NCBI GenBank assembly: GCA_021828185.1 | Contig: JAKASI010000001.1 | Location: 558,001-622,000, forward strand | Reading direction: 5' to 3' | DNA length: 64,000 nt | Source: an archaeon | GTDB lineage: Archaea; Thermoproteota; Nitrososphaeria; Nitrososphaerales; UBA183 | Made by a program: the position numbers and the translations under genes | The notes under the pieces: generated by a model | The model's database searches: none | Told to the model about the DNA's origin: nothing | Seen by the model: the letters and a program-made list of their open reading frames with translations, nothing else | Shown here: piece by piece, positions 1 through 64,000 of the stretch | Position numbering within the stretch: the stretch's first letter is position 1 | Layout: each line of letters begins with the position of its first letter

Positions 1-272
1 GCCGTTTCTACTAGGTGTCTCATCTCCTTTTGGGAAACATACACTAGCCTGCTCTTGAAGAAGGAGTATGCTATGTTACGCTCGTCTGGTGTCTCAAATT
101 GCCTTAGCCAAAGAGCTAGGTTCTCCACAAACCGGCTACCTGTCGAGAACTGCTCGTACTCGTCGTAACTGAATGCTGCCAGGGCCTGGATAATCGGACG
201 CTCCTGGGCTATCTGCTCAGGTTTCCATTCCATAACAGTGGCCAGGAGCCGTTCAGCGAGCTCGTCTTTCAC
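1..272 (-). CDS. Phosphoribosyltransferase-like protein, N-terminal part (runs off window)
   Basis: This is the first 90 or so codons of a minus-strand gene that continues past base 1. The GTG start at 272 overlaps the stop of the SIS-HAD gene by four bases (GTGA), so the two are probably translationally coupled. The visible protein is helical and acidic, with a stretch FSTGSRFVENLALWLRQF followed by RLVYVSQKEMRHLV. That pattern resembles, from memory, the N-terminal helical part of phosphoribosyltransferase-like proteins in predicted prokaryotic conflict systems. The PRPP-binding loop would lie outside the window, so the family call is tentative. Base composition is more AT-rich than the rest of the window, like the next two genes. 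Confidence 0.45.
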   Translation of the reverse strand, partial: MKDELAERLLATVMEWKPEQIAQERPIIQALAAFSYDEYEQFSTGSRFVENLALWLRQFETPDERNIAYSFFKSRLVYVSQKEMRHLVET

Positions 273-2209
273 CCAGCATCACTCTCTTTCTGCCGCCTGT
301 TGATCCTAACCGCAAAGGATCCGTTAGCGCTAATTCGGAGCGCTTCCAGGTATCGGAGCGTAACCGGGGGGCCTCTCATGCCCCGGGGGGCGAGATTCCA
401 GCACGTCTCCGGATTTTGGGACACCTGATCAACGCTCAGAGCGTTCGATTCGGCTAGCATCTCCCAATCGTTTCCCGGCCATTGCCCCATATCCCCAATC
501 ACAAGTACTTCGTCCGGCAATTCCAAGGACCGAGCTACCTTCTTAACTTCTCTTATGACACTAAGCTTCGAAGCTTTGGCCGTAAGGACATCGATGGAAT
601 GGCTAGACTCGAGCACGTGCAAATCTGGTACTCCTGAAGAATGCACGGCGGCCATCAGCGCATTCAGAAGATACATGTGCGTTCCATGGTTAGATGCCAT
701 GAAGGTCAACTGCTCGCCTCGCGCTTCAGGATTCGACAATTCCTGGCCCCCCTTACGAGTGCTCAAAATCCTCATGAACTGGACCAGCGACTTGCTTGTC
801 GGCAAGTTCCCGATCTGATTGTCTTGGTCCAGCCGAGAAATAACCGAGCCATTGTAGTAGCCAACGGCTAGCTTCGGCCAGAGTCTTCTTGGGAGGGCAG
901 AGCGAAGCGCCTTTCGCAGAGATTTGCCCCTGCCTGAGGCAATCCCGACGCAGACTCCGGAGTCGAGAATTGAGGCGAGTCTTGTGGAAATGCTCTCAGG
1001 CAAATCTCCAAATCTGTTCGACCGAGGACAAAGGGTTCCATCGTAATCAAGAACTAGCCCGCCAAACCTGGCCCGAGCGAGACTGTGCAAGAACGTCGAA
1101 TATCGCGACTTAAGGATTGCCAAGTCAACTTGCAAGAACGGCCCCCCCGACTGAAGTTTCCTTTCAATTGCCGCTGGGAGTTCGGCTTCTTCCCCATAGA
1201 ATTTGTGGTAATTCGTCCAGTATAGCCGTCTGCTTGGGGCAGGAATCCTGGGATGATTCAGGTCGATTTGCTTCGCGACAGATATCTCATTCACAAGACG
1301 CATGGTTCTGACTATGAGTTCTATTGAGCCCAAAGGACCCGAAAGCATGGTTGAAACCGTAGCCCGCGGAACTCGACGAGGGAAGCTGGCTACAGTAGAG
1401 TCTGCGATTTGCCCCGTTTCAGGAGTAATCAGCGCAAGGACGGCTGAATCTACGCTCTTCCAAAGCCAATTATGTCTTCCATGGGAGAAATTCCGGTAAT
1501 CTGAGATGCTGACCGAGCCTAGTGCGCCTTCAATCATCTTAGATTCGAAATCGTAAGCGGCTGGCTCACTCCACCCTCCGTACAAGAGCAGGAAAGACTT
1601 CGCTCTGCGAAAGGCAGCCAAACTCGTTTGCGTGTCAATTATAGGCTGTCTCATCTTGCTACTGGAGAGCAGACTCTCAAGGTCCTCCGGAAGAACCAAC
1701 TTCTGGTCTTCCAGGCTCGAGAAAGTTCTGGCGCACAGGATCGAAAACGCGAGGACGGAGTTCGTGGCTAGGAATCCGTCACGGTGTGGAAGGTTCATCG
1801 CCCATGTCGTCACCCAACCGGACTTGTTGGCCCTTGAGACCAAATCTGATTCAGCAGCTCCGCATAGCACAAGAATCTCCCTCGCCTCCCGGGCAATACT
1901 GAATTGCAGTGCACCAACAACGTCAGGGTTACGTCCCTTCGCTGAGATTAGTGCGACGGATGCCCTGCGGAGCACGGCTTTCCACGAAGCCAACCCCAGG
2001 GGAGTTGTTGGAGTGGCTGGCACTCCAGACGCCCTTGCTAGCATTGCAATGAATGAAGCAGTTGTGAATGAGCCTCCGGACCCCACGACAAGCAGGGGAT
2101 TCCCGAAAGTTCGTGAGAAAAAATCTGGAAGGTCTCCCAGGTTTGCCTTCTTTGCCCATCTATACGTTGAACTCAGCAGGTCTAGGTCATTTTCGAAGCT
2201 GTTTCCCAC
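269..2209 (-). CDS. Double SIS-domain plus HAD-phosphatase fusion protein
   Basis: This 646-residue two-part protein starts at GTG 2209. Residues about 35-330 look like a tandem sugar-isomerase (SIS) module: VVGSGGSFTTASF near 41-53, the SAKGRNPD loop at 89-96, and a second lobe with FSHGRHNW near 241-248, as in GlmS-type isomerase domains. Residues about 382-646 are a HAD phosphatase: motif I LDYDGT (Asp388, Asp390), motif II ASG at 424-426, Lys548, and GD/ND at 572-581. SIS domains bind phosphosugars and HAD domains hydrolyse phosphate esters, so a phosphosugar or nucleotide-sugar substrate is likely but unproven. It sits between a P-loop NTPase gene and a phosphoribosyltransferase-like gene on the same strand. 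The fusion is unusual for housekeeping metabolism. Confidence 0.8.
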   Translation of the reverse strand: MGNSFENDLDLLSSTYRWAKKANLGDLPDFFSRTFGNPLLVVGSGGSFTTASFIAMLARASGVPATPTTPLGLASWKAVLRRASVALISAKGRNPDVVGALQFSIAREAREILVLCGAAESDLVSRANKSGWVTTWAMNLPHRDGFLATNSVLAFSILCARTFSSLEDQKLVLPEDLESLLSSSKMRQPIIDTQTSLAAFRRAKSFLLLYGGWSEPAAYDFESKMIEGALGSVSISDYRNFSHGRHNWLWKSVDSAVLALITPETGQIADSTVASFPRRVPRATVSTMLSGPLGSIELIVRTMRLVNEISVAKQIDLNHPRIPAPSRRLYWTNYHKFYGEEAELPAAIERKLQSGGPFLQVDLAILKSRYSTFLHSLARARFGGLVLDYDGTLCPRSNRFGDLPESISTRLASILDSGVCVGIASGRGKSLRKALRSALPRRLWPKLAVGYYNGSVISRLDQDNQIGNLPTSKSLVQFMRILSTRKGGQELSNPEARGEQLTFMASNHGTHMYLLNALMAAVHSSGVPDLHVLESSHSIDVLTAKASKLSVIREVKKVARSLELPDEVLVIGDMGQWPGNDWEMLAESNALSVDQVSQNPETCWNLAPRGMRGPPVTLRYLEALRISANGSFAVRINRRQKESDAG

Positions 2210-2313
2210 GCATCAATCGGAGTTCAACGACGCAGTATAACGATTTAGGCGTCCTCCAGGAATGGAGAATGCCCTGTCCGCTCTAGTTCGGAGGAGGCAA
2301 TAAGGGCACCAGG

Positions 2314-2799
2314 TCAGGCAGACTTGAGAACTCGTTCTACTCGTGCTGCCTGAACATCGTAATCTTGGTCGCTTTCGACAGCGACAGCCCCAACTCGTTC
2401 CATCAGTTCATCGAATTCGGCGACCCCTCTCGCCGAGGGTTTCCTAAGATAAAGGATCGACACCTTGGCTGCTTCTGACTTCAAGAACTCTATGGGTTTC
2501 AGGATGCAATTGAAGTTGAGTTTGCCGTCTCGGTTCCTCATCAGGGTGAAGGGGAGTATCACAGTGACACAATCATTCTTTTCGCAGTACTGCAGCTTTT
2601 GGTCAATCAATCCTATTACTGCTTTGTAATCGCAAAAGACAGACTGTTCTTGAGGCGAGCTGAGGTACAACGCCACGAATCTGCCTTTGTATTTGAAGAC
2701 ATTTCGCGATATTCTGGGAAGATTTCCCATGAGCTTCTGCAGCGTCGACGTCTTTCCCGAATTCCGGGTTCCAATAATCAGGATTGAATGACCAATCAC
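2314..2799 (-). CDS. Small P-loop NTPase
   Basis: This is a 161-residue protein starting at GTG 2799. A Walker A motif GTRNSGKTS lies at residues 11-19 after a hydrophobic strand (SILIIG), so it should bind ATP or GTP. A hydrophobic strand near residues 77-84 (CVTVILPF) could carry the Walker B function, but no clear DE pair or GTPase NKxD motif is visible. It is much shorter than AAA+ or STAND ATPases, and I do not recognise the family. It is the first gene of the three-gene minus-strand cassette, about 100 bases upstream of the SIS-HAD gene, and shares its AT-richer composition. No Shine-Dalgarno sequence is obvious. Confidence 0.7.
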   Translation of the reverse strand: MIGHSILIIGTRNSGKTSTLQKLMGNLPRISRNVFKYKGRFVALYLSSPQEQSVFCDYKAVIGLIDQKLQYCEKNDCVTVILPFTLMRNRDGKLNFNCILKPIEFLKSEAAKVSILYLRKPSARGVAEFDELMERVGAVAVESDQDYDVQAARVERVLKSA

Positions 2800-2925
2800 T
2801 TGTATGTAAACGCTGAATTAGGCTCTAATCAATCTTTGTCCCATTGTTTCAGCCTGAGAATCAAAGGCTCTCCACGTCTTCAATTGAATGTCCTTCTCCT
2901 CTCCTCAGTTTGAGCATGGAAAATG

Positions 2926-3001
2926 TGCCCCGGCCGGGATTCGAACCTCATAGCTGGAGAGCGGTCTACTGTTTCTCACGACCTTCATGTTAAAAGCCAG
3001 C
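2926..3001 (-). pseudogene. Partial tRNA-Lys(UUU), anticodon arm to 3' end, with a 32-base intron
   Basis: Read on the minus strand, GCTGG (3001-2997), loop CTTTTAA (anticodon TTT) and CCAGC (2957-2953) form a perfect anticodon arm once 2989-2958 is removed as an intron at 37/38. A T-loop TTCGAAT and an acceptor 3' strand CCGGGGC plus discriminator A follow, ending at 2926. The D-arm and 5' acceptor strand (expected GCCCCGG) are absent upstream, and the T-stem has mismatches. The simplest reading is the 3' remnant left at the far end of an element integrated into tRNA-Lys. A trans-spliced 3' half is a less likely alternative. Confidence 0.6.
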
Positions 3002-3016
3002 GGTTCCCTCGCTTTC

Positions 3017-3247
3017 ATGGAACCTGCGGATTCGGGTCGTCGCTTGAGAACGGTGGACCTCCACGCCTTCAAGGAGAAGCTGCGCGTGAAGCTCCCCGAC
3101 GGCAGCCCCGTCCTCTCCGACCTGCTTCTTGAGCCCGACAGCATGCCGGCCGACAGGGCAGCGGTCCTCGTCCCCCACTATCTGCGGAGGCTGGAAAGAG
3201 AGCTCGAGCGGAGCGAAGCGCAGGGTCCGCTTGTCCTGCGTCTCTGA
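3017..3247 (+). CDS. Small hypothetical protein beside the integrase
   Basis: This open frame of 76 codons starts at ATG 3017; an upstream ATG at 2987 would run into the tRNA-Lys remnant. Third positions are strongly G/C as in the real genes of the window, which supports coding. The product is charged and mostly helical, with many Arg and Glu residues, and has no motif I recognise. It ends five bases before the convergent integrase stop. Position and size would fit an excisionase-like or accessory protein of the integrated element, but nothing in the sequence proves that. Confidence 0.5.
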   Translation: MEPADSGRRLRTVDLHAFKEKLRVKLPDGSPVLSDLLLEPDSMPADRAAVLVPHYLRRLERELERSEAQGPLVLRL

Positions 3248-3251
3248 CCGA

Positions 3252-4562
3252 CTACTCGGTCCTCAGGCCGACCACGGCCCTGCCGTTCGGCAGGTCCCTC
3301 TTGTAGTCCCACCCCTGCTCGATCCACGTCTCAAGCTCCGCGACCGGGACCACCTTCTGCGTGCCGCCGTTCAGGCCGAGCATCCGCTTCGACTTCTGCT
3401 GGATCAGCTCCTGCAGCCTGTCCATGTCGAGCTCAGATACGTTTCCCAGCGCCTTCACTTCCTCGTCGCTGTAACCGAACATCTTCAGGGCCTCGACCCT
3501 GGCCGTGCTCACGACCTCCCCCTTGTCTATGGTCGGCTGAACCACGGTCTCCAGGTGCTTCTCCGCCGCCCGCGCGTACGCCTGCCTCATCCCCTCGAGC
3601 AGGTCCTGGGGCAGCTCCCCCTTGTTCAGGGTGTACACGTGCTCTATGTCCCCAATGTGCCCCATCCAGAAGGTCCGGTAGTCCCTGATCACGTGCCCTT
3701 CCTGCTCCGCCCCCATCATCCTGGTGTCGAAGTACCTCCTGAGGACGTAGGGCCTCCACGAGAACCCCGCCGCCCTGATGGCGAACCTGATCGAGTCGGA
3801 GATGTTGTTTGTCCTCACGTGGCTCCCGATGCTGCGGGGGTTGTGGGGGTTCGCGGTCGCTATCGGGGATGAAGCGTCGATCCTCTCCTCCAGGGTGCGC
3901 CCCCTCCATTCCAGGTACTCCCTGACGTACCCGCACCCCTGCTCCGGGAGGAAGGTGAAGTACTGCCTCCCGGACTTCGATATGGTCCTCCTGACCACCA
4001 CGGTCGCGGGGACCCTGAGGAACCTCACCTTCCCGCCCTCCACCACCAATTCAGGGAGGTCCGACACCCTCAGCCCGTCGTCGGAGAACCTGTTCCCGAG
4101 GACCCCGGGACGGACCCCCGAGAACGCCATCAGGGCGCAGAGGACCTTCTTCTGCAGGTCGGCGTGCTCGAAGACCGAGTTCAGCTCCTGCCTGGTGGGC
4201 ACCCTCTCATTGTCGTACAGCCCCGTGTCCCGGGAGTACCTCACCTGGCGGGTCACCTCCACGTCGTTGAACCTCCACCAGGACTTCATTGTCTTCACGT
4301 ACCCCGCGATTGACGAGCTCCTCAGCCCCTCCCCCTCGAAGCGGGAGACAGCCTTCAGGAGGAACGCCCCGGCCTCCCCCCGCTCCATCTTCGCCAGGCT
4401 CCGGGGGGTGATCCCGAAGAGGAGGCAGGCGCGCCCTATGCGGCGGAGCGAGGTCTCGGCGTTTATCTTCGAGCCCCTGGCTATGTTCTCCACCCAGGAC
4501 GAGAACGTCTCGTCCTCGTCCATCAGGTGCCTGTAGGCGCTGAGCAGGAAGAGGTTGCCCAC
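3252..4562 (-). CDS. Tyrosine recombinase / integrase of archaeal type
   Basis: This 436-residue site-specific recombinase has an N-terminal core-binding region (about 10-130) and a C-terminal catalytic region (about 135-345). Catalytic signatures are Arg in AFSGVRPG, then YVLRRYFDTR (the usual HxxR box, with Tyr at the first position), MGHIGDIEHVYT with the His and a candidate nucleophile Tyr, and a C-terminal helical tail. Such integrases insert elements into tRNA genes. Fragments of tRNA 3' ends lie on both sides (2926-3001 and 4611-4636), which fits. The gene appears intact, with no frameshift. It differs from SSV-type integrases in not being visibly split by an attachment site. Confidence 0.88.
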   Translation of the reverse strand: MGNLFLLSAYRHLMDEDETFSSWVENIARGSKINAETSLRRIGRACLLFGITPRSLAKMERGEAGAFLLKAVSRFEGEGLRSSSIAGYVKTMKSWWRFNDVEVTRQVRYSRDTGLYDNERVPTRQELNSVFEHADLQKKVLCALMAFSGVRPGVLGNRFSDDGLRVSDLPELVVEGGKVRFLRVPATVVVRRTISKSGRQYFTFLPEQGCGYVREYLEWRGRTLEERIDASSPIATANPHNPRSIGSHVRTNNISDSIRFAIRAAGFSWRPYVLRRYFDTRMMGAEQEGHVIRDYRTFWMGHIGDIEHVYTLNKGELPQDLLEGMRQAYARAAEKHLETVVQPTIDKGEVVSTARVEALKMFGYSDEEVKALGNVSELDMDRLQELIQQKSKRMLGLNGGTQKVVPVAELETWIEQGWDYKRDLPNGRAVVGLRTE

Positions 4563-4610
4563 GCCCCTGGACGTGGCTTTCTGTTTTAACAGGCCCGGAC
4601 CTGGACTCGT

Positions 4611-4636
4611 ACGGGTTGCAAGACCGTCGGGCCCGC
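4611..4636 (+). repeat. tRNA 3'-end fragment, attachment-site-like copy A
   Basis: The stretch reads as a T-arm (ACGGG, loop TTGCAAG, ACCGT) followed by an acceptor 3' strand CGGGCCC and G. The core CCGTCGGGCCCGC recurs in the copies at 5892 and 6355. No D-arm, anticodon arm or 5' acceptor strand precedes it. It lies about 50 bases upstream of the integrase start, where an attachment site is expected. Confidence 0.5.
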
Positions 4637-4853
4637 GAAGCTCAATGTGAACTCTGTTTGACCGAAATAGCCAGAATCAGGCTATTACCTAATTAAGGAA
4701 ACTCGGGCGGAAGTCCCGGCGACCGCATGCCTCGCTGCGGAAAACCACTATTTGCTTCGAGAACTACATACGATGCGGGGAAGCGCGTTGAACTTCAGGT
4801 CCAAATCCTACCGCGCCAACTACCAGCAAGAAGCCTCCCGAGGGGGAAGACGC

Positions 4854-5042
4854 TCAGAACCAGCCTTTCTTGTCCTTGATGGCGGCCTTGACTTTCAGAG
4901 CAGTCTCGGCAGGGATTGGGTCCAGCTGGTGCGCCGCCTTCGCATGTTGAGCGATCTTAGGCATCAACTCTTCCTCCGTCTTGGCACTGGCCTTGAAGCC
5001 GCAGTCCATGCCGATGTCCTTGCAGGCAAATTCTTTGGTCAT
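4854..5042 (-). CDS. DUF1059 family small protein
   Basis: This is a 62-residue protein from ATG 5042. It opens MTKEFACKDIGMDCGF and continues KTEEELMPKIAQHAKAAH, matching the DUF1059 pattern: two cysteines near the N-terminus, then a helix ending in conserved His residues (CKD..MDC...H..H). The family is widespread in archaea and bacteria, and the Cys/His set suggests metal binding, but its function is not known. An AT-rich TATA-like stretch (GTAAATACC on the minus strand, near 5070-5078) lies about 30 bases upstream, consistent with a leaderless transcript. It is one of the few intact genes in this decayed tract. Confidence 0.8.
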   Translation of the reverse strand: MTKEFACKDIGMDCGFKASAKTEEELMPKIAQHAKAAHQLDPIPAETALKVKAAIKDKKGWF

Positions 5043-5054
5043 AGCAACCGACAA

Positions 5055-5891
5055 CCGGCATCGCGGGGTGGTATTTACGTTTGTTCGAAGTTACGCACAG
5101 TGCCAAGGAGGCGCGTTGGAAAATCAGCGAAGTACGCGCCAGCGTCTCTCTTCCTTCCCGGTTCTTCTGGGTCATGGACGACTGGAAGCCCAGGTAATCG
5201 CAAAGCACGTCAGAACGAAGAAGCCTCGGCAGGCCAAGGATTTGAGCCTGGAATATGGTCGTGGACACTTGACGAGCTCCTTCAGGCTCGGCATTCGCTC
5301 CGGGGCAGATTCACCCCCCGCGATGCCTCCGGCACCGCTCGCTCTGCTCGCTTCGCTCCCCCCTCTTTGCCCCTCCGCTCGTCCTTCGCCTTCACCCCGC
5401 CTCGACGCGGGGCCCTCGCTCACCCTGTTCGCTCGGGGGGTGTCGGCTGGTGCAGGCTCGCCAGGGAGGAGGGAGAGAATTGGGCTCTGATTGGAAAACG
5501 GGGGAGAGAACAAGTAGCATACCCCCTGAAGGAGGAAAGTACCGGTCTATTCCGAGGCGCCAAATACTTGGCGGCTGATCCGGAACCACCCATATGAGGC
5601 CTCACCTGACCATTCGACAGTGTGAGCAGGGTGATGAATGAGGTCTCAAGCAAGGTTGTGGTCGACCTGGGTTTTCTCTGCCCGTAAACCATCGGATTCG
5701 CTTAATTATTTAATCGCATCCCTTCCGACTCGAACCGTTGGCCTCCTTCCTTGAAAGGTACGCCCTGTATTCGCCTCTGTGGCGAGGGGTCAAAGCCCGT
5801 CCGTGGTGTTTTTATCCCGTTTCGTAGACTAGTATGCTACATTGGAGGCCGGAGCATCGGAAAAGCCCCGGAATCGAATGCCCCGGGATAC
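5055..5891. other. Gene-poor tract between DUF1059 gene and copy B
   Basis: No open frame here has the G/C-rich third positions or recognisable motifs of the neighbouring genes. Bases about 5325-5440 are low-complexity, built from recurring GCTCG/TTCGC words on the plus strand. Bases about 5700-5715 are AT-rich. The tract lies between attachment-like copies A and B and is probably decayed element DNA. Confidence 0.5.
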
Positions 5892-5910
5892 GATTCCCGT
5901 CGGGCCCGCA
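5892..5910 (+). repeat. 19-base direct repeat, attachment-like copy B
   Basis: This 19-base stretch (GATTCCCG...GGGCCCGCA) is identical to 6355-6373. It corresponds to the end of a T-arm plus an acceptor 3' strand (CGGGCCC). The stop of the AbrB-like gene falls immediately beyond it at 5911, so copies B and C bracket that single gene. Confidence 0.6.
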
Positions 5911-6258
5911 TCAAGCCAAGTTGTGAGACTCGGGCGTTGCTTTCCTGGCGACGATTTGACTCCCCTTTTGTAGCCAAGATATCCTCTCCACCTCATCCGC
6001 TGTCCATTTGAAGTTCAACGCTTCCCTGACATGCTTGGGCACAGCTGCTGTTCCGTCGCTGGTAAGGAGTGTCTTCGTCCAACTGGACTGAGGCGTTCCT
6101 TTCGTGACTACAATCTCGCCTCCCTCTTGCGTCCATAGCAGCCTTGTCAGTTTACCGGGGGTGAATCTCAGTCCCAACAACTCCTTTACCCGTTCTGCAA
6201 CGGTCGTCCTTTTTCCTCTACTGAGGATTATAGTTTCGAGAGGGATTGCCTTCGGCAA
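5911..6258 (-). CDS. Tandem AbrB/SpoVT-like DNA-binding protein
   Basis: This 115-residue protein starts at TTG 6258. It has two similar halves. Residues about 9-55 (ILSRGKRTTVAERVKELLGL ... GGEIVVTKGTP) and 63-110 (LTSDGTAAVPKHVREALNF ... GSQIVARKATP) each match the swapped-hairpin pattern: strand, P/T-x-x-V-R-E-x-L helix, acidic turn, V-x-K-x-x-P. AbrB-like domains bind DNA as transition-state regulators or antitoxins, normally as dimers; a tandem repeat could act as a one-chain equivalent. No toxin gene is adjacent. The gene lies exactly between the two 19-base direct repeats, as if carried by a mini-element or left after a recombination. Confidence 0.6.
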   Translation of the reverse strand: MPKAIPLETIILSRGKRTTVAERVKELLGLRFTPGKLTRLLWTQEGGEIVVTKGTPQSSWTKTLLTSDGTAAVPKHVREALNFKWTADEVERISWLQKGSQIVARKATPESHNLA

Positions 6259-6354
6259 GTCTGCATACGCTCCTTCTCATTGGCGATACTTAATCATGCG
6301 GGATGAATTCATGTCATAGACTGCAAACTCGAACCCGTGAATTCTCTCTGGTCA

Positions 6355-6373
6355 GATTCCCGTCGGGCCCGCA
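6355..6373 (+). repeat. 19-base direct repeat, attachment-like copy C
   Basis: This is the identical second copy of the repeat at 5892-5910, 463 bases downstream. Flanking sequence differs on both sides, so identity is limited to the tRNA 3'-end core. No complete cloverleaf can be folded with the bases upstream. Confidence 0.6.
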
Positions 6374-6544
6374 CTCACCCGAGGTCGGTTCCCGGCACTT
6401 CTTCCGTCAGCGCCGGTTGTCAACTTGTCAGTGTCTAATCCGGGTCCCCGCTAAAAACACCACTCTAGACGCCGACGACCAGGCGTGGGAGTACTCTCAG
6501 TCAGGCCGTCCTGATTCCGTCGGGGGCGGGGATCTTCTGACTTG

Positions 6545-6840
6545 CACCCCTTGAGGAGCGCGTAGTCGGTCCTTGCGGCTGCCTTGAACAACTCCTTGAT
6601 GTCGGAGAGGACGAAGTAATGCAGTTTCGCTGTCCTAATCATCCCCTTGAAGTCGGCGTGGAACTCGGGGATGCTCCTGTAGCCTAGGAACAAGTCTTCG
6701 CCAGATTTCTCGGCGGCCAGCTTTCTGAGGATGCTCGAGAGTTCGTCGGTAGTGAAGACGAGGGCGATTCATCAGTCAAGACCTTAGTCGGAGCTACGTC
6801 GAAGTTGAGATCCCTGACCTTCAGCCCAAGTCCCCCCACC
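6545..6840 (-). pseudogene. Remnant of a protein-coding gene with a frameshift
   Basis: On the minus strand, bases about 6840-6785 read LKVRDLNFDVAPTKVLTDES and bases about 6775-6550 read, in another frame, TTDELSSILRKLAAEKSGED ... YFVLSDIKELFKAAARTDYA with good archaeal codon use. A frameshift near 6780 separates the parts, and the frame after about 6540 turns to low-quality residues. I do not recognise the family. The parent protein appears helical and soluble. It is probably a broken gene in the decaying island. Confidence 0.45.
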
Positions 6841-6908
6841 CGCTTTCGGACGCTTGGGCCAAAGCACGAGACTTATACGGCGGCTCGGGGACGCCGCGTC
6901 GATTCGAA

Positions 6909-7295
6909 TTGGTGTCTGAAAAGATACTCCGCTTCCAGAACAAGAACAAGGACCTCGCTTCGTTGAGCCAGCAGATAGCGCAACAGCTCCAGTCTGAAGG
7001 TTACAAGACTAACATCGCGACCCCGCCCCTAGGGACCGTCATCCAGGCCCAGAAGGGAGGGATACTGAAGGACCTCGTCGCTGCAGAAAGGGCCTTTACC
7101 ATAATGGTCACGGGCCAGCCCAACGACTTCTCTGTGCATATAGGCGTCGGGAAGTTCTTCCAGAACCTCGGCGTGATGGCTGCAGAGGCGCTGCTCCTCT
7201 CAGAGCTCTTCCTGGCCGTGGACATACCCGAGATGCTCTGGACTGAGCATGTCGAGAAGGGCCTCGTAAGAGAGATCACGCAGATCGTGGGCTGA
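6909..7295 (+). CDS. Conserved-looking hypothetical protein
   Basis: This 128-residue protein starts at TTG 6909 or GTG 6912. It has a charged N-terminal helix (KILRFQNKNKDLASLSQQIA), a beta-rich middle (IVQ-type strands around IQAQKGG and TIMVTGQPNDFSVHIGVG) and a C-terminal helical part. Codon use is typical of the genome. I do not recognise a domain. The N-terminal alternation resembles small proteins with a hydrophobic patch-binding role, but this is not evidence of function. A TATA-like CTTATACGG lies about 35 bases upstream. The pseudogenes either side make it an isolated survivor. Confidence 0.6.
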   Translation: MVSEKILRFQNKNKDLASLSQQIAQQLQSEGYKTNIATPPLGTVIQAQKGGILKDLVAAERAFTIMVTGQPNDFSVHIGVGKFFQNLGVMAAEALLLSELFLAVDIPEMLWTEHVEKGLVREITQIVG

Positions 7296-7342
7296 GCAGA
7301 CAGAAAGGCGTTCGCGCAACCTGGGGAAAAGGGGCCAAGATT

Positions 7343-7525
7343 GGGTTTTCCGAGGAAGAGGTGCTGGAGGTGGACGTGGACAACGGGCCGGGGGCGTTCG
7401 GGAAGTCGCTGGGAAGCTCGCGAAGTCGAAGATCAACGTCGACTATCTACGTGACGACTTCGCCCTACGGAAGAGCCAGGGTCGTCACGGGGGTCCGCGA
7501 TGTGGCAAAGGCACTGCGTGCCCGG
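7343..7525 (+). pseudogene. ACT-domain gene remnant with two frameshifts
   Basis: Three frames joined in order give an ACT-domain-like sequence: EVDVDNGPGAFGK, then GKLAKSKINVDY, then YVTTSPYGRARVVTGV. The jumps fall near 7408 and 7453. ACT domains bind amino acids and regulate metabolic enzymes; DNGPGAFG-K-LAK-KINV-Y is the classic first half. No single frame encodes it, so the gene is broken unless two sequencing errors are present. It lies immediately after the 128-residue hypothetical gene. Confidence 0.55.
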
Positions 7526-7844
7526 GGCGAATGGGCGAGACGGGCGTCCCTTCTCCCGGACCGGGGGGACCAGCACGATTATTCATGTGGCGCTTTGAAC
7601 CAGTTGCAGGTCTCCAGGATGGAAATTTCGAATATCCTCCCTCTCCCGACCCGACCCTGGCTTGGGGACCTCGGACAGCCGTCTGGCTATGCGCTCCCTC
7701 GTGCCTACCTCTGCCGTTCTGAAGGACGTACCGGCCAAAACCACCGAGGACGCGGCCGGCCTTCCGTTCGCATCAACGGCTGAGGGATAGACACCTTCCC
7801 CGGCTGCCGAATCCATTTGGCGTTTCGACTTCGGCTGGGCGGGA
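7526..7844. other. Non-coding or decayed tract ahead of the radical SAM gene
   Basis: No convincing gene is present. On the minus strand, bases about 7816-7660 read SSVVLAGTSFRTAEVGTRER, which loosely resembles the start of a glutamyl-tRNA reductase (the R/K-T-A-x-V-x-x-R-E-R pattern). It may be a remnant, but the match is short. Confidence 0.3.
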
Positions 7845-7880
7845 TTGTATTTAACTAGTGTTAGTTATATTCCCCTCGCA

Positions 7881-9023
7881 GTGCGACCACCGTGGACACT
7901 GAGGACAGATGTCTCCCAGGCTCCGTTTTTCGTGTGCTGGGAGACTACGAAGGCCTGCCTTCTTGCCTGCCGCCACTGCAGAGCCAGGGCGATTCGGAGG
8001 TCCCTCCCGGGCGAGCTGGACCATTCGCAGGGTCTGGCGCTTATCGACCAGTTGCTGGATTTCGGAGAGCCATATCCTGCGCTACTCCTGACGGGGGGCG
8101 ACCCGCTCATGCGACCAGACTTCTTTGACCTCGTCGAGCACGCGAAGAAGAATGGAATCTACGTCGCCGTCGCTGCAAGCGTGACTCCCAGGCTGAATCA
8201 GGAGACAATAACTCGAATGAAGGAGCTGGACGTCGACATAATGTCGGTAAGCCTCGACGGGGCTTCCCCCAACACCCATGACAGGCTCCGCGGCGTCCCT
8301 GGCACGTGGCAAGGAACGATCCACGCTCTTCAGATAGCCAAGGACTCTGGGTTGAGAGCACAGGTCAACACCACTGTGATGAGGAGCAATATTGATGAGC
8401 TGGCCGGCATCTTCCAAATCGTGAAAGACGCAGGCTCGGCCGCCTGGGAAGTATTCTTCTTGATTCGGACGGGTCGGGGCGCTTCACTCGAAAGCCTGCA
8501 ACCTTCGGAGTGCGAAGAGGTGATGCACTTCCTCTACGACGCTTCTCAGTATGGCTTGCCCGTTAGAACGGCAGAGGGGCCGAGCTTCAGGAGGGTGCGC
8601 ATCGAGCGTCAGATGCAGGTTGGCCCGCCAACCAGCCAAGCCTATCAAAGACTATCGGTGCGGCTGCGAGCCCTCGCAGGGAGCCCGACAGCCCAGCCCT
8701 CCGTCAAGGCAACACAGACCGGGGACGGGAGGGGCATCATGTTCGTCAGCCACGACGGCGAAGTCTATCCGAGCGGGTTCCTGCCGATACGCACGGGCAA
8801 GGTTCCCGAGGACAAACTCGTCTCAATTTACAGGTCGAATGGGCTTTTCGCTGATTTGAGGGACTCCTCGAAGCTAAGGGGCCGTTGTGGCAAGTGCGAG
8901 TATCGGACAATCTGCGGAGGTTCGAGGTCTAGAGCGTTCGCAGAGCTCGGGGATGTTTTCGGAGAGGACCCCGCCTGCCCGTACGTTCCAGCAGCCAGCT
9001 ATGGTGTGTCACCGCTGGCCTAA
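7881..9023 (+). CDS. Radical SAM/SPASM protein, AhbC/AhbD/NirJ-like (tetrapyrrole maturation)
   Basis: From GTG 7881 this is a 380-residue protein; an earlier TTG at 7845 would place the TATA-like GTATTTAAC inside the gene. Residues 26-33 (C-x3-C-x2-C in CLLACRHC) bind the SAM-cleaving iron-sulfur cluster, and TGGDPLMRPD is the GGE-like SAM motif. The C-terminus has a SPASM-type CGKCEYRTICGGSR region followed by a last Cys (DPACPY). AhbC and AhbD convert didecarboxysiroheme to haem in archaea, and NirJ acts in haem d1 synthesis. The pattern CEYR-CGGSR-RA also fits the broader TIGR04053-type family. Its place beside hemLBDC supports a tetrapyrrole role; the exact reaction is inferred. Confidence 0.7.
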   Translation: MRPPWTLRTDVSQAPFFVCWETTKACLLACRHCRARAIRRSLPGELDHSQGLALIDQLLDFGEPYPALLLTGGDPLMRPDFFDLVEHAKKNGIYVAVAASVTPRLNQETITRMKELDVDIMSVSLDGASPNTHDRLRGVPGTWQGTIHALQIAKDSGLRAQVNTTVMRSNIDELAGIFQIVKDAGSAAWEVFFLIRTGRGASLESLQPSECEEVMHFLYDASQYGLPVRTAEGPSFRRVRIERQMQVGPPTSQAYQRLSVRLRALAGSPTAQPSVKATQTGDGRGIMFVSHDGEVYPSGFLPIRTGKVPEDKLVSIYRSNGLFADLRDSSKLRGRCGKCEYRTICGGSRSRAFAELGDVFGEDPACPYVPAASYGVSPLA

Positions 9024-9044
9024 ATCACGTGATCGATTCCAGTC

Positions 9045-9287
9045 TTGCTGAGGCTTGCCCGACACGAACCCTTGGCAGGCCTCGAGTCACCGGAAGGTTT
9101 CCTCGCCGCGGTCGGGGACCTGCGCGACGTCTGGAACAGGGACGGGAACAGGCGACTCAGGGAGACCTTCGAAAGTCGGACCAGCATTGTTGAAGACGCC
9201 ACCGAGCTGCTGGCGCCTGTGCTCGAACCTGCCCGCACGGAGCTTCCGGAGTGCTGCAGGACGTGCTACAGAATCGTGGGCGTGTGA
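9045..9287 (+). CDS. Small Cys-containing hypothetical protein
   Basis: This is an 80-residue protein from TTG 9045, 21 bases after the radical SAM gene and on the same strand, so probably co-transcribed. Third positions are almost all G or C, which supports coding. It is acidic and helical, with a C-terminal CCRTC motif (PECCRTCYRIVGV) that could hold a metal or iron-sulfur cluster. I do not recognise the family. It runs tail to tail with hemL. A partner or electron donor of the upstream radical SAM enzyme is one possible role, inferred from position only. Confidence 0.55.
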   Translation: MLRLARHEPLAGLESPEGFLAAVGDLRDVWNRDGNRRLRETFESRTSIVEDATELLAPVLEPARTELPECCRTCYRIVGV

Positions 9288-9314
9288 CTTGCCTCGCTTC
9301 AGGACCCAAGGTCC

Positions 9315-10607
9315 CTAGTGGCTGAGCCCCAGGTCACGGAAGGCCGTCCTGGAAGCCACGACAGTCTTCTCGATGTCGCTCTCCTCGTGCGCGAGCGACA
9401 CGAAGTTCGACTCGAAGGCCGAGGGGGGCAGGTAGATTCCATGTTTCAGCATGGCCCAGAAGAACTTCGGATACCTCGCATGCTCCGAACTCCTCGCTTC
9501 TGCGAAGGACCTGACTGGCGCTGACCCGAAGAAGATAGCGAACATCGAACCCACCCTGTTGATCGTGACTTCCACCCCCTCGGCAGAACCAGCCTTAGCC
9601 AACCGATGTTGGAGCGTTCCCGAGAGCTTCTCAAGCCGGGCATACGAGCCCCTTTTCAGGGCGCCGATGGTCGCGAGCCCCGCCGCGACTGCCACTGGGT
9701 TCCCAGACAGCGTCCCTGCCTGATAGACCGGCCCTTCGGGGCTCACCATCTCCATGATTTCCCTCTTCCCTCCGTAGGCCGCCGCAGGAAAACCTCCGCC
9801 CAGGACCTTGCCCAGGCAGGTGAGGTCCGGCCTCACCCCGTACAGCTCTTGGGCCCCGCCAGGCGACACCCTGAACCCCGTGACCACCTCGTCGAATATC
9901 AGAACCGACCCGTGTTCGGTGCAGAGCTTCCTGAGCTTCTCCAGGAACCCTGCCTCCGGAGGGATGACCCCCATGTTGGCTGCGACAGGCTCGACAATTA
10001 CCGCAGCGATCCGGTCCGAACCCTTGCTGAATGCCTCCTCGACCGCTCCCGGGTCGTTGTACGGAACCGTCAGGGTGTCTGCGACGGTCCCGGCAGTGAC
10101 CCCTGGCGACGAGGGAAGGTCAAAGGTCGCCAGCCCTGACCCACCCTGGGCCAGGAACGGGTCCGCGTGGCCGTGATAGCACCCTTCGAACTTCAGGACG
10201 GCGGCCCTGTTAGTATACGCCCTTGCCACCCTCAGGGCTGACATCGTGGCTTCCGTCCCGGAACTGACGAGCCTGAGCATCTCGACCGAAGGGACAAGGG
10301 AACGGACCTTCTCCGCCAGCCTCACCTCCGCCTCGGTCGGTGCCCCGAAGCTTGTGCCTCTTCCTGCTGCCCTGGAGGCCGCCGCCAGGACTCTAGAGTC
10401 TGCATGGCCGAGGATGAGCGCCCCCCAGGAGCAGACATAGTCGACATACCTGTTCCCGTCTGCATCCCAGATCTTCGAGCCCTTTCCGCGGGCGACGAAG
10501 AGGGGGTTCCCTCCCACGGCCTTGAACGCACGGACCGGGCTGTTCACCGCGCCCACCATGACATGGAGCCCCCTGCGATAGAGCTCGTCAGACCTCCTTC
10601 GTCTCAT
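9315..10607 (-). CDS. hemL: Glutamate-1-semialdehyde 2,1-aminomutase
   Basis: This 430-residue cytosolic PLP enzyme makes 5-aminolevulinate from glutamate-1-semialdehyde, the second step of the C5 pathway. Signatures seen are GAVNSPVRAFKAVGG at the N-terminus, SSGTEATMSALRVAR, the PLP-phosphate region FEGCYHGHAD, IFDEVVTGFR, and the Schiff-base Lys in LGKVLGGGFPAAAYGG. Length is normal for the family. It is the last gene of a minus-strand hemC-hemD-hemB-hemL run, with a 31-base gap after hemB. The product of HemA, encoded at 25505, is its substrate. Confidence 0.96.
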   Translation of the reverse strand: MRRRRSDELYRRGLHVMVGAVNSPVRAFKAVGGNPLFVARGKGSKIWDADGNRYVDYVCSWGALILGHADSRVLAAASRAAGRGTSFGAPTEAEVRLAEKVRSLVPSVEMLRLVSSGTEATMSALRVARAYTNRAAVLKFEGCYHGHADPFLAQGGSGLATFDLPSSPGVTAGTVADTLTVPYNDPGAVEEAFSKGSDRIAAVIVEPVAANMGVIPPEAGFLEKLRKLCTEHGSVLIFDEVVTGFRVSPGGAQELYGVRPDLTCLGKVLGGGFPAAAYGGKREIMEMVSPEGPVYQAGTLSGNPVAVAAGLATIGALKRGSYARLEKLSGTLQHRLAKAGSAEGVEVTINRVGSMFAIFFGSAPVRSFAEARSSEHARYPKFFWAMLKHGIYLPPSAFESNFVSLAHEESDIEKTVVASRTAFRDLGLSH

Positions 10608-10638
10608 GACCGATCCCCCGGTTCGCCGAGGAGCCTGC

Positions 10639-11634
10639 CTACGCTCCCCAGCCTTCCTTCATCCACCTGGCGGCCTGTTCCGCGAAGTAGGTGATGATGA
10701 GATCGGCCCCTGCCCGCTTCATCCCCACCAGGATCTCGTAGACGGCGGCCTTTTCGTCCAGCCACCCTCTCGCGGCCGCGGCCTTGACCATCGCATACTC
10801 TCCGCTGACGTCGTAGGCGGCGAGCGGCAAATCAAACCTCCTCCGCGCTTCAGAAATCACGTCGAGGAAGGCCAAGGCAGGCTTCACCATTACAAGGTCC
10901 GCCCCCTCTCTGACATCAGCTTCGATCTCCCTCATGGCCTGGCGTCTGCTCGCCACGTCCATCTGGTGGCTCTTCCTGTCTCCGAAGGAAGGCTTCGACC
11001 CTGCCGCCGACCTGAAGGGGGAGTAGAAGGTGGAGGCGTACTTCGCCGAGTACCCCATGACGAGCGTATCCTTCATCCCTGCCCTGCTGAGCGCTTCCCT
11101 GATGGCCAGGACCTGACCGTCCATCATGGCGCTGGGGGCCACTACGTCGGCGCCTGCTGACGCGTACTCTACTGCAGCCTTCGCAAGCAGCGGGAGGGTT
11201 TTGTCGTTGTCTATCTTCTCCCCGGTCAGAACTCCGCAGTGGCCATGGCTCGTGTATTCGCACAGGCAGACGTCGGTCATTATCACAAGTTCAGGGAATC
11301 CCTTCCGCAGCGACCTGACCGCCCTCGGCACCACGCCATCCTTGGCGTAGGCTCCTGTCCCCATGGCGTCCTTCTTGGAAGGAACTCCGAAGAGAAGGAC
11401 GTTCCGGACACCTGCCTTCGCCAGCCTGCCGACGTAGGCATCCAGCTTGTCCACGGAGTACCTGTTGACTCCGGGCATCTCCTCTATGGGCTCGACCTTG
11501 CCCTTCGCGTCGAGGACAAAAATCGGGGCGACGAATTCCTCCGGGTGGAGCCTGGTTTCTCTGAACGACCTGCGGATCCAGTCTCTCCCCCTCAGCCTCC
11601 GCAGTCTGGGCTCGAAGCTCCTCCCTACGCTCAA
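10639..11634 (-). CDS. hemB: Delta-aminolevulinic acid dehydratase (porphobilinogen synthase)
   Basis: This 331-residue enzyme condenses two 5-aminolevulinates to porphobilinogen. The Zn-site cysteines appear in DVCLCEYTSHGHCG, the first active-site Lys in GYSAKYASTFYSPFR and the second in DLVMVKPALAF. EEFVAPIFVLD near the N-terminus is also typical. The ATG at 11634 overlaps the hemD stop (11631) by four bases, so the genes are translationally coupled. The Cys-rich metal site indicates a zinc-type rather than magnesium-only enzyme. Confidence 0.96.
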   Translation of the reverse strand: MSVGRSFEPRLRRLRGRDWIRRSFRETRLHPEEFVAPIFVLDAKGKVEPIEEMPGVNRYSVDKLDAYVGRLAKAGVRNVLLFGVPSKKDAMGTGAYAKDGVVPRAVRSLRKGFPELVIMTDVCLCEYTSHGHCGVLTGEKIDNDKTLPLLAKAAVEYASAGADVVAPSAMMDGQVLAIREALSRAGMKDTLVMGYSAKYASTFYSPFRSAAGSKPSFGDRKSHQMDVASRRQAMREIEADVREGADLVMVKPALAFLDVISEARRRFDLPLAAYDVSGEYAMVKAAAARGWLDEKAAVYEILVGMKRAGADLIITYFAEQAARWMKEGWGA

Positions 11635-12392
11635 CGCACCACCAGCTTACCTGCCTCCATAAGAAGTGCATCAAAAGTGTGGACCCTGGACGCGACCACC
11701 CGCTCGAACCCCGCATCTCTTGCCTCGTTGGCGGTAACCGGTCCTATACAGATGGCGAGGGCGTCCGTCTTCAGTCTTGCAAGCACCGCCGGGGCCAGCC
11801 GTTTTATGAGACCCTCCACTTCTGAAGGGCTCCCTAGAAGCACAGCCCTGGCACCTTCGACTCCCGCTCCTCGGTACCGGCTCCCAACGAGACTCGTCCG
11901 GTAGATGGGGACTGAGGTCACGGAGAATCCCCGGCCTTCCAGGATGCTTACAATCTCCTCCCCTGCCTTCTCGGCTCTCAACAGCAGTATCCTGCGACCG
12001 GACCCTGTCGGAAGCTGGCGGCCCAGGGCCGCGGTGGTGTACTCGGAGGGGACGAAGGCGGCCTCGAATCCCTCTCTCCTCAGACGGACCGCGGTGACCT
12101 CGCCCACAGCGGCGATCCTCGGGAGGTCCCCGCCTCCCCCTGCCCTGACTTTCCTAATCATCCGGACAAAGGTGGAAGCGCCCCTGGGCGAGGTGAGCAC
12201 GACCCAGTCGAAGTCCGCTACGCCCGCAAGAACCTTGTTCACTCTGGGGAGGTCAGACGGTTGCAGGAACTCCACGGTGCTGATGGAGATGGGCACCATG
12301 CCGAGGTCCCTGATCCTGGGGGAAAGCTCCCTGTTCCCTTCGGCGGACCTTGCGATCACGACCCTCGGTCCACTGGCGTCCTTCGGCCTCAA
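11631..12392 (-). CDS. hemD: Uroporphyrinogen-III synthase
   Basis: This 253-residue protein has the two-lobed HemD layout with low overall conservation. Recognisable parts are WVVLTSPRGASTFVRMI (the T-S-x-x-G/A segment), IAAVGEVTAVRLRREGF and the C-terminal AICIGPVTANEARDAGF, all typical of HemD active-site loops. It cyclises hydroxymethylbilane to uroporphyrinogen III, the branch point for siroheme. It overlaps hemC upstream and hemB downstream by four bases each. HemD sequences are weakly conserved, so the operon context carries part of the call. Confidence 0.93.
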   Translation of the reverse strand: MRPKDASGPRVVIARSAEGNRELSPRIRDLGMVPISISTVEFLQPSDLPRVNKVLAGVADFDWVVLTSPRGASTFVRMIRKVRAGGGGDLPRIAAVGEVTAVRLRREGFEAAFVPSEYTTAALGRQLPTGSGRRILLLRAEKAGEEIVSILEGRGFSVTSVPIYRTSLVGSRYRGAGVEGARAVLLGSPSEVEGLIKRLAPAVLARLKTDALAICIGPVTANEARDAGFERVVASRVHTFDALLMEAGKLVVR

Positions 12393-13300
12393 CCCCGCCT
12401 CCCGCCGTTCCTCAGGAGCCTTCTCGCCAGTTCCTTGCCGAGCTCGTCCGGCCCTGACTTCGGTCCGGAGAGGGCGCTCTTGACCACCGACGAACCGTCG
12501 GGCTCCGCGACCATTCCAACGATCTTCATCTCCACGCCTGTGATCTTGGCATACGCCCCCGCCGGGAAGTTGCAGTCGCCTCCAAGTCTCGCCAGGAAGG
12601 CCCTCTCGCAGCTGCTCTCCAGGTTTGTAGCCTGATCATCGACTTTCTTCAGAAGCTCGATGGCGCCTTCGTCGTCCTTTCGGGACTCCACAGCCAGGAT
12701 CCCCTGGCAGGCAGCAGGGACCATCTCGTCGACTGTGAAGTGCTGCGCAGCCCTTCCGGCAAGCCCGAGCCTCTGCAGGCCGGCAGCCGCGACGACGACC
12801 CCATCCAACCCCTTCTCCCTCATCCTCTCCATCCTCGTCTCGACGTTTCCTCGCACCTCTACTGCTCTGATGTCCGGGCGGAGCTTACTCAGCTGAACCT
12901 TCCTCCTGATGCTGCTCGTGCCCACGACAGACCCGATCGGAAGTCCGCCGAGGTTGGACCCGCCGAGCGACACAAGGGCATCCCTCACGTCGCCTCTGGG
13001 CGGGGTAGCTGCGATCGTGAGCCTCCTGTCCAGCGAACTCGGGAGATCCTTCAAGCTGTGTACAGCGACGTCGACTCTCCCTTCGATGAGCTGTCTGTCT
13101 ATCTCGTGGGTGAAAGCGAACTTCCGGTCAGCCCCGGACGCCTCCCCTGCCTGCGCAATGTCCCCGGCCGTCCTGATGGGGACGACAGCGACACGGGTCC
13201 CGGGGGCAGCCGCCCGGATGAGGTCCACCACGATCTGGGTCTGGGCGAGCGCCAGCCTGCTTCCCCTGGTTCCCACCCGAAGCTGGCCGCTACCTCCCAT
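12389..13300 (-). CDS. hemC: Hydroxymethylbilane synthase (porphobilinogen deaminase)
   Basis: From ATG 13300 this is a 303-residue enzyme starting MGGSGQLRVGTRGSRLALAQ, the classic HemC N-terminus; the frame stays open upstream to 13408 but that extension does not look like HemC. Other signatures are VHSLKDLPSSL, GTSSIRRKVQL and the dipyrromethane-cofactor Cys in LGGDCNFPAGAYA. It polymerises four porphobilinogens. It is the first gene of the minus-strand hemC-D-B-L operon and is divergent from dsrM1, with a 23-base inverted repeat between them. That arrangement suggests shared control of siroheme supply and sulfite reduction. Confidence 0.96.
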   Translation of the reverse strand: MGGSGQLRVGTRGSRLALAQTQIVVDLIRAAAPGTRVAVVPIRTAGDIAQAGEASGADRKFAFTHEIDRQLIEGRVDVAVHSLKDLPSSLDRRLTIAATPPRGDVRDALVSLGGSNLGGLPIGSVVGTSSIRRKVQLSKLRPDIRAVEVRGNVETRMERMREKGLDGVVVAAAGLQRLGLAGRAAQHFTVDEMVPAACQGILAVESRKDDEGAIELLKKVDDQATNLESSCERAFLARLGGDCNFPAGAYAKITGVEMKIVGMVAEPDGSSVVKSALSGPKSGPDELGKELARRLLRNGGRRG

Positions 13301-13353
13301 GGCTCCCGCCAAGTCTCCTTTCCTTCGCTCCGGAGGTATCTGAAGATGGTGGT

Positions 13354-13376
13354 TATTCCACGGCGGCCGTGGAATA
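13354..13376. promoter_or_regulatory. Perfect inverted repeat between hemC and dsrM1, candidate operator
   Basis: Two 10-base arms (TATTCCACGG and CCGTGGAATA) flank a 3-base spacer. The repeat lies in the divergent hemC/dsrM1 gap and covers the GTG at 13369. A related 23-base repeat with the same outer bases lies at 18569-18591 in the other divergent dsr gap. A dimeric regulator site is the natural reading. Confidence 0.65.
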
Positions 13377-14208
13377 TTCGTTATCTGCCCCTTCGCTCTC
13401 AATCTCACCGAGATTGGACATTACGTTTGCGCTGTTCGGGGTGCTCCCCTACGCGGTATTGGCCGTCTTCGTGGCCGGCATACTCTACAGGGTCTACCGC
13501 TGGGTCGACGCCAGACTCCTGACCGGTCTCTACAACGTCAACGTCGGGCTCTATGAAGACAGCAGGGGGGCTGTGACGAAGGATATCCTGAAGAGGGTCT
13601 TCCTGTTCTACACTCTCGGTGACAAGGAAGGGGACAGGGAACTGTACGTTGGTTCCATGTTCTTCCACTGGGGCATCTGGGTCGCGTTGGCAGGTCATCT
13701 CGGGGTGGTGCTGCCTCAGCCTGCCCTCTCGGCCATGGGAGTGACCCCGCAGGCACACACCTTCTTGTGCCTCTACGTCGGCGGGACGGCGGGGCTCGTC
13801 GCACTCGTCGGCGTCCTGCTGCTTGCGGATAGGAGGGTCAGGGGAGTGGAAAGCAGCGTCAAGGTGCTCAACACATACCACATTCGTGTCCCACTGAGAA
13901 GGCTGAGTTTCCTCGACGACTACTTCGCCGTGCTGATTCTCCTTGCCATCATCGCCAGCGGACTCTTCCAGACGTTTTTCGTGTCGCAGGCCGACCTGGC
14001 TCACCTTGCGAACGTTTCATCCTGGCTGTGGTCCCTCGTGGTCTTCCATCCGAACGTATCATACATCGCGTCGTTTCCATCCTTCCAGGTTCACATGATC
14101 ATCGTGATGGTGTTTCTCGCCTATTTCCCCTGGGGCAAGATGCTCCACCTGTTCTCCTTCCTCCTCATGCCTTCGACTTCCAGGTCAGCAGCGCGGGTGG
14201 AGATGTAA
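13369..14208 (+). CDS. dsrM: DsrM-like membrane cytochrome b subunit (copy 1)
   Basis: This protein of up to 279 residues has about five membrane helices and belongs to the NarI/HdrE/DsrM group. His-bearing segments FHWGIW, AGHLG, NTYHIR and KMLHLF are positioned to ligate haem b. DsrM oxidises membrane quinol and passes electrons to DsrK. The GTG at 13369 lies inside the inverted repeat, and TTG 13414 (opening LDITFALFGVLPYAVLAVF) is an equally good start that would leave the repeat in the promoter. The gene ends one base before dsrK1. It is shorter than DsrM copy 2 and lacks its long soluble tail. Confidence 0.85.
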   Translation: MEYSLSAPSLSISPRLDITFALFGVLPYAVLAVFVAGILYRVYRWVDARLLTGLYNVNVGLYEDSRGAVTKDILKRVFLFYTLGDKEGDRELYVGSMFFHWGIWVALAGHLGVVLPQPALSAMGVTPQAHTFLCLYVGGTAGLVALVGVLLLADRRVRGVESSVKVLNTYHIRVPLRRLSFLDDYFAVLILLAIIASGLFQTFFVSQADLAHLANVSSWLWSLVVFHPNVSYIASFPSFQVHMIIVMVFLAYFPWGKMLHLFSFLLMPSTSRSAARVEM

Positions 14209-14209
14209 G

Positions 14210-15610
14210 TTGTCTTTCAACAAGGTCTTCAAAGAGAGGCCGTTCAAGTTCGGAGACGTATCCAACTTCGCCCACAACATGACCGACCCGAAGCTGGAGA
14301 GTGCGCTGCAGGAGAAGATCGGCCTGAAGGCGCCCGATGAAAAGGTACAGCACTTCGAGAAGAGGCTGAGAGAGGAGTACAACTGCAACAGGAACGTGCG
14401 GATGGCGGTGGACGTCTGCGTGCACTGCGGCGCCTGCCTGGAAGCCTGTCCTACCTACATAACCACCGGGGACATCTGGAATTCGCCCCTCGGGAGGGCT
14501 GAACTCATCCGTGGGGTGCTGAAGGAGGAGACCCCGAGCGGTAAGCTGTTCGGGAGCCTAGTGGGCGCCAGGAAGGCGGACGAAGAGTACCTGAAGAAGG
14601 TCTTCACGTACTACTGGCTCTGCCTCATCTGCCGGAGGTGCTCCTACGTATGCCCCCTTGGCGTCGACCAGACCGACGTGACGCGGACGGTCCGGGGGGT
14701 CCTCCACGAAGTGGGGATGTCGTCGAGGTTCACCTCGCTGACAATCGACGCCCACTACAAGAGCGGGAACAACATGAACTACTCTCCCAAGGCGGTGAAA
14801 CCAGTCCTCGACTTTGCTGTGGCGGAGATAAAGGAGGAGAAGGGGGTTGAAGTCACCTACAAGCTGGACCAGCCCGCCCAGGCGCTGCTCCTCCCTTCCT
14901 CGGCGGACCTGGCGATGAACATGGACACCCTCAAGGGCTATCTCCTGTTCCTGAACAAGATAGGTCTGGACTTCACGTTCAGCACAAAGGTGGCAGAGAC
15001 CGCGAACTTCGGCCTCTTCCTTCACCCGAAGCACATGCAGACCCTAGCCCAGAAGTACGTCGACGCGGCGAAGGAGCTCGGGGTGAAGTTGGTCATAGCG
15101 GGAGAATGCGGGCATGCATGGAGGGTCCACAAGAACTACACCATGCAGAGGCTCAGGGAAAGCGGGATCAACTTGGTTCACATCCATCACCTCGCCGCCA
15201 AGTACATCGCGGAGGGGAAGCTGAACCTGAAGAAGCCGGAGAACAGCACAGTCTACACCTATCAGGACCCCTGCCAGTTCGCCAGAGGGGGGGACCTGAC
15301 GGAGGAACCTCGTCTCATAATGGACAACGTGGCCAAGGAGTGGAGGGAGAGCGAGCACAACAGGAGCAAGACGTGGTGCTGCGGTGGCCAGGGAGGGAAC
15401 CTCACCGACGAGGTGGTCCCGGTCGTAACCGAATATGCCAAGCTCTGGTACGAGGACGCCCTGAAGGCGGGGGCATCCTGGGTCATAAGACCGTGCTCCA
15501 TATGCAAGGCTCAGCTGAGCCACGTGGTTCCCTACCTCAACAAGTCCTACAAGAAAGACGTACACTACTCGGGGCTGATGGACCTGGTCTACGCGGCGAT
15601 AGTCCCTTGA
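14210..15610 (+). CDS. dsrK: DsrK/HdrD-like iron-sulfur subunit (copy 1)
   Basis: This 466-residue protein starts at TTG 14210. Two [4Fe-4S] ferredoxin motifs lie near residues 70-80 (CVHCGACLEACP) and 140-155 (CLICRRCSYVCP). They are followed by two CCG-type domains with GECGHAW, DPCQFARGG, WCCGGQGGN and PCSICKAQL, the cysteines that hold the noncubane catalytic cluster in HdrD/DsrK. DsrK is thought to reduce the DsrC trisulfide formed during sulfite reduction. It is paired with dsrM1 upstream and followed by a DsrE-like gene with a 4-base overlap. It differs clearly from the second DsrK at 15964-17544. Confidence 0.88.
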   Translation: MSFNKVFKERPFKFGDVSNFAHNMTDPKLESALQEKIGLKAPDEKVQHFEKRLREEYNCNRNVRMAVDVCVHCGACLEACPTYITTGDIWNSPLGRAELIRGVLKEETPSGKLFGSLVGARKADEEYLKKVFTYYWLCLICRRCSYVCPLGVDQTDVTRTVRGVLHEVGMSSRFTSLTIDAHYKSGNNMNYSPKAVKPVLDFAVAEIKEEKGVEVTYKLDQPAQALLLPSSADLAMNMDTLKGYLLFLNKIGLDFTFSTKVAETANFGLFLHPKHMQTLAQKYVDAAKELGVKLVIAGECGHAWRVHKNYTMQRLRESGINLVHIHHLAAKYIAEGKLNLKKPENSTVYTYQDPCQFARGGDLTEEPRLIMDNVAKEWRESEHNRSKTWCCGGQGGNLTDEVVPVVTEYAKLWYEDALKAGASWVIRPCSICKAQLSHVVPYLNKSYKKDVHYSGLMDLVYAAIVP

Positions 15611-15954
15611 GCGGGAAGGTGGCGATACTCGCTACGATGTCACCGGCCGAGACGGCCAGGGTGGACATGATGTTTGAGTACTCTGCGGCTGCCGCCGCCA
15701 TGGACTTCGAGGTCCTGGTGTTCCTTTCGCTGGACTCTGTCCTGATCCTCAAGAAAGGGGTCTATGAGAAGCTGGGCCCTGCGACCAGGGATAGGATCAG
15801 CAGGGCGCTGTCCCTGGGGGTCAAGATAGCCGCGTGCTCAGCAGCCATGCAAGGGTTCGGAGTCAAGGAGTTCGGCATCGACGGCGTCGAGGTCCGGGGC
15901 GCAGCGTACTTCTTCGACTACGTAGCCTCGGCGAAGACGACGCTGACCCTCTAG
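15607..15954 (+). CDS. DsrE-family sulfurtransferase-like protein
   Basis: This 115-residue protein comes from TTG 15607, which overlaps the dsrK1 stop by four bases; a GTG at 15619 is the alternative. The opening KVAILATMSPAETARVDMMF and the later AACSAAMQGFGV follow the DsrE/DsrF fold, including the Cys that in DsrE2 and TusD proteins carries persulfide. It probably relays sulfur or binds DsrC. DsrEFH trimers are markers of oxidative sulfur metabolism, but only one DsrE-like gene is present, with no dsrF or dsrH beside it. Its stop lies nine bases from the convergent dsrK2 end. Confidence 0.75.
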   Translation: MSGKVAILATMSPAETARVDMMFEYSAAAAAMDFEVLVFLSLDSVLILKKGVYEKLGPATRDRISRALSLGVKIAACSAAMQGFGVKEFGIDGVEVRGAAYFFDYVASAKTTLTL

Positions 15955-15963
15955 GGAGACGGC

Positions 15964-17544
15964 TCACCGCTTCGGCGCTGCCGCCTGCTCGCTCAAGCTC
16001 AGGAAGGGCCTGGGGAGGTCGGCCATCGCATTGACTATCAGATCGGCGAGTCCCCCGTAGCTTACGTTGTAATCCTTGTCGAGCCGGAAGTGCGCGATGA
16101 TGTCCCTCAGCTCCCCCTTGCAGTTGCTGCACGGTGCGCACACATACTTGGGGACGGGCTTGGCCAGCTCAGGCTTGAAGGCGTCCATAATCTGCTTGAC
16201 CTTCATCCTCGAGAAGACCTTGTACTTCGCCTGGTCGAAGTTGTACGAATGCATGATTGCAAACCCCGACCCGCCCCCGCAGCAGTAGTTGCACACGCCG
16301 TGCGGCTCCATCTCCCTGAAGCCGGGAGCGACTCTTCTGAGGACCTTCCTTGACGACTCGACTATGCCCGCCAGCCTCACGATGTTGCAGGGGTCGTGAA
16401 GGGTCACCGGGAAGTCGTTCCTCACGGGGTCGAGGTCCAGCTTGCCACTCTCGACTATCTCGGCGAGCAGGGGCAGGACGCTTTCCCGGGGCACGAAGTT
16501 GTCTTCTGTGAGAAGCCTTTCGGCTGTGACGACGAGGGCCTTTGTGGCGTGTCCGCACTCTCCTACCACGATGCGGTTTACCCCCAGCTTCCTCGCGACC
16601 TCCACATGCTTCAGCGCTACCCTGGCAAGCTGGACGTCGTCATACCACACCCCATAGTTCGCAGCATCATAGCCCACCTTGTCGCTGCTCATGGTCCAGC
16701 TCAGCCCGGCTTCTTCGAAGATTATCGCGAACGCCTCGGGGTTCTCCGGCCAGGAGAGGAACTCTCCTGCGTTGTGGATGAGGAGTATGTCCGCCCCTTT
16801 CTGGTCCACAGGTATCCCGATCCTCTTGCCGGTCCTTTCGTAGATGTCGTCCTCCATGAACTTGACCATCCTCCTGAATCCGTCTGGGTTCATCCCGGTC
16901 GAAGAGCCCACCTCAAGTTGTAGCACCGAGCCCCTTTGGTGCAGCTCCTTGGCGGCGATTCCGAGCTCCTGGCTCGCGATCTTCCTAATCTCCCGAGCGA
17001 TCAGCCCGTTGTCCACCCCTATGGGGCATGCCTGGGCGCAGCGTCTGCACAGATTGCACCTGTAGGAGAGCTCGATGAGCCTTGAAATCAGCTCCCAGGT
17101 CACGTCGATGTCCCCGGTCGTGAAAGACTTCAGCGCCCTCCCCGTCCTCGTGAAGTACCTCCTGTATATTCTCCTCAGAATCTCGGTCCTGTAGAGCGGG
17201 CTGTATACCGGGTTCTTGTTGGCCCCCAGATAGACGTGGCAGGCGTCGGCGCAGGCGCCGCACCGTTCGCAGAAATCCAGCGTTAGGAGCACTTCGCGAA
17301 GGAAGGTCCAGTTGCCTTCGGCAGTAAGCTCCTTTTCAAGGCCCTTCAGGAACTTCTGGACCAGCTCCTTCTTCTGCTCCTCGGTCTTCGGTCTGGGGAT
17401 CCCGACGGCTGCGAATCCATCCAGGCTGAAGTCGTAGTTGTCGACCCAGGCTTTCGGGGGCTCTTTCAGAGGGGGCTCCTGCACGGAGTCCAGCTTCATG
17501 ACGTTGTCAAGGTCGACCCTGGTGACCTGATCCTTCTTCCACAT
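15964..17544 (-). CDS. dsrK: DsrK iron-sulfur subunit (copy 2)
   Basis: From ATG 17544 (MWKKDQVTRVDL) this is a 526-residue protein; a longer frame to 17595 would overlap dsrM2. It carries two ferredoxin motifs (CERCGACADACH and CNLCRRCAQACP) and two CCG domains (GECGHATKAL, DPCNIVRLAG, NYCCGGGSGF, CAPCSNCKGEL). The long N-terminal region with PPKAWVDNYDFSLDGF is typical of DsrK from sulfate reducers. It should reduce the DsrC trisulfide with electrons from DsrM. It is downstream of dsrM2, 10 bases apart, and tail to tail with the DsrE-like gene. Confidence 0.9.
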   Translation of the reverse strand: MWKKDQVTRVDLDNVMKLDSVQEPPLKEPPKAWVDNYDFSLDGFAAVGIPRPKTEEQKKELVQKFLKGLEKELTAEGNWTFLREVLLTLDFCERCGACADACHVYLGANKNPVYSPLYRTEILRRIYRRYFTRTGRALKSFTTGDIDVTWELISRLIELSYRCNLCRRCAQACPIGVDNGLIAREIRKIASQELGIAAKELHQRGSVLQLEVGSSTGMNPDGFRRMVKFMEDDIYERTGKRIGIPVDQKGADILLIHNAGEFLSWPENPEAFAIIFEEAGLSWTMSSDKVGYDAANYGVWYDDVQLARVALKHVEVARKLGVNRIVVGECGHATKALVVTAERLLTEDNFVPRESVLPLLAEIVESGKLDLDPVRNDFPVTLHDPCNIVRLAGIVESSRKVLRRVAPGFREMEPHGVCNYCCGGGSGFAIMHSYNFDQAKYKVFSRMKVKQIMDAFKPELAKPVPKYVCAPCSNCKGELRDIIAHFRLDKDYNVSYGGLADLIVNAMADLPRPFLSLSEQAAAPKR

Positions 17545-17554
17545 GTCACTGATC

Positions 17555-18535
17555 TTAGTCAGCTTGGGCGACCTCCTTCCAATTCGCGCCCTCACGGATG
17601 TGGGGCGCGGACCATGGAACGCTCATCCCCAGGTTCTTCCCCACCCTCGAGCCGATCTCACCGTTGAACCTCCCTCCCTGCATCGAGGGCTCGCTCTCCC
17701 ACAGAACCTTATGATAGGTGAAGTACTTTCCGAAGAAGTGCAGAATCCTCGTGAAAGGGATGTAGACCACGAACGACAGCAGCAGGGCGAGTTGGGCCAA
17801 TATCTGCGGGGTTGCGACTTCCGTGAGCGTCTGCAGATATTGGGCAGGGAAAGCGGCGATGGCCCCACCCCCGGTTATCAGGTACATCATCAGGGACCGC
17901 GCCACGTTGAAGGTCGGGTCTACCGTCAGGGCGACGGCCCCGGACGCTATGACGGCGAAGGCGAAAATGAGGTTGAAGTAGTCGACCGAGGAAGAGAGGT
18001 CCCTTATCTTGGCCTCCTGATGTCTCGTCACCAGGAGCCCAATGCACCCCACGGCCGCTGCGGTCACTCCCACATATCCGAGCCCGATCGTGAGGTAGAA
18101 GAGCGCCTCAGACGCCAGGGTCGGATAGGCCGACCAGGACACCGCGGAGACCGGGAAGAAGAAGAGCTGGGTGATTCCCCCAAGCAGAACCAGGACAAGC
18201 CAGCCGAGTATGAGATAGATGCCTCCGTGGAACAGGAAGCTGAAGTACCAGACGCTCCTCTTGTTCCGATAGAGCCTCTTTATGAAGAGCATCTCCTCGA
18301 AGAGCTCCTTCAGCTCGGCGGCTCTGCTTCTTGAGGGGGGTTTCTTCCACCACTCCGCCTCCTCGAGGAATGACCCGCCGTGTTCCCTCTGCCCCTCGCT
18401 GGGCACAGGGTAGAGCTCCCACCTCAGCCCCAGAGGCACGTTGGCGTACTTCCTCATCTTGAAGGCCGAAGCGAGCGCGAAGAACAGGAGCGCTGCATAG
18501 CAGGCTGCCGCGACGCCGGCTTCGACCGAGGTCAT
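17555..18535 (-). CDS. dsrM: DsrM membrane cytochrome b subunit (copy 2)
   Basis: This 326-residue protein has five to six hydrophobic helices of the NarI/DsrM group, with His-containing segments FHGGIY, TRHQEAK and ILHFFGKYFTYHKVLW that fit haem b ligands. A cytoplasmic charged region follows the first helix (about residues 27-85). It should take electrons from menaquinol for the downstream DsrK. It is divergent from dsrA, and the 23-base inverted repeat lies 34 bases upstream of its start. No DsrJ, DsrO or DsrP gene accompanies it, so this is the two-subunit DsrMK form. Confidence 0.88.
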   Translation of the reverse strand: MTSVEAGVAAACYAALLFFALASAFKMRKYANVPLGLRWELYPVPSEGQREHGGSFLEEAEWWKKPPSRSRAAELKELFEEMLFIKRLYRNKRSVWYFSFLFHGGIYLILGWLVLVLLGGITQLFFFPVSAVSWSAYPTLASEALFYLTIGLGYVGVTAAAVGCIGLLVTRHQEAKIRDLSSSVDYFNLIFAFAVIASGAVALTVDPTFNVARSLMMYLITGGGAIAAFPAQYLQTLTEVATPQILAQLALLLSFVVYIPFTRILHFFGKYFTYHKVLWESEPSMQGGRFNGEIGSRVGKNLGMSVPWSAPHIREGANWKEVAQAD

Positions 18536-18568
18536 CGTAACGATTAGCTGAGAACGTCTAATACGAGT

Positions 18569-18591
18569 TATTCTCCGAAATGTGTGGAATA
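18569..18591. promoter_or_regulatory. Imperfect inverted repeat between dsrM2 and dsrA, candidate operator
   Basis: It has the same length (23 bases) and the same outer bases (TATTC ... GTGGAATA) as the repeat at 13354-13376, with 15 of 23 positions identical. It sits 34 bases from the dsrM2 start and 46 bases before the chosen dsrA start. It overlaps an ATG at 18580 that would otherwise extend dsrA. Confidence 0.6.
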
Positions 18592-18636
18592 ATCGTTTTC
18601 TACCTCAGGGGTCAGTTCGGAAGTGCGTTGAGCTCA

Positions 18637-19848
18637 ATGGAAGAGAAGAACGACGACACGAAGATTCTCGAGACCTACGAAAAAGGGCCGTGGCCAAGCC
18701 ATGTCACCGAACTTAGGAACACCACCTACCCTCTGGGGTACTACGCCCGCGGGGTGAAAGAGAAATACACGCCATGGTACAGCGGGTCCTTCAAGGTCAA
18801 GTACGTCTTCAGCGGAATCCTCGCTAGAAGGACAAGAGATGGGAAAGCGTCCGAGGTGCACTTCAGGACCTATTCGCCTTCCGGGCGGTTCCTCTCCACT
18901 TCTTACATGAAGAAGATCGCGGACATCGCTGACAAGTACGGAATCGGCCTTGTGGAGTTCGGTGGCAACACCGGAGCCATTGTGATAAACATCATCCCTG
19001 AGAAAGCAGATGAAGCGGTGGACGTCATAAGGAACTACCTCGGCTCCGACGTCGGCGGCTCCGGGGACACCTTCAGGGAATCGTACGCCTGCCCCGGTCC
19101 GGCGCTGTGTGAGTACGCGTGCTTCGATACCATTGCAGCCATGGACTACTTCAGAAGCCATCCTGAAATCTACCGGTACCTGAATCTTCAGATGTTCCCC
19201 TACAAGCTCAAGATGAAGTTCAGCGGCTGTCCGATGGACTGCTCGACTTCAAACACGCGGTCTGACTTTGGGTTCATAGGGACCTGGGTCGGAGCCCCGG
19301 ACATCGACCAGGACGCGCTCAGGAGCATGGTGAACTCAGGCAAGGTCGACCCCCGAAAGCTTGCAAGAGACTGCCCCTCGGGGGCGATGACCTGGGACGG
19401 CGAGCGGAGAGAGATGAGGGTCGAAGGAGACAAGTGCCTGAAGGCGATGAACTGCATAAAGACAGCGTTCCCTGCGATAAAGCCCGGCAAGAACCGGAAG
19501 GTAGCCCTCCTCGGCGGCGGCCATGCCCAGGGCCATTATGGGCCCAGGCTGAGCTGGGGGTATGCCCTCCTGGACAATCCTGAGGAGGCGCTCCCGTTCA
19601 TAGTCGAGGTGATTTCGAAATATGTCGAGACGGCACCCAGACGCCACAGGATGGCTGACATGATCATGAGGAACGGATACAGGGTGGTCGGAGACGTCGT
19701 CCAGAAGACGTTGCCGGACAAACCAAAGGCAACGCCCTCCTCTCATCCCAGGTTTACGACCGGAATCGTGCTGACCGAGGACGAACGTGAAGGGCTGAAG
19801 GAGTGGTCGACAATGCTTGTGCAGAAGTACGAAGGGAGGAGGAACTGA
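18637..19848 (+). CDS. dsrA: Dissimilatory sulfite reductase alpha subunit
   Basis: From ATG 18637 (MEEKNDDTKILETYEKG) this is 403 residues, normal for DsrA; the ATG at 18580 lies in the operator. Siroheme and [4Fe-4S] ligands appear as C152-x5-C158 (CPGPALC) and C198-x3-C202 (GCPMDC). The inserted ferredoxin domain keeps C246 (DCPSGAM), C267 and C273 (CLKAMNC), but position 270 is Ala where DsrA normally has the middle Cys of C-x2-C-x2-C. DsrAB reduces sulfite to a DsrC-bound trisulfide in the cytoplasm. dsrB follows three bases later, then dsrC and dsrN. Confidence 0.95.
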   Translation: MEEKNDDTKILETYEKGPWPSHVTELRNTTYPLGYYARGVKEKYTPWYSGSFKVKYVFSGILARRTRDGKASEVHFRTYSPSGRFLSTSYMKKIADIADKYGIGLVEFGGNTGAIVINIIPEKADEAVDVIRNYLGSDVGGSGDTFRESYACPGPALCEYACFDTIAAMDYFRSHPEIYRYLNLQMFPYKLKMKFSGCPMDCSTSNTRSDFGFIGTWVGAPDIDQDALRSMVNSGKVDPRKLARDCPSGAMTWDGERREMRVEGDKCLKAMNCIKTAFPAIKPGKNRKVALLGGGHAQGHYGPRLSWGYALLDNPEEALPFIVEVISKYVETAPRRHRMADMIMRNGYRVVGDVVQKTLPDKPKATPSSHPRFTTGIVLTEDEREGLKEWSTMLVQKYEGRRN

Positions 19849-19851
19849 AGC

Positions 19852-20982
19852 ATGACGACCCAGGGGTTCACCTTCGATCCCGCTGAAAGGACCAACAAGA
19901 GGCTCCCGATGCCGAGCGCAAGCCAGCTGCCGGAGCTCGTACGACGGAACTACGGGGCCTGGGCCGACAGGAAGTTCCATGGAAGCGGAATAATCGAGCA
20001 CATATCAAAGACGGGCGAGAGCCTGTTCACCATCAAGGTGGGGCTCCCACCCAACTCGAGGCTGAGTTCGAAGACCCTCAGGAAGATAATCGAGGTCGCA
20101 GACACCTACGGCATCAAGTCCGTAAGGGCGACCAGGGGCATGAACCTCGAATTCTTGGCAGACTCTCTCGACAATGCCAGGAAGATTGTCGAAGAGATGA
20201 AGCAGGCTGGCTTCCCCGCTGGAGGGTGGAAGAACTCGCTCTGGCATGTGACTTCGTGCACCGCCTACCTGACCTGTACCACGGCGGTCGTGGACGCGCC
20301 GACGATTACGAAGGTCCTCTCCGACAAGCTCTTCCCCTACTTCACCGGGCAGGCGCAGCTCCCCGCCAAGCTGATGTTGTTCGTCTCGGGGTGCACGAAC
20401 GTCTGCGCCGGGACGCTCGGAGGCGACATTGCGCTCGTGGGGCACTGGGGACAGGTGCCGAAACCCGACCCTGAAAGAATCAAGTTCTGTCTGCCCACGA
20501 GCGCGGAGGCGCTGAAGAATGTGACGCCAGACGTCGCGGCTGTGTGCCCTGTAGGTGCGGTGAAGCTCTCGGCGACAGAGGAGGGCAAGGTCGCGATACA
20601 CATAGACGAGAAGAAGTGCATAGCCTGCGGAAGGTGCAAGAACGTCTGCGACTACTTTGACTGGGATCCTGACAAGATAGGGGTGGCGATATTCATAGGC
20701 GGGAAGACCAGCAACACTGGGTCGGGGCCGAGGCTAGGGTACAGGGTCATCCCGTGGGTGCCGGTCACTCCGCCGGACTACAAGGAGATAACAGCCGCGG
20801 TGACCGAGATAATCGAACTCTGGAAGTCGACCGCCCAGGAAGGTGAGAGGCTCGGAGACACCATAGACAGGGTCGGGGTCGGCAAGTTTACCGAGATGCT
20901 TGGCGTCCCCGTGAGCAGGCACAACATGCCGGCGCAGGTCGACTGGAACTTCGGCGTGAGGCAATTCGTGAAATACGTATGA
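19852..20982 (+). CDS. dsrB: Dissimilatory sulfite reductase beta subunit
   Basis: This 376-residue protein starts at ATG 19852, three bases after dsrA. Cluster ligands appear as C136-x5-C142 (CTAYLTC) and C181-x3-C185 (GCTNVC). The ferredoxin domain has a full set, C256, C259, C262 and C266 (CIACGRCKNVC). Typical DsrB instead has a CC-x3-C second motif without C-x5-C, so this copy looks like the ancestral sulfite-reductase pattern. DsrB carries the catalytic siroheme in the alpha2-beta2 complex. The N-terminal substrate-region Arg/Lys-rich strands (VRATRGMNLEF) are present. Confidence 0.95.
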   Translation: MTTQGFTFDPAERTNKRLPMPSASQLPELVRRNYGAWADRKFHGSGIIEHISKTGESLFTIKVGLPPNSRLSSKTLRKIIEVADTYGIKSVRATRGMNLEFLADSLDNARKIVEEMKQAGFPAGGWKNSLWHVTSCTAYLTCTTAVVDAPTITKVLSDKLFPYFTGQAQLPAKLMLFVSGCTNVCAGTLGGDIALVGHWGQVPKPDPERIKFCLPTSAEALKNVTPDVAAVCPVGAVKLSATEEGKVAIHIDEKKCIACGRCKNVCDYFDWDPDKIGVAIFIGGKTSNTGSGPRLGYRVIPWVPVTPPDYKEITAAVTEIIELWKSTAQEGERLGDTIDRVGVGKFTEMLGVPVSRHNMPAQVDWNFGVRQFVKYV

Positions 20983-21083
20983 CCCACTCCTACCCACTCC
21001 TGCGGAGAGCTGCGGCGACTTCTCTCCTCTTGCGTCCGAACGTTTATGTGTGGCAGGGTGCAGATTGCGAGTAGCGAAAGAAC

Positions 21084-21419
21084 ATGTCAATAAGCCTGCC
21101 CGGTGAATACGAGGTGAACGGAAAGAAAATAACCGTGGACGAGGACGGATTCCTCCAGAATCCTGAAGCGTGGGACGACAAGGTGGCCGAATGGATGGCT
21201 GTCAACCTCGAAGGCGTCTCGCAGCTTACAGAGAGACACTGGAAGCTTGTGAAGTATCTGAGAGGATACTGGGAGACGTACGGTGTCTGCCCACCCTTGA
21301 GGATGCTGACCAAGGAGAACAACGAGACGCTTGAGAGCATCTACGAGCTCTTTCCGGACGGGCCCGCGATGGGAGCTTGCAAAGTCGCCGGAGCCCCCAA
21401 GCCGACTGGCTGCGTCTAA
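21084..21419 (+). CDS. dsrC: DsrC sulfur carrier protein
   Basis: This 111-residue protein has the DsrC/TusE fold: VDEDGFLQNPEAWDDKVAEWMA at the N-terminus, then LTERHWKLVKYLRGYW and a flexible C-terminal arm. The arm keeps both redox cysteines, C99 and C110 (the penultimate residue), ten residues apart, so it is a true DsrC able to form the trisulfide, not a TusE-like single-Cys protein. It accepts sulfur from DsrAB and is reduced by DsrK. It lies about 100 bases after dsrB; a TATA-like CGTTTATGTG near 21040 could give it its own promoter. Confidence 0.95.
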   Translation: MSISLPGEYEVNGKKITVDEDGFLQNPEAWDDKVAEWMAVNLEGVSQLTERHWKLVKYLRGYWETYGVCPPLRMLTKENNETLESIYELFPDGPAMGACKVAGAPKPTGCV

Positions 21420-22759
21420 TGCGCGAGACTTGCGGCGTCCCGAGGATCGTCGTCTCCTCTTGCCAGGGCAAGGCGGGGAAGACCACAGCCACCCTTTCCC
21501 TCTACGCCTCTCTGACGAGGGCGGGCTACAGGGTCTCGATGTTCAAGGTCGGACCTGACTTCATCGACCCAAGCTACCACCAGGCTGTGTCGGGCAGACC
21601 AAGCAGAAACCTGGATCACTTCCTGATGGGGGACAAGGTCACTGAGAGGTTCTGCGAGTATTCGGCCGGGAGCGACGTCGCTCTGATAGAAGGAGTGCAC
21701 AGCCTGTATGACAGCATGGACGGCTATTCCGAAGAGGGGAGCACTGCTCAGGCCGCGAAGCTGCTCAGGGCTCCCATACTGCTCGTCATCAACGGCGAGA
21801 GGGTCAACAGGACAGCCACAGCGTTGGTCCTGGGCCTGAAGGCCTTTGACCCAGCCGTCAGGATTGGCGGCGCCTTCCTGACCAACGTCACCGAAGGGCA
21901 GGCCGAGAAGATCAGGGGGCCGCTGGAGAGCATGGGAGTCCCAGTCCTGGGGACTCTCTTCAGGAGCAAGCCAATCCAGGAAACGATGCAATACAGGCAC
22001 CTGGGGCTGATTCACATGCAGGAAAGAGACGGGTCAGCCCTCAACGCCGTCACGACGGCGAGCTCGCGCATAGATTCCTCCGGAATGGTCGCCATGGCGA
22101 AGGACCTCTCCGGACCGCTGGAGTACACGCAGCCGCAGGACCGCGGGGAGTCCAGGACTCCGAGGCCAAAGATAGCAATAGCCCATGGGAGGGCATTCTC
22201 GTTCAATTACCCGGAGACAGTCGAGAGGGCGGCGCAGCTCGGCGACGTGAGGTTCTTCGACCCGGAGACTGACCAGGAGGTCGATGCCGAGCTGGTGATC
22301 ATGGGAGGAGGCTTCCCTGAAATCTACGCTGAGGCTCTCGAAAAGAACAAACCAATGATGGCGTCTGTCAGAAGGTTCGCCGAAAGAGGTGGGATTCTGT
22401 ACGCTGAATGCGGGGGATTGACCTACCTGTCAGACAGTCTCAGGTACAGGGGAGTCGAGTACAACATGGTGGGAATCTTCGATGCGGCCGGCATCCTCCA
22501 CGACAGACGAGTGGGGCACGGGTACGTCTGGGGGAAGCTCGAGAAAGACACCCTGCTCGGACGAAAGGGGGACGAACTCAAGGGGCACGAATTCCATTAC
22601 ACAGAACTCAGGACTAGCCTGGACACTGCTTTCAGGTATGAAAGGGGGAGGGGAATCAGCGGGCGAGACGGATTGACGTACAAGAACGTCTACGCGCACT
22701 TCATGCACCTGCACCCCGCTTCCCACGATTTCGTAGGGAGACTGGTCCAGCAGCTCTGA
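21419..22759 (+). CDS. dsrN: DsrN, siroheme amidase (cobyrinate a,c-diamide synthase family)
   Basis: From ATG 21419, which overlaps the dsrC stop by one base, this is a 446-residue CbiA-type enzyme. The N-terminal P-loop is QGKAGKTTATLSLYA, with DFIDPSYHQ and LIEGVHSLYD typical of the ATP-binding half. The C-terminal half is a class I glutaminase-like domain with catalytic Cys in LYAECGGLTYL and a late His (MHLHPAS). DsrN proteins amidate siroheme for DsrAB using glutamine and ATP. Its place directly after dsrC favours DsrN over a cobalamin role, and no other cob/cbi genes except the methyltransferase are nearby. Confidence 0.9.
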   Translation: MRETCGVPRIVVSSCQGKAGKTTATLSLYASLTRAGYRVSMFKVGPDFIDPSYHQAVSGRPSRNLDHFLMGDKVTERFCEYSAGSDVALIEGVHSLYDSMDGYSEEGSTAQAAKLLRAPILLVINGERVNRTATALVLGLKAFDPAVRIGGAFLTNVTEGQAEKIRGPLESMGVPVLGTLFRSKPIQETMQYRHLGLIHMQERDGSALNAVTTASSRIDSSGMVAMAKDLSGPLEYTQPQDRGESRTPRPKIAIAHGRAFSFNYPETVERAAQLGDVRFFDPETDQEVDAELVIMGGGFPEIYAEALEKNKPMMASVRRFAERGGILYAECGGLTYLSDSLRYRGVEYNMVGIFDAAGILHDRRVGHGYVWGKLEKDTLLGRKGDELKGHEFHYTELRTSLDTAFRYERGRGISGRDGLTYKNVYAHFMHLHPASHDFVGRLVQQL

Positions 22760-22820
22760 TCCCCGTTTGTTCGGCGGCCCGCCTTCTCCACTCCCCTCCG
22801 GTTGGAGCGAGGAGTTGAAC

Positions 22821-23726
22821 TCACGTTCGAGGGGTGGTACGCAGCGCGAATGAAGTCAGGAGGTCGTTCAGAATCTCGCACTTGGGAAATCTGGGCGAGA
22901 CCTCGGTCATGGCGCAGCCTTTGTCGCAAAGCGCGCAGCTGTAAATATACGTTCTTCCCCACTCGGGCTCGTAGCTGATTGCGTAGTCCTCCGATGCGAA
23001 GACCACGGTGTTCCCCTTGCACACCTTCTTCAGCGCCTGGGCGAGAACATACCTAGACGCACACCCGCCGTCTTGGAGACCTTCGTCCGACCGCCGCACA
23101 TCCTCCCGGGCCGGTCTGCTGCCTTCATAGGCGGCCACAGCTGCCGCCAGAACCCAGAGGTCCTGGAAGACCGCCGTATCTTTTTCAGAGGCCACGGCTG
23201 GAAGCAGCCTGAAGAATCGGTCTAGCTTCGGGAAGTGGTCAGCGTCGACCCCCCATTTCCTCCCCAACGACTCTAGCAGTTCCCGATCATCCATGTATCC
23301 TAGGTTCCAGCTGGTGAGGAGGCCTTTGACAGTGGATTCTACAAGACGCCTGCATCTCCGATCCTTGATTTCGCTGGCCGGCCCCGGCCTCACCAGCCCT
23401 TCATGGATGAGCCTGTTCGCCTTCTTGTATGTCAGAGAAAAGGTGTAGGGGACGGTCTTCGCCACTCTGTATATCGACACCGGCTCGTTGTTTATCACAT
23501 ACGCCAGGATGTTCAGAGCCACATCGTCATACTTCGCACTGAAAATCACGTGCACTGCATTCCGCAGAGCCTTCAGGCAAGTGATCTGAGCCGCTTCTTC
23601 TGCTCCCTCTCTGGCGGGCGAAAGTACTTCGTTCATGGGTACCTTCATCAGGGTGCCGTCGCTCATCGTCGCAATGACAAACCTCTGATGCCCGGTGGCT
23701 GACGGGATATCGCAGGCGCTCGCCAT
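22821..23726 (-). CDS. Winged-helix protein with a C-terminal four-Cys motif
   Basis: This 301-residue protein is not recognised by name. Residues about 68-113 (ALNILAYVINNEPVSIYRVA ... KKANRLIHEGLVRPG) look like a winged helix. The C-terminus has C264-x2-C267-x3-C271-x11-C283 (SCALCDKGC ... FPKC), a plausible iron-sulfur or zinc site. The middle is helical. It is encoded opposite dsrN, between the dsr operon and the YeiH transporter. A redox- or sulfite-responsive regulator of the dsr genes is a reasonable hypothesis, but no target binding can be shown here. Confidence 0.6.
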   Translation of the reverse strand: MASACDIPSATGHQRFVIATMSDGTLMKVPMNEVLSPAREGAEEAAQITCLKALRNAVHVIFSAKYDDVALNILAYVINNEPVSIYRVAKTVPYTFSLTYKKANRLIHEGLVRPGPASEIKDRRCRRLVESTVKGLLTSWNLGYMDDRELLESLGRKWGVDADHFPKLDRFFRLLPAVASEKDTAVFQDLWVLAAAVAAYEGSRPAREDVRRSDEGLQDGGCASRYVLAQALKKVCKGNTVVFASEDYAISYEPEWGRTYIYSCALCDKGCAMTEVSPRFPKCEILNDLLTSFALRTTPRT

Positions 23727-23848
23727 TGTCCTTTTCCGTCCTTCTTAGGGAGGCGGACGATAAAAGCGCGTGTGTGAAAATGCCCGCAGGTTAGGGCAAC
23801 GGGCCCGCGGGCTCTGAAGCGTCAAGAAAAAAGGGGACTGGGCCTACG

Positions 23849-25249
23849 TCAGCCTGGGAAGAGCCATCCTGCGAGGATGCCTCCCCAGAGAATGGCAAAA
23901 CAGAGGGTCAGGACGTAAGCCACAGCCGGTCTGCCTATGCCGACTTGTTTGAGGTTGGAGAATCTGGTCGCTATTCCGATTGCTACGAAGGTGAACGCGA
24001 AGAACATCACTTGCAGTGGCGTGGTACCGTTGGCGGCCACAGGGGCCACCGCCGCCTGTCCAGCGGCTACGGTGGGGTACGTGAATGCGATGATGGAGAG
24101 GACCAAGCTGGTGAATATGTAGCCCAGGACAAACTTCGGGAACCTGTACCAGATGACCATTGGGCTGACTCTGGCTCCTGTCGTTCCGTTTGCTCCCTTC
24201 CTCTCGATGAAATAGACGAAGACGATGGCCAGTATGAAGGCAATGAGGCCTATCCAGATGTCTATCATGACCTTCTGGGTGGCCGCCATGGTCGCAGCCG
24301 GACCGCTGGCACCGGTGCCTTCGAGGCCACTCACAACAGAACCGCTCGCAGCGGCGGCTCCGTCTGTCTTCACGCTAAGGCCCATCCAGGCCCCGGCCGC
24401 GTTAGCGTTGTGAGGGAAGAAGAAGTTGGCGACGTAGGGCATGACGAGGAGCTCGACTGCAGCGAAGACGACGATGATTGAGGACACTATGGTTGGGTAG
24501 ATCGCGGGTGCATCAACCGCCCCGGCGGTCGCAATGCAGGCCGCAATGCCACACACACCTGCGCCGGACGCCAGGGTGACGGCGAATTTGCGCTCGAGGC
24601 CTATTCTTCTGGATATGAGGTAGCCGACGACCCAGGCCGCCGGGAACGAGAGCAGTGCCGCCTCTATGATGGGCACGATTACCGTCCCCAGGGTGGAGAA
24701 CAGTATCTTTGCGCCAAGTAGGACGATCGCTGTCTTGATGAAGAACTCGCCCTTGGCGCTGTTCTTCAGCCAGTCCGGGATCTTTGGAAGGTTGCCTATG
24801 GCTATGCCGACGATGAGCGCGAAGACGAAGCCCACCTCGGCGCTCCCCATGATGTTGATCATCGGCTTATAGTTGGCGATCACCCAGAGCAGCATAGCGA
24901 TCCAGTAGATTACCGCGAAGCCGACGATGAATTGCTTAGCTTTGACCCCGACGAGCTTCATGGGCCCAGTCAGGACGATGGTGAGGAAGACCCAAGTTGC
25001 GACTAGGCCGACCCAGGCCCAGACATTCGCGCCACCTGCGCCGAACGCCAGGGCGCTTGAAATGTCCGTCCACGCCTTCCCTGTGGGAATCCACCCCAGG
25101 AGGCCGACGGTGCCGCTGAAGTAACTCACCTTGTAGTAGGATGGCAGTGAAAGGAAGAAGAAGAGCAGGCCGAGCCAGAGCGCCCACCAGTCCTCCTTCT
25201 TGTATAGGGATGACCAGTTGATTGAAGTGCTGGTGCTGTTATTATTCAT
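23849..25249 (-). CDS. YeiH/UPF0324-type membrane transporter (putative sulfur-oxyanion or sulfonate transport)
   Basis: From ATG 25249, preceded by AAAGGTG, this is a 466-residue protein with about ten membrane helices; an in-frame ATG at 25276 is an alternative. Family signatures are FVFALIVGIAIGNLP, IKTAIVLLGAKILFS, GVCGIAACIATAGA and the C-terminal VGIGRPAVAYVLTLCFAILWGG. UPF0324/YeiH proteins are described as putative sulfate exporters and also occur with sulfonate degradation genes. Beside dsrABCN, sulfite or a sulfonate is the natural substrate guess. TATA-like boxes (CGATAAAATGG, CAAATAAAC) lie upstream on the minus strand. Confidence 0.88.
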   Translation of the reverse strand: MNNNSTSTSINWSSLYKKEDWWALWLGLLFFFLSLPSYYKVSYFSGTVGLLGWIPTGKAWTDISSALAFGAGGANVWAWVGLVATWVFLTIVLTGPMKLVGVKAKQFIVGFAVIYWIAMLLWVIANYKPMINIMGSAEVGFVFALIVGIAIGNLPKIPDWLKNSAKGEFFIKTAIVLLGAKILFSTLGTVIVPIIEAALLSFPAAWVVGYLISRRIGLERKFAVTLASGAGVCGIAACIATAGAVDAPAIYPTIVSSIIVVFAAVELLVMPYVANFFFPHNANAAGAWMGLSVKTDGAAAASGSVVSGLEGTGASGPAATMAATQKVMIDIWIGLIAFILAIVFVYFIERKGANGTTGARVSPMVIWYRFPKFVLGYIFTSLVLSIIAFTYPTVAAGQAAVAPVAANGTTPLQVMFFAFTFVAIGIATRFSNLKQVGIGRPAVAYVLTLCFAILWGGILAGWLFPG

Positions 25250-25504
25250 CACCTTTCTCGCTGGCCGGTAATCCATTTTATCGTGTCTGTTTATTTGCCG
25301 ACAGATGCGTACAATTGCGCGCATAGGGCCTTCCCGACGTTTCACGATATCACACGGGTTAGGGAGAGGGCGGACGGGCCGTGGGCAGAAGAGGACCACT
25401 TGGCACAAGATATGCGCCCTTCACGCGGCTCCGGGTATCCGCCCCGTCCCTGCTGGCCCATGTGCCTCCTGGGTGATGCGCCGGTGGACCCACTGTCCGT
25501 CGCT

Positions 25505-26821
25505 TCAAGTCGATTTCTTGTTGCTGCCGCTCGGATTCCCGTTTCCTGCCATGAAGAGCTTCTCCGCGACATCGAGGCTCGCGAAGTCTCCCTTGGCCGC
25601 AGAGCCTCTCATGTACTCCACGGGGCCGGAGAGGAGCCTCTTCACCAGCACCCTCGATAGGTCATCCACCACAGCGATGGCAGCAGCGTGATCTCCCGAC
25701 TTCGCAATCCTCATGACGGCCTTCTCGGCCTCTTTCTCTCTGATGGACTCGGCAGCCTGGAAGAGCGAGGTCACGAACGGCTCGACCCGGTCCTGTCGCA
25801 GCGATAGGAGGGTCTCCCCCAGCCGCTCCTCTACAAGCTTCTCGGCCTTGCGGACCTCTCTGGACCTCTTCTCGATTCCCGACCTCAGGACGCCACGGAG
25901 ATCATCCAGGTTCCAGAGGGTCACGCCAGGGAGCCTTGCCACGGTCAGGTCCACGTTGCGAGGTTCAGCAAGGTCCACAACGACCAGGGGCCTCCCCCCT
26001 CGTGCTTCCATCACGTCGGACATCATCGGAAATGACAATATGCTGTGTGGGGCCGAAGTCGCTACAACGACCGCATCGACGCGGGCGAGGCTCTTCTCGA
26101 GGGCGTCGAAGCGGAGAGCCTTCCCACCAAGGTTCTTTGCCAGTTCCACTGCCTTCTGGAACGTCCTGTTTGCTACGAATATCACTCCCGACCTTCGCGA
26201 AGCCAGGGCCCTGGCGACCGTAGCGCCCACCTCCCCGGCGCCTATCACAAGCACCTTTCTGCCGCCCAGTCCGCCCATGGACTTGAGAAGCAGTTCGACC
26301 CCTGCCGACCCCACCGAGACCGCGCCCCTGTTGATGGCGGTGCTTGCCCGGACCGACCTGCCGAGGCGAAGCGCAGACTGGAAGACCTCGTCCAGGACAG
26401 GCCCTATGGATCGCGCCTTTCTCCCAGCCTCGTAGGCGGTCTTCGTCTGCCGGAGTATCTCGTTCTCACCGATAACCATGGATTCGAGGCCGGCGGCGAC
26501 CCTCAGGAGGTGCTCGATGGCGTGGGCACCTTCGGATATCTCCAGCGCCCCGTCCGCGGCTCGCCGTCTGTCTGCCGTCCTGAACCACTTCTTCTCGATG
26601 CCAGCCACGGCTTCGACCACGGTCTTCGAAGCAAGCGCGTAGACTTCGACCCTGTTGCAGGTCTGCAGGACGGCGCACTCAGAGACCGTTGCCAGACGGC
26701 TGATCTCCCTCATGGCTCCGGCCGGGCTTTCGAACCTCACCGTTTCGAGCACCGGCACCGTCGCCCTCTTGTGGGTGACCCTGATGTTCAGCACCCTTTC
26801 AGCCGGGTCTGAGTGGTCCAT
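25505..26821 (-). CDS. hemA: Glutamyl-tRNA reductase
   Basis: This 438-residue enzyme reduces glutamyl-tRNA to glutamate-1-semialdehyde, starting tetrapyrrole synthesis. The catalytic Cys is in AVLQTCNRVEVYALASK. GLESMVIGENEILRQTKTAYE and the NADPH site KVLVIGAGEVGATVARALASR follow, and a C-terminal dimerisation helix ends the protein. It begins one base after the Met8-like gene, so the two form an operon. HemL, the next enzyme, is encoded 15 kb away in the hemCDBL operon. Confidence 0.96.
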   Translation of the reverse strand: MDHSDPAERVLNIRVTHKRATVPVLETVRFESPAGAMREISRLATVSECAVLQTCNRVEVYALASKTVVEAVAGIEKKWFRTADRRRAADGALEISEGAHAIEHLLRVAAGLESMVIGENEILRQTKTAYEAGRKARSIGPVLDEVFQSALRLGRSVRASTAINRGAVSVGSAGVELLLKSMGGLGGRKVLVIGAGEVGATVARALASRRSGVIFVANRTFQKAVELAKNLGGKALRFDALEKSLARVDAVVVATSAPHSILSFPMMSDVMEARGGRPLVVVDLAEPRNVDLTVARLPGVTLWNLDDLRGVLRSGIEKRSREVRKAEKLVEERLGETLLSLRQDRVEPFVTSLFQAAESIREKEAEKAVMRIAKSGDHAAAIAVVDDLSRVLVKRLLSGPVEYMRGSAAKGDFASLDVAEKLFMAGNGNPSGSNKKST

Positions 26822-27460
26822 TCACTTCCCCGCTATGATGGCCCTGGCCGCATCGCTGGCTTCGCCGAGCCTGCCGGCGCGCACTAGGCTCCTGACATTT
26901 TCATCTTTCAGGACCTTGTAGATGCTGGCCCGGCGCTCACCCGGTGTCGACAGCTGCGCCATGGCGGAACTCCTGACCCGGCTCATCAGCTTCACCCAGA
27001 GCCTGTCTTCGGGGGTTATCGCGTCGGCCAGCTTCATGCAGATCAGCCTGGCCATGGCCGGGCTCCTTCCACCGGTTGAGACGCCAATGCGGATGTCCCC
27101 GACGGCGCGCACAGCAGGGAAATTGAAGTCACTCACCGCAGGATCATCGACCGAGCCCAGGAGCACCCCCGAGGCGCGGGCCCATTCCGCGACTCTCCTG
27201 TTCAGGTCGTGGTCGCTGGTGGCGGCGATCACCACGTCGCAGTCGGAGATCAGGGCCCCCAGGGTCCGGTCTTTCAGTGCCCCTGTCTTCACGAGCGTGG
27301 CTCCAGCCCGCTCGAGCGTCTTGACTCCCTTCGGGAAACGCTCGCTCGCGATGGTTAGCTTCTTGCATTCGCCAATGATGCCCCTTGCCTTCCTCATGCC
27401 GACCTTTCCTGAGCCTATGATGAGAACCCTGGAGTCTTTCAGGGAAAGGTCAATCAGCAA
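26822..27460 (-). CDS. Precorrin-2 dehydrogenase / sirohydrochlorin ferrochelatase (Met8/CysG-N type)
   Basis: This 212-residue protein starts at TTG 27460. It opens with a Rossmann NAD site, RVLIIGSGKVGMRKARG, then VIAATSDHDLNRRVAEWAR and FNFPAVRAVGDIRIGVSTGGRSPAMA, which are hallmarks of Met8/SirC proteins. It oxidises precorrin-2 to sirohydrochlorin and may insert iron to make siroheme. The conserved Asp at the DxDxxxNRR-like position (SDHDLN) is visible. It is immediately upstream of hemA on the same strand and divergent from the methyltransferase that makes its substrate. No separate CbiK/SirB chelatase is seen. Confidence 0.92.
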   Translation of the reverse strand: MLIDLSLKDSRVLIIGSGKVGMRKARGIIGECKKLTIASERFPKGVKTLERAGATLVKTGALKDRTLGALISDCDVVIAATSDHDLNRRVAEWARASGVLLGSVDDPAVSDFNFPAVRAVGDIRIGVSTGGRSPAMARLICMKLADAITPEDRLWVKLMSRVRSSAMAQLSTPGERRASIYKVLKDENVRSLVRAGRLGEASDAARAIIAGK

Positions 27461-27598
27461 CGGACTCCCCGCCCATCATGTCTGGCCAACCTCTTCGGCC
27501 GATCCTCGAAGCGGATAGTAAAGGGTGGTAGGAGATTCTCACCAGTGAGAAAGAGCTGCGCACTTCATTACACCGCGGCGCAACGAGCCGGCAAGAGG

Positions 27599-28354
27599 AT
27601 GGCGAATAAGGTCTACCTGGTGGGCGCTGGTCCTGGCGACCCAGCGCTGCTGACGCTCGCGGCGCTTGAGGTCATGAAAAGGGCGGACGTGGTGCTCTAT
27701 GACAAGCTCGTCGGCAGGCGGACCCTTGGGCTCATCCCGAAGCGCTCGAAGAGGGTGTACGTCGGCGCCCAGGAAGGGCACTCCCAAGAGAGACAGGACA
27801 AGATTTACCGGCTCATGCAGAAGTACTACGATGAAGGGCTGAACGTGGTGAGGCTGAAGAACGGAGACCCGTTCATCTTCGGGAGGGGCGGAGAGGAGGT
27901 CGAGTTCTTCAGGAAGAACCGCATCAGGTTTCAGGTCGTCCCGGGCGTAACATCGGCGGTGGGGGTCCCTTCCCACGCAGGGGTGCCTCTGACCCACCGA
28001 GGGATATCCTCCGGGGTGATGATCCTTTCAGGCCACCCGGCCGAAGGCTCAACGGCTGACTGGTCTGAGGCGGCGAGATTCGGCGGGACCCTTGTGGTCC
28101 TTATGGCGGTCGCGACGATGGGACCAGTCTGCAAACGACTGATCGAGGCTGGCAAAGACCCAGAGACGCCGGCCTGCGTGATCTGCAGAGGGACCATGGA
28201 GGGCGAGAAGACGGTATCAGGTCGGCTCAGAGAACTGGCCGCTCTGGCGGAGGCAAAGAGGCTCCCGCACCCGGGTGTCATAATAGTCGGCGACGTCGTG
28301 AAACTCGCGGGTTTCTGGGCTAGAAAGAACGGCCGAGCTAGCCCTGGCGTCTAG
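27599..28354 (+). CDS. cobA: Uroporphyrinogen-III C-methyltransferase
   Basis: From ATG 27599, after an AAGAGG ribosome site, this is a 251-residue SUMT. Signatures are VYLVGAGPGDPALLTLAAL, DVVLYDKLV, VRLKNGDPFIFGRGGEEVEF, VVPGVTSAVGVPSHAGVPLTHRG and VVLMAVATMG. It transfers two methyl groups from SAM to make precorrin-2, which the adjacent Met8-like protein converts toward siroheme. It is divergent from met8-hemA with a roughly 140-base shared promoter region. It is a stand-alone enzyme, not fused to HemD or CysG domains. Confidence 0.95.
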   Translation: MANKVYLVGAGPGDPALLTLAALEVMKRADVVLYDKLVGRRTLGLIPKRSKRVYVGAQEGHSQERQDKIYRLMQKYYDEGLNVVRLKNGDPFIFGRGGEEVEFFRKNRIRFQVVPGVTSAVGVPSHAGVPLTHRGISSGVMILSGHPAEGSTADWSEAARFGGTLVVLMAVATMGPVCKRLIEAGKDPETPACVICRGTMEGEKTVSGRLRELAALAEAKRLPHPGVIIVGDVVKLAGFWARKNGRASPGV

Positions 28355-28488
28355 GGCCTTTCGGCCAAAAGCGATGACAGCTCTGGCCCGCGGGGCGCCT
28401 GTAGCACACATTCCTCTCGACGCCCTTTCCGTTGTTCTCTCGACCGCGGCGGTCCTAGACCTGCGCAGTCTGGACCAAGGCTCTGTGG

Positions 28489-28911
28489 TTAAACCGCCAG
28501 ATCTTGGATGCTGTCGGGGACGCTCTGGTTGGGGGCGCAGGTCACCTGGATGCCGCTCTGCTGGACTTCAATCTTGGCTCCCTGGAGCGTGCTCCGGAAG
28601 AGCGAGTACCTCTTCCCTCCCTCGGTTATCATGACGCGTTCCACTACCAGAAGTCCTCTGTCAACCAGGTGGTGAACCCGCCTGTACGCGGTGCTGACAG
28701 GGATGTTGTCCTCCTGGGCCACTTCTTCGATGGACTTGCTCTTTGGGATGGTGGAGTTCAGTATAGTCCTTGAAGGCTCGTCTGCAAACGCCTCCAGGAG
28801 AGACAGACTCATGGGGTTCAGGAAGTACTGCTGCTGCCGGGCCCGCTCCGCTCCCTGAATCGCCGCTGCGGTCGCCTGCACCTTTGGCTTCATGGGGACC
28901 TGCCCAGGCAA
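28489..28911 (-). CDS. ArsR-like winged-helix transcription regulator
   Basis: This 140-residue protein has a single winged helix at about 38-95: LSLLEAFADEPSRTIL, then SIEEVAQEDNIPVSTAYRRVHHLVDRGLLVVER, where IPVSTAYRRVHHL is the recognition helix. The C-terminal strand-rich part (YSLFRSTLQGAKIEVQ) closes the fold. This layout is common for small archaeal regulators. A late CAPNQSVPDS tail carries one Cys. It lies tail to tail with the cobA gene at the edge of the siroheme locus and is a second candidate regulator for it. Confidence 0.8.
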   Translation of the reverse strand: MPGQVPMKPKVQATAAAIQGAERARQQQYFLNPMSLSLLEAFADEPSRTILNSTIPKSKSIEEVAQEDNIPVSTAYRRVHHLVDRGLLVVERVMITEGGKRYSLFRSTLQGAKIEVQQSGIQVTCAPNQSVPDSIQDLAV

Positions 28912-29098
28912 TCGAGGTATCTATGTTGACCCTAAGCTGTAAGGGAGCGTTCCGTTCCCCAAGCCTAAGCGTTCCTGCCAGTCTCCTCCGGCCAGGCGGG
29001 CATTCTGATAGTGCGCGTCCTCGGCCAAGCCATTCTCAACGAAGGGAAACGCCTCATGGTTGTAAATAGAACGAGGGAATCAATGTAGACGAGGCAAG

Positions 29099-29545
29099 AT
29101 GGAGAAGGTTTCTGACCTGATGTCAAAGGGCAACATCCAGACAATCGAACCCGGCTCGGATGTCGAAGAGGCTGCTCGCAGGATGAAGTCCTCGGTCAAG
29201 GGGTGTCTTGTCGTAGTCGACAACGGCAGGCCCATCGGAATGCTGACCGAGCGTGACATCGTCCACAAGATCGTGGCCGAAGGGAAGTCCTCCTCGACCA
29301 GAGTCGCAGACGCCATGACTTCACCCGTCGTGACAATAGGGCCGCGGGAGTCCGCCGCCGTGGCCGCAAGAATGATGTCCGCGCACCAGATCAGGCGCCT
29401 CGTGGTCACGGAAGGGGGCAAGGCGGTGGGAGTCATCACCGTCACCGACCTGGCGAGGCACGTTGAGCACAGCGGAGTCACAGATTACCTCAAGGCAGTC
29501 ATCGGTCGCGGAGAGCTGCTCGAGACCCAGGAAGCCCTGATGTAG
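29099..29545 (+). CDS. CBS-domain pair protein
   Basis: This is a 148-residue protein of two CBS domains: residues about 8-60 (MSKGNIQTIEPGSDVEEAAR ... IGMLTERDIVHKI) and 72-125 (MTSPVVTIGPRESAAVAARM ... VGVITVTDLARHV). CBS pairs bind adenosyl nucleotides and act as energy sensors, here as a free-standing subunit. A TATA-like GTAAATAG at about 29062-29069 lies about 30 bases before the ATG, so the mRNA may be leaderless. No partner enzyme is fused or obviously adjacent. Confidence 0.9.
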   Translation: MEKVSDLMSKGNIQTIEPGSDVEEAARRMKSSVKGCLVVVDNGRPIGMLTERDIVHKIVAEGKSSSTRVADAMTSPVVTIGPRESAAVAARMMSAHQIRRLVVTEGGKAVGVITVTDLARHVEHSGVTDYLKAVIGRGELLETQEALM

Positions 29546-29655
29546 CCAGCAGGAGGCATCGGGGCCGGCAAGAGGGGGCCCGTCGCACCGCGAGGACTGT
29601 CTTCCCACGCCCGGGCATCAAGCATAAGTCGCCCCCTTGACGGGCAGGGGCCCGC

Positions 29656-30546
29656 TTGCCTGAACATCAGCGTAGAGTGCAGGGCCTGTTCACTGCATTG
29701 ATCACGCCCTTCGACGAAAGGGGGAGGGTGGACGCAGAGGGGCTGTCTGACCTTGTCCGCTTCCAGGTCTCTAAAGGGACGGAGGGGATTTTTCCCTGCG
29801 GAAGCACGGGGCTCGGGCCGGCCATGGGCATCGACGAGCGGAAGGTGGTGGCCGAGGTGGTATTGAAGGCGGCCCACCGTCGGGTCCCGGTCGTGGTCCA
29901 GGTGGGTTCGGCGGACACCGCTTCGTCGGTAGCCCTTGCGAAGCACGCAGAGCAGGAGGGAGCAGACGCGGTCGCGAGCCTCACCCCGTACTACTACAAG
30001 CCCGGGGAGAAGGCGGTCATCCGGCACTTCGAGTCGATCTCGAAGGCCGTCTCCGTTCCGGTCTTCGCCTACAACATCCCTCAGTTCACCGGAAACAGCC
30101 TTTCGGCGGGGACGGTCGCTGCCATGGCCAGGCAGGGGACCCTTGCAGGCATCAAGGATTCGTCCCGCGACCTGCTCCAGCTGATCGATCTGCTCGAGGC
30201 AGTCCCCGACGAATTCGTTGTGATGAACGGCACAGAAGAGTACGCGCTCTACGCCATCATGGGTGGGGCAGACGGGCTGGTATCGGGGGCAGCGAGCGCA
30301 CTCCCTGAGGTCTTCAAATCCCTCATGGTCGCCCAGAGGAAGGGGGACTACTGCACCGCCGTGCAGGTACAAGCCCTGATCCAGAGGGTGAAAGAACTGG
30401 TCAAGCCAGGCCCCATCCCTTCCTACTATGCTATCCTCAGAGAAAGGGGGGTCGAGTGCGGCGGGCCCAGGGCGCCATTCCTCCCGCTGCAGAAGGCGGA
30501 CGCAGAGCGCATCATCGGAGGCCTGAAGAGCCTCCGGCTGATCTAG
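29656..30546 (+). CDS. DapA/NAL-family aldolase (dihydrodipicolinate synthase-like)
   Basis: This 296-residue class I aldolase-like TIM barrel starts at TTG 29656. Signatures are GLFTALITPFDERGRVD, FPCGSTGLGPAM (the GTTGE-like loop), VVVQVGSADTASSVALAKHA, TPYYYKPGEKAV with the conserved Tyr, and Schiff-base Lys in LAGIKDSSRD. The family covers dihydrodipicolinate synthase, N-acetylneuraminate lyase and 2-keto-3-deoxygluconate aldolase. The GSTG loop in place of GTTGE leaves the substrate open; a sugar-acid aldolase is as likely as lysine synthesis because no dap genes are nearby. TATA-like GCATAAGT precedes it by about 30 bases. Confidence 0.85.
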   Translation: MPEHQRRVQGLFTALITPFDERGRVDAEGLSDLVRFQVSKGTEGIFPCGSTGLGPAMGIDERKVVAEVVLKAAHRRVPVVVQVGSADTASSVALAKHAEQEGADAVASLTPYYYKPGEKAVIRHFESISKAVSVPVFAYNIPQFTGNSLSAGTVAAMARQGTLAGIKDSSRDLLQLIDLLEAVPDEFVVMNGTEEYALYAIMGGADGLVSGAASALPEVFKSLMVAQRKGDYCTAVQVQALIQRVKELVKPGPIPSYYAILRERGVECGGPRAPFLPLQKADAERIIGGLKSLRLI

Positions 30547-31133
30547 CCCCTCGAAGCCAGTTCCCTGTAGCGGAAGCACCCGATGATGTGGTCGTTGACC
30601 ATCCCTGTCGCCTGCATGTGCGCATAGCATATGGTCGGACCGACGAATCTGAAGCCCCGCTTCAGCAGGTCCCTGCTCATCGCTTCTGACTCTGGGGTGG
30701 TCGCCGGTACCTCCCCTAGAGTCCGCCAATGGTTCACCTTCGTCTTTCCCCCCACGAACTTCCAGACGTATGAGTCGAAACTCCCGAACTCCCTCTGGAC
30801 ATCCACGAACGCCTTGGCGTTGCGGATTGCCGACTCCACCTTCAGCCTGTTCCGGACTATTCCTGGATCCCCGAGAAGCTGCTCGACCTTCTTCTTGCCG
30901 TATCCTGCGACCCTCCCCGGATTGAAGCCTTCGAAGGCGCGCCTGAAGTGTTCCCTCTTCCTCAGGATGGTCCCCCAGCTGAGCCCCGCCTGGGCTCCTT
31001 CCAGGACCAGGAACTCGAAGAGGGCCCTGTCATCGTGGACCGGCACCCCCCACTCCCTGTCGTGGTAGTCGAGATACAGCGGGTCTGAAAGACCGGCCCA
31101 GCCGCATCGCCTCGGCCCCCCTTCACTTCTCAT
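30543..31133 (-). CDS. tag: DNA-3-methyladenine glycosylase I
   Basis: From ATG 31133 (MRSEGGPRRCGWAG) this is a 196-residue Tag-family glycosylase; the frame extends further upstream without resembling the family. RCGWAGLSDPLYLDYHDREWGVPVHDD is the canonical N-terminal block, with SWGTILRKREHFRRAF and a C-terminal metal-site pattern (KRGFRFVGPTICYAHMQATG, then VNDHIIGCFRY). It removes 3-methyladenine from alkylated DNA. It is convergent with the DapA-like gene, overlapping its end by four bases. Tag is commoner in bacteria, so transfer is possible. Confidence 0.93.
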   Translation of the reverse strand: MRSEGGPRRCGWAGLSDPLYLDYHDREWGVPVHDDRALFEFLVLEGAQAGLSWGTILRKREHFRRAFEGFNPGRVAGYGKKKVEQLLGDPGIVRNRLKVESAIRNAKAFVDVQREFGSFDSYVWKFVGGKTKVNHWRTLGEVPATTPESEAMSRDLLKRGFRFVGPTICYAHMQATGMVNDHIIGCFRYRELASRG

Positions 31134-31196
31134 CTCAGGGACTCCCTCTCCCCGCCTTCGGAAAAGCGTAACTAGGCAGACGGCGCGAAATCGGCA

Positions 31197-31334
31197 ATGC
31201 CTACCTGCCCCAAATGCGGCAAGCTCATCAGCCCCAAGAAGTACAAGAGGCACCTGGAGAGATGCGGGAAGACGCACAAGAGGGGGCCGGCGCCCTTGCA
31301 CACGACCGGGGACGACTACTACATGCGCATGTGA
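31197..31334 (+). CDS. 45-residue C2HC zinc-finger protein
   Basis: A short gene from ATG 31197 encodes MPTCPKCGKLISPKK, then YKRHLERCGKTHKR. Zinc ligands are C4, C7, H19 and C23, a single C-x2-C-x11-H-x3-C finger. The rest is basic with a C-terminal DDYYMRM tail. Size, basic charge and the finger suggest a nucleic-acid or ribosome-associated protein. It sits between the divergent tag gene and tRNA-Asp on the same strand as the tRNA. G/C-rich third positions support coding. Confidence 0.7.
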   Translation: MPTCPKCGKLISPKKYKRHLERCGKTHKRGPAPLHTTGDDYYMRM

Positions 31335-31370
31335 ACCTTAAAACCCCCTTGAAGCGCGGCCTTCTCAGGT

Positions 31371-31479
31371 GCCCTGGTCGTATAGAGGTCAGTATGCTGC
31401 CCTGTCAACGAAGCACCCTTCGGCAGAGCGGCAGCGACCCGGGTTCGAAATCGCCGAGACGAAAGTCCCGGCCAGGGCG
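31371..31479 (+). tRNA. tRNA-Asp(GUC) with two introns
   Basis: Acceptor strands GCCCTGG (31371-31377) and CCAGGGC (31472-31478) pair perfectly, with discriminator G. The anticodon arm is CTGCC, loop CTGTCA-C, GGCAG with anticodon GTC, after removing about 21 bases (around 31409-31428) at 37/38. The T-stem CCGGG/CCCGG pairs perfectly only if about 16 bases (around 31450-31465) are removed from the T-loop near position 59/60. A TATA-like CCTTAAAACC lies about 28 bases upstream. T-loop introns are known in Thermoproteales tRNAs but are rare elsewhere. Confidence 0.88.
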
Positions 31480-31480
31480 C

Positions 31481-32677
31481 CTATTCCTTCTGGATAACTT
31501 CAAAGGTCTTCGGCTTTCGCATCAGGGAGAAGATCAGGACAGGCGCCTCCATGACAGCTGCCTGGATGGCCAGCACCAACGTCTGGATGACCCTCTCATG
31601 ACTGTGAGTGTTCAGCCAGGCGCCCAGAGCGTAATATCCCAGGAACGCCACCGTACCGCATGAGAAGGCCGCCTCCAACGGCAGAGGCCACCTTGCCCCC
31701 ACCGACAGGCCGTAGAGGGTAAGGCCGATCGACGGAACGGCCATGAACCCGCAGTACAGCCGAGCTAGCACGAACGATCGCTCTGACCTTGAAAGGAGCG
31801 GGAGGGACTTGAGGCTCCCCCACAGCCAGCGCCTCCTCTGCCTGTACAGATCACGGACGGTGAATGGAGAAGCGATGTGGACGCTGTGAGGGATGAAGCC
31901 ATAGGTGAACCTGTGCGAGGCTCTGGTCCCGAACATCAGGTCCTCTCCCAGGCTCGCTGCCCCTCCATGGTCCCAGGTGATCTCCCTCTCTACGTTCCCT
32001 TTTGCCACGAGCCCCTCTCCGTGGATTAGCTTTGGTTTCCCAATGGTGGAGAACGTCGGGCAGGTGGCTATGCAGTCCGTGACCCGGAAGTTGTCTGCGA
32101 CCGAAGTGAGGAGGTTGGTGCCGTACCCCCTGTCAGTCCGGATGTAGCCATGGGCTATCTCCACGGGGGCATGGAACGCATACTCGAGGTACCCCTTTTC
32201 GGGGAAACTGTCGTCATCGAGGAATAGTATCTTGGTCGCTTCATCCTCAATCCCCTCGCGGATTCTGACCTGCCGCGCATACTCGAGTGCCCGCGCCTTG
32301 GCCCCGCTTCGCTTTGGCGTAACGAAATCGGAAGGGACCATGACCACTCTGTCTGCATCATAGGTGTTCTTGTCGTATTCCTCGATAACCACCCAGCTCT
32401 CGTACGGGAACCTCAGCTCATAGGAGCGCACGGTCTTTATTATCGCGTTGACGCTCTTTGGCGCCCTCCCACTCGTGCAGATCTGGACGATGAACCTCTT
32501 TGGATCTTTCTGGGGTCTTGAAGGGTCAGGGTCCAGCCTGCGCGTCAGCCACAGCCCCCAGCCGAGAAGCGCGATGTTGAAGTAGGACGGGAGCCAGATC
32601 AGCACCGACGCCGCGACCAGTGTGTCTGAAAGCATCTTTGACGGGGTGATGCGCCGTGGCAATTCATGATTTTGCAT
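31481..32677 (-). CDS. Membrane-bound family 2 glycosyltransferase
   Basis: This 398-residue protein has an N-terminal membrane helix (about 17-45), a GT2 catalytic domain and two to three C-terminal helices (about 310-385). Catalytic signatures are LFLDDDSFPEKG (DxD-type), HGEGLVAKGN, SLGEDLMFGTRAS (the ED base) and RQRRRWLWG (QxxRW-like). The layout is that of processive or single-transfer membrane GT2 enzymes, similar in outline to egghead-type beta-1,4-mannosyltransferases. It probably adds a sugar to a lipid or surface glycan. The stop falls two bases after tRNA-Asp, which lies on the other strand. Confidence 0.85.
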   Translation of the reverse strand: MQNHELPRRITPSKMLSDTLVAASVLIWLPSYFNIALLGWGLWLTRRLDPDPSRPQKDPKRFIVQICTSGRAPKSVNAIIKTVRSYELRFPYESWVVIEEYDKNTYDADRVVMVPSDFVTPKRSGAKARALEYARQVRIREGIEDEATKILFLDDDSFPEKGYLEYAFHAPVEIAHGYIRTDRGYGTNLLTSVADNFRVTDCIATCPTFSTIGKPKLIHGEGLVAKGNVEREITWDHGGAASLGEDLMFGTRASHRFTYGFIPHSVHIASPFTVRDLYRQRRRWLWGSLKSLPLLSRSERSFVLARLYCGFMAVPSIGLTLYGLSVGARWPLPLEAAFSCGTVAFLGYYALGAWLNTHSHERVIQTLVLAIQAAVMEAPVLIFSLMRKPKTFEVIQKE

Positions 32678-32733
32678 CTATCTTCTGGTTGATTGAGTGT
32701 TCTGACTTGCAGAACAGGAGAGGAATGGCCCGG

Positions 32734-32880
32734 CTATCTGAAGCTCAAACCGGCGGAGTCAAGGCGCTTTACGCAATCGGCGCACCTGAGTCCCCTGGGC
32801 GTTCTGTAGAGGGGCTCTCGCGCACCGCATTCAGGGCACGCCTTCGTGAAGCTCTGAGGACGGACAGGTGTCTTCTCCAC
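32734..32880 (-). CDS. 48-residue zinc-ribbon protein
   Basis: A short gene from GTG 32880 encodes MEKTPVRPQSFTKACPECG ... GLRCADCVKRLDSAGLSFR. Two C-x2-C knuckles, C15/C18 and C33/C36, form a zinc ribbon, a common archaeal design for small RNA- or DNA-binding and transcription-associated proteins. It lies in the gap between the glycosyltransferase and the DEAD-box helicase. The TATA-like palindromic CTTAAATA near 32964 could serve both this gene and the helicase. A longer plus-strand frame across it has no recognisable content. Confidence 0.65.
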   Translation of the reverse strand: MEKTPVRPQSFTKACPECGAREPLYRTPRGLRCADCVKRLDSAGLSFR

Positions 32881-33070
32881 GGCGACCGAGCCCTCGGGGG
32901 GTGGTTCTTATCCGCTACTGAACGCCCCGGTCGAGGTCAGCTGGCGAAATGACGCGCCCGAGTCTTAAATACTCGGCGGAGCCGGCCGCACCTGCTTTTC
33001 CCGTGCACGGAACCATCAATGAGAAGACTGATTCGTGAGATGCCATGCGGGTTCGTGAGGACGCACTAGC

Positions 33071-34288
33071 TTGAACAGCTTCGATGACCTGGGGCTCGAA
33101 CCCGCAGTGAAGAAGGGGGTGTCCTCTGCCGGATATCTGCGGCCATTCCCGATACAGGAGCAGGCAATCACCCCCCTCCTCGAAGGGAAGCACGTCATAG
33201 GCCAGGCGAAGGCAGGTTCAGGCAAGACTCTGGCGTTCGGGATACCGTTGGTGCAGTCGATACGGGAGAATCTCCCATGGGTACAGGGGCTCGTCCTCGC
33301 GCCAACGAGGGAGCTGGCTGTCCAGATAACCCTCGAGCTCCAGAAGATCGGGGCCTACACCGGAATCCGCGTCGTCACCATCTACGGCGGCCAGTCGATG
33401 AACATCCAGCTCGACGAGTTGCGACGCGGGGCCCACATCATCGTGGGGACCCCAGGCAGGGTCATCGACCATCTCAGGCGCGGGACCCTGAAGCTTGACT
33501 CCGTGAGGTTCGTCGTCATCGACGAGGCTGATGTGATGTTGGACATGGGGTTCATCGACGACGTGGACTACATTCTCGCGAAGACTCCGCCCGGGCGGCA
33601 GATGGCCCTGTTCTCGGCCACCATGCCGAAGGGGATTGTGCAGCTTTCTCACAGGTACATGCCCGAGCCGGTCAAGCTCATGGTGGATCTGGACGAGATG
33701 TCTCCTGCGACCCTGGAGCAGTTCTACGCCAGGGTGGAGAGGGACCAGAAGCTCGAGCTCCTCCTGGACGTCCTTGCCAAGGAGAACAGGAAGAGCGCAG
33801 TGGTGTTCTGCAGGACCAGGCGCGGCGCCATCAGGCTGGCGAAGGAGCTGGAGAGGAGGTTCCACACCGTCGTTTCCCTTCATGGGGATCTGACCCAGAA
33901 CCAGCGCGACCGCTCGATGGGGCTTTTCAGGACAGGGAAGGCGGACGTCCTCGTCGCCACCGACGTGGCCAGCAGGGGAATCGACGTCAGGCAGGTCGAC
34001 TGCGTGGTCAACTATGACGTCCCCGAAGACCCCACAGTCTACTTCCACAGGGTGGGGAGGACCGCCCGGGCCGGGGACATCGGGAGCTCGTACACCTTCG
34101 TCAGCAGGGACGAGTCTCCGGACTTCGCTCGGATCGTCGCCAGGGCGACCGCCCCCATCAAGCCCCTGCGAGAGGAGGACTCGAGAGCTCCGGCCGGGCC
34201 GACCCTCTCTTCGCGCGGGCCGAGGCCCTGGCGCCACCAGCGGGGAAGACGCATGGGTAATCCGAGGCACTTTCGGCGATATCGTTAA
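33071..34288 (+). CDS. DEAD-box RNA helicase
   Basis: This 405-residue helicase starts at TTG 33071. Motifs in order: Q motif FPIQEQAI, I AKAGSGKT, Ia APTRELAVQ, Ib TPGRVID, II DEAD (VVIDEADVMLD), III SAT (LFSATMP), IV VVFCRTRRGAIRLA, V ATDVASRGIDV and VI HRVGRTARAG. The C-terminal tail is short, basic and Arg/Gly-rich (RGPRPWRHQRGRRMGN), suited to RNA binding. It likely remodels RNA in translation or decay. aIF-1A follows 33 bases later, so the two may be co-transcribed. Confidence 0.95.
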   Translation: MNSFDDLGLEPAVKKGVSSAGYLRPFPIQEQAITPLLEGKHVIGQAKAGSGKTLAFGIPLVQSIRENLPWVQGLVLAPTRELAVQITLELQKIGAYTGIRVVTIYGGQSMNIQLDELRRGAHIIVGTPGRVIDHLRRGTLKLDSVRFVVIDEADVMLDMGFIDDVDYILAKTPPGRQMALFSATMPKGIVQLSHRYMPEPVKLMVDLDEMSPATLEQFYARVERDQKLELLLDVLAKENRKSAVVFCRTRRGAIRLAKELERRFHTVVSLHGDLTQNQRDRSMGLFRTGKADVLVATDVASRGIDVRQVDCVVNYDVPEDPTVYFHRVGRTARAGDIGSSYTFVSRDESPDFARIVARATAPIKPLREEDSRAPAGPTLSSRGPRPWRHQRGRRMGNPRHFRRYR

Positions 34289-34321
34289 TATCCGCCTGCT
34301 GTCGGCGCGGGGTGAAGTAGC

Positions 34322-34627
34322 GTGGGCAAGAGAAAGGTCCTCAGCGAGGCGAACCTGAAGGAGCTGGTAATGCCCCAGCAGGGAGAGATCCTGGGGAAGG
34401 CGGTCAAGATGACCGGAGGAGACCAGGTCATCGTGAAGTGCACGGATGGCGCCACCCGCAAATGCAGGATCAGGGGGAAGCTCAAGCGGCGGATGTGGAT
34501 CCGAGAAGGAGACATCGTCCTGGTCGCACCATGGGACTTCGACAACAGCAAGGCTGACATCATCTGGAGGTACATCAGCGCCCACGCCAGCTGGCTCGAA
34601 TCCAACGGGTACCTCAAGGGAGTCTAG
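34322..34627 (+). CDS. Translation initiation factor aIF-1A
   Basis: This 101-residue S1-like OB-fold protein starts at GTG 34322. It has the typical e/aIF1A blocks: MPQQGEILGKAVKMTGGDQV, VKCTDGATRKCRIRGKLKRR and MWIREGDIVLVAPWDF, followed by IIWRY. It binds the small ribosomal subunit A site with aIF1 and aIF2 during start selection. It sits downstream of the DEAD-box helicase. A perfect hairpin follows its stop. Length and sequence are standard, and this is a strong archaeal marker. Confidence 0.96.
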   Translation: MGKRKVLSEANLKELVMPQQGEILGKAVKMTGGDQVIVKCTDGATRKCRIRGKLKRRMWIREGDIVLVAPWDFDNSKADIIWRYISAHASWLESNGYLKGV

Positions 34628-34628
34628 G

Positions 34629-34651
34629 ACGACGGGCGTCTAGCCCGTCGT
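34629..34651 (+). terminator. Perfect 9-base-pair hairpin after aIF-1A
   Basis: Arms ACGACGGGC and GCCCGTCGT flank a GTCTA loop immediately after the aIF-1A stop and 15 bases before the LhgO-like gene. No T-run follows, so a classical archaeal terminator is uncertain; an RNA processing or regulatory structure is possible. Confidence 0.4.
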
Positions 34652-34666
34652 GCGACGGCAGAGACG

Positions 34667-35983
34667 ATGGCGAGTTCAGAGCGGGCGGACATCCTTGTCG
34701 TCGGTGCCGGAGTCCTGGGGGTCACGCTTTCGTACTGGCTCTCCAGCCTCTACGACTGCAAGATAGCCCTGGCCGACCTCGCCCAGGCTCCAGGGGCGCA
34801 CACCTCTTCTCGGAACACCGGCGTTATCCACAGGCCGTTCTATCTCGACCCGAGGAAGAAGAAGGTGTTCGCCAAGACCTCCCTGCTCTCCCATCCGTTG
34901 TGGGAGCGGCTCGCGAAAGACGGGGGCTTGCCCTGGAAGCCCGTCGGGACCATCAACGTGGCAGTCGACGAGAACGAGATCCGAACGCTCGCAAAGTACG
35001 GTGACTGGGGGGTGGAGAACGGGATGGAAGATTCCGAGATCGAGCTCCTTGACGGGAGGGCGGTCCGTTCTCGAGAACCGGAGGTGAGATGCAGGGCGGG
35101 TCTCCTGTCGAAGACAGACGTCTCCGTTGACTTCGGCGCGTTCACACGCCACCTGTGGAGGGTAGTCATATCCAGAGGGGTCAGATTCCTCGGTGGGTGC
35201 CGGGTCTCCTCGCTTCAGCAGGGGAGGGACGGCGAAGTCCGACTGCGGTCGGCCGCGGGGGTGCAGACTCTTTCCTGCAGGCTGCTCCTCAACGCCGCGG
35301 GGGGCGGTGCGCTCGAGATCGCCCATGCGCTTGGGCTGGCCCGGGAGTACGCGGCCCTCAACTTCAGGGGGGAGTACTGGGTGGTCGATGAGCCCTTCGC
35401 CCTGAGGGTAAATTCGAACATCTACAGGCCTCCCAGGTTCCCTCAGTATCCGTTCCTGGACCCCCACTTCGTCGTCCGGGCCGACGGTTCGAGGCAGATT
35501 GGGCCGAACGCCGTGGCCGTGCCTGGGCCGTATGTCTACTCCGGAGTCGGCCTGGCGGAACTGGGGGCGTTCCTGCGGCGACCGGTGGTCCCCAAGGCCA
35601 AGCTCCTGGCGAACCGCGGCTTCCTCTCCCTGCTCGCAGGCGAGTGGAGGAGCTCCCTGTCGAAGTCGGCGATGTGCGACAGGGTGAAGAAGTTCGTTCC
35701 CGGACTGAGCGCTGGGATGTTGCGGCGACGGGCAGTGTTTGGTGTCAGGAGCTCTGTGGTCGACTCCTCGGGGTTCGTCCCCGAAGCCCTGCTCCTCAAG
35801 GGCGAGGCCTCCGCCCACATCATCAACTTCAACTCTCCCGGGGCGACCGGCGCTCCGTCATACTCTGCCATGGTCGTCGACGAGCTCCGTTCCGCCGGCA
35901 TGCTCGAAGGGTTCGGAGCGCGAAGGGCTCCCGACTTCATCCCCGGATGGGAGTTCGACGCCGCTTCTGGCAGAGCCGCATGA
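34667..35983 (+). CDS. FAD-dependent 2-hydroxyacid (L-2-hydroxyglutarate-type) oxidase
   Basis: This 438-residue flavoprotein starts at ATG 34667. The N-terminal dinucleotide motif is DILVVGAGVLGVTLSYWL, followed by SSRNTGVIHRPFYLDP, the SxxNSGVIHxG-like block of LhgO/L2HGDH. RLLLNAAGGGALEIAHALGL and YRPPRFPQYPFLDPHFV (the NIYPVP-F-LG-H-like block) are also characteristic, and the C-terminus has INFNSPGATGAPSYSAMV. It would oxidise L-2-hydroxyglutarate or a similar acid, passing electrons to quinone or oxygen. No partner genes adjoin it. Confidence 0.83.
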   Translation: MASSERADILVVGAGVLGVTLSYWLSSLYDCKIALADLAQAPGAHTSSRNTGVIHRPFYLDPRKKKVFAKTSLLSHPLWERLAKDGGLPWKPVGTINVAVDENEIRTLAKYGDWGVENGMEDSEIELLDGRAVRSREPEVRCRAGLLSKTDVSVDFGAFTRHLWRVVISRGVRFLGGCRVSSLQQGRDGEVRLRSAAGVQTLSCRLLLNAAGGGALEIAHALGLAREYAALNFRGEYWVVDEPFALRVNSNIYRPPRFPQYPFLDPHFVVRADGSRQIGPNAVAVPGPYVYSGVGLAELGAFLRRPVVPKAKLLANRGFLSLLAGEWRSSLSKSAMCDRVKKFVPGLSAGMLRRRAVFGVRSSVVDSSGFVPEALLLKGEASAHIINFNSPGATGAPSYSAMVVDELRSAGMLEGFGARRAPDFIPGWEFDAASGRAA

Positions 35984-36052
35984 GGCTGCCGGGCCTGCTC
36001 CAGGAAGCGGACCACCGCTTCAACACATCTGCACAGGAATCTGCGGCCACTC

Positions 36053-37243
36053 TCAGCGGTACTTCTTGCGATAGCTGGCGAAGGTGAGGAGGTCGTAGGC
36101 GATCTTGACTCCCCCTCCTACGAAAGGTACAGCAGCGACCGCTTCGAGGCCGAGGATCCCCGCCGCAACGGGCCCACCCACGAAAGACCCCGTGCTCCTG
36201 GCAATGTTGGTCACGGCGTAGGCCTGCACCCGCTCCTCGCGCTGGAACATCTCTGTCATCAGCGCCTGGCGAGTGGGGACGTCCATCTGTGAAAGGCTCT
36301 GCCTGAGGAACAGGAAGATGACGGCGAGGGCGAGAGAGCCGGCAAGCCCCATCATGATAAGCAGCCCGCTCGAGACCAGGTGGGTGTAGACCATTGTTCT
36401 CAAGTTCCCGATTCTGAGCGAGATCACCGAGGCGCCATAGGTCGACGCCGCAGCGGCGACGCTTGCGACGAAGAAGATGCTTCCAAGAGCCTCGAGCTTC
36501 AACCCGTAGGTCGAATGAAACCAGATCGAGAGGAGATACGTTGTGACGAAGACACCCCCGAGGGCGTCCAGGGAGAAAAGAGCGGAGAGCCGGGTCACGT
36601 CCCTCCGGGCGCCGGGACCCAGATTCGCAAGCCCGGGCCTGACCGCGTGCCCCGAGTTCAGCCCGCGAGTCCTGCTGTAGACTCCGAAGAGGACAGCTCC
36701 GGCGAGGCCGAACCCCACGAAGACCGCCTGGAACGCGAGGTGGCTGTTCCCGAGCGCCCCGGGGCCAGCAGAAGCGAGCTGCCCCAGGGCGGCCGAGCTA
36801 TATCCGATTAGGTTGTATTTCCCGAACGCCTTCACCGACGCTCCAGCGGGCGCGAGGTCGGGGAGGGTCCCAGCCTCGATCGACTGGAACGGCCCCGCCT
36901 CGGTGCCGGTGCTGCTGATGTTTCCGACGAAGCAGGCGAAGATGATCAGCAAGGCCGAGGTGGTCAGAGCAAGCACCGCCCCGGCGAGGACCATCAAGAG
37001 GCTGAATGACTGCAGAAGCCGCCTCCTTCCGACCGACGCGTCCAGATACATCACGGCGATGTTGGAGAACGCGTTCCCGGCGAGGATGGCTGCAAGAGCC
37101 AGGCCCAGGAAGAGCCCCCCATAACCAAGGATCGTCAGGTAGAAGGGGAGGACAATGCTGAGGAGGCCCGATACGAACACGCGTACCCCTTTTGCGAGAT
37201 ATATCAGCCGCGGCCCAGGCGGACGGACCGAGTTCTCGCTCAA
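36053..37243 (-). CDS. Major facilitator superfamily transporter
   Basis: This 396-residue protein has about 12 hydrophobic helices. The loop after helix 2 reads MYLDASVGRRRLLQ, a version of the MFS GxxxDRxGRR motif, and a second cytoplasmic loop has RIGNLRTM. The substrate cannot be told from sequence. Its ATG overlaps the stop of the ChrB-like gene by four bases, so the two are translationally coupled; that could mean chromate or other oxyanion efflux. MFS proteins fused or coupled to ChrB-like domains are known in resistance clusters, but this link is inference. Confidence 0.85.
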   Translation of the reverse strand: MSENSVRPPGPRLIYLAKGVRVFVSGLLSIVLPFYLTILGYGGLFLGLALAAILAGNAFSNIAVMYLDASVGRRRLLQSFSLLMVLAGAVLALTTSALLIIFACFVGNISSTGTEAGPFQSIEAGTLPDLAPAGASVKAFGKYNLIGYSSAALGQLASAGPGALGNSHLAFQAVFVGFGLAGAVLFGVYSRTRGLNSGHAVRPGLANLGPGARRDVTRLSALFSLDALGGVFVTTYLLSIWFHSTYGLKLEALGSIFFVASVAAAASTYGASVISLRIGNLRTMVYTHLVSSGLLIMMGLAGSLALAVIFLFLRQSLSQMDVPTRQALMTEMFQREERVQAYAVTNIARSTGSFVGGPVAAGILGLEAVAAVPFVGGGVKIAYDLLTFASYRKKYR

Positions 37244-37713
37244 CTTCCGGGCTTCGAGTGCTCCAGTTTCACGGCTCCGCTGAGGCTAGCCTTGCAGTAT
37301 TCGTAGAGGGCGTCGTACAGGGGGAACTGGATCCTCATGTTCTCGAAGTCGTCTCGGGCTACAAGCCTGAACCCTGCGGCTGCCGCCTCCAGGCCGGCCG
37401 ATTCACGGGGCGCGTCTGGAATCTTGGAATCCGCCCCCCGGACTATCTTAGCCAGCTCCAGGAGCGCCCGGTCCCTGAGCCCGTACTTCCTGACAATCGC
37501 GTCGAAGCTGACATAATCTCTCCCCCCTTCCTTGTAGTGCGTCAGTTCGGCTCCGGCCGCGTCGAATGGGATGGCCTCCTCCTCCTTCGCCACCGCAGCC
37601 ACCCTGTCGGCGGGGACGAAGAGGAACTCCGCACCCGGATCGACGAACCTCTTGATGAGCCAAGGGCAGGCTATCCTGTCCACCTTCGCATGCTCCCGCG
37701 TGACCCACTTCAT
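37240..37713 (-). CDS. ChrB C-terminal-domain protein (chromate-resistance type)
   Basis: This 157-residue protein opens MKWVTREHAKVDRIACPWLIKRFVDPGAEFLFVPADRV, the characteristic ChrB_C block with conserved R-x-x-C-x-W-L-I-x-R-F-x-D. It then has PFDAAGAELTHYKEGGRDYVSFDAIVRKYGL and ends in a helical region. In bacteria this domain forms the second half of ChrB or stands alone in chromate resistance and metal-response operons. Its biochemistry is unclear. It is coupled to the downstream MFS gene by a 4-base overlap. Confidence 0.88.
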   Translation of the reverse strand: MKWVTREHAKVDRIACPWLIKRFVDPGAEFLFVPADRVAAVAKEEEAIPFDAAGAELTHYKEGGRDYVSFDAIVRKYGLRDRALLELAKIVRGADSKIPDAPRESAGLEAAAAGFRLVARDDFENMRIQFPLYDALYEYCKASLSGAVKLEHSKPGS

Positions 37714-37747
37714 CGGCGCATCATGGGACTGGTTCCCGCTCGTCTAT

Positions 37748-38461
37748 CTAAGGGCTGCCCCCCTTCTGCCCGCAGTAGGCAAAGACCGTCCCTCCCGTCA
37801 ACCTCTCGGTCGCGATGGTTCGGAATCCATTGTTCTCCATGGCGCCCACGATCTCCTCGTCCCACGAAGATCCATCGATGATGGCCGGGAGGTTCTCGTA
37901 GGTGTACGCAGAGCTGCGCCTGGCGAAACGTAGAAGGAGCCCTGCCCAGCGGAGCCCGCCCTGGATGTAGAGTCCGAGGAACGGAGCGAGCACCCCCCTC
38001 GGTCGCGCGAAATCGTAAAGCGCCACCACTCCTCCTGCCCTGGTGACCCGACCGAGCTCTTCGGCGAACTTCGAGGTCCTGACGTATTTCGCGACGTAGC
38101 AGCTGACGACCGAGCCGAACGAAGCGTCGGGGAAGGGGAGCGATTCTGCATCCCCATTCACCATCAGCGCGGTGTTGCGCAGCCGCTTCTCGCGCCCGAC
38201 CGTTATCATCTCCCTGCTGAGGTCGACTCCGACGAACTTCCTGCGCGAGCCCGTCAGCCGCTCCTCAAGCAGGAGGGTGCCGCACCCCACGTCCAGGATG
38301 AAACCTCCCCTCCCGGCCCCAAGGCGCCGCATGGCCCAGAGCTTCCAATACCTGTCCTGGAACAGGGTGGCGTAGTCCACCGCGGTGTCATACGAACCGG
38401 CGAGTCCGTGGAAAAGCCGCAGAGCCGTGCCGTGCGTCTCCCCCACTTCTTCGGAAACCAC
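37748..38461 (-). CDS. Class I SAM-dependent methyltransferase (UbiE/MenG-like)
   Basis: This 237-residue protein has the SAM motif FILDVGCGTLLLEERL, the acidic strand KFVGVDLSREMITVGREK, GDAESLPFPDASFGSVVSCY (motif II, typical of UbiE-type enzymes) and RVTRAGGVVALYDFARP. The WKLWAMRRLG N-terminal region also resembles UbiE/Coq5. It may methylate a quinone or other small lipid-like molecule. It is divergent from a membrane protein gene at 38549 that could belong to the same lipid or quinone pathway, and upstream of the ChrB/MFS pair on the same strand. Confidence 0.85.
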   Translation of the reverse strand: MVSEEVGETHGTALRLFHGLAGSYDTAVDYATLFQDRYWKLWAMRRLGAGRGGFILDVGCGTLLLEERLTGSRRKFVGVDLSREMITVGREKRLRNTALMVNGDAESLPFPDASFGSVVSCYVAKYVRTSKFAEELGRVTRAGGVVALYDFARPRGVLAPFLGLYIQGGLRWAGLLLRFARRSSAYTYENLPAIIDGSSWDEEIVGAMENNGFRTIATERLTGGTVFAYCGQKGGSP

Positions 38462-38548
38462 TGGACGAGACGGCGCGCCCGCCTTTTATGTCCGTTCCTC
38501 GCCCGGCCGCAACAATTCAATAATCGAGCGGGGGTGAGGGCATGAATC

Positions 38549-39253
38549 TTGGGCGAAGTCGACCACACGAGGGCAAACGAATGGTGGGTTCCCCGGTTCG
38601 GCCCGAGAAGGTTCAGGCTGCTGGTGGGGCTCAGCTTCTACCCGTATACGCTCATGAACGGGTGCTATGTGCTGATCGGCTCTCTTCTCGCCCCCGTCGT
38701 CCACTACGATAGGATGGCGGGGATGTTCGCGGTCTATCTCCTCGAAGTCGGGGTCGCTGCCCACTCCCTGGATGCCATGGGGTCAAACAGGCCCTGGGGT
38801 GGACTCCTTACGAAGTCCCAGCTCGCTCTGCTTGCGATGTCGGGCCTCATACCGGGCCTGGCGGTCGGCCTCTTCTACGCGCTGAGCTACGCGATTCTCC
38901 TCCTGCCGCTGGGAGCGCTGGAGCTCTTCTTCCTCCTCTCCTACAACCTGGAGTGGTTCGGCGGGACCTTCCACACAGACTTCTGGTTCGCCGCCTCGTG
39001 GGGGCTCCTCCCAGTCCTGGTAGGATACGCCGCCCAGACCAACACGCTGGGCGTAGATTCGCTGGCCGCAGGACTCTTCGGCTTCTTCACAGCCTACGTC
39101 GAGATCAATGCCTCCAGGCCCTACAGGGAGCTCAGGAGCCAGGATGGCGGTCCATCTGCGATCGCTGCAAGGCTCGAGTCGATTCTTAAGGGGGTCGTGG
39201 CCAGCGTCCTGGCTGCCGCCGCCTTCCTCCTCGCGTTTTCACTCCTCAGATGA
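38549..39253 (+). CDS. Polytopic membrane protein, possibly UbiA-prenyltransferase-like
   Basis: This 234-residue protein from TTG 38549 has about seven hydrophobic helices. After the second helix comes EVGVAAHSLDAMGSNRPWGG, and between later helices YNLEWFGGTFHTDFWF; the spacing is reminiscent of UbiA-type enzymes, but the canonical NDxxDxxxD motif is absent. The family is therefore unproven. It is divergent from the UbiE-like methyltransferase, with a gap of under 90 bases, so both could share a promoter region. The C-terminus is a single helix after an RELRSQDGG loop. Confidence 0.55.
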   Translation: MGEVDHTRANEWWVPRFGPRRFRLLVGLSFYPYTLMNGCYVLIGSLLAPVVHYDRMAGMFAVYLLEVGVAAHSLDAMGSNRPWGGLLTKSQLALLAMSGLIPGLAVGLFYALSYAILLLPLGALELFFLLSYNLEWFGGTFHTDFWFAASWGLLPVLVGYAAQTNTLGVDSLAAGLFGFFTAYVEINASRPYRELRSQDGGPSAIAARLESILKGVVASVLAAAAFLLAFSLLR

Positions 39254-39310
39254 GCGTTACGGACTCCAGCGAAGCAGACCAGGCCACCCGCGCGAAGCCC
39301 ACGGTCGCGT

Positions 39311-40831
39311 CTAGGTCACCGTGACGAAGACGTACGAGGACTCCTGGGTCAGGCCGTCTGTCACGGTCACGAGCACGGTGTACCTCCCGGGGGGCACACT
39401 CGAACCGACGTCGACGTTCACTCCGAGGCTGTACGGGGAAGATCCGGCCGGCACCGTCGAGACAGAAGGGGCGACCCTGATCGCTGCCGGGATTGAGGTG
39501 TGGCTCTCCGAATCCGAGACGCTCACGTTCATGGGGACGGGTCGGGACCCCGTGATGACGAGGGAGAAAGACGCGTTTCCGCCAGCCACAACGGCCGCCC
39601 TGTTGGTCCCCGAGACCGCTACCCCGAACCCTGGGGTGTACGACTCGTTCACGAAACCCACGTAGTTCCCTGACATGGATGTGAACCAGAGCCCGCCGTC
39701 CCCCAGCGATATCGATTCGTCGTTCTGTATCTCCGAGTAGTTCGAAGCGGGCGGATCCGACTCGCTGTACTCCGTGAGGGTCCCGGAAGCCGGGTTGAGG
39801 AGGGCAATCTTGTTCGCATAGTGCTCGTTGAACCAGATGTTGCCGTTCGCAGCCTCGACTACGTAGGGGAGGGTGACGCTGAGCCAGGGCACTACCGACG
39901 TAGGATAGGTGGTCCACGTCATGGCTGTCAGGTTGTACATCTGAATGCTCGATGCGTCGTGCTGGGTGACCCAGACCGCCCCGTCTGAGTAGGTGACGCT
40001 CGTCGGCTCTACGATCCTGAAATTCCCACCCACCAGGGTCGGGGTCACTTCTGACGTGACCGAGGCAGGGTCGAACGAGTAGATGTGGCCGTCGCAGTTG
40101 CAAGAATGGGTGGTGGAGTTGGTCGACAGGTTGATGGTGGCGATGTATGCGAGGGTCGAGTTGACGAACTCGATCTGAAGGGGCTCGTATGCCCCGAGCC
40201 CCAGGAGCTTGACCGCCTCAACTGTCATGTTCGGGGCGACGCGGCCCAGCGCCCCAGGCGCCGGAGGGATGTTGTACGAGGTGAACCAGAGGTATCCGTC
40301 GGGGCCGACCGCGAGCCAATATGGGTTTGGCGCCTTCGCCGTGACGTTGAGGGTCACCACTGCCCCGTCTCTTGGATTGACCCCCTGGATCAGGCTGCCG
40401 AACTGGTCGGACGCCCAGACCCGCCCCTGCCAGATCGCTATTCCAGTCGAGCTGACGGACGGGATGCAGTCAGGGGGGAGGGGGGCGGGGTAGTCCGGCC
40501 ATGGGTACTCCACGACAGTCCCGTTGCTGGGGTAGAGGTGGCCTACGCCCGGGACTGCCTGCTCAGCGAACCAGACAGTGCCATCGGAGGCGTTCGTGAC
40601 AGCGTTGGGCCAGCGGTCAACCCCCGGAAGCTTGTACTCGGTCACGCCCCCCAGGTTCATCTTGGCGGTCTGGGTCCTGACAGGGGCGCTCCCTTGAACC
40701 GCCACACACGGAGTGTTCTGGCCACTGGGGAGATACGCCTCATAGGCTGCGAAGGCGGCGACTACCACCACTGCTGCCACTGAAAGCGCCAGCAGACTCT
40801 TCCTCAGGACCCTCTCCTCTGTCGATTTCAC
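39311..40831 (-). CDS. Membrane-anchored Vgb-like beta-propeller surface protein
   Basis: From GTG 40831 this is a 506-residue protein; the frame runs further upstream only as a shadow of the acyl-CoA dehydrogenase gene. An N-terminal membrane helix (LLALSVAAVVVVAAFAAYEA) anchors an extracytoplasmic domain. Repeats with W-F and DG (GTVWFAEQ, GYLWFTSYN, GNIWFNEHYA, GGLWFTSMSG) match streptogramin-lyase/NHL-type propeller blades, and the last 100 residues (ISLVITGSRPVPMNVSV ... YTVLVTVTDG) form an Ig-like beta domain. Many N-x-S/T sites fit a glycosylated surface protein. The GTG overlaps the acyl-CoA dehydrogenase stop by four bases, an odd coupling. Confidence 0.78.
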   Translation of the reverse strand: MKSTEERVLRKSLLALSVAAVVVVAAFAAYEAYLPSGQNTPCVAVQGSAPVRTQTAKMNLGGVTEYKLPGVDRWPNAVTNASDGTVWFAEQAVPGVGHLYPSNGTVVEYPWPDYPAPLPPDCIPSVSSTGIAIWQGRVWASDQFGSLIQGVNPRDGAVVTLNVTAKAPNPYWLAVGPDGYLWFTSYNIPPAPGALGRVAPNMTVEAVKLLGLGAYEPLQIEFVNSTLAYIATINLSTNSTTHSCNCDGHIYSFDPASVTSEVTPTLVGGNFRIVEPTSVTYSDGAVWVTQHDASSIQMYNLTAMTWTTYPTSVVPWLSVTLPYVVEAANGNIWFNEHYANKIALLNPASGTLTEYSESDPPASNYSEIQNDESISLGDGGLWFTSMSGNYVGFVNESYTPGFGVAVSGTNRAAVVAGGNASFSLVITGSRPVPMNVSVSDSESHTSIPAAIRVAPSVSTVPAGSSPYSLGVNVDVGSSVPPGRYTVLVTVTDGLTQESSYVFVTVT

Positions 40832-42048
40832 GAATATGCTTCGAAGCTCTTCCCCAGGGAGCCCAGCGCCATCTTCTGCTCCAGTATCTCGTTGGCCCCC
40901 TCGTAGATCATCGTGACCCTGCTGTCCGCCAGGTGCCTCGCAGGCCTGTTCTCCAGCGAGTAGCCGTTGGCCCCGAAGACCTGGACCGCTCTGCTGGCGG
41001 CGTCGAATGAAGCGTTCGAAGCGAAGTATTTCGCCTTGGTGCAGGCGAGGTCGGTAGCTTCCCGGAGCTGGGTGTTTTTCGGGTCCTCCTCGTACTTCTG
41101 CTTGATGAAGGCCGCTTTGAGCAGAAGGAGCTTCGCCGCGTCCAGGTTCATGGCCATCAGCCCGATGTGCCGCTGGACTAGCTGGTGCTTCCCGATGAGC
41201 TTGCCGTGCTGGAACCTCACCCCCGCGTACCTGACCGCCTCGTCGAGGCAGTCCTGTATGACCCCCACGCACCCCGCGGCCACGCTCAGTCTCCCGTTCA
41301 TCAGCCCCGAGAGCGCCACCGACATCCCTTTGCCCGGCGGACCCAGCATGTCCTCCTTCACGACCTCCGCCTTGTCAAGGTAGACGGTCGAAGTGTCTGC
41401 GGTCGGGAGCCCGAGCTTGTGGGGGATTATCTCGGCCTTGTAGCCGGGGGTGGAGGTGTCCATGATGAACCCGCACATCCCGTCCCTCTTCCCCTTGGGG
41501 TAGGCGAACACCAGGACGTACTTCGCCGTAGACCCGAGCGATATCCACATCTTCTGGCCGGTGAGGTAGTACCTGCCTCCCTTCTCCTCAAAGTAGGTTG
41601 TGAGGGCGGCGGGGTCGCTCCCCGCGTTCGGTTCGGTAAGCCCGAAGGCGAGCACGGCGTCCCCCCTCGTCGCCGGCGGGAGGAACCTGGCCTTCTGTTC
41701 CTCGGTCCCCCAGTGCTGAATAGTCATCTGCCCCAGGGCCATGTGGACGGAGAAGAACGTCCTTACCCCGGTCCCCTCCCTCCCGATCCGTTCCACTGCC
41801 AGGGCATAGGTCACCATGTCCGCCCCCTGCCCGTCCCCATACTTCCGAGACGTGGGGAGGCCCAGGAGGTGGGCCTTCGCGAAGAACGGCTTGATCTGGT
41901 CGTTTATCCTGTGCTCAAGGTAGAATTTGTCCTCTACGGGGCGGAACTCCCTGCAGGCCCTGTCCACCTGCTCCAGCAGCAATGTCTGTTCTTCTGAGGT
42001 GTCGAAGTTCATCTTCGAGAGGTTCATGAATTCGTCTTGCTCTTGCAT
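40828..42048 (-). CDS. Acyl-CoA dehydrogenase
   Basis: This 406-residue FAD enzyme has LAFGLTEPNAGSDPAALTTYFE and YYLTGQKMWISLGSTAKYVLVFA, the two classic ACAD blocks. GRLSVAAGCVGVIQDCLDEAVRYA, VQVFGANGYSLENRPARHLADSRVTMIYEGANEI completes the C-terminal part, with the catalytic Glu in MIYEGANEI. It introduces the alpha-beta double bond in acyl-CoA. It follows the methylmalonyl-CoA mutase B12-binding subunit by six bases, pointing to a short- or branched-chain acyl-CoA that feeds propionyl-CoA. Its stop overlaps the propeller gene start. Confidence 0.93.
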   Translation of the reverse strand: MQEQDEFMNLSKMNFDTSEEQTLLLEQVDRACREFRPVEDKFYLEHRINDQIKPFFAKAHLLGLPTSRKYGDGQGADMVTYALAVERIGREGTGVRTFFSVHMALGQMTIQHWGTEEQKARFLPPATRGDAVLAFGLTEPNAGSDPAALTTYFEEKGGRYYLTGQKMWISLGSTAKYVLVFAYPKGKRDGMCGFIMDTSTPGYKAEIIPHKLGLPTADTSTVYLDKAEVVKEDMLGPPGKGMSVALSGLMNGRLSVAAGCVGVIQDCLDEAVRYAGVRFQHGKLIGKHQLVQRHIGLMAMNLDAAKLLLLKAAFIKQKYEEDPKNTQLREATDLACTKAKYFASNASFDAASRAVQVFGANGYSLENRPARHLADSRVTMIYEGANEILEQKMALGSLGKSFEAYS

Positions 42049-42054
42049 CCCACT

Positions 42055-42486
42055 CTACTCCTTCGACCTCTCTTTTCGGACTCTCCCTCTTACGTGTTCT
42101 ATTATCTCCTCGAAGGAGGTCCCCGGACCATAGAGTCCGGTGATCCCGAGCTTCAGGAGTCTGGGCTTGTCCTCTTCGGGGATGATGCCCCCGCCGACCA
42201 CGACTATGTCCTTCCCCCCCATCTTGTCAAGGAGCTTCTTCACCTTGGGGAACGCCGTCATGTGGGCGCCGTTGAGGAGCGAAAGCGCCACAACGTCCAC
42301 GTCCTCATCGATGGCCATCTGGGCCACCTGCTCGGGTGTGGGGAGGAGCCCGCTGTAGATGACCTCCATCCCTGCGTCTCGGAACGCCCTAGCCAGCACG
42401 AGCACTCCTCTGTCGTGCCCATCGAGCCCAGGTTTTGCAACCAGAATCCTGACCTTCTCCTGAACGGCTTCTGTCCTCTTGGCCAT
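42055..42486 (-). CDS. Methylmalonyl-CoA mutase, B12-binding (small) subunit
   Basis: This 143-residue protein has KVRILVAKPGLDGHDRGVLVLARAF, with D-x-H-x-x-G carrying the His that ligates cobalt in base-off cobalamin. GMEVIYSGLLPTPEQVAQMA and VVVGGGIIPEEDKPRLLKLGI complete the Rossmann-like B12 fold. Archaea usually encode this as a separate subunit of the mutase. It lies 66 bases after the large subunit and six before the acyl-CoA dehydrogenase on the minus strand. Confidence 0.95.
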   Translation of the reverse strand: MAKRTEAVQEKVRILVAKPGLDGHDRGVLVLARAFRDAGMEVIYSGLLPTPEQVAQMAIDEDVDVVALSLLNGAHMTAFPKVKKLLDKMGGKDIVVVGGGIIPEEDKPRLLKLGITGLYGPGTSFEEIIEHVRGRVRKERSKE

Positions 42487-42552
42487 GTGTGCAAAAGCGG
42501 GACCCCGGCGCCTTCAAAACCTTTGCTGCCTGGGGAGGATGGGGCCACGCTG

Positions 42553-44358
42553 CTAGAGAAGCATGGGTTCCCTAAAAGCGCCCCACACTTTTCTTCCGAC
42601 GTCCATCACCTCGCCGAGGGTGGCGTACCGGGTGACAGCCTCGAGCATGGGATAGATCGAGTTCGCGCCCTCGTCCCCGAATGCCTTCTCCAGCTTCGCC
42701 AGGGAAGCCCTGACCTTCGCCTGGTCTCTCTCTCGCTTGACCTTCGCCAGCCTCTTCACCTGGCTCCTCTGCGCCTTGAAGTCGATCTTCAAGAACTCTA
42801 AGGGCTCCTTCTCGGGCTTCGAGTACTTGTTGACTCCCACTATGTTGTCCTTCCCCTCCTCGACCCTCTTCGACAGTCTGTAGGAGTTCTCCGCTATCTC
42901 CCTCTGGAGGTAGCCTGTCTTTATCGCCTTGAGCAGCCCTCCGGCGGCCTCAATCCTGTCGAAGTACTTGAACGCCTCCTCCTCCATCTGTTCCGTCAGC
43001 CACTCGACGTAGTACGAGCCTCCGAGGGGGTCGATCACGCTCGGCACCCCTGTCTCTTCGGCGATGATCTGCTGGGTCCGTAGCGCCACTTCGACCGCCT
43101 GTTCCGTAGGAAGGGCCCACGCTTCGTCATAGGAGTTCGTGTGCAGTGACTGGGTCCCGCCCAGGACCGCAGCCAGCGCTTCGATGGCGGTTCTCACGGC
43201 GTTGTTCAGCGGCTGCTGCCAGGTCAGCGAGGCTCCAGAGGTCTGGGTGTGGAACCTCATCAGCAGGCTCCTCTTGTCCTTGACGCCGTACTTCTCGCTG
43301 AGCACCCTGGCCCAGATCCTCCTCGCGGCCCTGAACTTCGCGACCTCCTCGAAGAAGTCCATGGTCGAGTTGAAGAAGAAGCTCAGCCGCGGCGCGAACT
43401 GCTCCACCTTCAGCCCTGCCTCCAGCCCGAGTTCCACATATCCGAAGCCGTCGGCCAGAGTGAACGCCAGCTCCTGGACCGCGCTCGACCCCGCTTCCCG
43501 GATATGGTACCCGCTTACGCTGATGTAGTTCCAGAGCGGCATCTCTTTCGTGCAGAAGACCATCAGGTCCCTGACCAGCCTGAGGTGCGCTTCGGGCGGG
43601 TAGACCCACTCCTTCTGGGCGATGTACTCTTTCAGCATGTCCGCCTGCACCGTCCCTCTCAGCCTCTCCATGGGGACCCCCTGCCTCTTCGCCACTCCGG
43701 CGTACATGCAGGTGAGGACCGTCGCCGGCGCGTTGATAGTCATCGACGTGCTCACCTTCCCCAGGGGTATGCCGTCGAAGATCACCTCCATGTCCTTCAG
43801 CGAGGAGACGTTGACCCCGCACCGCCCGACCTCGCCGCGGGCCTTCGGATGGTCGCAGTCATACCCGTAGAGCGTCGGCATGTCGAAGGCGACGCTGAGG
43901 CCGGTCTCGCCGTGGTCAAGAAGGAGCTTGAGCCTCCGGTTGGTGTCCTCCGGGGTCCCGAACCCGGAGAACATCCTCATCGTCCAGTTTCTCCCCCTGT
44001 ACATGTTCGGGTAGACCCCTCTGAGGTATGGGTAGACCCCGGGGTACCCCTGGTCGGAATAGTCAGCGTCTGCGACATCTGCCGGGGTGTAGAGCGGCTT
44101 CAGCGGGATTCCCGATGCGGTCTGGTAGTCCCCGCGGGTATCGGGCGACTTCTCAGCCCACTGCCTGTAGACGGTCTCCTCCCACTGCTTGAGGCCTCGC
44201 CGGAGGTTCTCCGCAGCCTTCTTGTCGAAGAGCGTGCCCGCCTCGGCCCTTCTTTCAACGATGGCCTTCGCCTTCTTCTTCCAATACGGGTCCCTGCTGT
44301 CCCTGAGCAACGTGGTTAGCCGCGGCCCGGCCTGGAGATAAACATCCCCTCTAACCAA
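42553..44358 (-). CDS. Methylmalonyl-CoA mutase, catalytic (large) subunit
   Basis: This protein of up to 601 residues interconverts methylmalonyl-CoA and succinyl-CoA. Signatures: PGVYPYLRGVYPNMYRGRNWTMRMFSGFG near residues 105-135, LSVAFDMPTLYGYD, GKVSTSMTINAPA, MPLWNYISVSGYHIREAG, RFHTQTSGASLTWQQPLNNAVRTA and LHTNSYDEAWALPTE. The frame opens at TTG 44358, but the first 16 or so codons are not conserved-looking and TTG 44310 is a good alternative. It is divergent from meaB. The B12 domain is the separate gene downstream. Confidence 0.95.
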   Translation of the reverse strand: MVRGDVYLQAGPRLTTLLRDSRDPYWKKKAKAIVERRAEAGTLFDKKAAENLRRGLKQWEETVYRQWAEKSPDTRGDYQTASGIPLKPLYTPADVADADYSDQGYPGVYPYLRGVYPNMYRGRNWTMRMFSGFGTPEDTNRRLKLLLDHGETGLSVAFDMPTLYGYDCDHPKARGEVGRCGVNVSSLKDMEVIFDGIPLGKVSTSMTINAPATVLTCMYAGVAKRQGVPMERLRGTVQADMLKEYIAQKEWVYPPEAHLRLVRDLMVFCTKEMPLWNYISVSGYHIREAGSSAVQELAFTLADGFGYVELGLEAGLKVEQFAPRLSFFFNSTMDFFEEVAKFRAARRIWARVLSEKYGVKDKRSLLMRFHTQTSGASLTWQQPLNNAVRTAIEALAAVLGGTQSLHTNSYDEAWALPTEQAVEVALRTQQIIAEETGVPSVIDPLGGSYYVEWLTEQMEEEAFKYFDRIEAAGGLLKAIKTGYLQREIAENSYRLSKRVEEGKDNIVGVNKYSKPEKEPLEFLKIDFKAQRSQVKRLAKVKRERDQAKVRASLAKLEKAFGDEGANSIYPMLEAVTRYATLGEVMDVGRKVWGAFREPMLL

Positions 44359-44387
44359 TAAAAAGGGCGCGGGCCGGCCGCCGAGTA

Positions 44388-45296
44388 GTGCAGCTCACAC
44401 GGCTCGCGGCAGCCATCAAGAAGGGGGACAGGGTGGCGCTGGCAAAGGGGATCACCATGGCAGAGAACGCCCCTTCGGAGGGGGCGAACCTGCTGGCCCT
44501 GCTGGGTCCTCCGGGACGTTCGTTCGTGGTCGGGATTACGGGCCCGCCCGGGACCGGCAAGAGCAGCCTCGTGGACCGGCTGATCGGTGCCTACCGTAGC
44601 AAGAGACTGAGGGTGGGGGTCATCGCCGTGGACCCCACCAGCCCGATAACAGGGGGGGCGCTCCTGGGGGACAGGATCCGAATGACGGGGCACGCCGACG
44701 ACGGAGGCGTGTTCATACGGAGCATGGCGTCGAGGGGGTGGTCGGGAGGTCTTTCGAGGGCAACGGCTCAGGTCATCCGGCTCATGGACGCCGCCGGGTT
44801 CGACATCATCCTACTGGAGACCGTAGGCATCGGGCAGTCCGACATCGAAGTTGTGGGGGTTTCGCATGCGGTCCTTGTGGTTCTGATGCCGGGGCTTGGG
44901 GATGACATACAGGTCTCGAAGGCGGGCCTCATGGAGGTGGGAGACATCTATGTGGTCAACAAGTCCGACCTTGAAGGGGCTGACCTCATGATGGTGAGCC
45001 TCCTCTCCCTCTTCAGAGGGAGCCCCCGTTCCCCACCGGTCCTGAGGGTGTCGGCCCTCTCTGGTGAGGGGGTGGAGGCGCTGCAGAGCGCGATCGAGAA
45101 GGTCAGGTCCGGATTCGCTGCCGGGAGCCCCGACCTGAAGCTCAGGAGCATCAGAGGCATGATCGTCGAAACAGCCCGGGGGGCCGCCATGGAGAGGCTG
45201 GCTGCCGCATCTCAGACCCGCATAGCTGCCCTCGCGCAGCTGGTGCTGGAGGGGAAGATGACGGTGGAGGCTGCAGCCGCCAAGCTGGCCCGCTAG
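44388..45296 (+). CDS. meaB: MeaB/ArgK G-protein chaperone of methylmalonyl-CoA mutase
   Basis: This 302-residue GTPase starts at GTG 44388. Walker A is GPPGTGKSSLVDRLI, then VDPTSPITGGALLGDRIRM, SRGWSGGLSRAT, the Walker B/switch IILLETVGIGQSDIEV and the NKSD base motif (YVVNKSDLEGA). It loads and protects adenosylcobalamin in the mutase. It is divergent from the mutase genes, with a TATA-like CCAATAAAAAG about 25 bases upstream. Length is typical of the family. Confidence 0.95.
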   Translation: MQLTRLAAAIKKGDRVALAKGITMAENAPSEGANLLALLGPPGRSFVVGITGPPGTGKSSLVDRLIGAYRSKRLRVGVIAVDPTSPITGGALLGDRIRMTGHADDGGVFIRSMASRGWSGGLSRATAQVIRLMDAAGFDIILLETVGIGQSDIEVVGVSHAVLVVLMPGLGDDIQVSKAGLMEVGDIYVVNKSDLEGADLMMVSLLSLFRGSPRSPPVLRVSALSGEGVEALQSAIEKVRSGFAAGSPDLKLRSIRGMIVETARGAAMERLAAASQTRIAALAQLVLEGKMTVEAAAAKLAR

Positions 45297-45299
45297 GGG

Positions 45300-46421
45300 C
45301 TATCTCTTCTCGATGGGCACATACCTGAGCCCGGTCGGACCCACGTAGACGGCGTCCGGACGGATCAACTTGTTCTCCTCGACCTGTTCGTTATAATGCG
45401 CCATCCATCCGAAGACCCTGCTTGCCGCGAAGATTGGGGTGTAGAGCGGGACGTCGATTCCGAGGAGGTAGAAGATGGGGGCGGCGTAGAAGTCGAGGTT
45501 GGCGGGAATCTTCTTTGCTTCCCACATCTCCTGTTCGATGGTGTCACAGAGCCTGTAGAGCATGTCGTCCCCGCCCCGCCTGTTCAGCATCTCCTTGAGG
45601 TACCCCTTGCAGAGCCGCGCCCGGGGGTCGAACTGCTTGTAGACTCGGTGCCCGAACCCCATCACCTTCCTCCCGTCCCTGAACGACTCCGAGAGGAACT
45701 CCTTCGCTTTCGGCGGGTCCTTCACCTCCAAGAGCATCCCCATGGCGGCCTCGTTGGCGCCGCCATGAAGCGGGCCTTTCAGGGAAGCCATCCCGGCCGC
45801 CGCGGCCGCATAGGGGTCTGCGAGGGTGGACGCTACGACCCTGACGGTGAACGAGGACGCGTTCAGGTCGTGCTCCATATAGAAGATGAGGACCCTCTCG
45901 AACACCCACCGCTCATACTCGGTCGCCTTCCTGGTGGTCAGCATCTGCAGAAGGTCGTCAGAGAAGCTGAGCCCTGCCTTGGGCAGCCTCGGCGTTTCCC
46001 CCCTCGGCACTCTGAGGCAGTTTGCCGCCAGCACCGACATCTTCGCTTCGATCGACATCTCCTTCCCCTCTGTCTGTCCCTCCCTGTCGACGCTCCCGAG
46101 GGCCGAGACCGAGGTCCTGATCACATCGATGGGGTGGGCGTCCTCCCCGAGCTGCCTCATGATATCGAAGACCTTCCGGTCGACCTTGGCTCTGCGCCGT
46201 AGCTCTCTGGTGAACGTTCCGAGTTCGGGGGTCGTCGGCAGCCTCCCCTTGAGGATCAGATACGCCGTCTCCTCAAAACTGGCGCTGGCTGCAAGCTCCG
46301 AGATGGGATACCCCCGGTAGATGAGGGAGCCGTCGCTTGCGCTCTTGCCTATTTTGGTGTCCGTAATCGCGACGCCTGCGAGTCCCTTGGGCACCCTGAT
46401 GGGCTCCCCGGCTTCCGTCAT
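45300..46421 (-). CDS. Citrate synthase / 2-methylcitrate synthase
   Basis: This 373-residue type II-like citrate synthase has GLAGVAITDTKIGKSASDGSLIYRGYPI at the N-terminus. Active-site blocks are SLKGPLHGGANEAAM (His), MGFGHRVYKQFDPRA (His) and the late ASRVFGWMAHYNEQ (Asp is replaced in order by the usual pattern around NLDFYAAPIFYLLGI). Its ATG overlaps the stop of the methylisocitrate lyase gene by four bases, which favours methylcitrate synthase in propionyl-CoA use, though the family often accepts both acetyl- and propionyl-CoA. It is convergent with meaB, 3 bases apart. Confidence 0.92.
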   Translation of the reverse strand: MTEAGEPIRVPKGLAGVAITDTKIGKSASDGSLIYRGYPISELAASASFEETAYLILKGRLPTTPELGTFTRELRRRAKVDRKVFDIMRQLGEDAHPIDVIRTSVSALGSVDREGQTEGKEMSIEAKMSVLAANCLRVPRGETPRLPKAGLSFSDDLLQMLTTRKATEYERWVFERVLIFYMEHDLNASSFTVRVVASTLADPYAAAAAGMASLKGPLHGGANEAAMGMLLEVKDPPKAKEFLSESFRDGRKVMGFGHRVYKQFDPRARLCKGYLKEMLNRRGGDDMLYRLCDTIEQEMWEAKKIPANLDFYAAPIFYLLGIDVPLYTPIFAASRVFGWMAHYNEQVEENKLIRPDAVYVGPTGLRYVPIEKR

Positions 46422-47308
46422 TTCTTCCCCTCCCTCAGCTGCCTGGCGGCCTGCAGCGCGCGGCCGTCGGCTTCCTCGTACCTGTAGTAGTCGATGAGTT
46501 CGTAGAACTCCTTTCGCGTCATGAGCGAACCGAGCATCCCCTTCTGCGTCCCCTTATCCTTCAGTTCAGTGAGCGCGTCTTTGACTGCCTTCATCATCGC
46601 CCGGAACGCGGTCACAGGGAAGATAACCACCTGGTACCCCAGCCTCTCGAACTCCTCAGCGGACATGTACGGGCTCTTTCCGAACTCGGTCATATTAGCC
46701 ATCAGCGGCAGGCCGACCTTCTTCCTGAATTCCGCGAACTCATCCCTGCTTTCCAGCGCCTCAGGGAAGATCATGTCCGCCCCTGCCCTGGTGTACACCC
46801 TCGCCCTTTCGATGGCGGAGTCGATGCCCTCAACCGCCCGGGCGTCCGTTCTCGCAATGATCAGGAGTTCTCCCCCGGCCGCATCCTTCGCCGAGATGAG
46901 CTTCTTTACCATCTCGTCTACCTCCACCACCTCTTTCCCTTCGAGGTGGCCGCACCTCTTCGGCAGCACCTGGTCTTCGATGTGGATCGCCGCCGCCCCT
47001 GCTCCCCGCATTTCTTCTACCGTCCGTGCGACGTTCAGGGCTTCCCCGAACCCAGTGTCAGTGTCGACGATGAGGGGGACCTTCACCCTCGAAGTCACCT
47101 GCCGCGCCGCCCGCGAGACCTCCGTGAGCGTGGTTATCCCCAAGTCAGGGAGCGCGAGAAAGTTGGAGAAGCCGGCCCCCGAGAAGTAGAGCGCTCTGAA
47201 CCCGAGCTTCTCCGCCTGCTTGGCCACCGCAGGGCTGAAAACGCCGGGTGCAACCACGATTTTCTCACTCGCAATCATCTTCCTCAAGGCTCCAGCCTGC
47301 GTGGCCAA
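46418..47308 (-). CDS. prpB: 2-Methylisocitrate lyase (PEP mutase/isocitrate lyase family)
   Basis: This 296-residue TIM-barrel enzyme has PLIVDTDTGFGEALNVARTVEEM, IHIEDQVLPKRCGHLEGKEVV (the KRCGH active-site block with catalytic Cys) and LLIIARTDARAVEGIDSAIERA. The KKCGH/KRCGH context and later FPVTAFRAMMKAVKDAL are typical of PrpB. It splits 2-methylisocitrate to pyruvate and succinate. It precedes the citrate synthase gene with a 4-base overlap. The parallel mutase pathway next door gives the cell two routes for propionyl-CoA. No PrpD is in the window. Confidence 0.92.
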   Translation of the reverse strand: MATQAGALRKMIASEKIVVAPGVFSPAVAKQAEKLGFRALYFSGAGFSNFLALPDLGITTLTEVSRAARQVTSRVKVPLIVDTDTGFGEALNVARTVEEMRGAGAAAIHIEDQVLPKRCGHLEGKEVVEVDEMVKKLISAKDAAGGELLIIARTDARAVEGIDSAIERARVYTRAGADMIFPEALESRDEFAEFRKKVGLPLMANMTEFGKSPYMSAEEFERLGYQVVIFPVTAFRAMMKAVKDALTELKDKGTQKGMLGSLMTRKEFYELIDYYRYEEADGRALQAARQLREGKK

Positions 47309-47401
47309 TCCCGTTCTGCGACTGCGGCCCAGCCTCGTGTTTTATCTTTGTCCCCGAATTCGCCCACCAGCGTTAAATCCGGCCCGGGGTCGGATCGGGG
47401 T

Positions 47402-48121
47402 GTGCTGTCCTACATTTCGCACGACTCGCCCCGGGACATCATCTTCGTCCACGGCGCGGGAGGAAACAGCCTCCTCTGGAAGAGGACGATTCAATACCTG
47501 TCCGGCAGGTCGAAGGCAATCGCCGTCGACCTCCCCGGCCACCCCAGCGGTGAAATCACCTGCAAGTCGGTCGGGGATTACGCCGAAGCCGTTCACGGTT
47601 TCATCGTCGAGTCGCGGCTGGAGACCCCCGTGGTCTGCGGCCATTCGATGGGGGGCGCCATCTCCCTCACATTGGCCCTGACACACCCGGAAGACCTGGG
47701 AGGGCTGATTCTGGTGAGCACCGGGGCGAAGCTTGGGGTCGCCCCCGAGATCATCAACGGTCTGGGCGGAGACCCCATGCGGGCCATCGAGTCGACCATC
47801 ACCCCCTGGAGCTTCAACTCGATCGACCTCGGCATGGGCAGAGAGGCCAGGGCCGCCTTGTCTGTATCGAACCTCCCGGTCTTCCTGAACGACTACCTCG
47901 CATGCGACGGGTTCGACGTGCGGCAGGCGCTCCCAAAGATAGCCGCAAGGACTCTTGTTGTCTGCGGGGACAAGGACCGCATGACCCCCCCGAAGTGGTC
48001 GCACTACCTCAACGCGAACATCGCGGGGTCCGAGCTCTACTTCGTCAAGGACTCCGGCCACATGCTCCCCCTGGAGAAGCCGAAGGCGCTCGCCGGGGTG
48101 ATACAGAGGTTCCTCTCCTGA
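47402..48121 (+). CDS. Alpha/beta-hydrolase
   Basis: From GTG 47402 this is a 239-residue hydrolase; the frame stays open far upstream but only opposite prpB. IIFVHGAGGNSLLWKR is the oxyanion HG block, VVCGHSMGGAISL is the nucleophile elbow G-H-S-M-G, VVCGDKDRMTPP holds the acid and KDSGHMLPLEKP the His. The substrate could be an ester, a lactone or a thioester and cannot be deduced. A TATA-like CGTTAAATCC lies about 30 bases before the GTG, so the transcript is probably leaderless. Confidence 0.88.
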   Translation: MLSYISHDSPRDIIFVHGAGGNSLLWKRTIQYLSGRSKAIAVDLPGHPSGEITCKSVGDYAEAVHGFIVESRLETPVVCGHSMGGAISLTLALTHPEDLGGLILVSTGAKLGVAPEIINGLGGDPMRAIESTITPWSFNSIDLGMGREARAALSVSNLPVFLNDYLACDGFDVRQALPKIAARTLVVCGDKDRMTPPKWSHYLNANIAGSELYFVKDSGHMLPLEKPKALAGVIQRFLS

Positions 48122-48206
48122 CGGGTCTGACCAGGCGGAATGCCTAGTCTCGCAACAGATTCAGACGTCGATATCAACTGGTCGTGGGCGGTCGAAGACT
48201 CTTCTG

Positions 48207-48584
48207 GTGGACGACGAACCCGACGTCCTGGCCTCGGTGAAGGAGGGGCTTGAAAGGCAGGGGTTCACCGTCGACGTCTTCGACGACCCGCTGAAGGCGC
48301 TCAGGAGGTTCAAGCGGCATGCCTACGACATCGCCCTCCTCGACGTGAAGATGCCAGACATGAACGGCTTCCAGCTCTACCGCGAGATCCTGAAGTTGGA
48401 CGGCACCGTCAGGGTCAGGTTCTTCACAGCGTTCGAGGAAAACCGTGACGAATTCCGGAGGGCGTTCCCCGAACTCGACGAGCGCCGTTTTATCAAGAAA
48501 CCCACAACCCTCGGGAGGCTGACCAGGATCCTGATCGACGAGGCGGGGCCGAGGGAGGCCGTCCTCAGAAGATCTAGTCTGTGA
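48207..48584 (+). CDS. Stand-alone response-regulator receiver domain
   Basis: This CheY-like domain contains LLVDDEPDVLASVKEGLERQ, phospho-acceptor Asp in IALLDVKMPDMNG, the Thr/Ser region RFFTAFEE and Lys in RRFIKKPTTLGRL. There is no output domain, so it would act by protein contact. The GTG at 48207 cuts into the first strand; the frame is open upstream (GRSKTLLVDDEPD) but has no ATG, GTG or TTG that completes it, so the true start is unclear. No histidine kinase is nearby. It is convergent with the GPN-loop gene, overlapping its end by 11 bases. Confidence 0.85.
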   Translation: MDDEPDVLASVKEGLERQGFTVDVFDDPLKALRRFKRHAYDIALLDVKMPDMNGFQLYREILKLDGTVRVRFFTAFEENRDEFRRAFPELDERRFIKKPTTLGRLTRILIDEAGPREAVLRRSSL

Positions 48585-49332
48585 ACTCTTCACCACCCCT
48601 GGCTATCCTCGTCATCTCGCCCACGAGGGCGATCATCCCCTCCTGGGTCGTCGAAGAGACCGGGTAGAGGTCTGCGCCGAAGGAGAGCCTGCGGACGCTC
48701 CTGAAGAGCTCCGAGTACAGCGAATACTGCTCCCCGTTCTTCGTCGCTGAGAGCGCGTCCTCGAACACCTTCGTGTCCCGGCTCCATCCGGTGATCCTTT
48801 TCACCCCATCTTTGGCGATGTCCCGCTTCGTCAGCACCGTGATCTTGGGGATGCCAAGCCGCAGGCCCACAGACGCTGAGAGCAGCGCGAGCGACAGGAA
48901 GTTGGCCGGGGTGCTCGCAAGAAGGGGGTCGACGAGAAACAGGAGGAGCTTCGAATCCGCGTTCACCTCCCTGACGATGTACTCGCCGCTCTCCCTGAAG
49001 GCGAAGAGCTCCGTCTGACCCGGCGTGTCGACTATTACGTTCTCCGCCTTGAACGAGTCGATTTCGTCTTGCAGTTCGGAGAGTTTTGTCGCGACCAGGT
49101 CGGCGGCGAATATCAGGGCTCCGTTTGGTCCCAGCCCGTAGTCTTCCATTATCGACTGGAGCTGTATCCTGTCTCTGATGTCGACATCGGGGTCGTACGG
49201 GAGGTCGATCACCCCCGGGTCGAGGTTCACCGCTACCGCGTCTTCCCCTCTGTTCACGAACCAGTTCTTCAGGGCCCCCGTAAGGAGGGACTTCCCTGAG
49301 CCTGCTGTTCCTGTGACGAAAGTGATGTTCAC
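48574..49332 (-). CDS. GPN-loop GTPase
   Basis: This 252-residue GTPase has Walker A GTAGSGKSLLTGALKNW, the family-defining GPN in YGLGPNGALIFAAD, Walker B/switch NVIVDTPGQTELFAFRES and base motif LTKRDIAKDG. GPN-loop GTPases occur in archaea and eukaryotes, where they assist RNA polymerase assembly and other complexes. Its ATG overlaps the stop of the CinA-like gene by four bases, so translation is coupled. Length fits the archaeal single-domain type. Confidence 0.94.
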   Translation of the reverse strand: MNITFVTGTAGSGKSLLTGALKNWFVNRGEDAVAVNLDPGVIDLPYDPDVDIRDRIQLQSIMEDYGLGPNGALIFAADLVATKLSELQDEIDSFKAENVIVDTPGQTELFAFRESGEYIVREVNADSKLLLFLVDPLLASTPANFLSLALLSASVGLRLGIPKITVLTKRDIAKDGVKRITGWSRDTKVFEDALSATKNGEQYSLYSELFRSVRRLSFGADLYPVSSTTQEGMIALVGEMTRIARGGEEFTD

Positions 49333-50156
49333 GGGCCTTCTCTCCCTCCGCGCTTCCGCACGGCCCGGGCTCTGCCGCCCAGACCGGCCACACCCCGTTC
49401 CATTTCATCCCTGATGGCCGCCCCCTCCCTGTCCGTCCACTCCTTGGACTCGCCCACCACCGCTATGTCGAGCTCCATCCGCGAGACTCCTTCCCTTAGC
49501 CCCCTGGGGTGTGACTTCACGTACGCTTCCGGGTGCCGCCTGAGCGCCTCCTCGATGACTGGGGCGAAGGCTGACTCCAGCACCCCCTCCAGCTTCATCG
49601 TGATGTACCTCCTGTAGAGCTTCCCGACCCTGGCCCTGATCTCCGGCTCCACCGCTCTCCTGAAGATTCCGCGCATCTCGGCCGGGACCCCGGGAAGGCA
49701 GAAGACCGTGGTCTTCCCCGCGGCGAGCCTGACCCCGGGCGCAGTGCCCGTCTCGTTGACTACCGGTTCCGCACCTACGGGGAGCCGTGCCATCTTAAGC
49801 CTGGCCGGAGTCAGCACGACGTCGGCCATCCCCCGTCTGGCATAGTGCGCGCGCATCAGACCCAATGCCCCCGCGTTCATCCGAAGTCCGACGCCGAGGG
49901 CGTCTGCGACCCCCTTCAGAGTCATGTCGTCAGGCGTCGGGCCGAGCCCCCCCACGACGATGAGGAAATCCGGTGCCCTTTCCGTGACGGCCCTGAAGGA
50001 TGAGGCTATCTCGGTGAGGTCGTCGTCGACGGTGGTCACCTGCTTCAGCATGGTCCCGAGCCTGGCCAAGCGCTTCCCGATCCAGTGGGCGTTCGTATTG
50101 AGGGTCCGCCCGATGAGCAGTTCCTTCCCGACAGCGAGCATCTCAACTCTGACCAC
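49329..50156 (-). CDS. CinA N-terminal/MoaB-fold protein (molybdopterin-binding domain family)
   Basis: This 275-residue protein begins MVRVEMLAVGKELLIGRTLNTNAHWIGKRLARLG, the COG1058 (CinA N-terminal) block, and has DFLIVVGGLGPTPDDMTLKGVADAL, the GGLGPTxDD motif of the MoaB/MogA fold. A late VFCLPGVPAEMRGIFRRAV is also typical. Family members include nicotinamide-nucleotide- and ADP-ribose-hydrolysing proteins; the amidohydrolase CinA C-terminal domain is missing here. It forms an operon with the GPN-loop GTPase. Confidence 0.88.
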   Translation of the reverse strand: MVRVEMLAVGKELLIGRTLNTNAHWIGKRLARLGTMLKQVTTVDDDLTEIASSFRAVTERAPDFLIVVGGLGPTPDDMTLKGVADALGVGLRMNAGALGLMRAHYARRGMADVVLTPARLKMARLPVGAEPVVNETGTAPGVRLAAGKTTVFCLPGVPAEMRGIFRRAVEPEIRARVGKLYRRYITMKLEGVLESAFAPVIEEALRRHPEAYVKSHPRGLREGVSRMELDIAVVGESKEWTDREGAAIRDEMERGVAGLGGRARAVRKRGGREGP

Positions 50157-50209
50157 GGCGCGCCACCGCCCGCCTCAGGCTTAAAACGAGTGCTGACCCT
50201 GCGGCGCTG

Positions 50210-50647
50210 TTGTCGGAGAGCCGAAGGTATCCGTCAAGGCCGCTGGTTGGCGCTGGCGCCGTGGTTCATAGCGGGGGCAAGGTCCTACTGGTGAAGAGGA
50301 ACAACCCTCCCAACGAAGGCAAGTGGGCACTCCCCGGGGGGCTGGTCGAGCTCGGGGAGACCACTCAGGCCGCAGCCGAAAGAGAAGTCCTGGAGGAGAC
50401 CGGGCTGAAGGTCAAGATCGAAGGGCTTATCGACGTCCAGACAGACTTGCATCTCGACAGTGCCTCCCGGCTGGAGTACCACTATGTCCTAATCGACTAC
50501 CTCGCCGAGCCGGTCTCAGGGAGGCTAAGGATCAGCAAGGAGTCGTCGGCTTCGAAGTGGTTCAGTAAAGCTCAGGTCGGGTCCCTCGACATGAGCGAAG
50601 GAACCAGGACGGTGCTGGGCGTCTTCTTCAGACAGCGCCGACGCTAG
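50210..50647 (+). CDS. Nudix hydrolase
   Basis: This 145-residue protein starts at TTG 50210. The Nudix box GGLVELGETTQAAAEREVLEETGL is complete, following KWALP. The N-terminal VGAGAVVHSGGKVLLVKRNNPPNEG and the mid YHYVLIDYLAEPVSGRL segment resemble ADP-ribose pyrophosphatases and NUDT-type sanitation enzymes. It cleaves a nucleoside diphosphate derivative, but which one is not shown. It lies divergent from the CinA-like gene, another possible ADP-ribose enzyme. Confidence 0.92.
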   Translation: MSESRRYPSRPLVGAGAVVHSGGKVLLVKRNNPPNEGKWALPGGLVELGETTQAAAEREVLEETGLKVKIEGLIDVQTDLHLDSASRLEYHYVLIDYLAEPVSGRLRISKESSASKWFSKAQVGSLDMSEGTRTVLGVFFRQRRR

Positions 50648-50680
50648 GCGCCCGGTCGGGTGCGCTCGCTAGGGTTGGGA

Positions 50681-50962
50681 TTACTTCTCCTTGTTTCCGC
50701 TCAGCCACCACTCGAGATAATCGGCTTGCTGCCTCGAGCGTTTTCGCCTTTCGTCTTCTTCTGGCGTCCTCGCCTTGAACCTGGCATCCGAAAGCTGATC
50801 TCTTGTAAGGAAGGCACCGCACTTCTTGCACCCGTACCTCTTCGTCGGCGCGTCGTACAGCATCACTCCTTCATGGCATTCCGGGCAGATTTGGTCCAAA
50901 TGTTCGGGCCCCGTACCCTGCCGCGTGTCCTTAACGCTTTCTCCCCTTCGGTTTGGGGCCAA
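50681..50962 (-). CDS. Zinc-ribbon hypothetical protein
   Basis: This 93-residue protein has a zinc ribbon formed by C26/C29 (CPEC) and C45/C48 (CKKC), with strand-turn sequences EGVMLYDAPTKRYGC typical of TFIIB-like ribbons. The C-terminal half is highly charged and helical (RTPEEDERRKRSRQQADYLE), ending in WWLSGNKEK. It probably binds nucleic acid or a translation factor, but the family is not recognised. It is divergent from prs with about 50 bases between the starts. Confidence 0.75.
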   Translation of the reverse strand: MAPNRRGESVKDTRQGTGPEHLDQICPECHEGVMLYDAPTKRYGCKKCGAFLTRDQLSDARFKARTPEEDERRKRSRQQADYLEWWLSGNKEK

Positions 50963-51015
50963 TCGGGCTCCAACTCGTTAAATAGAGATGAGAGCGGAGC
51001 CAACTCGAGCGACAC

Positions 51016-51906
51016 GTGGCCGAAAAGCTGGTCCTGGCTGGCCCGGCTTCGGAGGAGCTGGGACGGTCCGTGGCCGAAAGGCTGGGACTCTCTCTCCTGG
51101 GCGCCGAATTCAAGGTCTTCCCTGATGGCGAGTCGAAGTTCACCCTGAATGAGAAGGTCTCGGGGAAGAGTGTGTTGCTGATTCAATCCACGCACGCTCC
51201 GGTAGACCAGCATCTCTTTCAGCTGCTGCTGGCAGCGCACCAACTGAGCGAGGAAGGGGCGAAGGTCACCGCTGTGGTTCCGTACCTGGCGTACGCTCGC
51301 CAGGACAAGGAGTTCCTTCCCGGCGAGGGGGTCACCCTCGGGGTCATAGCCCATCTCATGCGCTCCATGGGGGTGCGGCGGCTGGTCACGGTGGACATCC
51401 ACTCTGCCGAAGGCTTGGCTCTGTTCTCCTTTCCGACCTACAGCGTGTCAGCCATCCCCAGCCTGGTGAACTATGTGAAGGAGAAGCTCGACCTGAAGGA
51501 TCCTGTGGTGATATCTCCAGACTTTGGGGGCTCGAAGAGGACGGAAGCGTTTGCCCAACTGTACGGTGCCAAGTTCCTCCAGCTCAGCAAGACCAGGGAC
51601 AGGACGACAGGGGACGTCAGCGTCCAGGAGCCCAAGTTCGAAGTCGAAGGGAAGGAGGTGGTCATCGTGGATGACATCATAAGCACCGGAGGGACAGTAA
51701 GGGCTGCGGCCGAGGCCGTGCTGAAGCAGGGAGCCAGGAAGGCCCTCGCGGTCTGCGTCCACGGTCTGTTCGTTGGCGACGCAGTCCAGAAGCTCGAAGA
51801 CGCGCCCGTAGGGCCGATCGTCTGCACCAACACTGTCCCAGGGAAATACAGCAGGGTGGACGTGGCCGCCGCCCTGGCATCGCACCTGCGGACCCTTGAA
51901 GAATAG
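51016..51906 (+). CDS. prs: Ribose-phosphate pyrophosphokinase
   Basis: This 296-residue PRPP synthetase starts at GTG 51016. VFPDGESKFTL is the N-terminal block, then YLAYARQDKEFLPGE (ATP loop), VTVDIHSAEGLALF (Mg/ATP His) and the PRPP loop VVIVDDIISTGGTVRAAAEAV. It makes PRPP from ribose 5-phosphate and ATP for nucleotide, His and Trp synthesis. A TATA-like GTTAAATAG is about 32 bases upstream. The next gene starts within its last codons. Confidence 0.96.
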   Translation: MAEKLVLAGPASEELGRSVAERLGLSLLGAEFKVFPDGESKFTLNEKVSGKSVLLIQSTHAPVDQHLFQLLLAAHQLSEEGAKVTAVVPYLAYARQDKEFLPGEGVTLGVIAHLMRSMGVRRLVTVDIHSAEGLALFSFPTYSVSAIPSLVNYVKEKLDLKDPVVISPDFGGSKRTEAFAQLYGAKFLQLSKTRDRTTGDVSVQEPKFEVEGKEVVIVDDIISTGGTVRAAAEAVLKQGARKALAVCVHGLFVGDAVQKLEDAPVGPIVCTNTVPGKYSRVDVAAALASHLRTLEE

Positions 51907-52852
51907 ATCTCTCGTCCTGCTGTCCGGCGAAGGGTCTACCATACCCCAGGCCGAGGCGAAGGCGCTCTTCCTCGCCTATGACCCTGACTCCTCCTTCGAG
52001 TCCCCTGAACCAAGAATCCTGATCGCCGGCTCCGCCGCCGACCCGGTTCGCGTGGGGTCCAGGATCGCCTTCGCTAGGCGGGTGGGTGAACTGATCGAGG
52101 AGAGGCACGAACTGAGGGAGCGGCTCAGCGGGCGCAGGGTGAGGTTCAGGGGGTTCGACCTCCATGAAGTGGGGGCGGTTCCAGACCCGGACGAGTACCT
52201 CGAGGGGGCGGACGTCGTCGTCGACCTGGTCGACCCGGAGTTCGAAGTCACCCTCGTACGCGGGGCCAGGGACTATCTCGCGCTCACCGCGCCAGGGGGG
52301 ATGCGCCAGGGATGGTCGCTCCGCCGCCCGCGGAAACGCCCCTTCTTCCACCCTTCGGCCATGTTCCCCAAGCTTTCCCGGGCGCTGGTCAACTTGACGA
52401 GGTGCCTGGAGGGGGACGTCTTCCTGGACCCCTTCGCAGGCACAGGGAGCATCCCGATGGAAGCCCGCATGGTTGGCGCCGAAGTTGTCGCCGTGGACCT
52501 GGTTGAACGGATGGCCCGGGGGAGCCTGGCGAACATGCGCCACTTCGGGCAGGAATGGCTCGGAGTCATCCGTGCGGACTCGGCCAAGCTCCCGCTCAGG
52601 AAAGTAGGAGCCGTAGCCACAGACATCCCCTACGGGAGGGCATCGAGCACCCGGGGGCGCCTCCCTCGGGAGATGCTCGACCTGCTTCTCCCTGCGCTCG
52701 CCTCGGTGACCTCCTCCCGCTCGCTGATGGCGGTCATGCACCCACAGGACGTCCCCCTCACCGGTACCCGAGAATTCTCCGTGCTCGAAGAGCACCGCCT
52801 TCACGTTCATAAGCTCCTGACGAGGGCAATCACCGTCCTAGAGAGGAGATAG
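51896..52852 (+). CDS. tRNA (guanine-10-N2) methyltransferase, Trm-G10 type
   Basis: This 318-residue protein starts at TTG 51896 inside the prs end. The N-terminal half (about 1-130) is a THUMP-like RNA-binding region, and the C-terminal half a Rossmann methyltransferase with VFLDPFAGTGSIPMEARMVG (motif I) and ATDIPYGRAS, a D/N-P-P-Y variant with Ile before Pro. Trm-G10 makes N2-methyl or dimethyl-G10 in archaeal tRNA. RNase Z follows 18 bases later, so tRNA-maturation genes are grouped here. Confidence 0.9.
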   Translation: MKNRSLVLLSGEGSTIPQAEAKALFLAYDPDSSFESPEPRILIAGSAADPVRVGSRIAFARRVGELIEERHELRERLSGRRVRFRGFDLHEVGAVPDPDEYLEGADVVVDLVDPEFEVTLVRGARDYLALTAPGGMRQGWSLRRPRKRPFFHPSAMFPKLSRALVNLTRCLEGDVFLDPFAGTGSIPMEARMVGAEVVAVDLVERMARGSLANMRHFGQEWLGVIRADSAKLPLRKVGAVATDIPYGRASSTRGRLPREMLDLLLPALASVTSSRSLMAVMHPQDVPLTGTREFSVLEEHRLHVHKLLTRAITVLERR

Positions 52853-52870
52853 GCCTCGGTCAAGCTCACA

Positions 52871-53776
52871 GTGACCTTCCTGGGGACCAGCGCCGCTGTC
52901 CCCACCAGCGCCAGGGCGCTCCCCGCAGTCGCCATAAGGCGGGAGGGAGAAGTGATCTTGATGGACTGCGGCGAAGGAGTCCAGAGGGGCGCTCTGGAGG
53001 AGTCTGTCAGCCTCGGCGGGCCGATGACCATCCTGGTAACTCACCTCCATGGCGACCACGTCGCGGGGATCCTGGGGCTGCTTCAGACCATGAGCCTCGC
53101 CCAGCGCAGGAGGCCCCTGACGTTGGTCGGACCGCCCAAGCTTCGGAAATGGCTCGAACTCACTTCAGAGATGCTGCACATCGGCCTCACCTTCGCGGTA
53201 GACTTCATCCCGGCGAGACCAGGGCTGGTCGTCCGGACCCCCGGTTTCAGGGTCAAGGCAGGAAGAGCCAGTCATTCCATCGAGGCCTACTCCTACGTCG
53301 TCGAGGAGAACGGCCGCCCCGGGGTGTTCAATCCAGAAAGGGCAAGAGCCCTCGGGGTCCCCGAGGGGAAACTCTGGTCGAGCCTTCAGAGAGGACGAAG
53401 CGTCATGGCCGAAGGCAAGAGGGTCGAGTCGTCCCAGGTGGTCGGCCCTCCCCGGCCGGGGAGGAAGGTAGGATACTCGGGAGACACTCGGCCGTCGCCC
53501 GGCCTCGCGAGGTTCTTCGCACGCTGTGACCTCCTGATCTTCGATTCCACGTTCAGCGACGGCGACAGAGACAAGGCTCTGGAAAGGATGCACAGCACGA
53601 GCGCCGAGGCGGCAGCCCTTGCCAAAAGGGCAGGGGCCAGGAAGCTGGCCCTGACCCACTTCAGCGCCCGCTACACCAATACCGCAGGGCTGGTAAAGGA
53701 AGCACGGCGCATCTTCCCGAACACGGTCGCAGCGAAGGACGGCCTGAGCCTGGAAGTCGACTATCCTTCCCCGTAG
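52871..53776 (+). CDS. rnz: Ribonuclease Z (tRNA 3' processing endonuclease)
   Basis: This 301-residue metallo-beta-lactamase-fold enzyme starts at GTG 52871; the natural N-terminus KLTVTFLGTSAAVPT would begin a few codons earlier, but no standard start codon is there. Zinc motif HLHGDHVAGILGLLQ, DCGEGVQRG, the later GYSGDTRPSPGLARF (Asp) and TLHFSARY-like LTHFSARYTN (His) are present. It cuts precursor tRNA 3' trailers. It lies between Trm-G10 and the UPF0201 gene, overlapping the latter end by 16 bases. Confidence 0.94.
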   Translation: MTFLGTSAAVPTSARALPAVAIRREGEVILMDCGEGVQRGALEESVSLGGPMTILVTHLHGDHVAGILGLLQTMSLAQRRRPLTLVGPPKLRKWLELTSEMLHIGLTFAVDFIPARPGLVVRTPGFRVKAGRASHSIEAYSYVVEENGRPGVFNPERARALGVPEGKLWSSLQRGRSVMAEGKRVESSQVVGPPRPGRKVGYSGDTRPSPGLARFFARCDLLIFDSTFSDGDRDKALERMHSTSAEAAALAKRAGARKLALTHFSARYTNTAGLVKEARRIFPNTVAAKDGLSLEVDYPSP

Positions 53777-54168
53777 GCGGTGAGCCAGTCGATGGCCGCA
53801 GGAAGGTCGTCTGACTCGATGCTGAGGTATATCGGACCAAGGGGGGACTCTTCGGCGCTTCCGCAGACTGCAACAATCCCAGCGGCAGCCGCCTGCCTGT
53901 TCAGCATCACGAAGGTCGTCCGCCCCTTGCTGTTGATCAGCATCTGCCTCCGGGCAGCAGAGCGGACGTGCCTGTCGCGCAGCTGATCTTTGACATGCGA
54001 AATCACCCCGACGTCGTCTGAAGTCAGCTCCGCGCCCCAATCGTCCCCCGCCGCTTCAAGCGATCCTCCAAGCACGTTCTGAAGCGCCCCCGCAACCTTC
54101 CCGGGGTCTTCCGAGGGGGACACGGTCGCCCTGAGCCTGACCTTCAACCTGAAATCAGGACGGGGCAT
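53761..54168 (-). CDS. UPF0201/DUF54 archaeal RNA-binding-domain protein
   Basis: This 135-residue protein has KVRLRATVSPSEDPGKVAGALQNVL at the N-terminus and KGRTTFVMLNRQAAAAG ... PLGPIYLSIESDDLPAAIDWL at the C-terminus, matching archaeal UPF0201 proteins, which have an RNA-binding-like fold. It overlaps the upstream UPF0200 kinase gene by 14 bases. The two are neighbours in many archaea. Function is not settled; a role in RNA metabolism or coenzyme A synthesis has been suggested only from context. Confidence 0.85.
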   Translation of the reverse strand: MPRPDFRLKVRLRATVSPSEDPGKVAGALQNVLGGSLEAAGDDWGAELTSDDVGVISHVKDQLRDRHVRSAARRQMLINSKGRTTFVMLNRQAAAAGIVAVCGSAEESPLGPIYLSIESDDLPAAIDWLTAYGEG

Positions 54169-54712
54169 CCTTCACCCAGCGCTCGACGACCCTTCTCATC
54201 TCTGCCTCCAGCTCGTCCGGAGACGCATGCTGATTCGAAATCGTCTCGTCTGCGAGCGCGATGGCCTTCCCGATCCCCACCTCAAGCTCCCTCCCGTCCC
54301 GTTCGTCGAACATCTCCCGCGAGAGCGGGTCGTCCCTGCGCCCTCTCTCCCTAAGCAGTTCGAACCTCCTGGATGGAGCGGCGCTGACTGCGACGAGAAG
54401 CACCTCCGCCTTCTTTCTGAACGCGTCCACCTCCGCCATCGACCTGATCCCGTCCACCACCACGTTCTGGGATTTCGACCTCTCGACCGCCTCCAGGCAG
54501 AGGTCCGCGACCGCCGCCTCCCCTCTTTCCCGCCGCAGGAGCCTCATCACCTCGCCTGTGTTCCGAGCATCGGGCTCGAGGCCTCTCCTCTTGGTCTCGG
54601 CCCGGATCACATCGCCCATAACGACCCGGGTCCATCCCCTTTTCACCAGGGCCTCGGCCGCAGTCGACTTCCCGGCCCCGGGCATCCCGGTCACAGCCAC
54701 TATGCGGAGCAA
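54155..54712 (-). CDS. UPF0200 nucleotide kinase (CoaE-like)
   Basis: From TTG 54712, with GGGGGTGA upstream as ribosome site, this is a 185-residue P-loop kinase. Walker A is VTGMPGAGKSTAAEAL, followed by VVMGDVIRAETKRRGLEPDARN, VVVDGIRSMAEVDAFRK and a lid RERGRRDDPLSREMFDERDGRELE. The family (UPF0200) resembles dephospho-CoA kinase and adenylate-kinase-like enzymes; the substrate is not proven. The longer frame upstream is a shadow of the opposite thpR gene. It is paired with UPF0201. Confidence 0.88.
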   Translation of the reverse strand: MLRIVAVTGMPGAGKSTAAEALVKRGWTRVVMGDVIRAETKRRGLEPDARNTGEVMRLLRRERGEAAVADLCLEAVERSKSQNVVVDGIRSMAEVDAFRKKAEVLLVAVSAAPSRRFELLRERGRRDDPLSREMFDERDGRELEVGIGKAIALADETISNQHASPDELEAEMRRVVERWVKDAPS

Positions 54713-54772
54713 CTTTTCACCCCCGGCCCGCCAGGTAGCGAATTTAAAGGAACCAGTGGTGGCCGAAGGTCG

Positions 54773-55324
54773 TTGCGCGCCTTTGTGGCAATCGACATCC
54801 CCGACCGCGTCATCGACTCCCTCGTGGCTTTCCAGGGTGAGCTCTCGGCCACTGGGGGCGACCTCAAGCTCGTCGAAAGGGAGAATCTGCACTTCACGGT
54901 AAGGTTCCTCGGAGAGATAGGCGACCCTCAGGCGTCTGAGGTGTTGTCCAGGCTCGGCCGGCTCAGGCTCACCAAGGGTGCAGTGGAAGTGAGGGGGACT
55001 GGCGCCTTCCCGAACCCTCGCCGGCCTCGGGTCGTCTGGGCAGGGGTGGCTCACGAGGGCGAGGGGGTGATCGGGCCTATCGCCCGTGAGGTCATCGGGG
55101 CGCTCGAGGGAATAGGAGAGCGGGACGAAAGACCATTCCAAGCTCACATCACCCTGGGGCGGGTCAGGTCGTTCCGCAACTCCCGGGAGCTCGGGGAGTT
55201 CCTTGCAGGGCAGTCGGAGAGGGCATTCGGGGTCGCGGAGCTTTCCGAGCTGAAGCTGAAGTCGAGCAGACTCACTCCCAGCGGGCCGGTCTACAGCGAC
55301 ATCGGGGTGTTCCATCTAGAATGA
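54773..55324 (+). CDS. thpR: RNA 2',3'-cyclic phosphodiesterase (2'-5' RNA ligase family)
   Basis: From TTG 54773 (LRAFVAIDIPDRVIDSL) this is 183 residues, the normal LigT/ThpR length. The two HxT/Sx motifs are HFTVRFLG and HITLGRVR. It hydrolyses 2',3'-cyclic phosphate RNA ends and may join tRNA half-molecules. A TATA-like GAATTTAAAGG lies about 30 bases upstream. Its stop overlaps the CCA-adding enzyme ATG (ATGA), a pairing known in archaea. Confidence 0.94.
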   Translation: MRAFVAIDIPDRVIDSLVAFQGELSATGGDLKLVERENLHFTVRFLGEIGDPQASEVLSRLGRLRLTKGAVEVRGTGAFPNPRRPRVVWAGVAHEGEGVIGPIAREVIGALEGIGERDERPFQAHITLGRVRSFRNSRELGEFLAGQSERAFGVAELSELKLKSSRLTPSGPVYSDIGVFHLE

Positions 55325-56640
55325 GCCGCGTCTCTTCCGTGATTCTGGAGGCCCAAAAGCTCGTCATCCCTTCCCCTGCGGAGGAGGCCAGGATAGGCAA
55401 GCTCGCCAGGGTCCTGCTCGCCAGGACGAAGAAGTTCGCGGCCAGGTTCCCCGAGACCCGGGGGGTCTTGGTTGGAGGGTCTTTCGCCAAGGGGACCTGG
55501 CTCCCTGGCCACGTGGACCTCGATATCTTCGTCAGATTCGACCCGTCGACCCCGGAACCCGAGTTCGAGAAGACAGGTCTGGCGATTGGAGCCATGGCGA
55601 CGAAGGGATATCCTGCCGGGAAGAAGTTCGCCCAGCACCCATACACAGAAGCCATCTTGGAGGGGACCAGGGTGAACATCGTTCCTTGCTTCGCGGTGAA
55701 GCAAGGGGAGTGGAAGAGCGCCGCCGACCGTTCTCCGTTTCACGTCCTCCTCGTCCAAGGGCTCCCCGAGACGACCAAGACCCAGATCAGGCTGCTGAAG
55801 CAGTTCATGAACACTATCGGAGTCTACGGGGCCGAAATCGAGAAGCGAGGGTTCAGCGGCTACGTGGCCGAGGTCCTGGTCATGAAGATGGGGAGTCTCC
55901 AGCGCGTTGCCGAATGGTTCGCCGAGGAAGCTGCGCCGAAGGAGGGAGCACAATTCACCCTCGCCGACCCTGTGGACAAGGCGAGGGACCTCGGGGTCGC
56001 AGTCTCGGGTGAAAGCCTTGGAAGGATGGTGCTGGCATCCAGAGAGTTTCTAAGGCGCCCAGGACTGGCCTTCTTCCGCAGGATGTCAGGCAGGGCACGC
56101 CCCTCGATAAAGAAGAAAGTAATCGCCGTCGCCTTCTCTCACAAGGCACTCAGCGAGGACACCCTCTGGGGGGAGCTCAGGAAGACCACCAGGCACCTTG
56201 TCAGACACGTCGAGATGCACGGCTTCGCGATAGCAAGGTCGATGGCCGCCTCCAACAACAAAGACAGGAGCGCCATCTTGCTGATCCCCGAGTTCTCCTC
56301 CCTCCCGGAGCTTGAACAGCGGGTCGGGCCGACAGTGGACAGGCGCAAGGACGTCGAAGCCTTCGTGGCAACCAACGCAAAAGACTCCCGGCTTGTGTGG
56401 GTAGACGGCGAAGCTCGAGTCAGGCTGCTCAGGCCCAGGACGTACACGTTGCTCACGGACCTCCTGACGGCCGTAGCCAGAGGAAGGGAGGGGCGCATAG
56501 GTGCTTCTCGCGAGATCGAGCTTGGGATGAAGTCGGCGGCGGTGCTGGAGGGTGCCCGCCTGCTTAGGGCGGCGTCCTCGGCTGAATGGATGCGCGCAGG
56601 GATCAGGGAAATCACCTCCGATGCCATCGGAACGCGCTAG
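55321..56640 (+). CDS. cca: CCA-adding enzyme, class I (archaeal)
   Basis: This 439-residue nucleotidyltransferase starts at ATG 55321. The catalytic motif is GGSFAKGTWLPGHVDLDIFVRF (GS ... DxD), then KKFAQHPYTEAILEGTRVNIVPCF with the third carboxylate region and a central helical part RLLKQFMNTIGVYGAEIEKRGFSGYVAEVL. Class I enzymes add CCA to tRNA 3' ends without template. Consistently, the tRNAs in this window do not encode CCA. It overlaps thpR upstream and the kinase gene downstream by 20 bases. Confidence 0.96.
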   Translation: MSRVSSVILEAQKLVIPSPAEEARIGKLARVLLARTKKFAARFPETRGVLVGGSFAKGTWLPGHVDLDIFVRFDPSTPEPEFEKTGLAIGAMATKGYPAGKKFAQHPYTEAILEGTRVNIVPCFAVKQGEWKSAADRSPFHVLLVQGLPETTKTQIRLLKQFMNTIGVYGAEIEKRGFSGYVAEVLVMKMGSLQRVAEWFAEEAAPKEGAQFTLADPVDKARDLGVAVSGESLGRMVLASREFLRRPGLAFFRRMSGRARPSIKKKVIAVAFSHKALSEDTLWGELRKTTRHLVRHVEMHGFAIARSMAASNNKDRSAILLIPEFSSLPELEQRVGPTVDRRKDVEAFVATNAKDSRLVWVDGEARVRLLRPRTYTLLTDLLTAVARGREGRIGASREIELGMKSAAVLEGARLLRAASSAEWMRAGIREITSDAIGTR

Positions 56641-57385
56641 CCCCGAAGATCTGGTCAGGACCCCATACCTCCAGGTCCTCACCTACCCTCGCATCTCTCT
56701 CAGCGAGGCCAGGTCCCGGGTCGAGCAGCTCAGGTCGCTGCAGGTCGACGAGGTGGTCTTCGAGGGGCATGCCAAGGTCGGGAGGCTCGGAATCCTCGGC
56801 CTCGGGACTGTCGGGATAGTGGTAAAAGCTAGTGCGAAGGGGACGCTTTGCGCCCTCAAGATACGCCGGACCGACGCCAACAGGCAGGACATGAAGGATG
56901 AGGTCAGGATCACCCTGCTGGCCAACCGCGTCGGCGTGGGCCCGGAGGTCTTCGGTTACACCAAGGACATGATTCTCATGAAGCTCCTCGAGGCGAAGGA
57001 GATATCAGAATGGCTGAAGGAGGTTGAGGGCAAAGGCTCCCGAGAGGAGGTTAGGGCCATGGTGCACTCCCTCCTCAACCAGTGCAGGAAGCTCGACATA
57101 ATGGGGATAGACCACGGCCAGCTCAGCAACCTGAGGAAGCACGCGGTCATCGCCGAAGGGAAACCATGGCTGATCGACTTCGAGTCAGCCGGGACCTCTC
57201 GCAAGCCGAGGAACGTGACGAGCGCGGCCCAGTACCTGTTCGTGGGGGGTGCCATCGCTCCGGCCATGAGACGGACGGCGGGCCTGCGGGAGACCGAGAC
57301 GCTCAAGGCGCTCCTCGGCAGGTACAAACGGGACCTGTCGGACTACTCCTACTCGAAGATACTCGAACATCTGAAGTTGGTCTAG
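56621..57385 (+). CDS. Archaeal predicted Ser/Thr protein kinase
   Basis: From ATG 56621, 20 bases inside the end of cca, this is a 254-residue kinase-like protein. It has a glycine-rich loop LGILGLGTVGIVVKA, ATP-binding Lys in CALKIRRTDA, IDHGQLSNLRKH (the catalytic-loop HxxLxxxN counterpart, with Gly where HRD Asp normally is near D) and metal Asp in PWLIDFESAGTS. It matches the short archaeal kinases of the COG2112 type. Its substrate is unknown; RNA or ribosome-linked roles would fit its operon with cca and thpR. Confidence 0.85.
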   Translation: MPSERASPEDLVRTPYLQVLTYPRISLSEARSRVEQLRSLQVDEVVFEGHAKVGRLGILGLGTVGIVVKASAKGTLCALKIRRTDANRQDMKDEVRITLLANRVGVGPEVFGYTKDMILMKLLEAKEISEWLKEVEGKGSREEVRAMVHSLLNQCRKLDIMGIDHGQLSNLRKHAVIAEGKPWLIDFESAGTSRKPRNVTSAAQYLFVGGAIAPAMRRTAGLRETETLKALLGRYKRDLSDYSYSKILEHLKLV

Positions 57386-57449
57386 CACCCGGCAAGACGG
57401 GACTCCCCGCCCAACCTTTAAACCGAGTCCGGCGTCGGCCGGTCCACGT

Positions 57450-57547
57450 GGGGCCGTTGTGTAGCTTGGTCCAGCATACCAGAGTGAATGACCTTCACGG
57501 TGAGCCTGGGGCGCTGGCGATCTCGGGTTCAAATCCCGACGGCCCCA
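57450..57547 (+). tRNA. tRNA-Pro(GGG) with a noncanonical intron in the anticodon stem
   Basis: Acceptor strands GGGGCCG and CGGCCCC pair perfectly with discriminator A at 57547; the T-arm TCGGG/TTCAAAT/CCCGA is perfect. The anticodon arm forms only after about 22 bases are removed between positions 30 and 31: CCAG, then C, loop CTGGGGC, GCTGG, giving anticodon GGG. The spliced-out segment can form a bulge-helix-bulge-type fold with flanks. A TATA-like CTTTAAACC lies about 27 bases upstream. CCA is not encoded. Confidence 0.88.
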
Positions 57548-57624
57548 TCTGATTTCCGGGTCGAGCAGGCGGGCATGTAGCCGCCGGCGCTTTAATAGAC
57601 GGGGCATACGCCGCGCCGTGACGC

Positions 57625-58869
57625 TTGTCCCCCGCAGAAGAGGTCTACACTCTGGTCGATACCGCGCTGGCGCAGGCGCTGGCCAAACTCCGGGTCCACC
57701 GGGTGGCCGAGAGCGTCACCCCCTGGCTGGCATTCAGGCGGGTCCTGGCTGAAGACGTCCTGGCACCAAGGGACGTGCCGGAGTATCCCACCGCCCACTG
57801 GGACGGCTACGCAGTCATATCCGAAGAGGTCGCAGGGGCCGGAGATGCGACCCCTGTGTCTCTGAAGGTGATGGGGGCAGTGGGCCCGGGGTCGCGCGCG
57901 AGGGCCGCGATAGCAAGAGGAGAGGCCTACCAGGTGGCAACGGGCGCAGGCCTGCCGTCAGGGGCCGACTCGGTCGTCCCGAAGGAATCGGTGGAGGTGC
58001 GTGAGGGCCAGGTCATGGTGAAGGAGCCGTCCCAGCCTGGGAGCCACGTTTATGCTGTAGGGCAAGACCTGAAGAAGGGAGAAGCGATCATGAAGGCGGG
58101 GCAGGTCGTCAGGGCCCAGGACGTCGGGGAGCTGATCTCGACCGGCCATCGGAAGGTCAAGGTCTGGAAGAAACCGAAGGTCTCGGTCCTGGCGACAGGG
58201 AGCGAGCTTGTCGAAGAAGGCCGACTGAAGAAGGGGAAGGTGGTCAACAGCCACTCGCCAGTCTTCCAGCGGCTCTGCGAAGCCTTCGGGTGCGCCCCCG
58301 TCGACCTAGGGATAGCGAAGGACGACAGCGCCGAGATATCCCGGAAACTCAGGCGGGGGCTCGCAGGGTCGGACCTGGTCCTGACGCTGGGGGGTACCTC
58401 CGTCGGCGAAAAGGACTGCATCGCCGCTGCCGTCCGAGCAATGCGACCGGACGTTCTTGTTCACAGGGTGAAGATGGACAGAGGTAGGGTCGCCGGTATC
58501 GCAGTCGTCAGAGGGAAGCCCCTGGTGATGATGCCTGGCCCCATTCAGGGCGCCATGAACACCTTCCTCCTGTTCGCAGTTCCGATGATCGACGTCCTGT
58601 CGGGGACGGAGGAGAGGGAGTCCGAGATCATCTGCACTTTTAGGGGCGAGTGGAGGGCAAGAAGGAGGTATTCGGACTTTCGCAAGGTCGTCTATGTCAG
58701 GCTCGAGAGGGGGACCGAGATGACAGCAAGCCCTCTGCTGGCAGAGACGGAGTCTATGAAGGTGCTCGCGGAGGCCGACGGGTGCGTCGTGGTCCCGGAG
58801 AACGTCACTCGGATAGAGTCTGGAGAGAAGGTCGCAGTCAGGCTCATCCCTGGGTTCTCCTTCGCCTGA
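57625..58869 (+). CDS. moeA: Molybdopterin molybdotransferase MoeA
   Basis: This 414-residue protein starts at TTG 57625. The four-domain MoeA layout shows VLAEDVLAPRDVPEYPTAHWDGYAV (D-x-x-x-D/WDGYA block), PKESVEVREGQVMV, KVSVLATGSELVEEG (the domain III ATGSEL) and LVLTLGGTSVGEKDCI. A C-terminal domain IV follows VIPENVTRIESGEKVAVRLI. MoeA inserts molybdate (or tungstate) into adenylated molybdopterin. A TATA-like TTTAATAG lies about 30 bases upstream. It overlaps the opposite mocA/mobA-like gene at its 3' end. Confidence 0.95.
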   Translation: MSPAEEVYTLVDTALAQALAKLRVHRVAESVTPWLAFRRVLAEDVLAPRDVPEYPTAHWDGYAVISEEVAGAGDATPVSLKVMGAVGPGSRARAAIARGEAYQVATGAGLPSGADSVVPKESVEVREGQVMVKEPSQPGSHVYAVGQDLKKGEAIMKAGQVVRAQDVGELISTGHRKVKVWKKPKVSVLATGSELVEEGRLKKGKVVNSHSPVFQRLCEAFGCAPVDLGIAKDDSAEISRKLRRGLAGSDLVLTLGGTSVGEKDCIAAAVRAMRPDVLVHRVKMDRGRVAGIAVVRGKPLVMMPGPIQGAMNTFLLFAVPMIDVLSGTEERESEIICTFRGEWRARRRYSDFRKVVYVRLERGTEMTASPLLAETESMKVLAEADGCVVVPENVTRIESGEKVAVRLIPGFSFA

Positions 58870-59458
58870 CCCCACGGAGAAGAAGCTCGGCCCGCTTGTA
58901 GTCCGAGGGGGTGTCGACGTCAATGGCAGCTTCGGCGTCTGCGGTCTTCACCTCGCGGACGTCGTCCCCGTGCGCCTCCATCACCGACTTCGCGCCGCGG
59001 TCGCCGCTGATCTTCATGATCTCGGGAAAAAGACTTCTCGCGAAGAGGACCGGGTTCCCCCTCTTCCGTAGATGAACTGGGACCACCGCCGGTGCCCCTC
59101 CTGCCAGGAATACGTCGATCAGCGAGTCCACCAGGGCCGGGGACAGAAACGGCTGATCTCCAAGGACGATGATGGCCGCATCTGCGGAGCGGTTCACGCT
59201 GGCGAGGCCCGCCCTGATCGAGGTGCTCATCCCCTCTGCATAGTGCCTGTTCACAACTATCTTCGTCCCACAGAGGTCAATCATCCTGCGGACCTCCTCC
59301 GCCCCACCCCCAAGGACCACCACGGTTTCATCGACTTTCGAGCCTTTCAGGGCGTCCAGGACCCGCTGGAGCACCGGCTTCCCGTCCAGCGGCAGGGTCA
59401 GCTTGTTTCTCCCCATCCTGGTCGAACGTCCCGCCGCTAGGACGATGGCGGAAATCAA
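58844..59458 (-). CDS. Molybdenum cofactor nucleotidyltransferase (MocA/MobA-like)
   Basis: This 204-residue protein begins MISAIVLAAGRSTRMGRNKLTLPLDGKPVLQRVL, the NTP-transferase signature LAAGxSxRMGxxK, and has AIIVLGDQPFLSPALVDSLI with the metal Asp and a late VKTADAEAAIDVDTPSDYKRA. Such enzymes add CMP or GMP to molybdopterin for hydroxylases or reductases. The XdhC-like gene beside it favours the MocA (cytosine) type of the xanthine dehydrogenase family, but sequence alone does not decide. Confidence 0.9.
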   Translation of the reverse strand: MISAIVLAAGRSTRMGRNKLTLPLDGKPVLQRVLDALKGSKVDETVVVLGGGAEEVRRMIDLCGTKIVVNRHYAEGMSTSIRAGLASVNRSADAAIIVLGDQPFLSPALVDSLIDVFLAGGAPAVVPVHLRKRGNPVLFARSLFPEIMKISGDRGAKSVMEAHGDDVREVKTADAEAAIDVDTPSDYKRAELLLRGVRRRRTQG

Positions 59459-59520
59459 CGAGGAAGGTCTCTAGACCAAGGATAAATAAGAAAGCGCGCG
59501 AAGCACCCAGTCCTGCTGCC

Positions 59521-60393
59521 ATGAAACAGGCCGAGTTTGCAAAAATGATGGACTCCCTGGCGACCAGGGGGGCCCCCTTCGCTGTTGCCACGGTGGTGAA
59601 GACGGAAGGCTCGTCTCTGGGGAAGCCTGGGTTCAAGGTGATCATCTCCGGCACCGGCGAGGTGGTCTACGGCTCTCTCGGAGGGGTCTGCCCGGAATCG
59701 GCCATAGCCGCCGTCGCCAGGAAGACCATCCGGACCGGGACCCCGAAGATGGTCCAGGTCTTCTTGGAGAGCGTTGAAGATTCGGTAGGAGCGGTCCTCA
59801 AGAGCCAGAACGAAGACGAGATCCACGTCGAGACCAACTGCGGGGGCTCCATGGAGATCTACGTGGAGCCGTATCTCCCTCAGCAGAGGCTCGTCCTGAT
59901 TGGCCAGGGAGGCAAGGACGATGTGGAAGACGCCCTGGTGAAGCTTGGCAAGTCGCTCGACTTCGACGTGGTGGTGATCGACCACAGCCCCGTGCTGACC
60001 GAGCAGCCAGACCAGGTCATCAAAGATGTCGACTATGACGTCTCTTCATTCGAGTTCCAGAGCTCCGACTCGGTAATCGTGCTCACCAAAGGCGAGAGGG
60101 ACCTCGACATCCTGAGGGCGCTCTCCAACTTCAAGCTCAGGTACGTGGGCATGCTGGCAAGCCACCAGCGGGCGCGGGACAACGCCTCTAAGCTCAGGGA
60201 AGCCGGGGTCGACGAGCGTTTTGTCTCTACCCTGCGGTCGCCGGCGGGCGCGGACATCGGCGCCGTGGCCCCCACCGAGATTGCGCTGAGCATCATGGCA
60301 GAAGTCGTCGCACAGAAGTACGGTAAAGAAGTGCCTCACAAAACGCCAGATGAAGGCGACAAGGGCCGGAAGGTCGAGAGCCAGGCAGACTAG
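59521..60393 (+). CDS. XdhC/CoxI-family molybdoenzyme maturation protein
   Basis: This 290-residue protein has an N-terminal XdhC/CoxI domain (about 15-115) with GAPFAVATVVKTEGSSLGKPG and SLGGVCPESAI, then ETNCGGSMEIYVEP. It continues with a C-terminal Rossmann domain (LVLIGQGGKDDVEDALVKL) and the late GMLASHQRARDNASKL, IGAVAPTEIALSIMAEVV blocks of XdhC_C. XdhC delivers sulfurated molybdenum cofactor to xanthine dehydrogenase-type enzymes. No such target enzyme gene lies in the window. It ends four bases into the opposite moaE gene. Confidence 0.92.
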   Translation: MKQAEFAKMMDSLATRGAPFAVATVVKTEGSSLGKPGFKVIISGTGEVVYGSLGGVCPESAIAAVARKTIRTGTPKMVQVFLESVEDSVGAVLKSQNEDEIHVETNCGGSMEIYVEPYLPQQRLVLIGQGGKDDVEDALVKLGKSLDFDVVVIDHSPVLTEQPDQVIKDVDYDVSSFEFQSSDSVIVLTKGERDLDILRALSNFKLRYVGMLASHQRARDNASKLREAGVDERFVSTLRSPAGADIGAVAPTEIALSIMAEVVAQKYGKEVPHKTPDEGDKGRKVESQAD

Positions 60394-60821
60394 CGCTGTA
60401 TCTTGGTCCCCTTCACCCAGCCTTCCTTCCCGCCCTTCAGCTTTTCCTTCTTCCAGAGAGGGAGAGACTTCTTGATTGTGTCGATGGCATAACGGCAGGC
60501 CTCGAACGCATCTCCCCTGTGCTCCGACGAGACCGCCACGGCTACCGAGACCTCCCCAATCCGGAGGTCCCCGTATCTGTGGACCATCGCCAGCTTCCTG
60601 ACGGGCCACCTGGCCATTACGCGCTCCTCAATTTCTTTCATCTTCTTTTCGGCCATCTCTTCGTAGACCTCGTATCTCAGCCCGGCGACCTGCTTCCCTT
60701 CGCTCACGTTCCTGATGGTTCCCACGAAGAGGACTGTCCCGCCGGCGGAGTCGTCCTGGACCGCTTCCATGACCTTTGCAGGGTCGATGGGGAGGGTGGT
60801 TATCCGGGCTGACCGGGGCAT
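60390..60821 (-). CDS. moaE: Molybdopterin synthase large subunit MoaE
   Basis: From ATG 60821 this is a 143-residue MoaE, which with MoaD converts cPMP to molybdopterin. Signatures: GGTVLFVGTIRNVSEGKQVAGLRYEVYEEMA, then AMVHRYGDLRIGEVSVAVAVSSEHRGDAFEACRYAIDTIKKSLPLWKKE, with the active-site Lys in LWKKEKL. It starts one base after the moaD stop, so moaA-moaD-moaE form one minus-strand run. Confidence 0.96.
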   Translation of the reverse strand: MPRSARITTLPIDPAKVMEAVQDDSAGGTVLFVGTIRNVSEGKQVAGLRYEVYEEMAEKKMKEIEERVMARWPVRKLAMVHRYGDLRIGEVSVAVAVSSEHRGDAFEACRYAIDTIKKSLPLWKKEKLKGGKEGWVKGTKIQR

Positions 60822-60822
60822 C

Positions 60823-61068
60823 TTACCCACCTGCCACGGGCGGGAGGACCCCCACCGCATCCGACTCGCGGAGCACCGTCTTCCCGCTGGCCACTTCGAG
60901 GTTGACCGAGAACCTCACAGACCCGGCCAGCTTCCCCAGCCCAGGGTGGACTTCGAACAACTTGGCAGAAAGGTCGTCCAACAACGCCCCGTCTTCAAGA
61001 TTCATGGACTCTTCTCCTTTGGCGACTATTTCGCGGGCCCCGGCGAAGTATAGTACCCTGACCCTCAA
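60823..61068 (-). CDS. moaD: Molybdopterin synthase sulfur carrier MoaD
   Basis: This 81-residue beta-grasp protein opens MRVRVLYFAGAREIVAKGEE and ends in GVLPPVAGG. The C-terminal Gly-Gly becomes a thiocarboxylate after adenylation by MoeB. It is flanked by moaA upstream (6-base gap) and moaE downstream. This is the only MoaD/ThiS-like carrier visible in the window, so the MoeB-rhodanese protein at the right end is its probable activator. Confidence 0.94.
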   Translation of the reverse strand: MRVRVLYFAGAREIVAKGEESMNLEDGALLDDLSAKLFEVHPGLGKLAGSVRFSVNLEVASGKTVLRESDAVGVLPPVAGG

Positions 61069-61074
61069 CCCGGG

Positions 61075-62094
61075 CTACCCGCCAATGGCGTTCATGTTCC
61101 TGGGCTTCTCCCACCCCGTCTTTATCCAGGGCATGTACCCCACCCCTTCGGGCTTCTTCCAGACCGCCTTGAGCAGAGCCTCGGCTATCTGGTCGTCAGA
61201 CGCGCCGTTCCTGACCATGTGCCTGATGTCGTGGTACTCGATGTCGAACAAGCAGGAGAGCAGCTTCCCGTCCGCTGTAAGCCGTATCCTGTCGCAGTCG
61301 TCGCAGAACGGGTCGCTCATGGGCGTGATTAGGCCCAGGTCTCCTCGGCCGTCGGCGAAGCGCCAGAGCGAAGAGGTCTCCCCTGTCCCCCTCCCACGGG
61401 CTACGAGAGGGTACCTGCTGGAAACCTTCTCGATTATCTCCTTGCCGCTTACGACCCTGTCTGAGCTCCATATTCCGAGCCCGTCTAGGGGCATGAATTC
61501 GATGAACCGGATGGAGATGCTCCGGTCACGCGCGTACTCGACCAGGTCCATGATCTCGTCGTCGTTGTACCCCCTTATGGCGACCGAGTTGACCTTGACC
61601 GGCTTCAGGCCGACGTCCAGGGCCCTGTCGATACCTCTGAGGACCCGGGGAAGGGCGTCGATGCCCGAGATCTTGGAGAACCTGTCGCTACGGAGACTGT
61701 GAAGGCTCACCGTCACCCCCCTCAGCCCTCCCTCTCGGAGCGCCTTCGCCTTCCCCTCCAGGTGCCAGCCGTTTGTCGTCATGTCGATGGAGCGGATCCC
61801 CTTGATCCTGCTCAGCGCCCCCACGAGGCGGTCCAGGTCCCTCCTGAGGAGCGGTTCCCCTCCGGTTATCCTGATCTTCTCTATCCCCAGGGCTGCGAGG
61901 ATCCTTGTTATCCGCTCTATCTCGTCGAAGTCGAGTATCTCCTGCTGCGGTATCCAGGTGATCTTGTCCTTCTCGGGCATGCAGAAGAGGCACGCGAAGT
62001 TGCACCTGTCGGTCACCGATATCCGCAGTTTCTTGGCTACCCGCCCCTTCCTGTCCTTGAGACTCTGTCCGTCCGCCTGTAAGCGACCATTCAA
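61075..62094 (-). CDS. moaA: GTP 3',8-cyclase MoaA
   Basis: This 339-residue radical SAM enzyme starts the cofactor pathway from GTP. The first cluster motif is CNFACLFC (C-x3-C-x2-C in RCNFACLFCMP), then KIRITGGEPLLRRDLDRLV and SIRFIEFMPLDGLGIW. The second cluster cysteines are in FCDDCDRIRLTADGKLLSCLFD. It ends in a run close to the usual GG tail (MNAIGG). It is the first gene of moaA-D-E and is divergent from moaC, encoding its partner enzyme. Confidence 0.96.
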   Translation of the reverse strand: MNGRLQADGQSLKDRKGRVAKKLRISVTDRCNFACLFCMPEKDKITWIPQQEILDFDEIERITRILAALGIEKIRITGGEPLLRRDLDRLVGALSRIKGIRSIDMTTNGWHLEGKAKALREGGLRGVTVSLHSLRSDRFSKISGIDALPRVLRGIDRALDVGLKPVKVNSVAIRGYNDDEIMDLVEYARDRSISIRFIEFMPLDGLGIWSSDRVVSGKEIIEKVSSRYPLVARGRGTGETSSLWRFADGRGDLGLITPMSDPFCDDCDRIRLTADGKLLSCLFDIEYHDIRHMVRNGASDDQIAEALLKAVWKKPEGVGYMPWIKTGWEKPRNMNAIGG

Positions 62095-62185
62095 AGGGAG
62101 GTGGCACTTAACTGTCCGCTCATAAAAAACGTTCCTGAAGGATGAGAGGGGAACCTATATCGGGAAGGGGGGAGGCGGCGAGCCC

Positions 62186-62629
62186 ATGAACTTCAGGCAG
62201 GTCGACATCTCGAACAAGCCGGTGGTCTACAGGGAAGCTACAGCAGTCGGCAGAATCAGGCTCAAGCCGAGCACCATAGAGCTCATTCAGCAGGGGAAGC
62301 TGGAGAAAGGGGACGCGCTGTCCCTGGCGTCGACCACAGCCATAATGGCGGCAAAGCAGACCCCGTCGATTATCGCCCTCTGCCATCCTCTGAGGATAGA
62401 GGAGAGCGTCCCCACAGTGAGGGTAGGAAAGGACTGGGTTGAGGTGTCGATGAAAGTCGCGGCCCATGAAAAGACCGGGGTCGAGATGGAGGCCCTCACT
62501 GCCGTCTCCGTTGCCCTGCTGAACATCTGGGACGTCACCAAGATGTACGAGAAGGATTCGGACGGCCAGTATCCGTCGACCGAGATCGGGCCGATACGGG
62601 TCGTCAAGAAGGTGAAACGCGCAGCTTGA
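62186..62629 (+). CDS. moaC: Cyclic pyranopterin monophosphate synthase MoaC
   Basis: This 147-residue protein has FRQVDISNKPVVYREATAVGRI, CHPLRIEESVPTVRV and VAAHEKTGVEMEALTAVSVALLNIWDVTKMYE with active-site Lys in VTKMYEKD. MoaC converts the MoaA product to cPMP. It is divergent from moaA and overlaps moaB by four bases (its stop and the moaB start). An AT-rich block near 62120-62130 fits a shared promoter zone. Confidence 0.96.
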   Translation: MNFRQVDISNKPVVYREATAVGRIRLKPSTIELIQQGKLEKGDALSLASTTAIMAAKQTPSIIALCHPLRIEESVPTVRVGKDWVEVSMKVAAHEKTGVEMEALTAVSVALLNIWDVTKMYEKDSDGQYPSTEIGPIRVVKKVKRAA

Positions 62630-63162
62630 GGCCCCACGAGGAGCACAGAAGCCACGCCCCGAAGCGGCTCCAGGTGCGGATCGTCACAGTGAGCTCGAGC
62701 AGGTACGAGAAGAAGACCGCCCGATCGAAGTTCGCCGACGAGGCCGGGGACGCGGCCGAGGCCGAGGTCAAGAGGGAGGGGCACCTCGTCACCGTCAGGG
62801 AGCTCGTCTCCGACGACGCGACGATGATCGGACAGGAAGCCAGGGCTTTCCTTGACAGCGGCGACGACGTCCTCCTTTTCACGGGAGGGACCGGCGTGTC
62901 GAGCCGCGACATCACGGTCGAGACCGTCAAGCCACTCTTTCAGAAGGAGCTCCCAGGCTTCGGCGAGCTGCTGAGGCGGATCAGCTATGGCAAGATTGGG
63001 AGCGCCGCGATGCTCACGAGGGCGACCGCTGGGACAGCCAATGGGAAGCTCCTGGTGTGCATGCCCGGCTCTCCTGACGCGGTGAAGACCGCACTGAGGG
63101 CGAGCGTCTCGGAGTTCCCCCACATAGTCTCGGTGGCCAGGCGGCCGCTTCCGACTCAATAG
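62626..63162 (+). CDS. moaB: Molybdopterin adenylyltransferase MoaB/MogA type
   Basis: This 178-residue protein starts at 62626, overlapping moaC. QVRIVTVSSSRYEKKTARS is the MogA/MoaB opening, DDVLLFTGGTGVSSRDITVE is the GGTGxxxRD motif, and KLLVCMPGSPDAVKTALR the late PGxPxA block. It adenylates molybdopterin before MoeA inserts the metal. It overlaps the opposite MoeB-rhodanese gene by seven bases. With MoaA, C, D, E and MoeA this completes a full set to active cofactor. Confidence 0.95.
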   Translation: MRPHEEHRSHAPKRLQVRIVTVSSSRYEKKTARSKFADEAGDAAEAEVKREGHLVTVRELVSDDATMIGQEARAFLDSGDDVLLFTGGTGVSSRDITVETVKPLFQKELPGFGELLRRISYGKIGSAAMLTRATAGTANGKLLVCMPGSPDAVKTALRASVSEFPHIVSVARRPLPTQ

Positions 63163-64000
63163 ACCGGCATCTGGGGGTCGACGGTGTCGGCCCAGGCGCG
63201 GATTCCCCCCATGAGGTTGCGCGCTCGCCTGAACCCCTTTGAGGACAGGAGCTCGACGGCCCTGGCGCTCTTCACCCCCACATGGCAGTAGACAACTATC
63301 TCGTCAGCCGGGTCCAGTTCGCCGACCCTCTTCTCCAGCTCCTCGAGGGGGATGAGCCTTGAACCCCGGATGTGGCAGAGCTCGTACTCGTGCGGTTCTC
63401 TTACGTCCAGGAGCTTTATCTCAGAACCCGAGTCGAGGAGCCTCTTTAGGGTGGTGGCGTCAACCTCAGTCACTCTGGGGGCTGCCCTGTTCGTGCCGCA
63501 GAACTCCTCGTAGTCAATTAGCTTCGTGACGGTCGGATGAATCCCGCAGACCGGGCAGTGCCGGTTCTTCCCGATGCGCAGCTCGTTGAAGCTCATGTCC
63601 GTCGCGTTGAACAAGAGAAGCCTCCCCACCAGCGGCTGTCCGTGGCCGATGATCAGATTGATCGCCTGGGCCGCCTGTATGCTTCCCATGACCCCGGGAA
63701 GGACCCCGAGGACCCCTGCAACGGCGCAGTCCTGGACAGTCTCGGGGGGTGGCGGTTCCGGGAAGAGGCACCTGTAGCACGCGCCCTTGTCGGCGTGGAA
63801 GACGGAGGCCTGGCCGTCGAACCTGAAAATGCTCGCATAGACGTCCGGCTTGTGAAGCATGACGCAGGCGTCGTTGATGAGGTACCGCGCGGGGAAGTTG
63901 TCCGTGCAGTCCAAGACCACGTCGTACTCTTTCAGCAGCTTCAGGGCGTTCGCCGAGTCGAGCCGCAGTCGGTGCGGAACGATCGAGACGTGGGGGTTGA
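63156..64000 (-). CDS. moeB: MoeB/ThiF-type adenylyltransferase with C-terminal rhodanese domain (5' part outside window)
   Basis: The frame is open to base 64000, so the N-terminus with the ATP-binding GxGxxG lies outside. The visible E1-like part has YDVVLDCTDNFPARYLINDACV, VLGVLPGVMGSIQAAQAINLI, and zinc Cys pairs CYRC and CPVCGIH. Residues toward the end form a rhodanese domain, IKLLDVREPHEYELCHIRGS with the catalytic Cys in VVYCHVGVKSARA. Such MoeBR proteins adenylate MoaD and transfer sulfur to it. Having both in one chain removes the need for a separate sulfurtransferase. Confidence 0.93.
   Translation of the reverse strand, partial: NPHVSIVPHRLRLDSANALKLLKEYDVVLDCTDNFPARYLINDACVMLHKPDVYASIFRFDGQASVFHADKGACYRCLFPEPPPPETVQDCAVAGVLGVLPGVMGSIQAAQAINLIIGHGQPLVGRLLLFNATDMSFNELRIGKNRHCPVCGIHPTVTKLIDYEEFCGTNRAAPRVTEVDATTLKRLLDSGSEIKLLDVREPHEYELCHIRGSRLIPLEELEKRVGELDPADEIVVYCHVGVKSARAVELLSSKGFRRARNLMGGIRAWADTVDPQMPVY

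Follow-up and report, generated by a model that had tools for sequence, protein, structure and literature searches.

The left edge of the archaeal DNA analysed here (the window, a stretch of 64,000 nucleotides) raises the question whether its first genes encode a defence system and, if so, which genes belong to it and what they act on. The original prediction described three minus-strand genes of AT-richer composition: a P-loop NTPase, a fusion of a double SIS and a HAD domain, and a PRTase-like gene, placed next to an attachment remnant and an integrase. The features concerned are as follows.

3..272, minus strand: PRTase-CE gene (gene 2), N-terminal 90 residues only, open at the window edge
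269..2209, minus strand: SIS-HAD gene (gene 1), double SIS plus HAD-IIB phosphatase domain, 646 residues, from profile and model
269..272, minus strand: GTGA overlap of four bases between the stop of gene 1 and the start of gene 2, translational coupling
2314..2799, minus strand: P-loop gene, 161 residues, from the reading frame
3252..4562, minus strand: integrase-like (tyrosine recombinase-like) gene, context near the operon and not a component of it

The genes at the left edge

The three frames and their four-base coupling are real, and the AT-richer composition was borne out: the frames have GC contents of 0.51, 0.53 and 0.48 compared with 0.65 for the integrase gene, and most of the window's other frames are less AT-rich. 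The neighbouring gene is integrase-like, on a weak profile match (PF00589, E 0.03, below the cut-off) and an R/GH/Y motif recognised by eye in a tyrosine-recombinase-like C-terminus. The attachment remnant was not confirmed: no convincing pair of attachment repeats was found in positions 1-12000 of the window; the far end of the island lies beyond the window. The CCA-adding enzyme marks the host as archaeal (TIGR03671, 284.7 bits, with the cut-off at 281.3).

The 646-residue protein is the double-SIS and HAD fusion that had been proposed. Its HAD domain matches PF08282 over the cut-off (E 7.6e-6) and TIGR01484 below the cut-off. The best PDB match of its AlphaFold model (pLDDT 86.7) is the isomerase domain of GlmS (E 1.8e-12), and the model also matches NagB-II deaminases, that is, a double SIS. 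All elements of a HAD phosphatase, the DxD nucleophile, the lysine and the acidic motif IV, are present (D388, D390, K548, G572-D573, G579-N580-D581), and in the SIS part K224, E227 and H243 are aligned to the K/E/H residues that make up the NagB-II motif (8eol). The catalytic Glu and His of SIS are kept in 80/80 SIS-HAD proteins, that of the window included. SIS-HAD is a predicted aldose-ketose isomerase of the GlmS/NagB-II type, modelled as a double-SIS fold with its catalytic residues kept. A protein search returned 807 relatives at E 1e-3; the 119 listed homologues besides the protein itself are 33-39% identical over 94-100% of the query. Source names among the relatives include 'fructoselysine-6-P-deglycase FrlB-like protein'. 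No PADLOC model matches SIS-HAD.

Gene 2 is cut by the window edge. Its 90 residues stop before the PRPP-binding loop and give no PF24390 match of their own, yet they match the profile of the relatives' full-length PRTases (median 376 residues) with E 7.2e-37, which confirms the PRTase-like assignment. The PRTase relatives exceed the PF24390 cut-off (loci L004 and L026) and keep the PRPP-binding loop, and the PADLOC PRTase_III-A models of retron type III-A match them with E 3.7e-14 and 3.4e-12. These relatives, PRTase-CE proteins with retron counterparts, argue against gene 2 being an ordinary metabolic protein.

The P-loop gene had to be dropped from the system. When 5.8 billion proteins were searched and 51 candidates scored, the protein itself was the only one returned, and the gene is absent from every ORF cluster of three or more loci. 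Its match to the PADLOC model mad8 (E 1.6e-5) is probably a match of Walker motifs, because an ORC-CDC6-like protein, of a family described below, also matches mad8 weakly (E 9.6e-4).

A five-gene operon in the relatives

A genome scan confirmed 246 stretches, the best 80 of which were fetched. ORF clustering over 81 loci revealed four further genes after SIS-HAD, and cluster-derived profiles were run on 86 loci (80 genome loci, five plasmid loci and the window). The order is SIS-HAD, PRTase-CE, an ORC-CDC6-like AAA+ ATPase, a tandem-CARF protein (CARF6) and a PfkB sugar kinase. All five genes occur in 69/69 loci with at least 6.5 kb after SIS-HAD, among the best 80 of 246 stretches and the plasmids. 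In a separate count, the standard order, with all genes on the same strand, holds for 69/86 loci. The 17 exceptions include 13 loci (the window being one) that have less than 6.5 kb after SIS-HAD and keep the standard order as far as they reach; L034 has PfkB on the opposite strand, L084 and L085 have the order PRTase, ORC, CARF, SIS-HAD, PfkB, and L046 was printed with CARF before ORC, an order made doubtful by a long open frame. An ORC-CARF fusion suspected from this 1041-residue frame was not confirmed. The PRTase gene accompanies SIS-HAD in every locus except L002, whose contig ends 28 bases after SIS-HAD. The median intergenic gaps are -4, -4, -10 and -8 bases over 72, 71, 70 and 63 loci, with starts taken from a simple ORF caller.

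The unit is therefore larger than the three genes of the original prediction, since the relatives carry five and the window edge cuts through it. The window holds a full-length SIS-HAD homologue with the PRTase gene directly after it and coupled to it; genes 3-5 (ORC-CDC6-like, CARF6, PfkB) would lie to the left of the window edge, as expected from 69/69 relatives.

The active-site motifs of the operon enzymes are kept in the relatives, as counted on those proteins whose length is 0.8-1.25 times the median of their family (80/80 were used for SIS-HAD, 72/73 for PRTase, 74/77 for ORC, 68/72 for CARF and 64/66 for PfkB; the L045 SIS-HAD was missed by the ORF caller and recovered by profile). The CARF fold was assigned by profile and structure comparison to the protein of relative L026, in which no fused effector was recognised; the window's own CARF gene would lie outside the window. 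Cation-chloride cotransporters, the top Foldseek result for the CARF model, were rejected (TM about 0.25, rmsd about 18) and VIA-align was preferred. Apart from the five operon genes, no ORF cluster is common to more than 10/81 loci, which excludes a transporter or regulator as a constant component. A gene of the NADAR family, whose members cleave ribosyl bonds, adjoins the operon in 3/86 loci, and a NADAR-like frame was seen by eye in L180. It was not accepted as a sixth member on account of these 3/86 loci, though many loci end soon after PfkB. For a gene upstream of SIS-HAD, common to five Bacteroidales loci, no PDB relative was found.

The operon is made up of two modules. Pairwise divergences over 58 loci correlate with r 0.928-0.959 among PRTase, ORC and CARF, the tightest co-variation being that of ORC and CARF (r 0.959), and with r 0.884 between SIS-HAD and PfkB; across the two sets r is 0.593-0.641, and the highest r of 500 permutations of any pair was 0.136. 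Distance fails to explain the co-variation of SIS-HAD with PfkB because the two sit at opposite ends of the standard operon. They lie side by side after the triad in L084, L085 and L180 and before it in L181. Triads also occur without sugar genes: PRTase-CE, ORC and CARF6 (L146; longer stretch L176), HD-CE, ORC and CARF6 (L147; L177), and metallophosphoesterase, ORC and CARF6 (L148, L149; L178 and L179, which look alike and are possibly not independent). In the longer stretches, which extend about 7 kb upstream of the triad and 7-8 kb past it (0.3 kb in L178), neither SIS-HAD nor PfkB gave a match at E 0.01. In the ORC family search behind these loci, no more than four candidates were scored in each genome, and the seed genome G030, a carrier of the operon's PRTase, was missed, so that the triads are examples and do not give prevalence. 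On a Sinorhizobium plasmid (L085) the five-gene set is followed about 1 kb on by a second PRTase-ORC-CARF triad. The modules and the bare triads identify the five-gene operon as a triad plus a sugar pair.

Genes 2-4 are already in Pfam and PADLOC as families with conflict or defence names. They belong to the same families as the triads in which PRTase-CE (PF24390), HD-CE (PF24391) or a metallophosphoesterase stands with ORC-CDC6-like (PF24389) and CARF6 proteins; what sets the operon apart is the presence of SIS-HAD and PfkB and a longer PRTase (median 376 residues compared with 294 in L146/L176). What may be new is the five-gene combination, with SIS-HAD and PfkB joined to known triad families. 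In contrast to the CARF effectors of type III CRISPR (the 6sce nuclease, presumably Can1, as well as Csm6, Card1 and Cad1), the operon CARF protein has no recognised fused nuclease or other effector domain and is operon-borne. The sugar pair resembles FrlB and FrlD, the SIS deglycase and the PfkB kinase of the fructoselysine pathway, in that a SIS protein with a kept K/E/H motif is paired and co-varies with a PfkB kinase; it differs in that SIS is fused to HAD and tied to a defence-like triad. The PADLOC PRTase_III-A models link gene 2 to retron type III-A. Unlike in these retrons, an ORC-CDC6-like ATPase and a CARF protein stand beside the operon PRTase, and a reverse transcriptase is no fixed neighbour, judged from ORF clustering alone with no further cluster in more than 10/81 loci. 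PRTases are described as typical of III-A retrons and as probable effectors (PMC12548924); a second source calls retron PRTases probable effectors of unknown mode of action and pairs a PRTase with DprA in a tested anti-phage system (PMC9122126). In the latter the PRTase has a DNA-binding partner, to which the operon can be likened. Ter systems combine PRTases with HAD enzymes in defence, a pairing also present in the operon, and are portrayed as using them for nucleoside-derivative signals (PMC7824862). The portions of the Ter and DprA-PRTase descriptions consulted name no SIS, PfkB, ORC-CDC6-like or CARF parts, unlike the operon. No description of the five-gene operon was found in the literature searched; an earlier one may exist.

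Spread and defence genes around the operon

From the sequences compared, the operon is rare, patchy and apparently spreading horizontally. Its hosts are Bacteroidota, Pseudomonadota, Planctomycetota, Myxococcota, Acidobacteriota, Chloroflexota and others, and within a set of 296 Bacteroidota genomes it is confined to the seed genome. The window copy forms a long branch (1.18) and is placed as sister to a Dehalococcoidia copy, with a support of 93, which is not strong. The operon is found on 18/72,556 plasmid records (five of the 18 loci were examined in detail), with soil and plant-associated bacteria as hosts, and is absent from all 50,697 phage records.

Defence genes are frequent around it. 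At E 1e-12, 148 flank proteins from 20 loci gave matches to 159 PADLOC models, whereas 146 control proteins encoded far from the operon on these contigs gave four. These are numbers of models, several of which can match one protein, and genes of one defence system are not independent in the flank counts. The scan covered 148/156 flank and 146/299 control proteins of at most 900 residues from 20 of 31 genomes; the controls were taken near contig ends, at distances of 55 kb to 2.4 Mb from the operon, and the protein sets A2 and A3 consist of unrelated proteins scanned one by one and are not true alignments. The first 25 flank models, which are those listed, include type I restriction, PrrC, AbiEi/AbiEii, a CBASS cyclase, E2, a phospholipase, ThsB, SduA, SoFic and a dGTPase. 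Seven defence families were mapped, and a match lies within 10 kb of the operon in 7/20 loci:

G004: SduA
G006: AbiEii and ThsB
G020 and G022: SoFic
G024: AbiEii
G027: cyclase and AbiEii
G028: type I methylase and PrrC

The remaining 13/20 loci have none. With 111 matches in about 101 Mb of the 20 genomes, about 0.4 would be expected per random 0.4 Mb and 10 were seen, a comparison biased towards matches by the choice of the seven families from the flank list. Some of the families are common in these genomes (Fic-type 18/20, AbiEii 14/20, type I methylase 12/20). Two ORF clusters chosen without the flank list correspond to type I restriction R (HsdR, E 8e-40) and M (E 1.2e-91), as judged from one member each in L031, and occur in 7/81 loci (L018, L024, L025, L029, L031, L038, L068). 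A cluster identified as AbiEi in L040 follows directly after the CARF gene in 8/80 genome loci; PfkB comes next in 6/8 of these, and the short stretches L048 and L053 show no PfkB. The homologues are thus patchy, partly plasmid-borne and placed among defence genes, and not in a fixed core sugar operon.

Candidate functions

We consider it rather probable that the window contains the opening 1.1 genes of an operon of five that spreads horizontally and is directed against invaders. The original suggestion of defence, made from SIS, HAD and PRTase domains that act on phosphosugars or nucleotides, gains support from the families and neighbourhoods. We infer a putative defence role from genomic association; the CARF ligand and the PRTase reaction proposed below are likewise putative. 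Arguing against a defence operon, other accessory genes also sit in defence islands, SIS-HAD and PfkB would fit a salvage pathway too, 50,697 phage records contain no match, and 13/20 loci are without a mapped defence family within 10 kb.

The operon likely includes a ligand sensor, since a stand-alone CARF-fold gene is present, and it may sense or edit a phosphoribosyl or nucleotide-sugar metabolite, as had been predicted. In the proposed mechanism, the ORC-CDC6-like ATPase and the CARF protein would form the sensing and switching unit, with CARF binding a small nucleotide-like ligand, and would control the PRTase as the effector. The active PRTase would transfer phosphoribosyl from PRPP or a relative of it to an acceptor, or drain PRPP, and thereby halt the infected cell. 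PfkB and SIS-HAD would be a phosphosugar pair dedicated to this system, with kinase, isomerase/deglycase and phosphatase functions, similar to FrlD and FrlB. The pair would either supply the sugar substrate of the PRTase or the ligand of CARF, or clear the product so that the system is reset.

Other assignments of the sugar pair were considered. It is possible, if doubtful, that the PRTase product is toxic and that SIS-HAD and PfkB degrade or recycle it, serving the triad as an additional antidote module. SIS-HAD and PfkB co-vary with each other (r 0.884) more than with the triad and move as a block, and the NADAR genes next to the operon, with the similar frame in L180, would fit such protection, but they are found in few loci. 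We regard as unlikely a scheme in which the kinase-isomerase-phosphatase module provides a phosphosugar for the PRTase to link to a base. The product would be a non-oligonucleotide phosphosugar-nucleotide messenger, and the stand-alone tandem CARF protein, on sensing it, would switch the true effector, the ORC-CDC6-like ATPase. The CARF fold without a recognised fused effector, the tightest co-variation being that of ORC with CARF and the nucleoside-derivative signals described for Ter systems (PMC7824862) speak for this scheme. Against it, some triads lack the sugar pair, which is therefore no general source of the signal, and PRTases are described as retron effectors (PMC9122126, PMC12548924). 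Still harder to defend is a mobile operon for the catabolism or salvage of a glycated amine or an unusual pentose, in which PfkB phosphorylates, SIS cleaves or isomerises, HAD dephosphorylates, the PRTase reuses the sugar as a nucleotide, and ORC and CARF regulate. The FrlD/FrlB-like pairing of a PfkB kinase with a deglycase-like SIS enzyme, the kept active-site motifs and the plasmids of soil and plant-associated bacteria agree with catabolism; the lack of a fixed transporter or regulator among the ORF clusters, the rare and patchy spread, the defence-rich flanks and the related triads that start with HD-CE or a metallophosphoesterase and have no sugar genes nearby do not. A chance arrangement of an ordinary metabolic SIS-HAD gene beside an unrelated PRTase fragment, conceivable while the second gene was seen for 90 residues within the window, has a negligible probability and is refuted as far as the window reaches by the match of these residues to the operon PRTase profile and by the PRTase gene that accompanies SIS-HAD in every locus but L002.

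If the messenger scheme were true, it would represent a new chemistry of an immune second messenger, in a system present in many bacterial phyla and, if the window copy is complete, in an archaeon. In the operon the triad is strictly linked to SIS-HAD and a sugar kinase, which points to a definite small molecule. It therefore becomes testable what PRTase effectors, including those of retrons, modify and what CARF proteins without a fused effector bind.

The variable first gene

The ORC-CDC6-like ATPase and the CARF6 protein form the common core of three-gene systems in which the first gene varies, encoding PRTase-CE, HD-CE or a metallophosphoesterase, as in three of the loci fetched for comparison:

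L176:7331-11015, PRTase-CE first
L177:7745-11727, HD-CE first
L179:6912-11370, metallophosphoesterase first

In the Sinorhizobium meliloti plasmid locus (L085:7767-20025), the five-gene set and a NADAR gene lie near a second PRTase-ORC-CARF triad.

Neighbours of the operon and the kinase insert

A NADAR gene adjoins the last gene of the operon in 3 of the 86 loci, each time on the opposite strand:

L011:15235-15801, opposite strand, NADAR
L083:19093-19617, opposite strand, NADAR
L085:14882-15379, opposite strand, NADAR

By eye only, a frame at L180:13871-14443 resembles NADAR. In L040 (14033-15639) and seven further Bacteroidales loci, AbiEi, mostly with AbiEii, lies directly 3' of the CARF gene, the families having been scanned in L040 only. 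The PfkB kinases of the operon share a CPxCG zinc-ribbon-like insert (e.g. L026:14056-15240), whose match to PF18073 is weak and below cut-off; such an insert looks unusual among PfkB family members.

Other genes of the archaeal contig

The original prediction placed a 161-aa P-loop protein (window 2314-2799) in its three-gene cassette; this protein is an orphan, matching only itself among 5.8 billion proteins searched. Elsewhere in the window are:

19852-20982, dissimilatory-type sulfite reductase beta (TIGR02066, over cut-off)
25505-26821, glutamyl-tRNA reductase (TIGR01035, over cut-off)
57449-57549, 101-nt tRNA-Ile gene call, anticodon AAT

The archaeal tRNA-Ile anticodon is usually GAT, which makes AAT odd; the gene is possibly a false call or intron-bearing. 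The neighbours of the two reductase genes look like further haem-pathway genes.
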